Below, piece by piece: positions 1 to 42,599 of a stretch of DNA of 42,599 nt; position 1 is the stretch's first letter, and each line of letters opens with the position of its first letter. The position numbers and the translations under genes are program-made. The notes below the pieces were generated by a model that ran no database searches, was not told where the DNA came from, and was given only the letters and a program-made list of their open reading frames with translations. Source of the stretch: Clostridia bacterium (GTDB lineage Bacteria; Bacillota; Clostridia; Christensenellales; Aristaeellaceae); assembly GCA_017427165.1 (NCBI GenBank), contig JAFRTK010000104.1, positions 1 through 42,599 of the forward strand. The letters run 5' to 3'.

Positions 1-660
1 CAGAAGGCGAGCAGCAGGACGAGAATAAGGATTACGTCGAGATCGAAGGCAAGACCTACGAAGTCGTGGAGAAGTGGACATCCACGAAGGAAGCCCACGT
101 GATCGAAGGCTTGCTGACGGATACTGACTATATCCTGCGTGAGACTGTGGCTCCGGACGGATACACCATCACTACGAATACGACCTTCTCAATCGACGAG
201 ACTGGTAAAGTCACCAGCACGGGCACGGTCAGCGAAGACGGTGTACTGCTGGTTGAGGATGCCAAGACCCACGTTGAAGTGAGCAAGGTGGACATCGCGG
301 ACGGCGAAGAGCTGGAAGGCGCGGAGATCCAGATCCTGAGGGAAATCGCAGAAGGCGAGCAGCAGGACGAGAATAAGGATTACGTCGAGATCGAAGGCAA
401 GACCTACGAAGTCGTGGAGAAGTGGACATCCACGAAGGAAGCCCACGTGATCGAAGGCTTGCTGACGGATACTGAGTACACGCTGCGCGAGACTGTCGCT
501 CCGGATGGATACACCATCACGACGAATACAACCTTCTCGATCGACGAGACTGGTAAAGTCACCAGCACGGGCACGGTCAGTGAAGACGGTGTGCTGCTGG
601 TTGAAGATGCCAAGACTCACATTGAAGTGAGCAAGGTCGATATCGCGGACGGCAAGGAGA
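1..660 (+). repeat. Tandem 348-bp repeat inside the adhesin gene
   Basis: Positions 1 to about 267 recur almost unchanged at 349 to about 615, an offset of 348 bp (116 codons). The few differences are mostly synonymous, which points to recent duplication or gene conversion. More diverged copies lie at about 1815-2170, 2172-2515 and 2517-2862. The array probably continues left of the window. Confidence 0.9.
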
Positions 661-3600
661 TCGCGGGAGCGAAGATCCAGATCCTGGACAGCGAAGGCAA
701 TGTCTTTACTGAATGGACGTCTACGGATGAACCGCATCCCATTGAAAAGCTGGTAACCGGCAAGACGTATACGCTGCATGAAGAAGTATCCCCGTACGGA
801 TATGCGATTGCATCCGATACGACCTTCGTTATCGACGAACATGGCAATGTGACATCCAGCGGTACGATCACCGAAGATGGTATCCTGCTGGTGGAAGACA
901 CGGCACTGGATCGGCCTGAGTTCGAAAAGAAGATCAAGGATACCAATGATACGACCGGTGAGACCAGCGACTGGCAGGACAGCGCTGACTACGACATCGG
1001 GGACAGCGTACCGTACAAACTTACCGCAACACTGGCAAAGGATGTAACGGAATACTGGAAGTATCATGTGACCTTCCACGACAAGATGGAAGAAAGCCTG
1101 ACGTTCGAGCAGATTGACAGCGTAAAACTGAACGGAACACAACTGGATGCTGCTGATTACATCTTCAACAAGATCAGTGACCAGGAATTCAGCCTGACGG
1201 TAGAATTTGGTGACGGAACCGGGAAGATTACGGATACGAGCCTGAACGGAGCCAAAGTGGATGTCTACTTCAGCGCCAAGCTGAATGACAAGGCAGCACT
1301 GGGCAAGCAGGGCAATGTGAACACAGCGAAGCTGGAATACAGCTTCAACCCGAACCTGGTGGATGACGGCGAAGGCGGAAAGAAACCGAGCGAAGACACC
1401 GAGGAGACGGAAGAAGACTTTGTGATCGCATTCACCTACCAGGTGGACATCAACAAGGTGGATGAAGAAGGCAAGGTACTGACTGGTGCTGAGTTCAAAC
1501 TGGAGAAGAAGCTGCCAGGCGACATACTGAAGGAGATTGGTTCGATCACCGCAGAAAACGGAGCGACATTCAGCTTCAAGGGCCTGGATGACGGCACATA
1601 TGTGCTGACAGAAACGAAAGCTCCGGCGAAATACCTGAGCATTGACCCGATCGAGTTCACCGTTACTGCGGTGCATGCAGCTGAATGGACGGATCAGGCC
1701 AAACGCCTGGAGGTGCTGAGTGAACTGACCGGCGACGTGAAGGATGGCGTCCTGACGCTGAACGCGGATGATGATCTGGCCAAGCTGACCGGCGATGTTG
1801 CAGATGAACTGACGCATATCGAAGTGAGCAAGGTCGACATCGCGGACGGCGAAGAGCTGGAAGGCGCTCATGTCCAGGTGCTGCGCAAAGCAACTGAAGA
1901 AGAGCTTGCAGATGAAAACACAGAATATGCAGATATCAAGAACAAGCTCATCCAGGTTGAAGAGTGGATCTCCACGAAGGAAGCTCACGTAATCGAAGGC
2001 CTGCTGACGAACACCGATTATATCCTGCGTGAGACAGTAGCTCCGGACGGATACATGGTGACGACAGATATCGGCTTCACGATTGACGAGACGGGCAAGA
2101 TTACGACGACCGGATCAACGACCACGGATGAAAAGGGCAACACAATTATCCTGATCGAAGATGCGAAGACCCATGTCGAAGTGAGCAAGGTCGACATCGC
2201 GGACGGTAAGGAGATTCCGGGCGCAACAATCCAGATCCTGCGTGAAGCGACTGATGAGGAAAAGGCGGACGAGAACACAGAGTACGCGGACGAAGTGAGG
2301 AAACTCGTCATTGTTGAAGAGTGGACCTCTACGGAAAAAGCGCATGTAATCGAAGGCCTGCTGACGAACACGGAATATATCCTGAAGGAGACAGTGGCTC
2401 CGGACGGCTATACGATTGCGACGGAGACGACATTCACTATCGATGAACAGGGTAAGGTAACTTCGACCGGAACGGTGACCGAAGACGGAATCCTGTTGGT
2501 GGAAGATGCCAAGACGCATATCGAAGTGAGCAAGGTCGACATCGCGGACGGCGAGGAACTGCCGGGCGCGACGATCCAGATCCTGAGGGAAGTCAAGGAC
2601 GGAGAGGAGAAGGACACCGGCAAGGTATACGTTGAGATCGAAAGCAAGACCTATGAAGTCGTGGACGAGTGGATATCTGAGAAGGATAGCACCCACGTGA
2701 TCGAAGGCCTGCTGACGAATACCGAGTATATCCTGCGTGAGACTGTGGCTCCGAACGGATACGATATCGCGACGGACACCACATTCACCATTGACGAACT
2801 GGGCAATGTGACCTCAACCGGATCGGTAACCGAAGACGGTATCCTGCTGGTAGAAGATGCCATGTTCCGGGTATCTGCTGCGGTGAAGAAGGTCTGGAAC
2901 GACGGAAACAACCAGGACGGCGTACGGCCGCTCACCGTAAGAGTGAACCTGCTGGCGAACGGTGTGAAGATTGACAGCGTTGTACTGAGCATGGCGAATG
3001 GCTGGATGGCAGTGATCAATGACCTGCCGATGGTGGACGGTGAGCAGAAGGATATCGAATACACCTGGGCTGAAGAAGCACCCGGTAACGGATATACGCT
3101 GACCAGCCAGGAGAAGAAGGGTACCCTGACGACCATCACCAACAGCCTCCCGCCGGAGACAACCGGAGTGAGCGCACAGAAGATCTGGGAGGATGACGGA
3201 AACGCCTACCAGACCAGACCTGCTGAGATCAGAGTCCAGCTGTATGCGGACGGCAAAGCCTGCGGTGAAGCGGTTGTGCTGAACGCGGCGAACAGCTGGA
3301 AGGCAGAATGGACCGGACTGGATAAGTTCGTCAATGAGGACTGCCAGACAGGCCATGCGAAGGAAATCATTTACACGGTGGAAGAACTGGAAGTGCCGGA
3401 AGGCTACCAGGCAACTGTATCCGGCAATGCCAAGACCGGATATGTGATCCGGAACGTACTGGAACGCGGCGGACTGATCATCGAAAAGAGCTTCCAGTTT
3501 GGTGAAATCGAACCCGATGAGCCGGATAATACTCCGATGGATATTCCGGTTATCAAGACCTGGAATGATAACGGGAACAAGGACGGCAACCGGCCGGCGA

Positions 3601-4202
3601 GCATCACGGTACGCCTGCTGGCAGACGGAACGGAAGTCGCCAGCGCCGAACTGACAGCAGCCGGCGGCTGGGGAACGGTATTCACCGGTCTGCCGCGCTA
3701 CAACGGCGAGAAAAAGATCCACTACACCATTACCGAAGATCCGGTAACCTGGTACACGGCTGAGATCAACGGGTTCAACATCCGGAACAACTATGTACCG
3801 GAAGTGACCAGCGCAACGGTCCGGAAGGTATGGGATGACAACAACAACGCGGAGAAGATGAGACCGTCCAGCATCCATGTGACGCTGAGCAACGGAACGA
3901 CCGTGCTCCTGAGCGAGGCTAACGGCTGGACCGTGACGATCAACAACCTGCCCACCCGGGTGAACGGCAAGCCCGTCACCTATACATGGACGGAGCAGAC
4001 GGTGATTGCCTACAAGCAGAGCAAGGTGGAACAGCAGGGCAACACCACCATCTTCACGAACAGCTTCACCCAGATTCCGAAGGTACCGGAGCTCCCGAAG
4101 AAGCCGACCGTACCGGACGGCACATGGGAGAGATTCGAAGAGTATGCAACCCCGCTGGGAGTACAGACCATTATCAACCACGTGGGTGACTGCTTCGATT
4201 AA
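1..4202 (+). CDS. Giant Cna-B/SpaA repeat surface protein, 5' end outside window
   Basis: This is the C-terminal 1,399 residues of a cell-surface adhesin-like protein; the first whole codon is at 3 and the reading frame is open to the left edge. It carries SpaA-type (prealbumin-like) repeats of about 115-119 residues with a VDIADG motif at the start and ETVAPxGY near the end. Units begin near 270, 618, 1815, 2172 and 2517, with a partial one before 270. At about 900-1430 there is an isopeptide-type fimbrial domain, followed by another SpaA unit (DINKVDEEG...TETKAP). Four Cna-B domains follow (xVWNDxxNxxxxRP-type starts near 2880, 3170, 3545 and 3815). The tail is a short Pro/Lys linker ending in INHVGDCFD. 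I see no LPxTG motif, C-terminal membrane helix or basic tail, so the means of attachment is unclear. Such domains usually form intramolecular isopeptide bonds in Gram-positive adhesins and pilins. Confidence 0.93.
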   Translation, partial: EGEQQDENKDYVEIEGKTYEVVEKWTSTKEAHVIEGLLTDTDYILRETVAPDGYTITTNTTFSIDETGKVTSTGTVSEDGVLLVEDAKTHVEVSKVDIADGEELEGAEIQILREIAEGEQQDENKDYVEIEGKTYEVVEKWTSTKEAHVIEGLLTDTEYTLRETVAPDGYTITTNTTFSIDETGKVTSTGTVSEDGVLLVEDAKTHIEVSKVDIADGKEIAGAKIQILDSEGNVFTEWTSTDEPHPIEKLVTGKTYTLHEEVSPYGYAIASDTTFVIDEHGNVTSSGTITEDGILLVEDTALDRPEFEKKIKDTNDTTGETSDWQDSADYDIGDSVPYKLTATLAKDVTEYWKYHVTFHDKMEESLTFEQIDSVKLNGTQLDAADYIFNKISDQEFSLTVEFGDGTGKITDTSLNGAKVDVYFSAKLNDKAALGKQGNVNTAKLEYSFNPNLVDDGEGGKKPSEDTEETEEDFVIAFTYQVDINKVDEEGKVLTGAEFKLEKKLPGDILKEIGSITAENGATFSFKGLDDGTYVLTETKAPAKYLSIDPIEFTVTAVHAAEWTDQAKRLEVLSELTGDVKDGVLTLNADDDLAKLTGDVADELTHIEVSKVDIADGEELEGAHVQVLRKATEEELADENTEYADIKNKLIQVEEWISTKEAHVIEGLLTNTDYILRETVAPDGYMVTTDIGFTIDETGKITTTGSTTTDEKGNTIILIEDAKTHVEVSKVDIADGKEIPGATIQILREATDEEKADENTEYADEVRKLVIVEEWTSTEKAHVIEGLLTNTEYILKETVAPDGYTIATETTFTIDEQGKVTSTGTVTEDGILLVEDAKTHIEVSKVDIADGEELPGATIQILREVKDGEEKDTGKVYVEIESKTYEVVDEWISEKDSTHVIEGLLTNTEYILRETVAPNGYDIATDTTFTIDELGNVTSTGSVTEDGILLVEDAMFRVSAAVKKVWNDGNNQDGVRPLTVRVNLLANGVKIDSVVLSMANGWMAVINDLPMVDGEQKDIEYTWAEEAPGNGYTLTSQEKKGTLTTITNSLPPETTGVSAQKIWEDDGNAYQTRPAEIRVQLYADGKACGEAVVLNAANSWKAEWTGLDKFVNEDCQTGHAKEIIYTVEELEVPEGYQATVSGNAKTGYVIRNVLERGGLIIEKSFQFGEIEPDEPDNTPMDIPVIKTWNDNGNKDGNRPASITVRLLADGTEVASAELTAAGGWGTVFTGLPRYNGEKKIHYTITEDPVTWYTAEINGFNIRNNYVPEVTSATVRKVWDDNNNAEKMRPSSIHVTLSNGTTVLLSEANGWTVTINNLPTRVNGKPVTYTWTEQTVIAYKQSKVEQQGNTTIFTNSFTQIPKVPELPKKPTVPDGTWERFEEYATPLGVQTIINHVGDCFD

Positions 4203-4212
4203 CAGAATCCCG

Positions 4213-4244
4213 AGGCCCCTTTCCGCATGGAAAGGGGCCTTTTT
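4213..4244 (+). terminator. Intrinsic terminator after the adhesin gene
   Basis: A perfect 12-bp stem (4213-4224 with 4229-4240) with a GCAT loop is followed by TTTTG. It starts 10 nt after the stop codon. Confidence 0.95.
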
Positions 4245-4281
4245 GTATCCTTTTTTCCAAAAAAATTTGTACGAACAAATA

Positions 4282-4310
4282 TTGATTCGGAGGAGGAATC
4301 CGTGTATCAT
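4282..4310 (+). promoter_or_regulatory. Sigma-A type promoter for the xylanase gene
   Basis: TTGATT at 4282-4287 and TATCAT at 4305-4310 are separated by 17 nt, directly after the adhesin terminator and about 45 nt before the start codon. Confidence 0.75.
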
Positions 4311-4354
4311 ATAGGTATGATAAATGCCGGATTCACCGGAGAAAGGATCGACCG

Positions 4355-5917
4355 ATGAAAAGGATCGGGATCATACTGACTGCAATGATGTTGATGATGA
4401 CAGGAATGACAGCTGCCCAGGCCGGGCAGGAAACGCTGGTATATGCCTCCACTTTCGGAGCCGGCACAGACCTCTGGTACGCAAGGGGCGCCCAGAAGGT
4501 GTACCATACAACGGAGGCAACCCTTCGGACAGAAGGACGTACCAGTGACTGGAATTCCCCGGGACGGAATTTTGAACTGGCTGCCGGAACAAAATATGAC
4601 ATGAGCGTTGAAGTGCTCCAGAATGACGCGGAGACTGCCACGCTGATGGTTTCTGTCCAGGTGACCAAGGAAGACGGATCCCCGGACTGGAAGAACCTGT
4701 TCAAAGGGGAAGCGAAGAAAGGCGAATGGACCACCCTGTCCGGCAGCTATACCCCGGATCCCTCTGAGGAATATGTGCTGTATGTGGAGACTGTGGGAGC
4801 ACCGGAACTGAGCTATGAGATCCGGAACTTCCGGGTGGTGGCACCCGACGGAGTGCCGGATGCGCAGCCGACAGCCACGCCGGCAGCAGAGGCTGTTCCG
4901 GAAGGCGAGATGCCGTCTCTGAAGGATGTGTACGCGGGCAAATTCGACTTTGGTACGGCCCTGCCCCGGAACGCGTTCAATGATCTGCAGCTGCTGAAAC
5001 TGGTAAAGGCCCAGTTCAATATCCTGACGCCGGAAAATGAGATGAAACCGGACGCAATCCTGGATGTATACGGCAGCAAAAAGCTGGCGGAAAAGGATGA
5101 GACGGCGGTAGCGGTCCGGTTCGATGCGTGCAAGACGCTGCTGCGGTTTGCGCAGGCCAACGGCCTGAAGGTTCACGGCCATACCCTGCTGTGGCACAAC
5201 CAGACCCCGGAAGCCCTTTTCCACGAAGGATACGATACCTCCAGGCCGATGGCCAGCCGGGAAGTGATGCTGGGCCGGATGGAGAACTATATCCGTGAGG
5301 TACTGACATGGACGGAAGAGAATTATCCGGGCGTGATCGTTTCCTGGGACGTGGTGAATGAAGCGATTGACGACGGAACAAACAAGCTGCGGACCGGCGC
5401 CAACTGGTACAAGACTGTCGGACCGGATTACCTGGCACGCGCGTTTGAATACGCACGGAAGTACGCGGCAGAAGGCGTACTGCTGTACTACAACGATTAC
5501 AATACCGCGTACAGCGGAAAACTGTACGGGATTGTGGACCTGCTGAAGAGCCTGATTGCCGAGGGCAATATTGACGGTTACGGATTCCAGATGCACCACA
5601 GCCTAGGTGAGCCTTCCATGGATATGATTACCCGGGCGGTGGAGAAGATTGCGGCGCTGGGACTCCGGCTGCGTGTGAGCGAGCTGGACATTAACGCCGG
5701 CAAGGCGACGGAGAAAAATTTCGAATCCCAAAAGAATAAGTACAAACAGGTAATGAAACTGATGCTCCGGTTCAAGGACCAGACCGAGGCAGTCCAGGTA
5801 TGGGGCGTAACGGATATCATGAGCTGGCGCAGGGACGGCAATCCGCTGCTGTTTGACAAGAATATGAATCCAAAGCCCGCGTTCTTCGGTGTGATCGAAG
5901 CAGGACAGGAAGACTGA
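4355..5917 (+). CDS. Secreted endo-1,4-beta-xylanase, CBM22-GH10
   Basis: 520 residues. The signal peptide is residues 1-23 (cleavage after AQA). Residues about 25-165 form a CBM22-like carbohydrate-binding domain, then a Pro/Thr/Ala linker, then a GH10 TIM barrel from about 185 to 518. Acid/base is Glu336 in WDVVNEA and nucleophile is Glu443 in VSELD. The -1 subsite signatures HGHTLLWHNQ and FQMHH are intact, so the enzyme should be active. GH10 enzymes cut the beta-1,4-xylan backbone, here outside the cell. The start is set by GGAGAAAGG at 4338-4346, 8 nt upstream. The gene is monocistronic, with its own promoter and terminator. A second, divergent GH10 gene lies at 34601-35821. Confidence 0.96.
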   Translation: MKRIGIILTAMMLMMTGMTAAQAGQETLVYASTFGAGTDLWYARGAQKVYHTTEATLRTEGRTSDWNSPGRNFELAAGTKYDMSVEVLQNDAETATLMVSVQVTKEDGSPDWKNLFKGEAKKGEWTTLSGSYTPDPSEEYVLYVETVGAPELSYEIRNFRVVAPDGVPDAQPTATPAAEAVPEGEMPSLKDVYAGKFDFGTALPRNAFNDLQLLKLVKAQFNILTPENEMKPDAILDVYGSKKLAEKDETAVAVRFDACKTLLRFAQANGLKVHGHTLLWHNQTPEALFHEGYDTSRPMASREVMLGRMENYIREVLTWTEENYPGVIVSWDVVNEAIDDGTNKLRTGANWYKTVGPDYLARAFEYARKYAAEGVLLYYNDYNTAYSGKLYGIVDLLKSLIAEGNIDGYGFQMHHSLGEPSMDMITRAVEKIAALGLRLRVSELDINAGKATEKNFESQKNKYKQVMKLMLRFKDQTEAVQVWGVTDIMSWRRDGNPLLFDKNMNPKPAFFGVIEAGQED

Positions 5918-5935
5918 GAAAAATTCCTGCAGGGG

Positions 5936-5974
5936 ACAGCGGGAACCGGACGGCCGGTTCCCGCTGTTTTATTT
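5936..5974 (+). terminator. Intrinsic terminator after the xylanase gene
   Basis: A perfect 14-bp GC-rich stem (5936-5949 with 5954-5967) with an ACGG loop is followed by TTTATTT. Confidence 0.95.
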
Positions 5975-5978
5975 GCAC

Positions 5979-6007
5979 TTCCTTTTCCCCAAAAATCATG
6001 GTACAAT
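5979..6007 (+). promoter_or_regulatory. Probable promoter of the GT2-GH13-membrane protein unit
   Basis: TTCCTT at 5979-5984 and TACAAT at 6002-6007 have a 17-nt spacer, just after the xylanase terminator. The -35 match is weak and the -10 is good. Confidence 0.55.
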
Positions 6008-6036
6008 AACCTGTATGCATTTGCACACGATCCCCG

Positions 6037-6876
6037 ATGAGAGAGGTGCGCGAAGTGGAAGGACAGCCCCTTGTCAGCATTGTGATTCCGGCGTACAACG
6101 CGGAAAAAACGCTGAAACGCATGCTGGACAGCGTGACGGGACAGACCTGGCAGAATACCCAGATTATCCTGGTAGACGACGGCAGCAGGGACAACACCCT
6201 GCGGATTGCTCGGGAGGCTGCGGAACGGGATGCCCGGATTCAGGTACATACCCAGGAAAACAGGGGCGTTTCCCAGGCCAGAAACATGGGTATGCGGTTC
6301 TGCACGGGAAAGTACATCCGTTTCCTGGACGCGGATGACACACTGCCGCCGGAATCCACCGAGATCCTGGTGAACAAGGCGGAAAAAGAGGGATCGGACC
6401 TGGTGATCGGCGGGTACAAGGAGTGCCTGGGAACCCGGGAATTCCGGTTCAACCTGGAAAACCGGGATGACACAATGACGGTAACAGAAATGCTGCCGCT
6501 GCTTTGCAGAAAAGCGAACACTTATTTCTACGGCGTGCTGTGGAACAAACTTTTCCGCCGGGATATTATCGAAGAGATGGGACTTGCTTTTGAGGACGGG
6601 CTGACATACGGGGAAGACTTTGTCTTCCATGTCACATACCTGAAAAAAGCGGAGCGGGTTTCCTTTGTGAAGGAATACCTGTATGATTACCACCGGTCCA
6701 TGGGCAGCATGACATTCCGGCAGGCATTCAGTTGCGTGACTCATCCGCTGCGGAATATCAACACCAAAGTCCGCCTGTACCATTCCATGCGGGATATGTA
6801 TATTTTCCGGAATGAATATGGGAAATACAGGAGAAAACTGTGGCTTTATCTGTTCAAGGTCGGACTGGACAAGTGA
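6037..6876 (+). CDS. Family 2 glycosyltransferase
   Basis: 279 residues. The N-terminal GT-A fold shows VSIVIPAYNAEKTL at about 12-25, the nucleotide-sugar motif VDDGS, ENRGVSQARN, and the metal-binding DxD-type motif FLDADD near residue 93. The C-terminal part is the variable acceptor region; no membrane helix is evident. Such enzymes transfer a sugar from a nucleotide donor to a cell-surface glycan or lipid. The acceptor cannot be read from the sequence. The start at 6037 follows GAGAGG; a slightly later start cannot be excluded. It is the first gene of a three-gene unit and stops 37 nt before the GH13 gene, suggesting a role in a surface glycan or alpha-glucan. Confidence 0.88.
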   Translation: MREVREVEGQPLVSIVIPAYNAEKTLKRMLDSVTGQTWQNTQIILVDDGSRDNTLRIAREAAERDARIQVHTQENRGVSQARNMGMRFCTGKYIRFLDADDTLPPESTEILVNKAEKEGSDLVIGGYKECLGTREFRFNLENRDDTMTVTEMLPLLCRKANTYFYGVLWNKLFRRDIIEEMGLAFEDGLTYGEDFVFHVTYLKKAERVSFVKEYLYDYHRSMGSMTFRQAFSCVTHPLRNINTKVRLYHSMRDMYIFRNEYGKYRRKLWLYLFKVGLDK

Positions 6877-6913
6877 CGGCTGTACAGATTCGGATTACAA
6901 GGAGCAGGCATTC

Positions 6914-8989
6914 ATGGTTGTAAGTCAGAACGTTTTATCCGCTGTGTTCAGCGATGAAACGCCGGATTACCGCTTTCCGGCTGAACCGGATCCCGATGAT
7001 TCCGTAACCATCCGGATCCGGGTGGCAAAGAACAGCGCAAAACGGGTGATTATCCTTTTTGATTCCATGATTGTGGGTACCCAGATGGAGAAAACCCGCA
7101 GTGATGAGTTTTTCGATTTTTATGAAACCAGCCTGGTCTGCAACGACCAGGAGGTGATGTACCGGTTCCTGATTGAGTGCCACGATGACGGCCGGATTGC
7201 CTACGACAAAAGCGGCGCACGGGTGGAAGAGGGCACAGCGCTCGACTTCAATCCGGTATATGCTTTCCGGTTTATCCCGGGATTCCATGTGCCGGAATGG
7301 GCCAAGGGGGCTGTGCAGTACCAGATATTTACAGACCGTTTCTGCAACGGGGATCCGTCCAATGACGTGACGGACAACGAGTATTATTACACGATCGGCC
7401 ACGCAAAGCATATCAGCGACTGGGACGCGCTGCCGACGGACACGGATATCCGGTCATTCTACGGCGGGGACTTGCAGGGGATTATGGACAAGCTGGATTA
7501 CCTGCAGGAGATCGGGATTGAGGTTCTTTACCTGAACCCGATCTTTGTATCTCCCTCGAGCCATAAATATGACACACAGGATTATGAACATATAGATCCC
7601 CACTTCGGTGTGATTACCGATGACATCGAGCATGAGATGCAGCTGTGGGAGAAGCATAACGGGTATGCTCCCCGGTATATCCGGCGGGTGACCTCCACCG
7701 AAAACCTGGAGAAGAGCGACGCACTGTTTGCACGGCTGTGCGGGGAACTGCACCGGCGCGGGATGCGGATTATCCTGGACGGCGTATTCAATCACTGCGG
7801 CTCCTTCAACAAATGGATGGATCATGAGGGAATATACCTGGGAAAAGCCGGCTTCCTGCCAGGCGCTTTCCAGAGCGTGCACAGCCCGTACCGGAGCTAC
7901 TTCCACTTCAACGAATCCGGAAACGGCCGGTCTCCCGCTTATGAGGGCTGGTGGGGCTATTCCACGCTGCCGAAGCTGAACTATGAGGGATCGCCGGAAC
8001 TGCGGGAGCAGATCCTGAAGATTGCGGAAAAGTGGATGGCACCGCCGTACAGCATTGACGGATGGCGCCTGGATGTTGCGGCGGACCTGGGGCACAGTGC
8101 GGAATGCAACCACAGCTTCTGGCAGGATTTCCGGAAGCGTGTGAAGGCAGTGAATCCGGACGCCCTGATTATCGCGGAGCACTACGGGGATCCCACCCCA
8201 TGGCTGAACGGCCGGGAATGGGATACCGTGATGAATTATGACGCTTTTATGGAACCGGTATCCTGGTTCCTGACCGGAATGGAAAAACATTCCGATTCCT
8301 ACCGGGACGACCTTTACCAGAACGGCAGCGCGTTCTTCGGCATCATGCGGGAGAAGATGGCACACCTGAAATACCCAAGCCTGATCACCGCCATGAATGA
8401 GCTGAGCAACCATGACCATTCCCGGTTCCTGACGCGTACCAACCGGATGGTTGGCCGGATGACGACGGTCGGTTCCGGAGCAGCTGCCGCGGGAATCAAC
8501 AAGGGCATTTTCCGGGAAGCGGTTACGATCCAGATGACCTGGCCGGGAGCGCCGACCGTTTACTATGCGGATGAGGCAGGCCAGGTGGGCTGGACAGATC
8601 CGGACAACCGGCGGACTTATCCGTGGGGACATGAAGACCGGAGCCTGATTGACCTTCACCGGGACCTGATCGCCCTGCGGAAGGAACTGCCTGTGCTGGC
8701 GCGGGGCAGCCTGAAACCGCTGCTGGCTGATTACGGCCGGATCGCATACGCACGGTTTGACGGAAACTGCCGCTGCATTACCGCCGTGAACAATACGGGC
8801 GGATGGACGGATTTCCGCCTGTTTGTGCGGGACGCGGGCGCGGAGGAAGGGGAGACCTACTTCCGCCGGATCCTGACGACACAGGAATCGCATGAGACCG
8901 ATTGCAAGCCGCTGGGCACTGTTACAGACGGATACCTGACATTTGACATACCTCCGTATTCCGCGGCGGTTATTTCGAACAGGGAATAA
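6914..8989 (+). CDS. GH13 alpha-glucan hydrolase (neopullulanase/cyclomaltodextrinase-like)
   Basis: 691 residues from the ATG at 6914, chosen because AAGGAG (6899-6904) sits 9 nt upstream; the open frame extends further upstream without a ribosome site. Residues about 1-125 resemble an N-terminal CBM34-type beta domain. The GH13 barrel follows, starting at AVQYQIFTDRF. Catalytic residues are nucleophile Asp387 (DGWRLDVAADLG), acid/base Glu422 (IIAEHYGD) and Asp501 (SNHDHSRF). Conserved region I (LDGVFNHCG) is preceded by an insertion of about 35 residues relative to common family members. There is no signal peptide, so it should be cytoplasmic, acting on maltodextrins or cyclodextrins with alpha-1,4 or alpha-1,6 bonds. 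Exact specificity cannot be read from the sequence. Confidence 0.92.
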   Translation: MVVSQNVLSAVFSDETPDYRFPAEPDPDDSVTIRIRVAKNSAKRVIILFDSMIVGTQMEKTRSDEFFDFYETSLVCNDQEVMYRFLIECHDDGRIAYDKSGARVEEGTALDFNPVYAFRFIPGFHVPEWAKGAVQYQIFTDRFCNGDPSNDVTDNEYYYTIGHAKHISDWDALPTDTDIRSFYGGDLQGIMDKLDYLQEIGIEVLYLNPIFVSPSSHKYDTQDYEHIDPHFGVITDDIEHEMQLWEKHNGYAPRYIRRVTSTENLEKSDALFARLCGELHRRGMRIILDGVFNHCGSFNKWMDHEGIYLGKAGFLPGAFQSVHSPYRSYFHFNESGNGRSPAYEGWWGYSTLPKLNYEGSPELREQILKIAEKWMAPPYSIDGWRLDVAADLGHSAECNHSFWQDFRKRVKAVNPDALIIAEHYGDPTPWLNGREWDTVMNYDAFMEPVSWFLTGMEKHSDSYRDDLYQNGSAFFGIMREKMAHLKYPSLITAMNELSNHDHSRFLTRTNRMVGRMTTVGSGAAAAGINKGIFREAVTIQMTWPGAPTVYYADEAGQVGWTDPDNRRTYPWGHEDRSLIDLHRDLIALRKELPVLARGSLKPLLADYGRIAYARFDGNCRCITAVNNTGGWTDFRLFVRDAGAEEGETYFRRILTTQESHETDCKPLGTVTDGYLTFDIPPYSAAVISNRE

Positions 8990-9051
8990 AGACGATAAAC
9001 AACAAACGCCATACCAAAGACCGGGATTATCACAACAGCAAGGAGTCAGAC

Positions 9052-10182
9052 ATGAATCGCACGATCAAGCGGGTACTCAGTGCACTGGTGATCATTATTT
9101 CCATCACTGCAGTGATTATTATCGCTTTCAGCAACCCCGAAATGAAGAACGCCTGGAAGGCGCTTGCTTCAATGGACCTCAAGTGGGTGCTCGGTCTGTT
9201 CCTGTGCTGGGCGGCATATGCCGGATTTGAAGGATGCGGCACATGGAGCTACCTGCGGTCCAAGGGATACAGGATCAATCTGGGCCGGGTCATCGGTGTG
9301 GCGCTGATCGGCTTCTACTACAGCAACATTACCCCCAGCGCCGCCGGCGGACAGCCAATGCAGGTGAACAGCCTGCGGAAAGCGGGAATCCCGGTGGCAT
9401 ACGGAACCACCGCGGTGACGATCCGCTTTGTTTCCAACCAGCTGACGATCTGCATGATGACCCTCGGTCTCCTGATTGCCAACCGGACATTTGCATATAA
9501 CCAGCTGGGCGGACTCATCTGGGCTGCGCGTATCGGCTGGGCGATCAATTTCATCGCGGTTCCGCTGGTGTTGCTTGCCGCGTTCAAACGGAACCTGATC
9601 CAGGCTGTGATTGAATGGCTGATCTCTCTGCTGGCCAAAATGCACCTGGTACGGGACAAGGAAGCCACCATTGCCAAGATCACCGAGATCCTGGATTCCT
9701 ATCACGCGGCGATGATTGCCCTGATCCATTCCCCCGGGCAGATCCTGATGCAGATCCTGTTCAGCGCGCTGAGCATGCTGGGAATGACCGGCTCGATTGT
9801 GTTCACCTACTACGCGTTCGGACTGAGCGGAACGCCATGGTACCAGATCCTGACGATGAGCTGCCTGCTGTTCGTATCAGCCAGCTATACGCCCCTTCCC
9901 GGCGCGAGCGGTGCCCAGGAAGGCGGTTTCATGGCCTATTTCGCCGGGATCTTTACGGACGGTACAATCGGCGTCGGCCTGCTGATCTGGCGGTTCTTCA
10001 CCTATTACATGTTCCTGATTGTGGGTGTGGGGACTGTACTGAATGACAAGCGGCTGATCCGGCAGGAGAAAAAAAGGAAACAGGCGGAGGAACGCCTGTC
10101 CGGAGCGGCAGGCACCGGGGAGCAGGCTGAGAATGCAATACCGGAAACTGCCGGCGGAACGGAAAACGAACCCCGGGAATGA
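9052..10182 (+). CDS. UPF0104/YbhN-type integral membrane protein (LPG synthase-like membrane domain)
   Basis: 376 residues with about eight predicted membrane helices and the family signatures TPSAAGGQPMQ (about 95-105) and PLPGASGAQEG. This matches the membrane domain of lysylphosphatidylglycerol synthases (MprF N-terminal flippase-like domain) without the cytoplasmic aminoacyltransferase domain. Stand-alone members are poorly characterised and often sit next to glycosyltransferases of glycolipid pathways. The location behind a GT2 gene fits handling of a lipid-linked glycan, but this is inference. The C-terminal 40 residues are charged and low-complexity. The start at 9052 has AAGGAG at 9040-9045. 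It is the last gene of the unit, closed by the terminator at 10212-10254. Confidence 0.9.
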   Translation: MNRTIKRVLSALVIIISITAVIIIAFSNPEMKNAWKALASMDLKWVLGLFLCWAAYAGFEGCGTWSYLRSKGYRINLGRVIGVALIGFYYSNITPSAAGGQPMQVNSLRKAGIPVAYGTTAVTIRFVSNQLTICMMTLGLLIANRTFAYNQLGGLIWAARIGWAINFIAVPLVLLAAFKRNLIQAVIEWLISLLAKMHLVRDKEATIAKITEILDSYHAAMIALIHSPGQILMQILFSALSMLGMTGSIVFTYYAFGLSGTPWYQILTMSCLLFVSASYTPLPGASGAQEGGFMAYFAGIFTDGTIGVGLLIWRFFTYYMFLIVGVGTVLNDKRLIRQEKKRKQAEERLSGAAGTGEQAENAIPETAGGTENEPRE

Positions 10183-10211
10183 ATACCAGCAGCGGCACGG
10201 AAACGGCGCTG

Positions 10212-10254
10212 AAAAAACGGATGCCCGAAGAGAAAGCGGGGCATCCGTTTTTTT
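10212..10254 (+). terminator. Intrinsic terminator closing the GT2-GH13-membrane protein unit
   Basis: The stem of about 15 bp (10212-10226 with 10239-10253) has ACGGATGCCC as its left arm, an 11-12 nt loop and a run of seven T. Confidence 0.92.
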
Positions 10255-10301
10255 CGGACAAACCGGACCTGCACCGGCACAAGGGGAAGGAGCAGAAACG
10301 G

Positions 10302-10330
10302 TTGCGCGTTCGGGAAAAATATGATACAAA
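10302..10330 (+). promoter_or_regulatory. Possible promoter of the alpha/beta hydrolase gene
   Basis: TTGCGC at 10302-10307 and TACAAA at 10325-10330 with a 17-nt spacer lie 45 nt before the start codon. The match is moderate. Confidence 0.45.
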
Positions 10331-10375
10331 TGAGTCAAGAGACAAAGACTATATAACCTTCGGGAGGGACAAAGC

Positions 10376-11299
10376 ATGAAAAATATACCTTTCCGTTTTC
10401 CGTCCAAAACAGGAGTATGCGAGATCAGTGCCCATATCTATACGCCGGATGACGGCTTTTTCGAAACCGTGATGGTGATTCACCACGGCATGGCGGAACA
10501 CCAGAAAAGATATGAGGAGTATATCCGCTTCCTGTGTGATCACGGGATTGCCGTATACATGCATGATATGGCAAATCACGGCGAATCCAACCAGGATCCG
10601 GAACTGAAAGGCTGGTTCGGCAGGCGGGGAGGCTGGAACGCCCTGATTGAAGACTACCGGGAGATGGTGCTGCGCGCAAAGCAGGAGCATCCGTCCTGCC
10701 GGCTGATTGTGATGGGACATTCCATGGGCTCGTTCATCGTGCGGATGTACGTATCCCGTTATCCGCAGGATGGATTTGCGGGCGCGATCTTTATGGGGAC
10801 CGGCGGCCCCAACCCGGCGGCGGGCGCAGGGAAAGCAATGGCTGCCATGATTGGCGCGGTACGCGGGAAAAAACACAAGAGCAACCTGATGAATACCATG
10901 GCATTCGGCACATACGGGAAAAAGTTTGAGGGGAGAACCCCGTTTGACTGGCTGACCCGCGACAGGGAAATTGTGGACCGGTATGTGGCGGATCCGTACT
11001 GCGGGTTCCTGTTTACGGTACAGGGCATGAGCGACCTGGTCCAGGTCAATGCCGCGTCCAATACGGCCTCATGGGCCAGGGGAATCCCGAATGAGCTTCC
11101 TGTGCTGCTGATCAGCGGCGGGCTGGACCCGGTGGGCGATTACGGGAACGGAGTGCAGAAGGTCGCGGAAATGCTGAAAGAGAGCGGACATACGCGCGTG
11201 ACGACCAAAATTTATCCGGAATGCCGGCATGAGGTCCTGAATGAGCTGAACCGGGACGAAGTGATGAATGACATTGCCGCATGGATCAAAGAGATATAA
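10376..11299 (+). CDS. Alpha/beta hydrolase, monoacylglycerol lipase/lysophospholipase-like
   Basis: 307 residues. The catalytic triad is visible: Ser116 in the elbow GHSMGS, Asp251 in GGLDPVGDYG and His285 in ECRHEV. The oxyanion region HHGMAEHQKRY near residues 36-46 is typical of the Hydrolase_4 (serine aminopeptidase S33) family, which includes monoacylglycerol lipases and lysophospholipases. There is no signal peptide, so it should be cytoplasmic and act on acyl esters. The start has GGGAGGG 6-12 nt upstream. It is a single-gene unit between two terminators. Confidence 0.9.
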   Translation: MKNIPFRFPSKTGVCEISAHIYTPDDGFFETVMVIHHGMAEHQKRYEEYIRFLCDHGIAVYMHDMANHGESNQDPELKGWFGRRGGWNALIEDYREMVLRAKQEHPSCRLIVMGHSMGSFIVRMYVSRYPQDGFAGAIFMGTGGPNPAAGAGKAMAAMIGAVRGKKHKSNLMNTMAFGTYGKKFEGRTPFDWLTRDREIVDRYVADPYCGFLFTVQGMSDLVQVNAASNTASWARGIPNELPVLLISGGLDPVGDYGNGVQKVAEMLKESGHTRVTTKIYPECRHEVLNELNRDEVMNDIAAWIKEI

Positions 11300-11339
11300 A
11301 AACAGGCGTCTGCCGGAATGGAACGGCAGGCGCCTGTTT
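11300..11339. terminator. Bidirectional terminator between convergent genes
   Basis: A 16-bp stem (11300-11315 with 11324-11339, one G-T pair) is flanked by AAA and TTT. It lies between the plus-strand hydrolase and the minus-strand LRR gene and can serve both. Confidence 0.85.
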
Positions 11340-11355
11340 ATCTGCAGGCAGCGTT

Positions 11356-12780
11356 TTACGGGGCAGAACCCGGAGTGATTCCGGACAGGCTGCCGCACTG
11401 TTCAAAGGCATCGGGGGCAATTTCCGCGGGCGGATCCGGCAGCGTAACGCGGCGCAGATTCAGGCATCCTGAAAACGCCTGCTGCCGGACAGTGCGTACG
11501 CTGTCCGGAATGACGATTTCCGCAAGCTGCTCGCATGCCAGGAATGACCGGACACCAATGGACCGGATACCGGACGGGAGAAATACTTCGGCCAGACCGG
11601 TACAACCGGCAAAAAGCTCATCCGGGACTTCCGCCGCAGCATCCGGAAAGCGGAAAGAAGTGAGCGCAAAGCAGCTCCGGAATGCTCCGGAACCGATCAT
11701 ACCGCATTCGGGCGGCAGGATGATTTCCCGGAGACTGTAACAGCAGGAGAAGGCATCGGCACCGACTGAACGGATGCCGGACGGGATGTCTATGCCTTCC
11801 AGGCTGACACAGTTCAGGAAAGCACCATCTTCAATCCGGGATACCCGGGCCGGCAGCGTGACGCGGACCAGACTCCGGCAGCCGGCAAAGGCGCTCCGGC
11901 TGATGACCCTGATGCGCCGAGGAAGCTCAATGGCTTCCAGCGCGGAGCAGTTGAAGAAAGCCGCCTCTCCGATGAAGGTGATGGTTCCCGGAAGGGACAG
12001 TTCCCGGAGAGCAGCACAATCCGCAAAGGTCTTCTCTGCAATGGCGGTAACCGAATCCGGAACGGACAGGGTGCGCAGGGAACGGCAGCCGTAAAATGCG
12101 GAGGCACCGATGAAATCAATGCTGCCCGGAAGACCGGCAGACTGCAGGGCGGTGCAGAGGCCGAATGCCTTCTGGCCGATGGTAGTGACGGAATCCGGAA
12201 GCGTAAGCGCTGTGAGGTTATCACACGCATAAAACGCGGACGCCCCGATGGTTTTCACACCGTACGGAACAGAATATGGTCCGCGGGGACGAACCGCGGT
12301 AAATGTGACCAGCCGGTAGTCCCGGCGGCTGAAAAGCACACCGTCCGCGAACTGAAGCGCCGGATGATCATCAGAAACGATGATATCAGCCAGCATGCTG
12401 CAGGCAGTAAACGGATTCCGGCCGATATCGTTCAGGCTGTCCGGAAGGAAAACGGCCGCAAGACCGGTGCAGTAGAGAAAGGCGTAGTCACCGATGGAAG
12501 TGATGCCTTCCGGAATCGTGACATCCAGCAGGGAAGAACACCACGCGAAGGATCTTTCACCCAGGGAGGAAACCGGGACACCGCCGAGATGGTCGGGCAC
12601 AACCACCACATCCGCGCCTCCCGTGAAACGCGTGATCATGGCGGTTCCGTTGTCCAGGAGAATGTATTCATAATCCCCGCTGACGAGGATTCCGTTGTCC
12701 GGTGAGACAGCCATGGCAGAAGGGCATACAGAAAAAAGGCACAGCATACATGCCAGCAGCAATGCCGCAAGTTTCCGCAT
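11356..12780 (-). CDS. Secreted BspA-type leucine-rich-repeat protein (LRR_5)
   Basis: 474 residues from the ATG at 12780, chosen because GAGGTGAAGG lies just upstream and a clean signal peptide follows (MRKLAALLLACMLCLF..., cleavage near residue 24). The rest is almost entirely 22-24-residue LRR_5 repeats of the form IxxxAFxxCxxLxxIxLPxxIxxIG, about 14-16 units, as in BspA-like surface proteins of anaerobes. No anchor domain, catalytic motif or sorting signal is seen. These proteins usually mediate adhesion or protein binding, but the partner is unknown. The gene is monocistronic and divergent from the diguanylate cyclase gene. Confidence 0.92.
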   Translation of the reverse strand: MRKLAALLLACMLCLFSVCPSAMAVSPDNGILVSGDYEYILLDNGTAMITRFTGGADVVVVPDHLGGVPVSSLGERSFAWCSSLLDVTIPEGITSIGDYAFLYCTGLAAVFLPDSLNDIGRNPFTACSMLADIIVSDDHPALQFADGVLFSRRDYRLVTFTAVRPRGPYSVPYGVKTIGASAFYACDNLTALTLPDSVTTIGQKAFGLCTALQSAGLPGSIDFIGASAFYGCRSLRTLSVPDSVTAIAEKTFADCAALRELSLPGTITFIGEAAFFNCSALEAIELPRRIRVISRSAFAGCRSLVRVTLPARVSRIEDGAFLNCVSLEGIDIPSGIRSVGADAFSCCYSLREIILPPECGMIGSGAFRSCFALTSFRFPDAAAEVPDELFAGCTGLAEVFLPSGIRSIGVRSFLACEQLAEIVIPDSVRTVRQQAFSGCLNLRRVTLPDPPAEIAPDAFEQCGSLSGITPGSAP

Positions 12781-12808
12781 GGCCTTCACCTCACAATTAT
12801 GCACCATA

Positions 12809-12837
12809 ATGATATCGGTTTTCACCGGTCCCGTCAA
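12809..12837 (-). promoter_or_regulatory. Promoter of the LRR protein gene
   Basis: On the minus strand, TTGACG (12837-12832) and TATCAT (12814-12809) are separated by 17 nt, about 28 nt from the start codon. Confidence 0.8.
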
Positions 12838-12881
12838 ATGGATTTTCATCCCGCGAAACAGGCCGGAAGCCTAATCAAATA

Positions 12882-12910
12882 TTGACATTGAGGGCGAATC
12901 ATCTTACAAT
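12882..12910 (+). promoter_or_regulatory. Strong promoter of the sensor/diguanylate cyclase gene and possibly the whole rnf-nrf block
   Basis: TTGACA at 12882-12887 and TACAAT at 12905-12910 with a 17-nt spacer form one of the best consensus promoters in the window. No other convincing promoter or terminator was found between here and 25501. Confidence 0.85.
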
Positions 12911-12939
12911 AAATAGACCGTAAAATATATCCCGGACAT

Positions 12940-12962
12940 CCCTGTTTCAACCGGGAACAGGG
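12940..12962 (+). other. 5'-UTR hairpin before the sensor/diguanylate cyclase gene
   Basis: CCCTGTT (12940-12946) can pair with AACAGGG (12956-12962) around a 9-nt loop, about 30 nt after the promoter. It lacks a T tail and I do not recognise a known riboswitch in it. A role is unknown. Confidence 0.4.
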
Positions 12963-12997
12963 GTTCCAAAACAGGAGATCAAAAAGGAGACTGAAGC

Positions 12998-14899
12998 ATG
13001 GGTCCAGGCAAGCAACAGTACCGGATCGCCTTTTTTACGGTTGACTGGAATTATGAACTGGTTGAAAGCACACTGCATGGCCTGAAACGGTATGTGGATG
13101 ACCATGAAAATGTATATATCTATATCTTTGACTGTCTGGGCAAGGATCTGGACAACGCAAAGGACAAAAGCGAATACATCATCTTTGACCTGCCGGATCT
13201 CCGCAAGTTTGACGGAGTACTGGTGCAGGGAAATCAGATTGTGCTGAAACGGGTGCGGGACGCCATTGAGCAGCGGATTGTGGAAGCCGGTGTCCCGGCT
13301 GTCAGTATCGGAGCCCCGATGGAAGGATGCTCATTGATCCGCTTTGACAACCGTGAGGCACAGCGGGCGATCGTAAACCATGTGATCCGTGACCATCATG
13401 CGGCAAAGCTGGTTTACCTGACCGGCAATTCGGAAAACGGCAGCCCGGAAGCCCGGGAACGGATGGACGGGTTTATGGACGCGTGCCGGGAAAACGATAT
13501 TCCGAAGCATGATGTGCAGATCATTCCCGGCACATGGCGCACGAGTGATGGCGCGGATCTTGCGGACACCTGGATCCGGGAAAAACGGGCGATGCCGGAC
13601 GCATTTGTCTGCGCAAATGATGAAATGGCCATCGGCCTGATGAATGCCCTGAAAAACCGCGGTGTCCGAATTCCGCAGGATGTGATTGTGACCGGGTTCG
13701 ACAACCTGACCAGTTCCGAGCTTTCCAGCCCCCGGCTGTCCACAGTGGGCGGAGACAACCAGGCCCAGAATTACCAGGCGATGGACATGCTGATCAGCCT
13801 GATTGACGGGAAGGATTCCCGGAAGGAATTGATTACGGATTACCATGTCGTGTGCTCCGAATCCTGCGGATGTCCTGAAACGGCCCGGCCGGGCACGATC
13901 CGGGAACTGTATTTCCAGCAGACACGATTCCTGAAGGATTTTTACAACCTGCAGGGGCAGATGGCGGAAGACCTGTTTGAAGCGAACAACCTGCAGGACC
14001 TGGTGGAAACCGTAGGCAAAAACCGCCGGATCTTCGGCTGCCAGGATATTTACCTGTGCTTCAATGACTATTACTTCGACCACTTCGACAAAAGCGAGTG
14101 GCCGGAGGAAGAAAAACCCTTCGGCGAGGAAATGATCCTGGCTGTCCGGAAAAACGGGCATCCGGGCGGAAACGGAAGCGAAAACTATGAGTTTATCCGC
14201 TTCCGGACGGAAGAACTCCTGCCGAAGCCCCTGCTCACGCGGGAACGGTTTATGATGTTCTATCCGCTGCATTACAACACCTATTCCATCGGCTATATCG
14301 CACTGGACGGAATCAGCGACGCGGCGAAGATGAACCTGCATGAGAGCATATTCAATTTCCTGGAAATCGCGATTGAAAACGTCCGGAAAAAGGAACTGCT
14401 CCGGCAGTTCAACGAGACGCTGGACGAGCTGTATGTGCGTGACAGCCTGACCGGATTGTACAACCGGTTCGGACTGAAACGCTTCGGACAGGAAACATTT
14501 GACTGGCTGATGGAGCGGGACGGCGGCGCCCAGGTCCTTTTCACGGACATGGATGATATGAAGCTGGTCAACGACCTGTACGGCCATAACGCGGGCGATG
14601 AGGCACTGAAGGCGTCCGCGTGGATCCTGTCGGAATGCTGCGATCCGGAGGATGTCATCATCCGGTACGGCGGCGATGAATTTGTCATTATCGCAAGGTG
14701 GGACGAGAAAGACCTGAAGAAACGGATCCTGGCAGCCGCGGATGAGTACAACGGGAGCTCCGGGATGCCGTTCCAGCTTGGGTTCTCCATCGGCACATGC
14801 AGTGCGGAGGCTTCGGAAGGAAAGACGATGGACGACTGTATCAAGGTCGCCGACGCCCGGATGTACGAGGTCAAAACCGAGCGGAAAGCCGGAAGATAA
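12998..14899 (+). CDS. LacI-type sugar-binding sensor fused to a GGDEF diguanylate cyclase
   Basis: 633 residues. Residues about 8-290 match the effector-binding half of LacI/GalR regulators (type 1 periplasmic-binding fold, with VTGFDN at about 231-236) but lack the DNA-binding helix-turn-helix. A middle region (about 300-455) resembles a GAF-like domain, a helical linker covers about 455-485, and a GGDEF domain covers about 486-633. The active-site motif GGDEF is intact at 558-562. The usual inhibitory RxxD site is DPED (549-552), so product inhibition may be lost. There is no signal peptide or membrane segment, so it is probably a cytoplasmic sensor making c-di-GMP in response to a small molecule. 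The start has AAAAAGGAG upstream. It ends 33 nt before rnfC. Confidence 0.9.
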   Translation: MGPGKQQYRIAFFTVDWNYELVESTLHGLKRYVDDHENVYIYIFDCLGKDLDNAKDKSEYIIFDLPDLRKFDGVLVQGNQIVLKRVRDAIEQRIVEAGVPAVSIGAPMEGCSLIRFDNREAQRAIVNHVIRDHHAAKLVYLTGNSENGSPEARERMDGFMDACRENDIPKHDVQIIPGTWRTSDGADLADTWIREKRAMPDAFVCANDEMAIGLMNALKNRGVRIPQDVIVTGFDNLTSSELSSPRLSTVGGDNQAQNYQAMDMLISLIDGKDSRKELITDYHVVCSESCGCPETARPGTIRELYFQQTRFLKDFYNLQGQMAEDLFEANNLQDLVETVGKNRRIFGCQDIYLCFNDYYFDHFDKSEWPEEEKPFGEEMILAVRKNGHPGGNGSENYEFIRFRTEELLPKPLLTRERFMMFYPLHYNTYSIGYIALDGISDAAKMNLHESIFNFLEIAIENVRKKELLRQFNETLDELYVRDSLTGLYNRFGLKRFGQETFDWLMERDGGAQVLFTDMDDMKLVNDLYGHNAGDEALKASAWILSECCDPEDVIIRYGGDEFVIIARWDEKDLKKRILAAADEYNGSSGMPFQLGFSIGTCSAEASEGKTMDDCIKVADARMYEVKTERKAGR

Positions 14900-14932
14900 A
14901 TATATTCGCAATGGAAAGGAGCCAGTATCACA

Positions 14933-16282
14933 GTGAGAAACACGTTTCGCGGCGGGGTACACCCGGAGGAGCGGAAGGAGCTGAGCCGTGAGGCCCGGCT
15001 GCGCCTGTTTGACCCGAAAGGGGAAATGGTATTCCCGCTCCAGCAGCATATCGGGAAGCCCGCAAAGCCGCTGGTCCAACGGGGAGACGAGGTGCTGACA
15101 GGCCAGAAAATCGCGGAGGCGGACGGATTTGTTTCCGCCCATATCTACTCCAGCTGCTCCGGCAAGGTAAAGGCGATTGAAAAACGCCGGGTGCTGGGCG
15201 GAGGCATGATTGACTGTATCGTGATCGACAACGACGGGCAGTTTACTCCCTTCGCGGATTTTACGCAGAAGGAAAGCGCATCCCACCTGTCCAACGACGA
15301 TATTATCAATCGTGTGCAGGAAGCCGGTATCGTGGGCCTGGGCGGCGCCGGATTCCCGACGCATGTCAAGCTGAAGCCCAAAGATCCGGATGCGATCCAG
15401 TACATCATTGCGAACGGCGCGGAATGCGAGCCGTACCTGACCTGCAATGACCAGCTGATGCGCACGCAGTCCACAGCGATCGCGGAAGGCCTGGAGCTGG
15501 TTCTCCGCCTTTTCCCGAACGCGGAGGGCGTGATCTGCATTGAGGATAACAAACCCGAGGCGATCCATGCGATGCAGATTGCCGTTTCCGGAAAGCCGAA
15601 GATCCGGGTGCAGGAAATGATCACAAAGTACCCCCAGGGCGGTGAACGCAGCCTGATCCAGGCGGTGACGGGAGTTGATTTCCCGATCAGCAAGCTGCCG
15701 GCAGATGTGGGATGCATTGTACAGAACGTAGGGACGCTGTACGCGATCCAGCGCGCTGTGCTGTACCATGAACCGCTGTTCAGCCAGTGCTTTACGGTGA
15801 GCGGCGACGCGGTGAAGGAGCCCGGCAACTTCTTTGTGCGGGTCGGCACAAGCTACGCGGAGCTGCTGGAGGAATGCGGCGGCATCAAGGACGAATGCAA
15901 AGCTGCCAAGGCGCTGGCCGGCGGCCCGATGATGGGTGTTGCCATCGGCAGCCTGGATATTCCGATCCAGAAGCAGAACAACGGACTGACCGTGATGGCG
16001 GAAGACCCGGTGGAGGACGCGGAAAAACTGATGACCGCCTGCCTGCACTGCGGACGCTGCACCACGGTATGCCCGGTGGGACTGATGCCCCAGCTGATGG
16101 CCGACGCGGCGATCGCCGGGGACCTGGCCCGATATGAGAAGAAGCTGTACGGCTTGGAGTGTATCCAGTGCGGCAGCTGCACCTTCATCTGCCCGGCCAA
16201 ACGGCCGCTGATGCAGGTGTTCAAACAAGCCAAAGCGGAAATCACTGCCGCGAAGAAACGGGAAGGGGGGAACCAGAAATGA
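14933..16282 (+). CDS. rnfC: Rnf complex subunit C (NADH-side, 2x[4Fe-4S])
   Basis: 449 residues. RnfC is the peripheral cytoplasmic subunit of the ion-translocating ferredoxin:NAD+ oxidoreductase and binds NAD(H) and FMN. GLGGAGFPTHVK at 135-146 is the family's nucleotide/flavin signature. Two [4Fe-4S] motifs are at Cys370/373/376/380 and Cys410/413/416/420. The start is GTG at 14933, with GGAAAGGAG at 14913-14921 upstream. The ATG at 14911 is in another frame. It is the first gene of the rnf cluster in the usual C-D-G-E-A-B order and overlaps the next start by ATGA. Confidence 0.97.
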   Translation: MRNTFRGGVHPEERKELSREARLRLFDPKGEMVFPLQQHIGKPAKPLVQRGDEVLTGQKIAEADGFVSAHIYSSCSGKVKAIEKRRVLGGGMIDCIVIDNDGQFTPFADFTQKESASHLSNDDIINRVQEAGIVGLGGAGFPTHVKLKPKDPDAIQYIIANGAECEPYLTCNDQLMRTQSTAIAEGLELVLRLFPNAEGVICIEDNKPEAIHAMQIAVSGKPKIRVQEMITKYPQGGERSLIQAVTGVDFPISKLPADVGCIVQNVGTLYAIQRAVLYHEPLFSQCFTVSGDAVKEPGNFFVRVGTSYAELLEECGGIKDECKAAKALAGGPMMGVAIGSLDIPIQKQNNGLTVMAEDPVEDAEKLMTACLHCGRCTTVCPVGLMPQLMADAAIAGDLARYEKKLYGLECIQCGSCTFICPAKRPLMQVFKQAKAEITAAKKREGGNQK

Positions 16283-17820
16283 GCGAGGCGCTGAATATTT
16301 CCTCTTCTCCCCATGTAAGGGACAGATGGACAACCCCGTATATCATGCGGGTCGTGCTGCTGAGCCTGATGCCGGCTACCTGTGTCGGAATCATTTCATA
16401 CGGCTGGCAGGCATTCGCGATTGTCGCGCTGGCTGTGGTTTCAGCCGTACTGACCGAATGGGTATTCAACAAGATCGTCCATAAGCCGAACACGATCTGG
16501 GACGGCAGCGCGGCCGTGACCGGCCTGCTGCTGGCGCTGTCCCTGGGACCGCGTACGCCGCTGTACCTGCCGGTGATCGGCTCTGTGTTCGCAATCGCGG
16601 TTGTCAAAGGCTGCTTCGGCGGACTGGGCAAGAATTTCATCAACCCGGCGCTGGCGGCAAGATGCTTCCTGCTGATCTCCTTCGCTAACGCGATGAGTAT
16701 TTCCCCGATCCTGGACGCGACGTCTTCCGCAACGCCCATGGGCGTGCTGAGGATGAACGGAACGGTGGACATCACCCGGATGTTCCTCGGAACAGCGGAC
16801 GGCGTCATCGGCAGTTCCATCCTGGCACTGCTGATCGGCGGCCTGGTGCTGTGGAGCATGGATATCATCCACGGCCAGATCTGCTTCTCCGTGCTGGGCG
16901 GATTCACCCTGTTTATCGCGCTGTTCGGCGGACAGGGCTTTGATATCAAATTCCTGCTGGCGCACCTGTGCGGCGGCGGTGTGGTCATGGGCGCGTTCTT
17001 CATGGCGACCGACTATGTGACCAGCCCGGTCAGCCGGCTGGGACAGTTCATCTACGGCTGCCTGATCGGCGTGCTGGGCGGCGTGTTCCGGCTGTACGGA
17101 AACACGGCGGACTCCTTCAGCTACGCGATCATTATCGGCAATGTCTGCACGCCCCTGATTGACACCTACATCGTCCAGAAGCCGCTGGCTTACCGGAAGA
17201 TCGGCAAGACCCGCCCGGTAAAGCGGGAACCGTTCCGGATTCCGAAGCCGGTGATCGCCCTGACGCTGATTGCGGCAATCGCAGGCGTGGCGCTGAGCGG
17301 TGTATATTCCATGACCAAGGGAACCATCGACCTGCAGGAGCTGCAGAAGAAGACCGCCGCATACAAGGAAGTATGTCCGGAAGCGGAAACCTTTGAACTG
17401 GTGGACGCGGCGGAGGAACTGATCGCGAAGCAGGATGAGAAAGCTTCCCCGAAGATCAACGAATTCTACGTCGGCAAGACTGCGGACGGCCAGGTGGCCG
17501 GATATGCCGCGAGCGTAACCGCCAAGGGATTCGGCGGGGACGTGACCATGGCGCTTGGCCTGACACCTGACGGTGCAGTCCGGAAGATTGCTTTCACGGA
17601 ACTGAACGAAACAGCGGGTCTGGGCATGGAGGCGGACAAAGCGCCCTTCAAGGACCAGTTTACCGGCAGGGCCGGTGAGCTGAACCTGATCAAGGGCACC
17701 GCATCCGGAGAACAGGAGATCAGCGCACTGACCGGTGCGACGGTTACCTCCACGGCTGTGGTGAACGGTGTGAACGCCGGACTTGCATTCTGCGAAGAAG
17801 CAACGAAGGGAGGCAATTGA
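16279..17820 (+). CDS. rnfD-rnfG: Fused RnfD-RnfG subunit of the Rnf complex
   Basis: 513 residues in one uninterrupted frame. Residues 1 to about 315 are RnfD (multi-helix membrane subunit; flavinylation motif SSATP with Thr152 as likely FMN-phosphoester site). After a short charged linker, residues about 323-343 form the RnfG membrane helix, followed by the extracytoplasmic FMN-binding domain. That domain has GFGGDV, NETAGLGM and the motif TGATVTS (485-491; FMN expected on Thr490). In most Rnf operons these are two genes. The open frame extends upstream of 16279, but the ATG at 16279 overlaps the rnfC stop (ATGA) and begins a typical RnfD. Both flavin sites look intact, so a functional fusion is likely. 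Confidence 0.95.
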   Translation: MSEALNISSSPHVRDRWTTPYIMRVVLLSLMPATCVGIISYGWQAFAIVALAVVSAVLTEWVFNKIVHKPNTIWDGSAAVTGLLLALSLGPRTPLYLPVIGSVFAIAVVKGCFGGLGKNFINPALAARCFLLISFANAMSISPILDATSSATPMGVLRMNGTVDITRMFLGTADGVIGSSILALLIGGLVLWSMDIIHGQICFSVLGGFTLFIALFGGQGFDIKFLLAHLCGGGVVMGAFFMATDYVTSPVSRLGQFIYGCLIGVLGGVFRLYGNTADSFSYAIIIGNVCTPLIDTYIVQKPLAYRKIGKTRPVKREPFRIPKPVIALTLIAAIAGVALSGVYSMTKGTIDLQELQKKTAAYKEVCPEAETFELVDAAEELIAKQDEKASPKINEFYVGKTADGQVAGYAASVTAKGFGGDVTMALGLTPDGAVRKIAFTELNETAGLGMEADKAPFKDQFTGRAGELNLIKGTASGEQEISALTGATVTSTAVVNGVNAGLAFCEEATKGGN

Positions 17821-17821
17821 G

Positions 17822-18580
17822 ATGAAGAAGTATTTCGAGCGCCTCTGGAACGGCCTGGTCAAGGAAAACCCGGTTCTGGTCCTGATGCTGGGCATGTGCC
17901 CGGCCCTGGCAGTATCCACCCAGGCGATGAACGGTATCGGCATGGGCCTGAGCACCCTGGCGGTACTGGTGCTGAGCAACCTGGTGATCAGCCTGCTGCG
18001 GAAGGTGATTCCGGACCAGGTCCGGCTGCCTGCGTATATTGTGATTGTAGCCAGCCTGGTGACGGTGACGGAGCTGCTGATCAAGGCCTATATTCCCAGC
18101 ATTTATGAAGCGCTGGGCATCTACATTCCGCTGATCGTGGTGAACTGCATCATCCTCGGCCGTGCGGAAGCTTACGCCAACAAACATACGCCGCTGCTCT
18201 CCGTGATGGATGGCATCGGTATGGGTATCGGCTTTACAGTCGCACTGACGATTGCCGGTGCGATCCGTGAACTGCTGGGCGCCGGAAAGATCTTCGGCTT
18301 CCAGCTCCTGCCGGAAGGATTCGGAATGACGATCTTCATCCAGCCTCCGGGAGCGTTCCTGGTATTCGCGCTGATCATTGCCGTGATGAACGCGATCGGC
18401 ATCAAGACCCGCCAGCGCCAGCTGGTGGAAAGCGGATGCGACGGCAACTGCGCACTGTGTGCCACCGTGTGCAGCGACCGAAAGGAAGAAACTGCCGGCG
18501 CGGAAGAGCAGCAGAAAGCGCTGCAGGAGGCGCCCAAGGCCATTGAGGCCGCCGCGAAGGAAGGAGGCGAGGCGAAGTGA
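17822..18580 (+). CDS. rnfE: Rnf complex subunit E
   Basis: 252 residues with six membrane helices. RnfE pairs with RnfA to carry electrons across the membrane through an intramembrane iron-sulfur site. The expected cysteines are present (Cys26 in GMCPALA and Cys109 in VNCIILG). After the last helix there is an unusual hydrophilic tail of about 50 residues with four cysteines, Cys206, 210, 213 and 217 (Cx3Cx2Cx3C), then an Ala/Glu-rich stretch. The start at 17822 is set by AAGGGAGG 7 nt upstream, just after the rnfD-rnfG stop. The stop overlaps the GTG start of rnfA. Confidence 0.95.
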   Translation: MKKYFERLWNGLVKENPVLVLMLGMCPALAVSTQAMNGIGMGLSTLAVLVLSNLVISLLRKVIPDQVRLPAYIVIVASLVTVTELLIKAYIPSIYEALGIYIPLIVVNCIILGRAEAYANKHTPLLSVMDGIGMGIGFTVALTIAGAIRELLGAGKIFGFQLLPEGFGMTIFIQPPGAFLVFALIIAVMNAIGIKTRQRQLVESGCDGNCALCATVCSDRKEETAGAEEQQKALQEAPKAIEAAAKEGGEAK

Positions 18581-19155
18581 ACGGACTGATCATGATTATG
18601 GTGGGCAGCGCCCTGATCAGCAATGTCGTGCTGAACCAGTTCCTGGGAATCTGTTCCTTCCTCGGTGTTTCCAAGCAGATGAAGGCATCCGCCAGCCTCG
18701 GCGTGGCTGTCATCTTCGTTATCACCATTGCCAGCGCCGTGGCCAGCCTGCTGTATGACTATGTGCTGAAACCGCTGGGCATGGACTTTATGAAGACGAT
18801 CATCTTCATCCTGGTGATTGCCGCCCTGGTCCAGATTGTGGAAATGTTCCTGAAGAAAAAGTCCCCCGGGGTGTACCAGGCGCTGGGTATCTACCTGCCG
18901 TTGATCACCACCAACTGCGCGGTGCTGGGCGTTGCCCTGAACAACGTGCAGGACGGGTACAACTTTATCGAATGCGTCACCAGCGGCTTTGGTACCGCGG
19001 TGGGTTACACCATCGCGATTATCCTGCTGGCCGGAATCCGTACCCGGATCAATGAGAAAGACCTTCCGGCCCCGCTGCGGGGCGCCCCGATTGTCATGAT
19101 TGCCGCCGCGCTGATGTCCATCGCGTTTATGGGCTTCGGCGGGCTGCCGCACTGA
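18577..19155 (+). CDS. rnfA: Rnf complex subunit A
   Basis: 192 residues with six membrane helices, homologous to RnfE but inserted in the opposite orientation. Conserved cysteines Cys26 (GICSFLG) and Cys114 (TNCAVLG) fit the shared intramembrane iron-sulfur site. The start is GTG at 18577, overlapping the rnfE stop as GTGA, with AAGGAGG upstream. Translational coupling with rnfE is likely, giving equal amounts of the two partner subunits. Confidence 0.96.
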   Translation: MNGLIMIMVGSALISNVVLNQFLGICSFLGVSKQMKASASLGVAVIFVITIASAVASLLYDYVLKPLGMDFMKTIIFILVIAALVQIVEMFLKKKSPGVYQALGIYLPLITTNCAVLGVALNNVQDGYNFIECVTSGFGTAVGYTIAIILLAGIRTRINEKDLPAPLRGAPIVMIAAALMSIAFMGFGGLPH

Positions 19156-19169
19156 GGAGGTGTGAACGG

Positions 19170-19964
19170 ATGAATATCATTCTGGCAACCACACTGGTCA
19201 TTGCGGTCATCGGAATCTGCGTCGGCGCAGGCCTGGTCTTTACGGGAAAGAAATTCGCTGTTGAAGTGGATGAACGGGAAGTGGCGGTTCGGTCCAAACT
19301 GCCCGGCAACAACTGCGGCGCCTGCGGATACGCGGGATGTGACGCCCTGGCGGCGGCGATCGCCAAAGGGGAAGCCCCGGTGAACGCCTGCCCGGTGGGC
19401 GGCGCGGCTGTGGCAGAAGCCATCGGCGATATCATGGGTACCCGGGCGGGAGCCATGGAACGCAAGGTCGCGTTTGTTGCGTGCAAAGGCACCTGTGACG
19501 TCACGCATAACCAGGGAAACTATATCGGAATCAAGGACTGCCGGGCGGCTGTGATGGCCGGCATCAATATCACTGACTGCAACTATGGCTGCCTGGGCTT
19601 TGGCTCCTGCGTGGATGTGTGCCCGGAACAGGCAATTTCCATCCGGAACGGCGTTGCCGTTGTGAACCGGAACCGCTGCGTCAGCTGCGGCCTGTGCGCC
19701 AAGACCTGCCCGCGGGGACTGATCACCCTGATTCCGGAAAGCCGGATTATCCGGGTGCAGTGCTCGAACAAGGATAAGGGACCCCAGGTGAAGAAGGTCT
19801 GTACTGCAGGGTGCATCGGCTGCGGCCTGTGCGCGAAACAGTGCGAATTCGACGCGATTGAATTCGACGGAACGCTTGCCCGGATCAATCCGGACAAGTG
19901 CACGCTGTGCGGAAAGTGCGCAGCAAAATGCCCGGTGAAAGCGATTACCACGACCGCTGTATAA
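19170..19964 (+). CDS. rnfB: Rnf complex subunit B, multi-[4Fe-4S] ferredoxin-side subunit
   Basis: 264 residues. An N-terminal membrane anchor (about 3-25) is followed by a CGACGYAGC...C cluster motif and then four more cysteine motifs (CNYGCLGFGSCVDVCP, CVSCGLCAKTCP, CIGCGLCAKQCE, CTLCGKCAAKCP). RnfB takes electrons from reduced ferredoxin in the cytoplasm and passes them to RnfA/E. The length and motif set are typical for clostridial RnfB. The start at 19170 has GAGGAGGTG upstream. The flavin-NrfA gene starts 12 nt after the stop. Confidence 0.97.
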   Translation: MNIILATTLVIAVIGICVGAGLVFTGKKFAVEVDEREVAVRSKLPGNNCGACGYAGCDALAAAIAKGEAPVNACPVGGAAVAEAIGDIMGTRAGAMERKVAFVACKGTCDVTHNQGNYIGIKDCRAAVMAGINITDCNYGCLGFGSCVDVCPEQAISIRNGVAVVNRNRCVSCGLCAKTCPRGLITLIPESRIIRVQCSNKDKGPQVKKVCTAGCIGCGLCAKQCEFDAIEFDGTLARINPDKCTLCGKCAAKCPVKAITTTAV

Positions 19965-19976
19965 GGAGAGATGGCC

Positions 19977-22361
19977 ATGAATAACTTTGAGAAGAAACAA
20001 TGGCTTCGGTTAATTCTCTGTGCAATGGTTCTGATTGCTGTTTCCCTGTTCCTGACGGGAATTATCGGCGGGGAACACATGACTTACAGCCTGACGGAAA
20101 AAGCGGACGCCCCGGCGGTAAACGGAACTGCCGTGGAAGAGGCTGAACAGGGCTTCGGCGGCACAGTGACTGTGAAGGCGACACTGGACGGTTCGACCGT
20201 ACAGGCGCTGACCGTTGAAACACCGGACGAAACGCCCGGGCTGGGCCAGCGGGCTTCCGAGGAAGATTTTACCAGCCAGTTTATCGGCAAGGAAGGCCCG
20301 TTCACCTTCGGAGAGAACGGGATTGATGCGCTGAGCGGCGCGACCGTGACTTCGAATGCGGTACTGAAGGCACTGAACCGGGCAATCACCGGTGAGGATG
20401 CCGCGGAACCGGCGGAAGAACCCAAAGCGGAAGTGAAGGAAGAGCCTGGAAAGGAAACGACAGAAGAACCCAAAGCGGAAGTGAAGGAAGAGCCTGGAAA
20501 GGAAACGACAGAAGAACCCGCTCCCGCTGCGGCGGAAGAGCCCAAAACGGAAGAATCCGCTGCTGAACCGGAGACTGCCGGCACAGCCGTAGAAGAAACC
20601 GTACAGGGCTTCGGCGGTGAAGTGACAGTCAAGGCAACGCTGGACGGAAAGACAGTCAAGACACTGTCCATCGATACTCCGAATGAAACTCCCGGCCTGG
20701 GCCAGAAGGCTTCCGAGGAGGCTTTCACCAGCCAGTTCATCGGTAAGGAGGGTCCGTTCACCTACGGCGAGAACGGCGTTGAAGCGATTACCGGCGCGAC
20801 TGTGACATCAAACGCGGTGCTGGAGGGCCTGAACAAGGCATTCCCCGCTGAGACGGTTGCAGAACCCGCCGCAGAAGAGCCGGCGGCGGAGGAAAAGGCT
20901 GCTGAACCAGCTGCCGGGACCGAAATTGAGAAGTCCGAACAGGGCTTCGGCGGTGAAGTGACAGTTAAGGCAACACTGGATGGAACGACGGTCAAAGCCC
21001 TGTCCATCGATACTCCGAATGAAACCCCTGGCCTGGGCCAAAAGGCTTCCGAGGAAGCGTTCACCAGCCAGTTTATCGGCAAGGAAGGCCCGTTCACCTA
21101 TGGTGAAAACGGCGTTGAGGCGATTACCGGCGCGACGGTGACTTCCAACGCGGTACTGAAGGCGCTGAACCAGGCGTTCCCCGGAGCGGAACCTGCTGCG
21201 GAAGAGAAGAAGGAAGAAGCAAAGCCTGCCGCGGAGGCCGAGACGGCGAAGAAAGAAACGGCCCAGGTACCGGCTTCCGTGATTTCAAAGGTTGCGGTGA
21301 CCATGGGACAGAACTCCGAGAACAATATTGTGACAAGCTACCTGGAGCAGGACCCGTACCTGAAGAACATCTATGAGGGATACGGATTTGCGAAGGATTA
21401 CGGCAGTGCCCGCGGCCATACCTACACGCTGGAAGATGTTTCGAAGACTCTTCGGCCCCATCCGAAAGCCAACTGCATTACCTGCAAGACGGATGATTTT
21501 GCCCGCCTTGTCAATACGGAAGGAATCGAAGTCTATTCAAAGGCATTTGATGAAGTAATGCCGCTGATGAAGAACACAATCTCCTGTTACAACTGCCACG
21601 GGGACGGAATGGGAATGGACGGCCAGCTGGCGGTTTCCCACAGCTATGTGAAGACGGCACTGGGGGATGCAGCGGCAGAAATTCCCGCCGCGATCCTCTC
21701 CTGTGGGCAGTGTCACATTGAGTATTACTTCACCCCATCGGACAGCGAGACCATGATGCCTTATCACAACAAAGCTGAGATGACCCCGGAAGCCATCCTG
21801 GCTTACTATGATGCGATGGGATTCTATGACTGGGAGCAGCCGGGCACCGGAACCAAACTGCTGAAAGCCCAGCACCCGGAAATGGAAACGGTACTGGCCG
21901 GAAAACACGCGGCGAATTTTGGTATGACATGTGCGGACTGCCATATGCCGCAGGAAACGACGGATGACGGTATTGAATACCGCAGCCACTACTTTGTGAG
22001 CCCTCTGGCGAATGAAATTCTTCTGAATTCCTGCACAAAGTGCCACGGAACCGCGGAAAACCTGATTGCCTTGGTGCAGAACGTACAGGGAAAAGTGACT
22101 GCCCGCGAAACCGAAGTCGGCAACAAACTGAGCGCGCTGAAGGATAAGCTGACAGCTGCTGCTGCGGACGGAAAGCTCGGAGCGGAACAACTGGACGCTG
22201 TACGCAAGCTGCACAGGGAAGCGCAGTGGTTCTTTGACTTCTGCTATGTGGAGAACTCCGAAGGCGCGCACAATTCCGCGCTGTCGCTGTCCTGCCTGGA
22301 TACGTCCGAAGCGAAGATCGACGAGGCCATGGTTCTGCTTGGCGAAAGACAGGATGTCTGA
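19977..22361 (+). CDS. nrfA: Triple FMN-binding domain protein fused to pentaheme nitrite reductase NrfA
   Basis: 794 residues. The ATG at 19977 is preferred over 19971 because AAGGAG (19963-19968) is 8 nt away rather than 2. Residues about 11-31 form a membrane anchor without a clear cleavage site. Three RnfG/NqrC-like FMN-binding domains follow (about 50-138, 205-290, 317-402), each with GFGG, TPxETPGLGQ and an S/T-GATVTS motif; FMN is expected on Thr125, Thr277 and Thr389. Glu/Pro/Ala/Lys linkers join them. Residues about 430-794 are NrfA: CITCK (500-504, catalytic haem with Lys ligand), then CxxCH at 537-541, 576-580, 652-656 and 686-690. Candidate active-site residues lie in ARGHTY (Arg), CHIEYYF (Tyr) and QHPEME (His). 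NrfA reduces nitrite to ammonium with six electrons outside the membrane. No nrfH is present. Confidence 0.93.
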   Translation: MNNFEKKQWLRLILCAMVLIAVSLFLTGIIGGEHMTYSLTEKADAPAVNGTAVEEAEQGFGGTVTVKATLDGSTVQALTVETPDETPGLGQRASEEDFTSQFIGKEGPFTFGENGIDALSGATVTSNAVLKALNRAITGEDAAEPAEEPKAEVKEEPGKETTEEPKAEVKEEPGKETTEEPAPAAAEEPKTEESAAEPETAGTAVEETVQGFGGEVTVKATLDGKTVKTLSIDTPNETPGLGQKASEEAFTSQFIGKEGPFTYGENGVEAITGATVTSNAVLEGLNKAFPAETVAEPAAEEPAAEEKAAEPAAGTEIEKSEQGFGGEVTVKATLDGTTVKALSIDTPNETPGLGQKASEEAFTSQFIGKEGPFTYGENGVEAITGATVTSNAVLKALNQAFPGAEPAAEEKKEEAKPAAEAETAKKETAQVPASVISKVAVTMGQNSENNIVTSYLEQDPYLKNIYEGYGFAKDYGSARGHTYTLEDVSKTLRPHPKANCITCKTDDFARLVNTEGIEVYSKAFDEVMPLMKNTISCYNCHGDGMGMDGQLAVSHSYVKTALGDAAAEIPAAILSCGQCHIEYYFTPSDSETMMPYHNKAEMTPEAILAYYDAMGFYDWEQPGTGTKLLKAQHPEMETVLAGKHAANFGMTCADCHMPQETTDDGIEYRSHYFVSPLANEILLNSCTKCHGTAENLIALVQNVQGKVTARETEVGNKLSALKDKLTAAAADGKLGAEQLDAVRKLHREAQWFFDFCYVENSEGAHNSALSLSCLDTSEAKIDEAMVLLGERQDV
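20415..20519 (+). repeat. Exact 48-bp tandem duplication in the first interdomain linker
   Basis: The 48-bp unit at 20415-20462 is repeated exactly at 20463-20510, followed by 9 further matching bases. It encodes EEPKAEVKEEPGKETT twice and keeps the frame. Exact identity suggests a very recent duplication. Confidence 0.95.
20594..21192 (+). repeat. Near-identical FMN-binding domain duplication
   Basis: The regions coding for flavin domains 2 (about 20594-20848) and 3 (about 20930-21184) match almost base for base over roughly 250 bp at an offset of 336 bp. Domain 1 (about 20128-20390) is clearly more diverged. Domain 3 is therefore probably a recent copy of domain 2 or kept alike by gene conversion. 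Confidence 0.85.
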
Positions 22362-22367
22362 AAAAAC

Positions 22368-22391
22368 CGCCGGAAGCGAGAGCTTCCGGCG
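22368..22391 (+). other. Intercistronic hairpin with GAGA tetraloop between nrfA fusion and resB
   Basis: A perfect 10-bp stem (22368-22377 with 22382-22391) is closed by a GNRA-type GAGA loop 6 nt after the stop codon. No T run follows, so it is not a standard terminator. It could stabilise the upstream mRNA or reduce expression of resB and ccsA relative to nrfA. Confidence 0.7.
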
Positions 22392-22409
22392 TATTGAAGA
22401 CGGGGTAAT

Positions 22410-23441
22410 ATGACGATACTCAAAAAAATCAGAAAGATCCTGGGCTCCATGCCGCTGGCCATCACCCTCCTGGTGATGCTTGCCGCGGCATGCGGCGTTT
22501 GCTCGGCTGTTCCGCAGGGGCAGACATATGAGTGGTATGCCAGCCAGTATGGCGAACGGACGGCTGCTGTGATTATGGCACTCCATGCAGATGATGCCTA
22601 TCACAGCTGGTGGTTCCTGGCCCTGAGCGGATTCCTGTGCCTCAGCCTTCTGATGTGCAACCTGATCCGGATAAAGCCGCTGATTCGCCGCACCGGAAAA
22701 GAACCGGGAAACTTTGCCGGAATCTGGGGTGCATGGGTGTGTCACCTGGGAATCCTGCTTCTGATTATCGGATTTGCACTGGGGCAGATGACCCAGGAGG
22801 AATACACGATCAGCGGACTGCCCGGGGATACCGTTCCGCTGGCAGATACCGGTCTGCAGGTAACGGTGGACGACTTTATGATTGACTGGCGGGAAGACGG
22901 GACAGCCGGACAGTATACTGCTGAGCTGACGGTTCGCAGCGCTGACGGGAAAGACGAGCAGCAAGGAACGGCCAGTGTGAACCATCCCGCGGAACTGTTC
23001 GGATACGAGTTCTTCCAGAACTCCGCGGGATGGGCGGCAGACGTGACGGTGGAGAAGAACGGGGAGATCCTGCAGAAGAAAACCCTGTGTGTGCAGGAAT
23101 ATATGCCGCTGGAAGATGATCCCGACATCGTGGTGATGTTTTACAACTTTTATCCGAACTATGATGGTGAGACGGGAACTGTATCCCCGATGGCATCCAC
23201 TCGTCCGGAGAAGCCAGGATACCTGTACATGGTTTTCTACCAGGGAGAGGTACGGGGAATGAATGTGCTGGAAACGGATGACGAGATTACCATTGACCAG
23301 GAATATACCGTCCGGTTCAGTAATCCTTCCAACTATACACTGCTGATGGTGAAACGGGACCGGTTTTCCTGGATGGCTATGCTGGGCGCTGCGATCCTGA
23401 TGGCGGGGCTGGTTATGGCCTTCTATCTGCGAAAGAGGTGA
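22410..23441 (+). CDS. resB: ResB/Ccs1-family cytochrome c biogenesis protein
   Basis: 343 residues. Two N-terminal membrane helices (about 13-33 and 68-87), a third at about 108-126, a large extracytoplasmic domain (about 130-315) and a final helix (about 322-340) match the ResB/Ccs1 layout, though it is shorter than many members. Together with CcsA it forms the system II haem lyase that attaches haem to CxxCH motifs outside the membrane. The start at 22410 has only a weak ribosome site (ACGGGG), fitting lower expression than the cytochrome. ccsA begins 8 nt after the stop. The position right behind a CxxCK-containing cytochrome suggests a dedicated haem lyase (inference). Confidence 0.88.
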   Translation: MTILKKIRKILGSMPLAITLLVMLAAACGVCSAVPQGQTYEWYASQYGERTAAVIMALHADDAYHSWWFLALSGFLCLSLLMCNLIRIKPLIRRTGKEPGNFAGIWGAWVCHLGILLLIIGFALGQMTQEEYTISGLPGDTVPLADTGLQVTVDDFMIDWREDGTAGQYTAELTVRSADGKDEQQGTASVNHPAELFGYEFFQNSAGWAADVTVEKNGEILQKKTLCVQEYMPLEDDPDIVVMFYNFYPNYDGETGTVSPMASTRPEKPGYLYMVFYQGEVRGMNVLETDDEITIDQEYTVRFSNPSNYTLLMVKRDRFSWMAMLGAAILMAGLVMAFYLRKR

Positions 23442-23449
23442 CGATCTGA

Positions 23450-24265
23450 ATGGAACAGGCTGAGAATATCCTGTTTACGATTGCCATGGTCGGTTATTTC
23501 CTGGCGATGCTGCTGTACTTTGTGTTTGCCGGACTGAAGAGAAACGCAGCGGCAAAGGCGGCGGCAGTGATCCAGATGGGCGGCCTTGCAGCCCATACAG
23601 CAGCGCTGATTGTGCGCGGAATTGCCGCCGGACGGGTACCGATGACCAACCAGTATGAGTTCGCCACCTGTTTTGCGTGGGCGCTGTGCCTGGTCAGCCT
23701 GATATTTATCGCGAAATACCGGTTCAGTTTCCTTGGTGTGTTTGCAGCGCCGGTGGTTTTCCTGATTATGGGATATGCTGCCATGCAGAGCCGGGAAATA
23801 CATGCACTGATGCCGGCACTGCAGAGCAACTGGCTGGTCTTCCACGTTTCCACGGCGATTATGAGCTACGGGGCTTTCGGGGTCAGCTTTGTACTGGGAT
23901 TCATTTTCCTGGTGCGGGAAAAGATACGGAAAGACGGGTTTATGGACCAGCATATCCCGGAACGGGACAAGCTGGATGTCATTGAATACCGCAGTGTATG
24001 CCTGGGTCTGCTGTTCCTGACGATTACCATAATAACCGGGGCATTCTGGGCAAAAAAATGCTGGGGAAGCTACTGGAACTGGGACCCGAAGGAAACCTGG
24101 TCTCTGGTAACCTGGATTATCTATGCAGTGTACCTGCACCTGCGGATCATGCGCGGGTGGAAAGGGAAGGCGGCGGCTGTTTTCGCAGTTGTCGGATTCA
24201 TCTGTGTGATTTTTACCTATATCGGTGTGAACACATTCCTTCCGGGACTGCACAGCTACGCATAA
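23450..24265 (+). CDS. ccsA: CcsA/ResC-family haem lyase subunit
   Basis: 271 residues with about eight membrane helices. The haem-handling WWD motif is WGSYWNWDPKE at 205-215. Candidate haem-ligand histidines flank it: His132 (WLVFHVS) and His268 (LPGLHSY). This is the channel/ligase half of system II cytochrome c maturation and works with ResB encoded just upstream. The start has AAAGAGGTGA upstream. Some organisms use a special CcsA-type lyase (NrfI) for the CxxCK haem of NrfA, so this one is a good candidate for the same task. Confidence 0.93.
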   Translation: MEQAENILFTIAMVGYFLAMLLYFVFAGLKRNAAAKAAAVIQMGGLAAHTAALIVRGIAAGRVPMTNQYEFATCFAWALCLVSLIFIAKYRFSFLGVFAAPVVFLIMGYAAMQSREIHALMPALQSNWLVFHVSTAIMSYGAFGVSFVLGFIFLVREKIRKDGFMDQHIPERDKLDVIEYRSVCLGLLFLTITIITGAFWAKKCWGSYWNWDPKETWSLVTWIIYAVYLHLRIMRGWKGKAAAVFAVVGFICVIFTYIGVNTFLPGLHSYA

Positions 24266-24283
24266 AAGAAGGGGGAATCCTGC

Positions 24284-25501
24284 ATGAAACGATTTCTGGC
24301 ATTTCTGGCCGTACTGGTCATGATCTGGGGAGGAACGGCAATGGGTGAATTTGCAAAGGAAGAATGGTACCAGTCCGCGCTGAAAGACTCTGAAATGCGG
24401 CTTGGCAACAATGTCCGCCTGCTTAAACTGATTGAGCGGGCCAGGGCCGGTGAGCATATCACCATCGGTACCATGGGCGGATCGATCACCGAAGGCGCCG
24501 GCGCCTCCAACTATAAGGAGTGCTGGGCCAGCCGATTTGCCCTGCGCTTCGGAAACACCTACGGTGTATCGAACGGAAGCAATGTGGAACTGGTGAATGC
24601 CGGCGTCGGAGGAACCCCGTCTGCATTCGGCTACATGCGGTTCAACCGGGATATCAACAGCCGGGTCAGTGAGAAGGATCCGGACGGTTATCCGGACCTG
24701 GTGATCATTGAATTCGCTGTGAATGACTGGGGTGAGCCGACCAACCATCACTGCTTTGAGTCGATGGTGAAGGAAGTGCTGGAATACCCCAATGAACCGG
24801 TGGTAATCCTGCTGTTCTCCATGCGGGACGATGGCTGGAACCTGCAGGGTGACCTGCGGAAGATCGGCGATGTGTATGACCTGCTGATGGTTTCGATTCC
24901 GGACGGACTGTACAAACATGTCGGGAAGGAAATGGAGAAGAAGGATTTCTTCCATGATGAGTACCATCCGAACTCCACCGGCCACCGCATGATGGCGGAC
25001 TGCCTGATGCAGGCCATCGCGGATGCCGCGGCGAAGGAACCCGACGAAGCGGATATCGACCTGACTGTCTGGCCGGCATACGGCACGGACTTTATGGGCC
25101 TGAAGACGCTGTACGCGGATGAGGAAACCGAAGGATTTACCGTGGAACGCGGCGGATTCGCCAGCATTGACCTGCAGACTTACCGGAACACGCCGGTGGG
25201 CTGGGTATGCGGGAAAAACTACTTCCATGATATCAAGGATCCGGATGAGCCGCTGAAGGTGACAGGTGTATTCTCCAAATGCCTGATTGCCTGGAAAGCT
25301 TCGGCGGACGCAGTCTTCGGTGCGGCAGAGGTGTATGTGGACGGAAAGCGCGCGACCATCCTGCGGGGCGGCCCTGGGAAATGGAACCAGAGCGAAGTGG
25401 CGCTGGTGCTGAACGGGAAGAATGCCGCGGAACATACCATCCTGATCAAAGTAACGGAGCCAGGCAAGAAATTCACGATTACCGCGATTTCAGTGAAGTA
25501 A
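24284..25501 (+). CDS. Secreted SGNH/GDSL-family esterase
   Basis: 405 residues. A signal peptide at about 1-21 precedes an SGNH hydrolase domain with block I Ser67 (MGGSITEG), block II NAGVGGT, block III Asn147 (AVNDW) and block V Asp225/His228 (DEYHPN). Residues about 255-405 form a C-terminal beta-rich domain. Such proteins often remove acetyl groups from xylan or other glycans, which fits the xylanases elsewhere in the window, but the substrate is unproven. The gene begins 18 nt after ccsA with GGGGG upstream, so it appears co-transcribed with the cytochrome genes although it has no obvious redox role. Confidence 0.88.
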   Translation: MKRFLAFLAVLVMIWGGTAMGEFAKEEWYQSALKDSEMRLGNNVRLLKLIERARAGEHITIGTMGGSITEGAGASNYKECWASRFALRFGNTYGVSNGSNVELVNAGVGGTPSAFGYMRFNRDINSRVSEKDPDGYPDLVIIEFAVNDWGEPTNHHCFESMVKEVLEYPNEPVVILLFSMRDDGWNLQGDLRKIGDVYDLLMVSIPDGLYKHVGKEMEKKDFFHDEYHPNSTGHRMMADCLMQAIADAAAKEPDEADIDLTVWPAYGTDFMGLKTLYADEETEGFTVERGGFASIDLQTYRNTPVGWVCGKNYFHDIKDPDEPLKVTGVFSKCLIAWKASADAVFGAAEVYVDGKRATILRGGPGKWNQSEVALVLNGKNAAEHTILIKVTEPGKKFTITAISVK

Positions 25502-25508
25502 GAGCATA

Positions 25509-25550
25509 AAAGAAGAACCGTGGACGAGATTTCGTCCACGGTTCTTCTTT
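25509..25550. terminator. Bidirectional intrinsic terminator, 19-bp stem
   Basis: A perfect 19-bp stem (25509-25527 with 25532-25550) with a GATT loop is flanked by A-rich and T-rich ends. It separates the plus-strand rnf-nrf block from the convergent minus-strand oxidoreductase operon and can stop both. Confidence 0.95.
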
Positions 25551-25563
25551 AAAGCATTCAGAA

Positions 25564-26100
25564 TTACTCTACAGCAGCCGCTCCACGTTCCATCGCCTGG
25601 CGGTTGATGGGAAGCAGGTGCTCCTTCTTTGGACCGAAGGTGGCCTTCAGGGCTTCCATGGCGGAATCGATGGAGACCACACCGGTCTTCTTCAGGATTG
25701 CACCAAGCATAACCATGTTGGCGGTACGGGCATTGCCAAGCTCTTCCGCAATACCGTTGCAGTCCACCGGGATCGCGACAATGTCATCGCGGTCGGGGGT
25801 GATGTCGATCAGGGAGGAGTTATACAGCATGATGCCGCCCTTTTCCATAGCGGGGGTGAATTTGATCATGCTGGGCTTGTTCATGATGACAGCGAAGGGG
25901 ATTTCCGTAACAAGCGGAGACCCGATCGGTTCATCGGAGATGACCACGGCGCAGTTGGCTTCACCGCCGCGCATTTCCGGACCGTAGGACGGCATCCAGG
26001 AAACGTTCATCCCTTCGTGCATGGCCGCCTTGGCCAGCAGCTGGCCGATGAGCAGGACGCCCTGGCCGCCGAAACCGGCAATCAGAAATTGAGCTTCCAT
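25564..26100 (-). CDS. korC: 2-oxoacid:ferredoxin oxidoreductase gamma subunit
   Basis: 178 residues matching the POR/KOR gamma domain: GFGGQGVLLIGQLLAKAA near the start, YGPEMRGGEANCAVVIS and the C-terminal NMVMLGA. The four-subunit enzyme oxidatively decarboxylates a 2-oxoacid to its acyl-CoA and reduces ferredoxin. It is the last gene of the operon and starts 3 nt after the beta stop. Whether the enzyme acts on 2-oxoglutarate (Kor) or branched-chain 2-oxoacids (Vor) cannot be settled from sequence alone. Confidence 0.92.
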   Translation of the reverse strand: MEAQFLIAGFGGQGVLLIGQLLAKAAMHEGMNVSWMPSYGPEMRGGEANCAVVISDEPIGSPLVTEIPFAVIMNKPSMIKFTPAMEKGGIMLYNSSLIDITPDRDDIVAIPVDCNGIAEELGNARTANMVMLGAILKKTGVVSIDSAMEALKATFGPKKEHLLPINRQAMERGAAAVE

Positions 26101-26103
26101 GGA

Positions 26104-26841
<738 letters not shown>

Positions 26842-26843
26842 GA

Positions 26844-27920
26844 TTATTTGCCCTCCTTTGCCAGCGTTTCCACCTGGGTCATGATTTCGCGTACGGTGGG
26901 GACGATACCGCCGGTACGGCCGAAGAAGTGAACGGGCTTTTTGCCGTTCACAGCCAAGCGGACATCATCCACCATCTGGCCCATGCTCATTTCCACCGTG
27001 AGGAAGGCTTTGGCATGCTCCGCAGCCTTGGCAATCGGCGCGTTGGGGAAGGGCCACAGGGTGATGGGCCGGATCAGGCCGGCTTTGATGCCTTCCGCAC
27101 GAAGCTTGCGCATGGCACTGCGGGCAATACGCGCGGTGGTGCCATAGGCGACGATGACATAGTCCGCGTCATCGGTCATTTCCTCCTGCCAGCGGCATTC
27201 GGTCTGCTCCATGACGGCGTACTTTTCGTACAGGTGATTGACGTGCTTTTCCAGCACGGCGGGATCGATGTACAGGGAGTTGATGATCGCACGCTCGCGG
27301 TCGGACTGCGGGGTCCAGCCGGTGGCCGCCCAGGTCTTGGGAGGCAGGTCGGCGGGCACCTTGTGCTCCGGCATTTCAACGGGCTCCATCATCTGGCCGA
27401 TGAGGCCGTCGCCCATGATCAGGACCGGGTTGCGGTAACGGTCCGCCAGGTCAAAGGCGTCCATCGTCAGCTCGACGGCTTCCTGCACAGAGGCGGGAGC
27501 CAGCACCAGCATCCGGTAGTCACCATGGCCGCCGCCGCGGGTGGACTGGTAATAGTCACTCTGGGCGGGCTGGATGGAACCGAGGCCAGGGCCGCCGCGC
27601 ACCATGTTGACGATCACGCAGGGCAGCTCCGCACCGACGATATAGCTGATACCTTCCTGCTTGAGGGAGATTCCCGGGCTGGAAGAGGAAGTCATGACAC
27701 GGGCACCGGCACCGGCTGCACCGTAGACCATATTGATGGCGGCAACTTCACTTTCCGCCTGCAGGAAACAGCCGCCCTCAATCTTCGGCAGCCGCTTGGA
27801 CATGTATTCAGGAACCTGGTTCTGGGGAGTGATCGGATAGCCGAAGAAGAAGCGGCATCCGGCCTGGATGGCGGCTTCAGCGATGGCCTCGTTCCCCTTC
27901 ATGAGCATTTTCTGACCCAT
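26844..27920 (-). CDS. korA: 2-oxoacid:ferredoxin oxidoreductase alpha subunit (VorB/KorA type)
   Basis: 358 residues with the pyrimidine-binding domain ([26 protein letters not shown] split by GYPITP), the Glu-containing [22 protein letters not shown], and the transketolase C-terminal-like domain from about 240. Close relatives are often annotated VorB (branched-chain 2-oxoacids), so korA here is a family label rather than a substrate claim. The enzyme would produce reduced ferredoxin that can feed Rnf. AGGAGG lies just upstream of the start, and the ferredoxin gene ends 15 nt before it. Confidence 0.93.
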
Positions 27921-27935
27921 GGATACGCTTCCTCC

Positions 27936-28139
27936 TTATTTTTCTACTTTGATCACGGCGTCCGGGCACATGCGGGCACAGAACGCGCAGCCGATGCACT
28001 TATCCTGCTCCGTAATGCAGATGGGGTGATACCCTTTGGCGTTAATGTCCTTACTCAGGGCGAGGAGATGCTTCGGACATACGTCAGCACACAGGCCGCA
28101 GCCTTTGCAGGTCTCCCGGTCAATGGTCAGTTTGGCCAA
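27936..28139 (-). CDS. korD: Ferredoxin-like subunit (2x[4Fe-4S]) of the 2-oxoacid oxidoreductase
   Basis: 67 residues with two cluster motifs, CKGCGLCADVCP (11-22) and CIGCAFCARMCP (48-59). The start is TTG at 28139, chosen because AAGGAGG lies 9 nt upstream and the product then begins MAKLTID, as in related subunits. In-frame ATG codons further upstream overlap the promoter and are unlikely. It is the first gene of the operon and passes electrons from the catalytic core to free ferredoxin. Confidence 0.88.
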   Translation of the reverse strand: MAKLTIDRETCKGCGLCADVCPKHLLALSKDINAKGYHPICITEQDKCIGCAFCARMCPDAVIKVEK

Positions 28140-28173
28140 GGTGTTCCGCCTCCTTACGTAATTGCTAACGATC

Positions 28174-28202
28174 ATTATAATTTTGAGGGTTTTGTTCGTC
28201 AA
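28174..28202 (-). promoter_or_regulatory. Promoter of the 2-oxoacid oxidoreductase operon
   Basis: On the minus strand TTGACG (28202-28197) and a perfect TATAAT (28179-28174) are separated by 17 nt, 35 nt from the TTG start. Confidence 0.88.
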
Positions 28203-28247
28203 CATCAGAACAATCAAAAGGACGGAAAGAATGCAATCCGTGAACGC

Positions 28248-28276
28248 TTGCATCGTCAGATCCGGACGCCTATAAT
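28248..28276 (+). promoter_or_regulatory. Promoter of the HAD phosphatase gene
   Basis: TTGCAT at 28248-28253 and TATAAT at 28271-28276 are separated by 17 nt. It diverges from the oxidoreductase promoter 46 nt away. Confidence 0.82.
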
Positions 28277-28316
28277 ATACGAAGCCGGAAGGCAGAACAA
28301 GGATTGGAGAGGGAAC

Positions 28317-28973
28317 ATGCTGAAAGAGGAAGAAAAGCGGGCTGTTGTTTTTGACCTGGACGGAACGCTGACCAATACGCTGGAGGATATCGCAAATGCC
28401 ATGAACCGGGCGCTGCGGATGTACGGACTGCCGGAGTGGGAAACGGATGATTACCGTTACCTGGTCGGAAACGGTGTCCGGATCCTGGCCCAGCGGGCTG
28501 TACGCGACCGGCAGGAGCTGGCTGAGAAGGTCGGGGCAGAATACCAGGCGTGGTACGGAGCCCACAACCAGGAAAAGACCGGGCCGTATGAAGGAATTCC
28601 GGAGCTGCTGAAGGAACTGAACGCACGCGGGATTCCGGTATGTGTTCTTTCCAACAAGCCGGATCCGGACACAAAGAATGTGATTGCTCATTATTTCCCG
28701 GATATCCGGTTTGCGAAAGTCCTGGGACAGACGGAACTGCCGATCAAACCGGATCCGGCCGGAGCCATTGCAATCGCACGGGAGATCGGGGTTTCCCCGG
28801 AAAACTTCATGTACCTGGGAGATACAGCGGTGGACATGAAATGCGCTGTAAACGCAGGAATGCACCCGATCGGTGTACTGTGGGGATTCCGCACGGCGGA
28901 GGAACTGACAGGAAACGGTGCGGAACACCTGATTTCCGAACCGATGGAACTGACTGCGCTGCTGGACAGATGA
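28317..28973 (+). CDS. HAD-family phosphatase, phosphoglycolate phosphatase-like
   Basis: 218 residues from the ATG at 28317, with GGAGAGGG upstream; the frame is open further left but only as antisense to the oxidoreductase genes. HAD motif I is VFDLDGTLTNT (nucleophile Asp13, Asp15), motif II VLSNKPD, motif III Lys in IKPDP and motif IV YLGDTAVDM. A helical cap sits between motifs I and II, as in Gph/PpaX-type enzymes, which hydrolyse small phosphate esters or pyrophosphate. The exact substrate is uncertain. It is monocistronic with its own promoter and terminator. Confidence 0.9.
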   Translation: MLKEEEKRAVVFDLDGTLTNTLEDIANAMNRALRMYGLPEWETDDYRYLVGNGVRILAQRAVRDRQELAEKVGAEYQAWYGAHNQEKTGPYEGIPELLKELNARGIPVCVLSNKPDPDTKNVIAHYFPDIRFAKVLGQTELPIKPDPAGAIAIAREIGVSPENFMYLGDTAVDMKCAVNAGMHPIGVLWGFRTAEELTGNGAEHLISEPMELTALLDR

Positions 28974-29015
28974 GCCGGGAACCGGAAAGTATTTCAGGAC
29001 AGAAAACAGAATCAA

Positions 29016-29045
29016 AAAGGCGCCCGGTGCAAACCGGGCGCCTTT
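29016..29045. terminator. Bidirectional terminator between HAD phosphatase and rqcH
   Basis: A 12-bp GC-rich stem (29016-29027 with 29034-29045) is followed by five T on the minus strand and TTT on the plus strand, so it suits the convergent rqcH best. Confidence 0.9.
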
Positions 29046-29050
29046 GCAGT

Positions 29051-30790
29051 TCAGGAGATTACCGGAATCTGTTTTACATCTTCCTCCTCCGCGGTGATGT
29101 AGGCTGTTTTGTGATGCGTATAAATTACTTTGCCAGGTGCCGCACCGGAGGGCTTTTTGACATATTTCTTCCGGGTGTAGTCAATGGGGACCATGGAGCT
29201 GCGCTGTCCTTTGCTGTACCAGGCGGCGAGGATCGCGGCCTGCATCAGCGTGCTGCGGGGGATTTCCCCTTCGGCACGGATGATCACGTGGCTGCCGGGC
29301 ATATCCTTGGCATGGAGCCACATTTCTTCCGGCTTTGCGGATGCAGTCAGGCGGTCATTCTGGGCAGCGTTCTTGCCTACGAGGATTTCAATGCCGTCGG
29401 CGGAACGGAAACGGTAAGGCTGGCTTTGGGGAAGCTGGCGCTGCTGGCGACGGTTGGTAACCCGCTTCATATAACCGGTGCGTACCAGCTCCTGGCGGAT
29501 TTCCTCAAGCTCGCTTTCACCGGTACACTTGTCCAGGTCCAGCAGCATGCCCTCCAGGTAATCCAGTTCCTCCAGCGTTTTTGCTTTCTGCACCGCAGCT
29601 GTTTCCCGGGCGGAGCGTGCCTTCTGGTATTTTTTGAAATACCTTTGGGCATTCTGGCTGGGAGTCAGGCGGATATCCAGCGGGACGGTGATTTCACCGC
29701 CCGAGGCGCTGAACCAGTCGGGGAGAACTGCCTCGGTCATGCCTTTTTTCAGCTGGTACAGGTTCGCGTTGATGGCTTCACCCATCATCCGGTATTCTTC
29801 CATGCGCTCAGCGGAGGCCAGTTCCTCCTCCTGCATGGCCAGCTTTTTTTCACAGCGCTCCACATGCGTTTTCAGCGTCCGCAGCATGGAGGCACTTTTC
29901 TGGTTCAGGCGGTCTTTGGCATCCCGGCTGCCAAAACAGATCTCCATGGCTTCGCTCAGGGTGGGATACGACTTCTGTGCGGAGAGGTCACGGCTGAAAT
30001 AGGGGAACGCGAAAACCTCTTCCGCAGTACCGTCCGGGTTGAAAAGGACGCGTGGATCAGCCATATCCGGCAAGCGGTGAATCAGGTCCGCCAGACGGTC
30101 ACAGGCAGTGCGCAGGTCTTCCGGCCAGGTATCTCCCGGCGCCAGGACGCGCATGGCCAGTTCTTCCGCCGCAGGACGGCTGAGGCCTGTAATATGGTCC
30201 GCAATCACACGGCTGAAGCGGCCGGGTTCAAGAGCCTGCAGGCGTTCATAAAGCGCTTCGCCGGTCAGGCTGTCCGGGTTCAGCTTGCCCTGGGAGGGCG
30301 GAGGCAGATAGGTCATGCCCGGCTGCACCTGGCGTACCCGGCTCATATCCGGACTGACGTGGCGCGCGGCTTCGAGCACGCGGCCGTTCTCATCCAGCAG
30401 CATCAGGTTGGAATGGCGGCCCATGATTTCCAGCACCAGCCGGCGGAGCACATGGTCGCCCATTTCATTAACGGCATCCAGGTCCACATGGATTACCCGA
30501 TCGCCTTCCACCTGGCGGATTTCCGTGACGCGGGCGCCGGTCAGCTGCTTCCGCATGAGCATGCACAGCGCCGGCGGCTCGAGCGGGTTGGAAAAGGAAC
30601 CCTTTGTCAGATGGCAGCGGGCATTGTTCGGGGAGGCGCAGAGCAGCAGCCGGTGGTTCTCACTTCCCGCGCGAATCACCAGAATCACCGCATCCCGCTC
30701 CGGCTGGGTGATTTTATCCACCCGGCCGCCCTGCAGGATCCGGTTCAGCTCCCTGGCGGCAAATCCGACCGTCAGTCCGTCCATCGGCAT
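29051..30790 (-). CDS. rqcH: RqcH/Rqc2-type ribosome quality-control protein (NFACT family)
   Basis: 579 residues. The N-terminal NFACT-N domain (MDGLTVGFAARELN...) is followed by helix-hairpin-helix and long coiled-coil segments (about 280-430) and a C-terminal NFACT-R/DUF814 domain with MWLHAKDMPGSHV. RqcH binds stalled 50S subunits and recruits tRNA-Ala to add C-terminal alanine tails that mark the peptide for degradation. Older annotation calls these fibronectin-binding proteins. The start at 30790 has AAGGAG 11 nt upstream; the second ATG two codons later is less well placed. It begins 19 nt after ribU, so it is probably co-transcribed behind the FMN riboswitch. Confidence 0.93.
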   Translation of the reverse strand: MPMDGLTVGFAARELNRILQGGRVDKITQPERDAVILVIRAGSENHRLLLCASPNNARCHLTKGSFSNPLEPPALCMLMRKQLTGARVTEIRQVEGDRVIHVDLDAVNEMGDHVLRRLVLEIMGRHSNLMLLDENGRVLEAARHVSPDMSRVRQVQPGMTYLPPPSQGKLNPDSLTGEALYERLQALEPGRFSRVIADHITGLSRPAAEELAMRVLAPGDTWPEDLRTACDRLADLIHRLPDMADPRVLFNPDGTAEEVFAFPYFSRDLSAQKSYPTLSEAMEICFGSRDAKDRLNQKSASMLRTLKTHVERCEKKLAMQEEELASAERMEEYRMMGEAINANLYQLKKGMTEAVLPDWFSASGGEITVPLDIRLTPSQNAQRYFKKYQKARSARETAAVQKAKTLEELDYLEGMLLDLDKCTGESELEEIRQELVRTGYMKRVTNRRQQRQLPQSQPYRFRSADGIEILVGKNAAQNDRLTASAKPEEMWLHAKDMPGSHVIIRAEGEIPRSTLMQAAILAAWYSKGQRSSMVPIDYTRKKYVKKPSGAAPGKVIYTHHKTAYITAEEEDVKQIPVIS

Positions 30791-30809
30791 AGGTTATCTC
30801 TCTCCTTAG

Positions 30810-31397
30810 TCAGCGGATTTTGCCGTGGAGCAGGGGGCTCAGCGGCTTATAGATAATACCGGTAATCAGGCTCAGGACAACACCTTTGAGCAGGTTGAAA
30901 GGCGCGGTTGCAATCAGCAGCAGCTTCCATTCGCTGTCTGCGCCGCACATGGCCAGGATTTTCTCCATCGGCATCATCTGGGCATAGAAGGGAATCAGGA
31001 TGAATTTATTCGCAAACACCCCGATCACGACCATGCACAGGGTCCCGATCAGCATACCGATCAGGGCTGTTTTCCGAGTCTTGTTTCTTGCGTAGATCAG
31101 CCCGGCAGGAATGATCAGGGCAAGACCCATGATAAAGTCAGCCAGCTTTCCGATTCCCATTGTTGTGGAATGGGCCCAGCCGATCAGGCATTTCAGCGCC
31201 AGAATGATGGCCCCGGCGATAGGCCCCATGGAGAAATTACCAAGCATCACAGGCAGCAGGCTGAAATCAAGCTTGTAGAATCCGACAATCGGGATTCCTG
31301 GAATCAGATCCAGCAGGCAGGCCAGTGCGGTCAGCATAGCGATACGTGTCATGTTGCCGACCGTAAGGAATTTCCGGGTAGTTACCGTAGTGTTCAT
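30810..31397 (-). CDS. ribU: Riboflavin ECF transporter S component
   Basis: 195 residues with about five or six membrane helices. The substrate-binding subunit signatures include YKLDFSLLPVMLGNFSMGPIAG split as KLDFSLLP and GPIAGA. The identity as riboflavin-specific RibU is strongly supported by an FMN riboswitch directly upstream. It would work with the shared ECF energising module (EcfA/A'/T), not encoded here. GGAGGGG at 31410-31404 is the ribosome site, 6 nt from the ATG. Confidence 0.92.
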   Translation of the reverse strand: MNTTVTTRKFLTVGNMTRIAMLTALACLLDLIPGIPIVGFYKLDFSLLPVMLGNFSMGPIAGAIILALKCLIGWAHSTTMGIGKLADFIMGLALIIPAGLIYARNKTRKTALIGMLIGTLCMVVIGVFANKFILIPFYAQMMPMEKILAMCGADSEWKLLLIATAPFNLLKGVVLSLITGIIYKPLSPLLHGKIR

Positions 31398-31423
31398 AAT
31401 GAACCCCTCCTATAAATGCGCGC

Positions 31424-31453
31424 GCCCCTCAAAGCAGCTTCGCTCTGAGGGGC
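31424..31453 (-). promoter_or_regulatory. Expression-platform hairpin of the FMN riboswitch
   Basis: On the minus strand GCCCCTCAGAGC pairs with GCTTTGAGGGGC just upstream of the ribU ribosome site. The same CCCCTC could instead pair with GAGGGG of the ribosome site at 31404-31410, so the two pairings exclude each other. A second small hairpin, CCGGTGC/GCGCCGG, lies at 31460-31477. No U-rich tail is present, so translational control is more likely than termination. Confidence 0.6.
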
Positions 31454-31488
31454 GGAAGGCCGGCGCAAAAGCACCGGACGCATAACCG

Positions 31489-31604
31489 TTTCTTCTCTCA
31501 TCCAGACTATACTGTCGGCTCCGGAATCTGACCGGATCGGCTGAGCAATGCTCAGTTCGCGGGCTGTACCGCCGGTAGGGAATTGCACCCGTCCCCGAAG
31601 AAGC
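31489..31604 (-). ncRNA. FMN riboswitch (RFN element)
   Basis: Read on the minus strand, the element has the conserved CTTCGGGG, CGGGTG, AATTCCCTACCGGCGG, AGCCCGCG, CCGGTCAGATTCCGG, GCCGACAG and TAGTCTGGATGAGAGAAG segments in the right order. It binds FMN in the nascent mRNA and lowers riboflavin uptake when flavin is plentiful. It lies 92 nt upstream of ribU. Confidence 0.97.
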
Positions 31605-31631
31605 TTTAAGTGGTACGCTTTGTACGGTGGT

Positions 31632-31660
31632 ATTATATTCTCCCGGGCAGACTTCGTCAA
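31632..31660 (-). promoter_or_regulatory. Promoter of the FMN riboswitch-ribU-rqcH unit
   Basis: On the minus strand TTGACG (31660-31655) and TATAAT (31637-31632) have a 17-nt spacer; transcription would begin about 20 nt before the riboswitch. Confidence 0.88.
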
Positions 31661-31673
31661 TCCCGCGGAAGAA

Positions 31674-32714
31674 TTATATTCCTTTCAGGAATTCGGCCAG
31701 AAGCAGGCCGACTTTCCGGTTGTACGCGGCATTCGGGTGGAAGCGGGCGCCCATATCCTCGGGACCGTAATCCGGAAGCGCAAAGGTGAACAGGTTTTCC
31801 AGACCTTCCCGGCGGGCCAGTGCGACGGCTTCTTCCGCCAGCTCGGGATGGACATCGGTACCGGGAAGAATCCAGACTATTTTAGCAGCCGGGTTATTCC
31901 GGCGGACGATTTTCAGGAAGTCCGCCGCTCCTCGGACAACGGTATCCCGGTCCTGTTCAAAGCTGTTTTTCTGGTTCATGCCGCCGCAGTCATTTGTCAG
32001 CAGACGGATGCATATGATATCCGGCTGCCAGGAGGCGAAATCCCAGGGCTTTCCGCAGCCGCGGGCTTCCGCTTCCGGCCCCTGCAGCACACCGGCGGTC
32101 TGCTCGTAAAATTCGGTCATCGTGTGGGCGGGATTGTGCTCCCAGTCCCAGCAGACGCCCCAGCCGCTCTGGGAAAGCACGCTGCGCTCGGCATTCAGCG
32201 CCCGGCAGGCGATGAAAGAATAGTTGCCGCAGGCGGTAAACCAGAGCGGAATCCATTCATCATTCCCGTTCGGCGCCAGCGCGCCTTCACCGCTGGTAAG
32301 GCTGTCCCCGATAAATTCAATCTTCAGATTCCGGGGAGGCAGCTCATCAAGGTCCCCTTTCATCCGGAGGCTGTGCAGCAGGACTGTTGCGGCCGGATTG
32401 TCCGGCATACACTGGGTTTCCTTCATCAGCGTCACCGTCCGGCTGTTGGCAGGATCCATGCCGAGAACCAATGGATAAAAGCGGATACCGGGCTCCACCG
32501 GGAAGCGGGCAACCGGGCATCCGTCCGCCAGGACGGCGACCCACATCACCGGGGACATTGCCGGCGCTTCGAGCTCCGCCCAGAGATCGGAACCGCGGAA
32601 CTGCATTTCAATACCGCTGCCGGTCCAGTCCAGCGCAAGCGGACTGCGGGAACGGTCCAGCCGTCCCAGGATACGCAGCTTCGGATTATCTGAAGAAACT
32701 GGAATTACATTCAT
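31674..32714 (-). CDS. CE2-like carbohydrate acetyl esterase (N-terminal jelly roll plus SGNH)
   Basis: 346 residues from the ATG at 32714, chosen because GGAGG lies 7 nt upstream; earlier in-frame ATG codons lack a ribosome site. Residues about 1-120 form a beta-rich N-terminal domain and the rest is an SGNH hydrolase with Ser138 in FIGDSLTSGEG and His326 in RFHPN. The Asp normally three residues before the His is Ala, consistent with the Ser-His dyad known in some CE2 esterases. There is no signal peptide, so it may act on imported acetylated xylo-oligosaccharides. It has its own promoter. No terminator is seen before the ribU promoter 14 nt downstream. Confidence 0.85.
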   Translation of the reverse strand: MNVIPVSSDNPKLRILGRLDRSRSPLALDWTGSGIEMQFRGSDLWAELEAPAMSPVMWVAVLADGCPVARFPVEPGIRFYPLVLGMDPANSRTVTLMKETQCMPDNPAATVLLHSLRMKGDLDELPPRNLKIEFIGDSLTSGEGALAPNGNDEWIPLWFTACGNYSFIACRALNAERSVLSQSGWGVCWDWEHNPAHTMTEFYEQTAGVLQGPEAEARGCGKPWDFASWQPDIICIRLLTNDCGGMNQKNSFEQDRDTVVRGAADFLKIVRRNNPAAKIVWILPGTDVHPELAEEAVALARREGLENLFTFALPDYGPEDMGARFHPNAAYNRKVGLLLAEFLKGI

Positions 32715-32759
32715 AAAGCAGCCTCCATTCATCAGCAGCCTGATTTCATCATTACCGGT

Positions 32760-32788
32760 ATTGTATCCCACATGATGCGAAGAATCAA
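32760..32788 (-). promoter_or_regulatory. Promoter of the CE2-like esterase gene
   Basis: On the minus strand TTGATT (32788-32783) and TACAAT (32765-32760) are separated by 17 nt. Confidence 0.78.
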
Positions 32789-32853
32789 TCGGAAAACCCG
32801 GAGAACCATGCCGGGAAGTCCTGTTCTGCTGTTGATGCAAAACGTTGAACCGA

Positions 32854-32882
32854 TTGACATTTAACCCTGTTTGCGGTATCCT
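32854..32882 (+). promoter_or_regulatory. Promoter of gpmI
   Basis: TTGACA at 32854-32859 and TATCCT at 32877-32882 have a 17-nt spacer, about 50 nt before the start codon. Confidence 0.8.
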
Positions 32883-32932
32883 TTCCGACGGAATCAGAAG
32901 AAATGACTGACTTTTTCAGGAGGATGAAAAAC

Positions 32933-34540
32933 ATGACGAAACCCGTAGTGCTGGTTGTGATGGACGGCGTCGGAGAAACCCCTTCCGAGCTGGGCAACAT
33001 GGTTAAGCAGGCGACCACGCCGACCCTGGATGATCTGAAGGCCAACGATCCTTTCCGGATTATCAAAGCGCACGGTACCGCAGTGGGCCTGCCCTCCGAT
33101 GACGATATGGGCAACAGCGAAGTGGGCCACAACGCACTGGGATGCGGCCAGATCTACTCCCAGGGCGCCAAGCTGGTGAACGAGTCCATCGAATCCGGCT
33201 CTATTTTCCAGAGCGAGACCTGGAAGGACCTGACCGGATCTGTGATCGCCGGCGGCAACACACTGCATTTCATCGGACTGCTGTCCGACGGCAATGTGCA
33301 CAGCAATATCTCCCACCTGATCGCGATGCTGAAGGAAGCCAAGGCTGAGGGCGTAAAGAAAGCCCGCGTGCATATCCTGCTGGACGGCCGCGACGTGCCT
33401 GCCACTTCCGCACTGGAATATGTGGACCAGCTGGAGAATGCCCTGAAGGAACTGAACGACGGTTCCTTTGACGGACGGATTGCTTCCGGCGGAGGCCGTA
33501 TGCAGATCACCATGGACCGCTACCAGGCCAACTGGGGCATGGTAAAGGCCGGATGGGACGTGCATGTTCATGGCAAGAGCCAGTACAAGGCGATCAATGG
33601 GGAAGGCGCCTTCTTCAGCAGCGCCAGGGAAGCCATCGAGAACTTCCGCAACGAACAGCCTGGGATTATTGACCAGGACCTGCCCGCCTTCGTTATCGGG
33701 GAGAACGGAAAACCTGTCGGCGCCATGCAGGACGGCGACAGCGTAATCCTCTTCAACTTCCGCGGCGACCGCGCCCTGGAGCTCTCCATGGCGTTCGACG
33801 GCGACGCGTCCTTTGACAAGTTTGACCGCGGCGTGGTTCCGCAGGTGAAATACGCCGGCATGCTGGAGTATGACGGCGACCTGCACATCCCGCACAAGTA
33901 CCTGGTCAGCCCGCCCCAGATCCGCCACACGCTGACCGAACTGCTGGTGGAGAACGGCATCAACGAGTACGCCTGCTCCGAAACGCAGAAGTACGGCCAT
34001 GTGACCTATTTCTGGAACGGCAACCGCAGTGAAAAAGTGAGCGAGGAGCTGGAAACCTGGGAAGAGGTTCCCTCCGATGTGCGCTCCTTTGATGAGTGCC
34101 CCTGGATGAAGGGTACGGAGATCGCCGACCTGGTGATCGCCGCGATCGAATCCGGCAAGTACGGCTTTATCCGCTGCAACTTCCCGAACGGCGACATGGT
34201 CGGCCATACCGGCAACCTGTACGCAACGGAAATCGCGGTGGAATCCGTGGACCTGTGCCTGACCCGGATCCGGAAGGCCTGCGATGAGAACGGCTGCATC
34301 CTGGTGGTGACGGCGGACCATGGCAACTCCGACCAGATGCTGGAGAAGGACAAGAAGGGCAACGTCGCTGTACGGACCGCGCACAGCCTGAATCCCGTTC
34401 CCTTCATCATCCATGACAAGGATGCCCGCCACGAGATGGACACCGAGAGCCCCTTCGGCCTGGCGAATGTCGCCCCGACGGTTGTCGAACTGCTGGGACT
34501 GAAGCCCTATGAGTGCTGGGAAAAGAGCATGCTGAAGTAA
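32933..34540 (+). CDS. gpmI: 2,3-bisphosphoglycerate-independent phosphoglycerate mutase
   Basis: 535 residues from the ATG at 32933, set by AGGAGG (32918-32923) 9 nt upstream. It interconverts 3- and 2-phosphoglycerate in glycolysis in the cytoplasm. Metal ligands are visible at Asp11 (VVMDGVG) and the phospho-enzyme Ser62 (DMGNSEVGHNALGCG). Later motifs are GGGRMQITMDRY, FNFRGDRA, ADHGNSD and TAHSLNPVPF. It is somewhat longer than the common bacterial form (about 510 residues), with segments (e.g. SPPQIRHTL) that recall the plant/trypanosomatid-like subgroup. It is monocistronic. Confidence 0.96.
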   Translation: MTKPVVLVVMDGVGETPSELGNMVKQATTPTLDDLKANDPFRIIKAHGTAVGLPSDDDMGNSEVGHNALGCGQIYSQGAKLVNESIESGSIFQSETWKDLTGSVIAGGNTLHFIGLLSDGNVHSNISHLIAMLKEAKAEGVKKARVHILLDGRDVPATSALEYVDQLENALKELNDGSFDGRIASGGGRMQITMDRYQANWGMVKAGWDVHVHGKSQYKAINGEGAFFSSAREAIENFRNEQPGIIDQDLPAFVIGENGKPVGAMQDGDSVILFNFRGDRALELSMAFDGDASFDKFDRGVVPQVKYAGMLEYDGDLHIPHKYLVSPPQIRHTLTELLVENGINEYACSETQKYGHVTYFWNGNRSEKVSEELETWEEVPSDVRSFDECPWMKGTEIADLVIAAIESGKYGFIRCNFPNGDMVGHTGNLYATEIAVESVDLCLTRIRKACDENGCILVVTADHGNSDQMLEKDKKGNVAVRTAHSLNPVPFIIHDKDARHEMDTESPFGLANVAPTVVELLGLKPYECWEKSMLK

Positions 34541-34553
34541 TCCGGAACGAACG

Positions 34554-34584
34554 AAACCGCCTGCCAGATGGCAGGCGGTTTTTC
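34554..34584. terminator. Terminator between gpmI and the convergent GH10 gene
   Basis: A perfect 12-bp stem (34554-34565 with 34570-34581) with an AGAT loop ends in five T on the plus strand. On the minus strand the tail is only TTT, so it is weaker for the GH10 gene. Confidence 0.92.
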
Positions 34585-34600
34585 TGTGCTTCCAGGCAGG

Positions 34601-35821
34601 TTACTGATCGCCCTTCAGTACATGATATACGGTGTCGAAGCAGGTTTTGATCTGGTACTTCGTGTTGAGGAAGCAGCCATAGGGGCTGTTCATCTTGTAT
34701 GTATAGGAGTTTTTATCATTTTCCGGAGCGTCTACCAGGCCCCAGATGCATACGGCAGTCAGCGGCGCTTTTTCTTCCGTGTTGGCTTTCATGAAGACAT
34801 CGGAGAACAGGCGGCCGTAGTATTCGGCATGCTCCGCGGCTCTGGACTGGTCGAAATTCCGGACGGCCATTTCAGTCAGCTGGACTTCCAGACCCAGGCT
34901 GCTGTAGGTGCGGATGGAGGTGCGGATATCGGAGATATTGGATGCCTGCAGGCAGCCGGACTGGGTGCCGTATCCGCCGATATAACCCTGCATGCCGAGA
35001 CCATCGATCAGGGGACGGCCGTCGGGGTCATAGGACTGGATGCTTTTGATCAGCGCGACCGCAGCATTCCGTTTTTCACTCATGAACATATTGTAATCGT
35101 TATAGAACAGTTTGATATCAGCGCCCAGCTTTTCCACGGTGTTACGGGCACACTGAAAAGCGTATTCCACATAATCATCGCCCACATAAGCCTGGAAGTA
35201 GTTCGGTCCGCCGTCCCGGACAATCCGGATATGACGGGGATCAGAAGCACGCCAGTCAGATGCGCTGTCGCCGATCGCCTCATTCACTACATCCCAGCAG
35301 TAGATGACGCCGGGGAAGGTTTCCTCGAAATGGGTGATGACCTGGTCGATATAGGATGCCAGGCGCTCACGATTCACTTCCTGGGAAGCGAAAGGTTTTG
35401 ATGCATCGTAATCCTCGTGGAAGAACCAGGGATACTGCATGACGGCGTCCCAGACCAGGACATGGCCGCGGACAGACTTTCCGTGGGCCTGGCACCATTT
35501 GAGCATCTGGTCTGCCTGGGAATAATCCATGCGGGGCATGCCGTCCGGACTTGCCTTGCAAAGATTTTGCTTTAGAAGTGAATAAGCCTTGGTTTCATTG
35601 GTGCAGGTGAGGGAATTGAAATGGTCATCCAGGAAACCCATAAAGACAGTGTTCCGCATATCCCAGTAGCCGAAGGCACCGCCCAGCCTGAAACCATAGG
35701 GCTCAGCGAACCGGTACAGCGGCTCATAATCCGAGGAAACCGTACCGGCCAGCTCGGCAGAGGAAAGGACAGGGATCAGGCAGAGAACCAGGGCGAGAGC
35801 AACGGAAAGGAAACGGTGCAT
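34601..35821 (-). CDS. Secreted GH10-family protein with altered active-site surroundings
   Basis: 406 residues. A signal peptide (about 1-22) precedes a single GH10 barrel with no binding module. The acid/base Glu181 (WDVVNEA) and nucleophile Glu317 (LTEMAV) are present. However, the usual WHxQ after RGH is WDAV (Asp125 in place of His), and the usual QxH before the nucleophile is QGY (278-280). Both positions normally shape the -1 subsite, so substrate or activity may differ from ordinary xylanases. AGGAGG precedes the start. It lies 54 nt after the kinase gene on the same strand with no terminator between. Confidence 0.9.
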   Translation of the reverse strand: MHRFLSVALALVLCLIPVLSSAELAGTVSSDYEPLYRFAEPYGFRLGGAFGYWDMRNTVFMGFLDDHFNSLTCTNETKAYSLLKQNLCKASPDGMPRMDYSQADQMLKWCQAHGKSVRGHVLVWDAVMQYPWFFHEDYDASKPFASQEVNRERLASYIDQVITHFEETFPGVIYCWDVVNEAIGDSASDWRASDPRHIRIVRDGGPNYFQAYVGDDYVEYAFQCARNTVEKLGADIKLFYNDYNMFMSEKRNAAVALIKSIQSYDPDGRPLIDGLGMQGYIGGYGTQSGCLQASNISDIRTSIRTYSSLGLEVQLTEMAVRNFDQSRAAEHAEYYGRLFSDVFMKANTEEKAPLTAVCIWGLVDAPENDKNSYTYKMNSPYGCFLNTKYQIKTCFDTVYHVLKGDQ

Positions 35822-35875
35822 GGGAAAGGATCCTCCTGTAGTGAATCGTAATATTCCGAATGGACGGATGGGATA

Positions 35876-37525
35876 TCAGTCCTCTTCGTCAAAGGTGCAG
35901 CCGCCGATGAATTCCCTGAGCAGGGACAGCGGCGGGATTTCGTTGAACAGCTGCGGATCCACATCCGGCAGGTAATTCAGCGTTTTGATCAGCCGGCGGG
36001 CAAGCAGGTAGTTCGGGGAATCGGACGGTACTTCCTTCAGCATCTGGTAGGCATAGTGTTTCAGGATCGGCAGTTCATAGTGCAGGGCCGTGTTGAACAT
36101 GCTGTCCGCGTTTTCCTGATAGGTAAAGATGTATTTTTCCTCGCCGCGGCGGACGCTGGGCCAGATTTCGAGCGTCTTTTCGGCCGGATAGGCGCGGAAC
36201 TGCTGGTCGCGCACGATACGGCGCAGCAGGCGCACGTCCGTGGTGCGGATGCGGTTGTGGTCATCCAGGTTCAGGCAGGTGAGGGCGCTGACGAAGACCT
36301 TGTAGATTTCATCCGCGGGCAGCATCTCGCAGACCTGGGGATTCAGGCCATGGATGCCTTCCAGGATGATGATCTCACCGGGAACCAGCGAAGTCGGTGA
36401 AGTGAGGTAATCCTTTTCGCCGGTTTCGAAATCGTATTCCGGCATGAAAACCTCCTCGCCGTTCAGCAGGGCGTTGAGTGTTTCCGCCAGGAGCCTGATG
36501 TCCAGCGCGTCGATGGTTTCGAAGTCGCGCGTTCCGTCGATCTGAAGGGGAAGATCCTCCCGGTTGATGAAGAAATCATCCATGGAGATCCGGCGGGACG
36601 GATGACCGTACATCTGGAGATGAACGGCAAGGCGCCCGGAGAAGGTGGTTTTGCCGCTGGAAGAGGGACCGGCCACCAGGACGATATGCTTGTTCTGTTC
36701 ATGGATCTTTTTCGCGATCCCATCCAGCGCGGCTTCATGCAGCGCCTCGTTGACGCGGATGAAATTCCGCAGGCGGCCTTCCTCGATCATACGGGTTACG
36801 TCCGTGACGTTGGTTACGCCCAGGATCTGGCACCATTCCGCACTCTGGTTGAAAACCTCCAGGTGCTTGGGACGGTAGATATACGGCGCGGCATGGTCAA
36901 AATCCGAACCGGCGGGAAGCTGCAGCACGAAACCGCCCCGCAGCTCAAACAGCGTGAACACCGGGACATAGCCGGTGGACACGGTCATGGCGCCGTAGAA
37001 GTATTCCCACATGCCGTCAATACAGTACATGTTGATATAGGGAACCGGACGGTGGCGGAGCAGGTCGACCTTGTCGGGCTGGTTTTCCTCCTCGAAGTAG
37101 CGGATCGCGTCCTCCCGGGTCCACTGCTTGCGGGTGAAGGCCAGGTTCAGTTCCACCAGGCGGCGCATCTCATTTTCAATCCGGACGATATCCTGGCGGT
37201 GGAGCATGACTCCCGGCAGGCGGACAAACACGCCGTAGCCGACAGAGTATTCTATTCTTACCTGCTGATAGGGGTACAGATGGCGCAGGGCCAGCAGCAT
37301 GACAAAACGCAGGGAGCGCTCATATACCCGGCGTCCTTCCTCATGCTCCAGTGTCAGCGGAATCAGCGTGCAGTCCGTACGGATGGGTTCGTTGAGCTCC
37401 CGCACAATTCCGCCGGATAAAGCGGCAAGCGTACCGACAGGAAATGCATTCAGCCCTGTCAGGCACGCCTGGACGGTTGTTCCTTCGGGGAACTCTTTCT
37501 GATTGTCAATGGATCTGATTAACAT
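35876..37525 (-). CDS. Uridine kinase-like P-loop protein with threonyl-tRNA synthetase-like N-terminus
   Basis: 549 residues from the ATG at 37525, chosen because AAGGAGG sits 7 nt upstream; the upstream in-frame ATG lacks one. Residues about 1-65 resemble a TGS domain and about 65-260 a synthetase-like editing/second domain. A kinase domain follows with the P-loop GPSSSGKT (286-293), the acceptor region SMDDFFINRED and EGIHGLNP. This whole-length arrangement is common in Clostridia and annotated as nucleoside kinase, usually uridine-type. The physiological substrate is not certain. It follows the exonuclease gene by 19 nt. Confidence 0.88.
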   Translation of the reverse strand: MLIRSIDNQKEFPEGTTVQACLTGLNAFPVGTLAALSGGIVRELNEPIRTDCTLIPLTLEHEEGRRVYERSLRFVMLLALRHLYPYQQVRIEYSVGYGVFVRLPGVMLHRQDIVRIENEMRRLVELNLAFTRKQWTREDAIRYFEEENQPDKVDLLRHRPVPYINMYCIDGMWEYFYGAMTVSTGYVPVFTLFELRGGFVLQLPAGSDFDHAAPYIYRPKHLEVFNQSAEWCQILGVTNVTDVTRMIEEGRLRNFIRVNEALHEAALDGIAKKIHEQNKHIVLVAGPSSSGKTTFSGRLAVHLQMYGHPSRRISMDDFFINREDLPLQIDGTRDFETIDALDIRLLAETLNALLNGEEVFMPEYDFETGEKDYLTSPTSLVPGEIIILEGIHGLNPQVCEMLPADEIYKVFVSALTCLNLDDHNRIRTTDVRLLRRIVRDQQFRAYPAEKTLEIWPSVRRGEEKYIFTYQENADSMFNTALHYELPILKHYAYQMLKEVPSDSPNYLLARRLIKTLNYLPDVDPQLFNEIPPLSLLREFIGGCTFDEED

Positions 37526-37544
37526 GCGGCGTCCTCCTTCGGGT

Positions 37545-38546
37545 TTAATCGAAGGGCATACTGGACACGTCGGCATTCAGCAGCTCTTCATCCGGATCGG
37601 GCAGAGAGCCGTGCGATTCGAGGTACTGCGCCTGCCGCTGCTGGTTCTGCAGCTGTTTGGTATGGATATAGGCCACGTTGGCACTGGTGGCAGGGGCGGT
37701 GGTGCGGCTCATGATCTTTTTACCGTCGTCATCGATCCGGAAACGGAGACGGATCAGGATCCGGCCATGGTTCCTGCATTTTGCCACCGCGATATACTTA
37801 TCGGCACTCTGCTTAATATATTCGCCGTCGAGTGCGAGAACCCTCCCGCAGCGCGGACAAACCGGATGAATTGCTGTTTCACTGGCCAGCCCGTCACGGA
37901 CGGAAGCGAAAGCTTCCCCTTCCGTTTTTTCCCGCGTGATATGGCGGGAATGGATCAGCTGACGGGGCTCCTGGGGATAATTCAGGACAGCGGAGGGATC
38001 CGGCAGGGTTTTGAAAACGATTGCGGTATACCACGCGTCATTCAGCGCATTGTGGAAGGACATCGTATCATCCGGCGTGATGTTGACCAGTTCCATGGCG
38101 GTTTTCAGGCCGGAACGGTCCTTCAGGTTGTGAACCGTGCTGAACAGGCGCTGGATGTCGCACAGGGGCGGCAGGACGATATCCTCACAGTGGAAAAAGT
38201 GGATATTCTGGTACAGCACGCTGACATCATCGATGCCCCAGGTCAGCAGGGTGTAATCGTCCCCGCACCAGGAGGCAAACTGCTGCAGCGCTTCTCGGAA
38301 AGCGGGGGCGCCGGCCAGCGTTTCGGAATCCAGGCCCGTCATCCGGCGGATGCGGGGATGGATGCGGACGTAATGCGTCGGGGCGATCGGAATCGAGATC
38401 GCTTCACCGGGATTGAGATTGGCGTCGAGCTTGACGGCGCCGATCTGGATCATCTCAAACATGAGCTTGTCACCGACCTTGCGGAAGGTGCTGCTTTGGT
38501 AGGAAATCGGCTGATTCCATTCCAGGTCAAGAACAATATAGGTCAT
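37545..38546 (-). CDS. DEDDh 3'-5' exonuclease with C-terminal zinc-ribbon-like motif
   Basis: 333 residues. The exonuclease domain (about 1-185) shows Asp7/Glu9 (VLDLEWNQ), the second Asp near WGIDD, and FHNALNDAW with the catalytic His and final Asp. This fits the RNase T/DnaQ/KapD group, which trims nucleic-acid 3' ends in the cytoplasm. Residues about 225-260 contain CPRCG and a CRNHG segment that could bind zinc, followed by a basic, glutamine-rich tail. The substrate (RNA or DNA) is not predictable. The start has GGAGGT close upstream. Confidence 0.86.
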   Translation of the reverse strand: MTYIVLDLEWNQPISYQSSTFRKVGDKLMFEMIQIGAVKLDANLNPGEAISIPIAPTHYVRIHPRIRRMTGLDSETLAGAPAFREALQQFASWCGDDYTLLTWGIDDVSVLYQNIHFFHCEDIVLPPLCDIQRLFSTVHNLKDRSGLKTAMELVNITPDDTMSFHNALNDAWYTAIVFKTLPDPSAVLNYPQEPRQLIHSRHITREKTEGEAFASVRDGLASETAIHPVCPRCGRVLALDGEYIKQSADKYIAVAKCRNHGRILIRLRFRIDDDGKKIMSRTTAPATSANVAYIHTKQLQNQQRQAQYLESHGSLPDPDEELLNADVSSMPFD

Positions 38547-38601
38547 GGTACCTCCGGTGGATGAAACATAATCAATCCGGCAGAATGCCGGGAATCAAAA
38601 A

Positions 38602-39840
38602 TCAGGACAGGACCTGCTCCGCGGCACTGGCGCCGGCAAGGGCGCCCGTGGACCAGGCAATCTGCAGGTTATAGCCGCCGGTATGCGCATCCACATCGAT
38701 GACTTCGCCGGCGAAATAGAGATTCGGAACGAGTTTGCTGCGCATGGTTCCGGGCTCTAGCTCCCGGACACTAACGCCGCCGCGGGTGACAATCGCTTCC
38801 TCCACAGGGCGCGGGGCGCGGACTGTAAGCGGAAGGGCTTTCAGCACGGATACCAGGCGCTGGCGCTGGACCGCGGTGACCTGGCTGCAGGGAAGGGATG
38901 CCGGAATACCGCACAGCTGGGGGAACAGATCCGCCAGGCGGGATGGCAGCAGGGAAGTGAGTTCATTCCGCAGGAGCTTTTTGCCGGCCGCGGAAAAATC
39001 CCGAAGGATCCGGGCGTCCAGCTGTTCCGCAGTCAGACCGGGCTTCAGGTCGATTTCCAGGGAAGCGCCTTCCGCCGGTTCCGGCAGATGACAGCTGGCT
39101 TCCAGCACAATCGGGCCGGAAATACCGAAATGCGTGAACAGCATTTCGCCAAGCTCCGAATACAGCGTTTTCCCCTTGCGGGAGAGCGTCAGCGTGACAT
39201 TGCGCAGGCTGAGGCCCTGAAGCGTACGGGGCCATGCTTCCTCTGTCTCCAGACCGACCAGGACCGGAGACCGGGGGACCACTGTGTGGCCCGCTTCCTC
39301 CGCAAAACGGTATCCGTCCCCGGTGGAACCGGTGGAAGGATAGCTGATGCCGCCGGTGCAGACAATGACCGCCCCGGCGGGGACCAGGGAACCGTCTTCC
39401 AGGCGAACGCCGGAAAGCCGGCCGCCTTCTGATTCCAGCGACTGAACCCCTGCTCCCAGCCGGACCGTAACGCCGGCATTCCGCAGGCAGGACTGCAGCG
39501 CGCGTGTGACATCACTGGCTTTTTCAGTGACCGGGAACACCCGGCGGCCGCGCTGTACCTGCACCGGGCAGCCGGCACCCTCCAGCAGGGACATCATATC
39601 CTGCGGAGAGAAGAAACTCAGGGCGCTGTAGAGGAAACGCGGGTTGCGCGGCACCTGGGCCATGAATTCATCGGTATCACAGTCATTTGTGAGGTTACAG
39701 CGGCCTTTGCCGGTGATGTAAACCTTCTTGCCCAGTTTCTCATTTTTCTCCAGCAGGATTACCGACGTGCCGGCACGCGCGGCAAACAGGGCTGCAGCCA
39801 TCCCGGCCGCGCCGCCGCCGATTACCACGATATCCGCCAT
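38602..39840 (-). CDS. BaiN/HI0933-type FAD-dependent oxidoreductase
   Basis: 412 residues from the ATG at 39840, with GGGAGG 8-9 nt upstream; the open frame extends further but without a start signal. The N-terminal dinucleotide-binding motif is VIGGGAAGMAAA, followed by the family signature GKGRCNLTN and a C-terminal FAD motif YFAGEVIDVDAHTGGYN. Members of the HI0933/BaiN/RdsA group are flavoproteins of mostly unknown substrate; BaiN is linked to bile-acid reduction in gut Clostridia. A cytoplasmic location is expected. It heads a possible minus-strand unit with the exonuclease, kinase and GH10 genes. Confidence 0.92.
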   Translation of the reverse strand: MADIVVIGGGAAGMAAALFAARAGTSVILLEKNEKLGKKVYITGKGRCNLTNDCDTDEFMAQVPRNPRFLYSALSFFSPQDMMSLLEGAGCPVQVQRGRRVFPVTEKASDVTRALQSCLRNAGVTVRLGAGVQSLESEGGRLSGVRLEDGSLVPAGAVIVCTGGISYPSTGSTGDGYRFAEEAGHTVVPRSPVLVGLETEEAWPRTLQGLSLRNVTLTLSRKGKTLYSELGEMLFTHFGISGPIVLEASCHLPEPAEGASLEIDLKPGLTAEQLDARILRDFSAAGKKLLRNELTSLLPSRLADLFPQLCGIPASLPCSQVTAVQRQRLVSVLKALPLTVRAPRPVEEAIVTRGGVSVRELEPGTMRSKLVPNLYFAGEVIDVDAHTGGYNLQIAWSTGALAGASAAEQVLS

Positions 39841-39904
39841 CCTGAATCCTCCCGGGAAAAACTGTTCTCTGTTCCTGTACGGGCAGATGCCCGCAACCTG
39901 AAAG

Positions 39905-39933
39905 ATTATACGGGGAACGGCGCTTTTTTGCAA
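39905..39933 (-). promoter_or_regulatory. Promoter of the BaiN-type flavoprotein gene
   Basis: On the minus strand TTGCAA (39933-39928) and TATAAT (39910-39905) are separated by 17 nt. A small hairpin CGGGC-AGAT-GCCCG lies in the leader at 39880-39893. Confidence 0.85.
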
Positions 39934-39951
39934 GACCGAAAGAAAAGGATG

Positions 39952-39975
39952 AAAAAACCGGACCCGAAGGTCCGG
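39952..39975 (-). terminator. Intrinsic terminator after the AI-2E family transporter gene
   Basis: On the minus strand CCGGACC-TTCG-GGTCCGG with a stable UUCG loop is followed by six T. Confidence 0.96.
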
Positions 39976-39987
39976 CAGGATGTACTC

Positions 39988-41193
39988 TTACTTTTCTTTG
40001 ACCGGCGGTTCAGACGGTTCCGGCTGTTCCGGAACAGCCGGAACAGGGGCAGGGACCGGTACAGCCGGGCGCCAGCGGTTCCGCAGGTAAGCGACCAGGC
40101 AGGAGAAATCACGTTTCATGGATTCGAAAATCTTTCCGCGGAAGGCACCGACCAGCACCGCCATGGCTACCGGGCCGCCGATCAGGCCGATGATCCCGCC
40201 GACCCGGAGGCCGACAAACATACCGATCAGGCTTTCAAGGGGTGTGATGCCGATGGAGTTGGACATGAACTTCGGCTCAAGGATCCGGCGCGCCAGCTGG
40301 AGCACAGCGGTGAGCGCGAGCACCTGGACCGCCGCGGCAATATTGCCGGTGAGCAGGTAGATGATGCCCATGAGGATATAGAGCAGGCCGCTGCCGACCA
40401 TGGGGATCATTTCCATGATGCCGGCGATAATCGCGATCGCGCTGGCATACGGGAAGCGGAACGCGTTGAGGACAATCAGGCTGACCACCAGCACCATCAG
40501 GGAGAAGGTACCCTGGACCCGCAGGTAGCCGATCAGGCTGCGGATGGCAGAGTTTGTCAGCTGGGTGGTGTTGCTGGCCTGGTTGCGGCGTTTTCCGCCG
40601 GGCAGGTAGCTGCGGATATCGTCATAATCCCGGGCGATGAAGTACAGCGCCATCGCCAGGAAGGTGGTATAGATGATGAAATAGGGGAAGCCGGTGGCCA
40701 GGTTAACCAGGTAGGAAGCAACGGCGCCGGATGCCGATAAGCCCCATACCCTCAGGCTCTCGACCATGTCGGACAATGCCTTGCTGATCTGCGCCTGGAC
40801 CTCCGGGCTGAAGTTGTCGGACGTATATTGCATCAGGCTGTTGACAGCCTGGCGGATGGTACCGATGGTGGAGGTGACAATGTCTTCCGACTGGGCAAAG
40901 AACGGGTTGACCATGCTGGTTACCAGGCCGATCAGCCATATCAGGACACCGATGACCAGCCCCAGCAGCATAAGCACCAGGATCAGCGACGAAATGCTCT
41001 TTTTCAGCTTCAGCTTCCTGAAGCAGAAACGGATGACCGGCTGCAGCATTGCAGCCAGCGGAATCGCAATGAAGAAGGGGGACAGTTTGTCCCAGACCTG
41101 CGGGACGAGGAAGTAAGCGGCCAGCAGGACGAGCACGATAATGATCACTTTGAACGAAAGGCGTTCAAACGCTTTTCTCTCTTCACTCAGCAT
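39988..41193 (-). CDS. AI-2E family transporter (YtvI/PerM-like membrane protein)
   Basis: 401 residues from the ATG at 41193, with GAGAGGGGG upstream; the longer frame includes the promoter region. About seven or eight helices and the pattern IPMVGSGLLYILMGIIYLL, then GLRVGGIIGLIGGPVAM, are typical of the AI-2E_transport family (PF01594). The family includes TqsA, YtvI of sporulation and sodium/proton antiporters, so the substrate is open. The C-terminal 25 residues are Pro/Ala/Glu-rich. It is monocistronic. Confidence 0.9.
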   Translation of the reverse strand: MLSEERKAFERLSFKVIIIVLVLLAAYFLVPQVWDKLSPFFIAIPLAAMLQPVIRFCFRKLKLKKSISSLILVLMLLGLVIGVLIWLIGLVTSMVNPFFAQSEDIVTSTIGTIRQAVNSLMQYTSDNFSPEVQAQISKALSDMVESLRVWGLSASGAVASYLVNLATGFPYFIIYTTFLAMALYFIARDYDDIRSYLPGGKRRNQASNTTQLTNSAIRSLIGYLRVQGTFSLMVLVVSLIVLNAFRFPYASAIAIIAGIMEMIPMVGSGLLYILMGIIYLLTGNIAAAVQVLALTAVLQLARRILEPKFMSNSIGITPLESLIGMFVGLRVGGIIGLIGGPVAMAVLVGAFRGKIFESMKRDFSCLVAYLRNRWRPAVPVPAPVPAVPEQPEPSEPPVKEK

Positions 41194-41211
41194 GCCGCAG
41201 CCCCCTCTCCC

Positions 41212-41223
41212 GGACAATTGTCC
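41212..41223. promoter_or_regulatory. 12-bp perfect palindrome in the leader of the transporter gene
   Basis: GGACAATTGTCC is a perfect inverted repeat between the -10 box (41245-41240) and the start codon. It could be an operator, but only one copy is seen and the regulator is unknown. Confidence 0.35.
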
Positions 41224-41239
41224 TGTTACTGTAAACTTC

Positions 41240-41268
41240 ATTTTATTCCTTTTCACACGGGAAAGCAA
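41240..41268 (-). promoter_or_regulatory. Promoter of the AI-2E family transporter gene
   Basis: On the minus strand TTGCTT (41268-41263) and TAAAAT (41245-41240) are separated by 17 nt. Confidence 0.7.
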
Positions 41269-41289
41269 GCGTTTCCATGGCGGGACAAA

Positions 41290-41314
41290 AGAAACAGCCG
41301 GCCCGAAGGCCGGC
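41290..41314 (-). terminator. Intrinsic terminator after the GTPase-DUF1980 gene
   Basis: On the minus strand GCCGGCC-TTCG-GGCCGGC is followed by TGTTTCTTTT. The UUCG loop is stable but the T run is interrupted. Confidence 0.8.
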
Positions 41315-41328
41315 CGGGAAAACCAGGA

Positions 41329-42279
41329 TCACAGATTGACAAAGGATACCAGTTCCTCGCGGGGAGTCTTGGCGCGTTCCGCATTCAGTTCATTGAGCAT
41401 CAGCGCGACCTGCCCGTCCGGGGACTGCACCATTTTGCAGCGTGCGGTGAGGGTGAAGTACGTCTTGTTGTCCGGCGTACGCTCGCCCTTGCAGACCCAG
41501 CCGCAGGGGGCAATATCATTGGAACAGCAGGTCATCGCATTGCGTGCGAAGTAGTAGAAGCCTTTCGGGAATCCGGGCCGTTTCCATGCCTGGCCGACAA
41601 GCCGGACCTTTTTTCCGTCATACCGTTCAGGATGGTCCATGCTGTCCACATAGAAGACACCGAACTGATCCTCCGCGATGGAGATGGTTTCCGCCTTCAT
41701 GTCATAGGGCAGGTCCTCATCCCGGATTCCGTCATCCACCGTGCCGTCGAGATTCTCGAAGAAAATGGTGGCGGCGTTGTTCATCGCACGCAGCTGCTTG
41801 CGCCAGGAACTCTTGTTGAAATCCGGACCGCAGCGGTTGACCGTGATCATATCAGCCGTCTTCATGGGATCGGTCAGCAGCTTCCGCATGTTGGTCATGT
41901 AGTTTTCGAAGGTGGTGCCGTCGGCCGTGGTGACTACCTGCGCCCAGTCCCAGAGGCGGGGAAGAATCAGGGTATCCAGCTTTTCCAGCCCCCACATGGA
42001 GTTGTATTCCATAATGACGCAGGAAGGCTTATGCTCGTTTTCCAGGTCTGCCAGGAGCCGGGAATTCAACTCCTCGGAACTGTCGAGCATCACCAGGACA
42101 CCGTTGTTCTTCTCCAGGGATTTGTCATCCCATTCCGCCTCGCCGTCCTCACAGCAGATCACCAGGGTTTTGCCGCCGTTGGTAAAGCGCTCATTGCCGA
42201 GGATCGTGAGGCCGAGTGTGGTTTTTCCGCTTTCAATGAAGCCGGTAATCAGGTAAACCGGTACGAATTTGCGAATCAT
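41329..42279 (-). CDS. CobW/COG0523-like P-loop GTPase fused to a DUF1980 (TIGR03943)-like domain
   Basis: 316 residues from the ATG at 42279, which overlaps the upstream gene's stop as ATGA. Residues about 1-200 form a P-loop domain with Walker A GFIESGKTT (13-21). The CxCC metal motif of canonical COG0523 proteins is not seen (LVICCEDGE is the nearest), and the nucleotide-base motif is VNRCG rather than NKxD. Residues about 205-310 resemble the C-terminal domain of TIGR03943/YcgQ proteins (FYYFARNAMTCCSNDIAPCG). Together with the His-rich CobW gene it overlaps, it probably takes part in metal-ion handling. Function of the fused form is unknown. Confidence 0.75.
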   Translation of the reverse strand: MIRKFVPVYLITGFIESGKTTLGLTILGNERFTNGGKTLVICCEDGEAEWDDKSLEKNNGVLVMLDSSEELNSRLLADLENEHKPSCVIMEYNSMWGLEKLDTLILPRLWDWAQVVTTADGTTFENYMTNMRKLLTDPMKTADMITVNRCGPDFNKSSWRKQLRAMNNAATIFFENLDGTVDDGIRDEDLPYDMKAETISIAEDQFGVFYVDSMDHPERYDGKKVRLVGQAWKRPGFPKGFYYFARNAMTCCSNDIAPCGWVCKGERTPDNKTYFTLTARCKMVQSPDGQVALMLNELNAERAKTPREELVSFVNL

Positions 42280-42599
42280 AACTGAAACAGCTCCGTAATC
42301 GCTTTCTCGTTCAGGCTGGTACCGATGACGCACAGGCGGCCGGTATAGTCCGCGCTGTCATTCCGCATATCGGTTTCGCCGGGGACATAGTCAAACTGGA
42401 ACCATTCGCCCGCAGCATTCTGCAGGATGCCCTTGGCCCGCAGGACACGGCCGTATTCCTCTTCATCGGACAGGCGATCCAGCATGGCACGGATCTCATC
42501 CTGCTCATAGCGGCGGGCGGTCTCCAGGCCGATGGTGTCAAAGACTTCATCGGCATCATGGTCATCCGCGCCGTGATGGTGGTGATGATGCTCATGGCC
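42276..42599 (-). CDS. CobW/COG0523 GTP-binding protein, C-terminal part (5' end outside window)
   Basis: The last 107 residues are visible; the frame is open to the right edge. It begins with a histidine-rich metal-binding linker (GHEHHHHHHGADDHDAD) and continues into a CobW C-terminal domain (RVLRAKG...WFQFDYVPG...LCVIGTSLN). COG0523 proteins are GTPase metallochaperones for zinc, cobalt or other metals. The GTPase half lies beyond the window. Translational coupling with the next gene through ATGA suggests a joint role. Confidence 0.85.
   Translation of the reverse strand, partial: GHEHHHHHHGADDHDADEVFDTIGLETARRYEQDEIRAMLDRLSDEEEYGRVLRAKGILQNAAGEWFQFDYVPGETDMRNDSADYTGRLCVIGTSLNEKAITELFQL

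Follow-up and report, generated by a model that had tools for sequence, protein, structure and literature searches.

The window, by which we mean the entire 42,599-nucleotide stretch of DNA analysed, encodes an Rnf complex directly followed by a flavin-bearing pentaheme NrfA and by system II cytochrome c maturation proteins. Judged from sequence, this gene set rather probably specifies a quinone-free nitrite-ammonification branch on the Rnf complex, with exchangeable outer reductases. A preliminary description of this DNA had placed eight genes in a row on a single strand, and HMM searches confirmed all families, positions and the gene order, with junctions between -4 and +48 nt:

14933..16282, + strand: rnfC, 449 aa; TIGR01945 493 bits, over cut-off
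16279..17820, + strand: rnfD-rnfG fusion, 513 aa in a single frame, overlapping rnfC by 4 nt; PF03116 320 bits and FMN_bind
17822..18580, + strand: rnfE, 252 aa, 1 nt after rnfD-rnfG; TIGR01948 243.3 bits
18577..19155, + strand: rnfA, 192 aa, GTG start, overlapping rnfE by 4 nt; TIGR01943 247 bits
19170..19964, + strand: rnfB, polyferredoxin subunit, 264 aa, after a gap of 14 nt; TIGR01944 96.6 bits and Fer4 repeats
19971..22361, + strand: flavin-NrfA (three FMN_bind domains and NrfA), 796 aa, 6 nt after rnfB; PF02335 252.9 bits, PF04205 three times
22368..22391, no strand assigned: G+C-rich hairpin of 10 bp in the nrfA-resB gap, T-run on the minus side only
22410..23441, + strand: resB, system II cytochrome c maturation, 343 aa, after a gap of 48 nt; PF05140 139.3 bits
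23450..24265, + strand: ccsA/ccsB, system II cytochrome c maturation, 271 aa, after a gap of 8 nt; TIGR03144 265.7 bits, over cut-off

The block was also said to lack a convincing internal terminator, and this was borne out. All four terminator-like sites on the + strand lie within genes and have short stems of 5-7 pairs, while the intergenic hairpin carries its T-run on the minus side and is followed on the + strand by TATTGAAG. Counting both strands, 16 terminator-like sites were found vs 9.3 (sd 3.1) in shuffles, and a promoter scan of the sequence yielded 5 promoters with 4.3 expected.

All six Rnf subunits (C, D, G, E, A and B) are encoded within this one block. RnfC contains 4Fe-4S motifs and an intact GLGGAGFPTHVKL, which we take to be an FMN/NADH-type motif, and aligns over nearly its full length with 7zc6_C (C. 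tetanomorphum) and 9eri_C. In the RnfD-G chain, the membrane RnfD part (TIGR01946, 229.5 bits) precedes an RnfG part with the flavin motif TGATVT (TIGR01947, 96.0 bits, slightly below the cut-off of 102), and the single chain matches both 9eri_D and 9eri_G. Compared with canonical Rnf (9eri; C. tetanomorphum 7zc6), the six subunits are the same and RnfC and RnfD align well, whereas the RnfD-RnfG fusion, the separate clade and the attached NrfA, ResB and CcsA set the present system apart. The fusion was seen in 64/64 uncut NrfA-type loci (frame of 505-532 aa) and in 0/11 canonical ones (305-382 aa). NrfA-type Rnf formed a separate clade (support 100, branch 1.02) in a tree from which L117, L069, L021 and loci without any one of five rnf genes were left out.

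The flavin-NrfA protein consists of an N-terminal helix (residues 5-29), three FMN_bind domains with the flavin motifs SGATVT, TGATVT and TGATVT, and a pentaheme NrfA domain (ca. residues 435-796). Its heme sites, CITCK (lysine-ligated type), CYNCH, CGQCH, CADCH and CTKCH, are kept in relatives. The PF02335 score compares with a cut-off of 24.1, a PDB NrfA match had an E value of 8.9e-46, and two stricter NCBIfam NrfA models remained below cut-off (208.8 of 595 and 167.3 of 692.5). Alignment with 1gu6 showed the active-site Arg, Tyr and His as well as the nearby Gln, Lys and Glu to be present. In filled rows of an alignment of relatives, which left out L007, L019 and L033, the CxxCK lysine, Gln and His were each found in 71/71, Arg in 69/70, and the first Tyr and Glu each in 72/72. 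Using an AlphaFold model (mean pLDDT 68.9), Foldseek returned the NrfA structures 3ubr, 2rf7 and 1gu6 on top, followed by 7zc6_G (RnfG) and 8p2b (multi-flavin domain). Further, a hydrophobic 19-residue stretch lies inside the first 70 NrfA residues in 57/57 linked stretches. The one in L124 resembles a signal peptide.

Conservation of the co-location in related genomes, named earlier as a check of the reading, is evident from 58 non-duplicate stretches in which rnf lies upstream of this NrfA (L069 and L117 were dropped as duplicates of L002 and L006), at NrfA identities as low as 51% and with flanking genes that turn over. This recurrence of gene order is more than chance. The distance from rnfB to nrfA was -4 to +90 nt in 54/57 measured stretches, and in L025 both share one reading frame. 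Genomes picked by NrfA HMM alone (n=30) comprised 25 Rnf-linked, 4 unlinked and 1 cut case. Linked NrfA proteins form one clade (100/99) in a tree that left out six rows, and NrfA and Rnf distances were congruent (r 0.53, with 0/999 shuffles as high; 51 loci, without species-tree control). The same gene set, found here in a fermenting gut bacterium, recurs in related rumen bacteria. As a general trait of the class, the rnf-nrfA pairing was rejected: PF02335 matched in 5/391 class-level genomes, and in the four non-window genomes (stretches L127-L131) NrfA is of a different type, the DNA examined showing no rnf match (7.7 kb for L127).

The NrfA-borne flavin domains had been taken for an essential electron step, a part of the earlier reading that was not supported, as they were seen in just 15/58 linked stretches (L004 detected with Pfam, the other 14 with tblastn or by motif). 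The simplest shared route would therefore lead from the RnfG flavin to NrfA directly, and the domains were rejected as a defining trait of the system. Flavin-NrfA fusions do occur in the genus, as the one-contig genomes G022 and G811 (L064 and L113) show. Compared with L124, the direct flavin-NrfA join of the window may have arisen by natural in-frame deletion or during assembly.

Each linked genome surveyed for rnfC (n=13, counting the window genome) has a single copy scoring over cut-off. Seven genus members retain this Rnf with no NrfA adjoining, and the complex is thus not dedicated to nitrite. Three NrfA-less relatives encode a multi-flavin protein in place of NrfA, two of them together with a fumarate-reductase-like flavoprotein, and in the closest relative such a flavoprotein is fused to NrfA. 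By gene content, the outer end is modular in that the same Rnf can be followed by NrfA, by a multi-flavin protein (alone or along with the fumarate-reductase-like flavoprotein), by a flavoprotein-NrfA fusion, or by none of these. The NrfA cassette itself is repeatedly present and absent within one genus.

ResB was found in 16/16 NrfA genomes and 0/25 others (41 genomes in total); L006 and L120 showed no resB or ccsA within 9-10 kb downstream. ApbE is present in 15/16 NrfA genomes, with two partial matches at contig pieces in the window genome. Together with three [ST]GA[ST]x[ST] motifs in FMN_bind domains, these matches are consistent with an ApbE-flavinylated multi-flavin protein. Quinols are the main electron source of known NrfA systems. 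For the window, neither hallmark of NrfHA-type quinol:nitrite respiration, an NrfH partner or quinone synthesis, was found. The NrfH family (NapC/NirT, PF03264) was detected in 0/41 genomes (window genome and 40 relatives) and in 0/37 genomes behind L003-L039, incomplete MAGs included, while the E. coli control matched; a quinol-oxidising NrfH partner elsewhere in the genome had been named earlier as evidence against the reading. Missing menaquinone synthesis had been expected as well, and a UbiA-family quinone prenyltransferase was found neither in the window genome (80% complete) nor in G001, G002, G008, G010, G022 and G033 (91-99% complete), with 14/14 search controls matching. UbiA was over cut-off in 1/16 NrfA genomes and in 1/37 genomes (one further below cut-off). 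Quinones may be taken up from outside. A molybdopterin oxidoreductase was found in none of 41 genomes, and nitrite must therefore come from outside.

By homology, reduced ferredoxin would donate electrons to RnfB, from which they would pass the [2Fe-2S] cluster between RnfA and RnfE to the covalent RnfG flavin at the outer face, a path established for other Rnf complexes. NrfA, which its N-terminal helix presumably anchors in the membrane, would take over electrons there, directly in most relatives and via ApbE-attached flavins in the window, and would convert nitrite from other microbes to ammonium. The remaining electrons would continue through RnfD and RnfC, both of which look intact, to NAD+, allowing the cell's one Rnf to toggle between NAD+ and nitrite. 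The matching presence of ResB and CcsA suggests that they carry out heme attachment for this cytochrome. The cell would gain a sink for the electrons of ferredoxin, its strongest reductant, and ion pumping too if electrons leave RnfG only after the coupling step. According to an excerpt of PMC12174285, such pumping hinges on which of two published Rnf coupling models holds, one of which puts the channel in RnfD. Conserved co-location, the NrfH family not being found and missing quinone synthesis give partial support to ferredoxin-driven nitrite ammonification as originally read, minus the extra flavins as an essential step. More tentatively, and with some leaning towards doubt, the gene sets may represent an undescribed respiratory chain that is ferredoxin-driven and quinone-free, coupled by Rnf and equipped with a plug-in terminal reductase (NrfA, the fumarate-reductase-like flavoprotein, both fused, or absent).

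Detoxification, in which Rnf feeds NrfA to remove nitrite (or NO) while no energy is conserved, for example because ion movement needs a step after RnfG, seems unlikely. A coupling model with the channel in RnfD (PMC12174285, excerpt) would favor it, as would the lack of a molybdopterin-type nitrate reductase in all 41 genomes, and the on/off distribution of the cassette inside one genus fits a dispensable protective trait. However, two features fit an electron sink: the cell's one Rnf is part of the shared block, and close relatives have ferredoxin-producing genes in the vicinity. We consider it quite improbable that nrfA and rnf are co-regulated with no direct electron transfer, NrfA being fed by another donor. 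In a sister clade with NrfA-resB-ccsA (G009, G014, G023 and G794) no rnf adjoins, and no rnfC over cut-off was found in G009 (85% complete). Such NrfA can therefore use another donor; none was identified in the upstream frames, as read by eye. L014, nested in the linked clade, likewise shows no rnf within 10 kb upstream. Yet for the linked systems, the lack of an NrfH match, the near absence of the quinone prenyltransferase, the fusion of RnfG-like flavin domains to NrfA in 15/58 stretches and the single rnfB-nrfA frame of L025 argue for the direct branch. That the pentaheme domain is an electron conduit to extracellular acceptors, as in the 'multi-heme cytochrome RnfG' sketched by Meheust et al. 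2021 (PMC8238504, in part) and the parallel case of MmcA (PMC6703419, in part), is very improbable. HMM, PDB match and fold all identify an NrfA. Its active-site residues and its heme motif of the lysine-ligated type are kept, a wire would not need them, and the mere wire was rejected. NrfA enzymes also accept NO, hydroxylamine and sulfite, and related multiheme structures among the Foldseek matches are sulfite complexes, but another small oxidant (hydroxylamine, NO, sulfite or a nitro compound) as true substrate with nitrite as a side activity is equally far-fetched given an active site like that of ordinary NrfA, with the Glu, Tyr, Lys, Gln and His positions kept.

The putative Rnf-NrfA branch has several known counterparts. 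Multi-flavinylated multi-heme 'RnfG' proteins were described in Christensenellales Rnf clusters by Meheust et al. 2021 (PMC8238504). As in the window, multiple FMN_bind domains and a multi-heme domain occur with an Rnf cluster, and a second electron exit from Rnf is proposed; flavin-NrfA is, going by the sections available, probably the same kind of protein. The main text never names NrfA, its sole counted nitrite reductase being NirS in NapH-like clusters, and the RnfG section treats the protein as RnfG; ResB/CcsA, fused RnfD-G, flavin-free members, missing quinones and exchange with a fumarate-reductase-like module are absent from that section (PMC8238504). A precedent for a co-encoded multiheme cytochrome fed by Rnf comes from Methanosarcina acetivorans, in which the outer-face c cytochrome MmcA is thought to draw on Rnf, but, according to the part of PMC6703419 consulted, it serves AQDS and extracellular acceptors, apparently not nitrite, in an archaeon that also uses methanophenazine. 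MmcA is dispensable for growth on acetate and expressed unlike rnf (same part of PMC6703419), and co-location therefore need not mean obligate coupling. NrfHA ammonification in Sporomusa ovata shares the catalytic subunit family NrfA; there, per an excerpt of PMC12780646, NrfH carries quinone-pool electrons and rnf transcripts are unaffected by nitrate, whereas the genomes studied here yielded no NrfH and almost no UbiA, and their NrfA brings an N-terminal helix of its own. The NQR-fumarate reductase supercomplex (SNFR) of Prevotella bryantii likewise joins an Rnf-family ion pump to a terminal-reductase sink in a rumen anaerobe, but, in the portion of PMC8516057 at hand, uses NADH as donor, quinone and heme b in its path and fumarate as acceptor.

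The Rnf-NrfA set in relatives suggests an unrecognised form of quinone-free nitrite breathing, and among the matches listed from open-licence PMC literature no title or abstract start contained the link. A direct connection would mean that a single membrane complex links fermentation's central redox carrier with an acceptor of high potential, and would explain nitrite use by quinone-free rumen bacteria. Fermenting rumen Clostridia would then be conditional nitrite respirers and hidden rivals for electrons otherwise ending in H2 and methane, which would matter for nitrite poisoning and for the use of dietary nitrate against methane. Further, the swapped outer reductases offer a natural set for asking if electrons can be drawn at RnfG while the pump works, an open question of Rnf/NQR mechanism.

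The block is flanked by the following genes:

12998..14899, + strand: periplasmic-binding-protein-like and GGDEF protein, ending 33 nt 5' of rnfC
24284..25501, + strand: GDSL esterase-like gene, beginning 18 nt 3' of ccsA
25564..28142, - strand: kor genes for the gamma, beta, alpha and delta subunits of 2-oxoacid:ferredoxin oxidoreductase, which supplies reduced ferredoxin

With same-strand neighbours this close, the transcription unit may extend beyond rnfC-ccsA. Fewer than half of the relatives have a GGDEF-type gene close to the block, and the GDSL gene lies near NrfA in 3/13 close and 0/45 distant stretches. The kor genes, in either orientation, accompany the block in 12/12 close stretches of sufficient length, counting the window, but in 1/32 distant ones, and were therefore rejected as part of the module. 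The region 29051-31397 on the - strand was rejected as iorAB; its matches are to RqcH/EfbA models and to a component of an ECF transporter.

The preliminary description had set out eight genes at 14933-24265 on the plus strand. All were re-derived in our analysis, and every gene name was backed by Pfam and NCBIfam matches, with the RnfG part of the RnfD-RnfG fusion scoring just below the TIGR01947 cut-off. The features of the window referred to here are:

66-4202 (+), contig edge: large protein with SpaA and Cna_B repeats, a Gram-positive surface-protein type
14933-24265 (+): rnfC, rnfD-rnfG fusion, rnfE, rnfA, rnfB, flavin-NrfA, resB, ccsA
25564-28142 (-): 2-oxoacid:ferredoxin oxidoreductase (kor) genes
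30810-31397 (-): ECF transporter substrate component, assigned to riboflavin uptake by context
31486-31606 (-): FMN riboswitch (RF00050, 114.6 bits) preceding the ECF gene

The tight spacing proposed initially was reproduced at each junction. The rnfC stop (16282) and the rnfD-rnfG start (16279) overlap as ATGA, followed by 1 nt to rnfE, a 4 nt overlap of rnfE and rnfA, 14 nt to rnfB, 6 nt to nrfA, 48 nt to resB and 8 nt to ccsA. The nrfA-resB gap holds a strong hairpin with its T-run on the minus-strand side; four terminator-like sites on the plus strand are short and all lie within genes. At both block ends, the flanking genes are on the same strand with spacing similar to that of the internal junctions, so the transcription unit may extend past the limits first drawn. 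The FMN riboswitch and ECF gene lie about 7 kb from this flavin-rich system.

Judged by its sequence, the cytochrome of the block is a full NrfA. Among solved structures, the C-terminal 361 residues find NrfA, with 3ubr ranking highest (E 8.9e-46); they carry CITCK and four CxxCH heme motifs, and align with the active-site residues of 1gu6. Conservation was assessed in an alignment of 72 rows, which includes duplicates, 10 non-linked rows (nrfA without adjacent rnf genes) and cut rows, three more hits not being extracted. The first tyrosine of EYY is found in 72/72 rows and the second differs in three; the lysine of CxxCK, the glutamine and the histidine are each present in 71/71 filled rows, and the arginine in 69/70 (tryptophan in L068, a locus from the window's genus). 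In E. coli numbering, the arginine, first tyrosine, glutamine and histidine are R106, Y216, Q263 and H264; the structure titles 2rf7 (Q263E) and 4wjy (H264N) are consistent with two of these. An AlphaFold model of flavin-NrfA was built from a 24-row alignment; its confidence is middling (mean pLDDT 68.9, pTM 0.49) and its domain arrangement unreliable. In it, a single N-terminal helix and three small alpha/beta domains accompany the helical NrfA portion. Foldseek ranked NrfA first for this model, followed by RnfG (7zc6_G) and a multi-flavin domain (8p2b). A tandem variant was seen at L023:9782-12214 (+), where two NrfA domains share a single 811 aa frame with ten heme sites behind rnf.

The block is real and conserved. 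A pattern scan of genome contigs yielded at least 42 loci, at least 38 of them (L002-L039) with NrfA relatives; by title they are MAGs or bacteria described as uncultured, Clostridia or Bacillota for the most part, with rumen or gut samples named in many titles and Spirochaetes in two, possibly by mislabelling. Searches with PF02335 found NrfA in 16 of 41 relatives, in 18 of 396 order-level genomes, which fall into 7 of the 142 genera sampled and three family codes, and in 5 of 391 class-level genomes. We examined 74 NrfA-bearing stretches (the window, L002-L039, L060-L075 and L113-L131). Co-location in relatives, a check suggested at the outset, was borne out: rnf lies upstream on the same strand (linked) in 58. 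The rest comprise 2 duplicates, 4 stretches cut at a contig end or forming half of a split locus, and 10 without rnf, namely four standalone nrfA-resB-ccsA loci, five class-level loci of another type and L014. The last (L014:9719-12423) holds a linked-clade NrfA with resB and ccsA and no rnf within 10 kb upstream, and is a split module. Among the 30 order-level genomes with HMM-found NrfA (16 + 18, 4 shared), 25 are linked, 4 are not and 1 is cut.

The rnfB-nrfA interval measures -4 to +90 nt in 54 of the 57 cases for which it was determined; the exceptions are L007 and L118, with two reading frames between, and L124, with a flavin protein between. By eye, the two small frames of L118 (8457-9036) resemble a RelE/ParE-type toxin-antitoxin pair. 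In L025:8972-11086 (+), rnfB and nrfA form a single 705-codon frame of compatible topology; this lost stop comes from one MAG and may be an error. Downstream of linked nrfA, resB was found in 55/58 and ccsA in 51/58 loci, with the contig ending too early in L075, L017, L022, L039 and L118, and with neither gene within 9-10 kb in L006 and L120. Flanking genes served as an internal control: kor genes accompany the block in 12/12 close stretches, defined by an rnfC identity of 78% or more and counting the window, and in 1 of 32 distant stretches with at least 2.5 kb beyond the block.

A quick tree built on a concatenation of five Rnf proteins (72 loci), with long branches among canonical rows, separated 11 canonical sequences (separate RnfD in 11/11) from a single 61-member clade (support 100*, branch 1.02). 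RnfD and RnfG share a single frame in 64/64 uncut loci of this clade (two duplicates counted, L031 cut), and the RnfG flavin motif as written was seen in 61 of these. NrfA is present in 54 of the 61 loci; the 7 without it are all from the window's genus, and the starred branches require at least six changes of NrfA label. In a 66-row NrfA tree, sequences from linked loci group in one clade (100/99*) that also contains L014 and L116, and the four standalone NrfA are its sister. These four sister-type loci are L071, L072, L073 and L123; no NrfH was found in the three of their genomes searched (G009, G014 and G023). A single rnfC exceeds the cut-off in each of the 13 linked genomes among the 41 relatives (own included), so the Rnf of this clade would also have to perform the usual Rnf work; in genome G016 that rnfC sits on a separate contig, at a break in the assembly. 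RnfC and RnfD of the window appear intact in comparison with 7zc6 and 9eri. Three further loci of the genus (L080, L081, L084) carry canonical-type Rnf with an rnfD-rnfE interval too small for rnfG, and a search for rnfG there gave no match at the sensitivity applied.

The outer end of the system varies within the genus. Three members without NrfA (L077, L078, L079) encode at its place a multi-flavin protein whose N-terminal anchor resembles that of the window's flavin-NrfA. An FMN_bind plus FAD_binding_2, fumarate-reductase-like protein with a signal-sequence-like start is encoded by the next gene in L077 and the second next in L079, after a GDSL gene (Pfam identification of the flavin pair is from L077 only). 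Neither gene type was found within 1.6 to 5.8 kb after rnfB in L076, L082, L083 and L085; this fumarate-reductase-like gene also occurs close to the block in L003, L062, L066 and L114. In the closest relative, L124 (rnf proteins 98-99% identical to the window's), the genes after rnfB encode first a four-flavin protein and then a 974-aa fusion of FMN_bind, FAD_binding_2 and NrfA (L124:8770-11688 (-)). With its complete NrfA, this fusion is a possible two-substrate terminal reductase. Against this layout, about 2.2 kb is missing from the window, where flavin domain three is joined to NrfA in frame at about 21185-21300. In other genus members the flavin domains precede NrfA, follow it or flank it, and L067 and L068 show none there.

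The wider gene content was also surveyed. ResB occurs in the identical 16 of 41 genomes as NrfA and in 0 of the remaining 25; ApbE occurs in 34/41, including 15 of the 16 with NrfA. An NrfH-type partner, which would have spoken against the original proposal, was found in 0/41 and 0/37 genomes, and molybdopterin oxidoreductases (the family to which Nar, Nap and Nas belong) in 0/41 (11/14 controls positive), absences bounded by MAG completeness (own genome 80%; G001, G002, G022 and G033 97-99%). Within the same bounds, quinone synthesis appears scarce, as anticipated: UbiA prenyltransferase exceeded the cut-off in 4/41 genomes, just one of which (G012) has NrfA, and in 1/37 of a second set, plus one below cut-off. 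Two relatives, G022 and G811, consist of one contig each, a sign that closed genomes and perhaps isolates may be available.

We consider a quinone-free nitrite branch from Rnf to NrfA, with swappable outer reductases, to be the best and a moderately probable reading. It is established that electrons in Rnf pass from RnfB via the RnfA-RnfE [2Fe-2S] site to the outer RnfG flavin and then to RnfD and RnfC (PMC12174285); NrfA would take them from RnfG's outer flavin. A precedent is MmcA, an outer-face cytochrome encoded together with Rnf and believed to be fed by it (PMC6703419). An energy gain from the branch is less probable. Two coupling models exist (PMC12174285): the nitrite branch would pump should ion movement accompany the RnfA-RnfE step, and may not pump should ions require RnfG's return to RnfD. 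Fusion of RnfD with RnfG could be relevant here.

Among the matches listed in open-licence literature, no title or abstract start described an Rnf-NrfA link. Multi-flavinylated RnfGs with a multi-heme domain were reported in Christensenellales, with a bifurcated path drawn (Meheust 2021, PMC8238504); the main text of that paper nowhere mentions NrfA, and the nitrite reductase counted there is NirS. A rumen survey named Selenomonas and Wolinella as carriers of nrfA fed by hydrogen and put Bacteroidetes reads aside; among selenomonad-like genes, nrfA was expressed fivefold above narG, read by its authors as use of external nitrite (PMC6776011).
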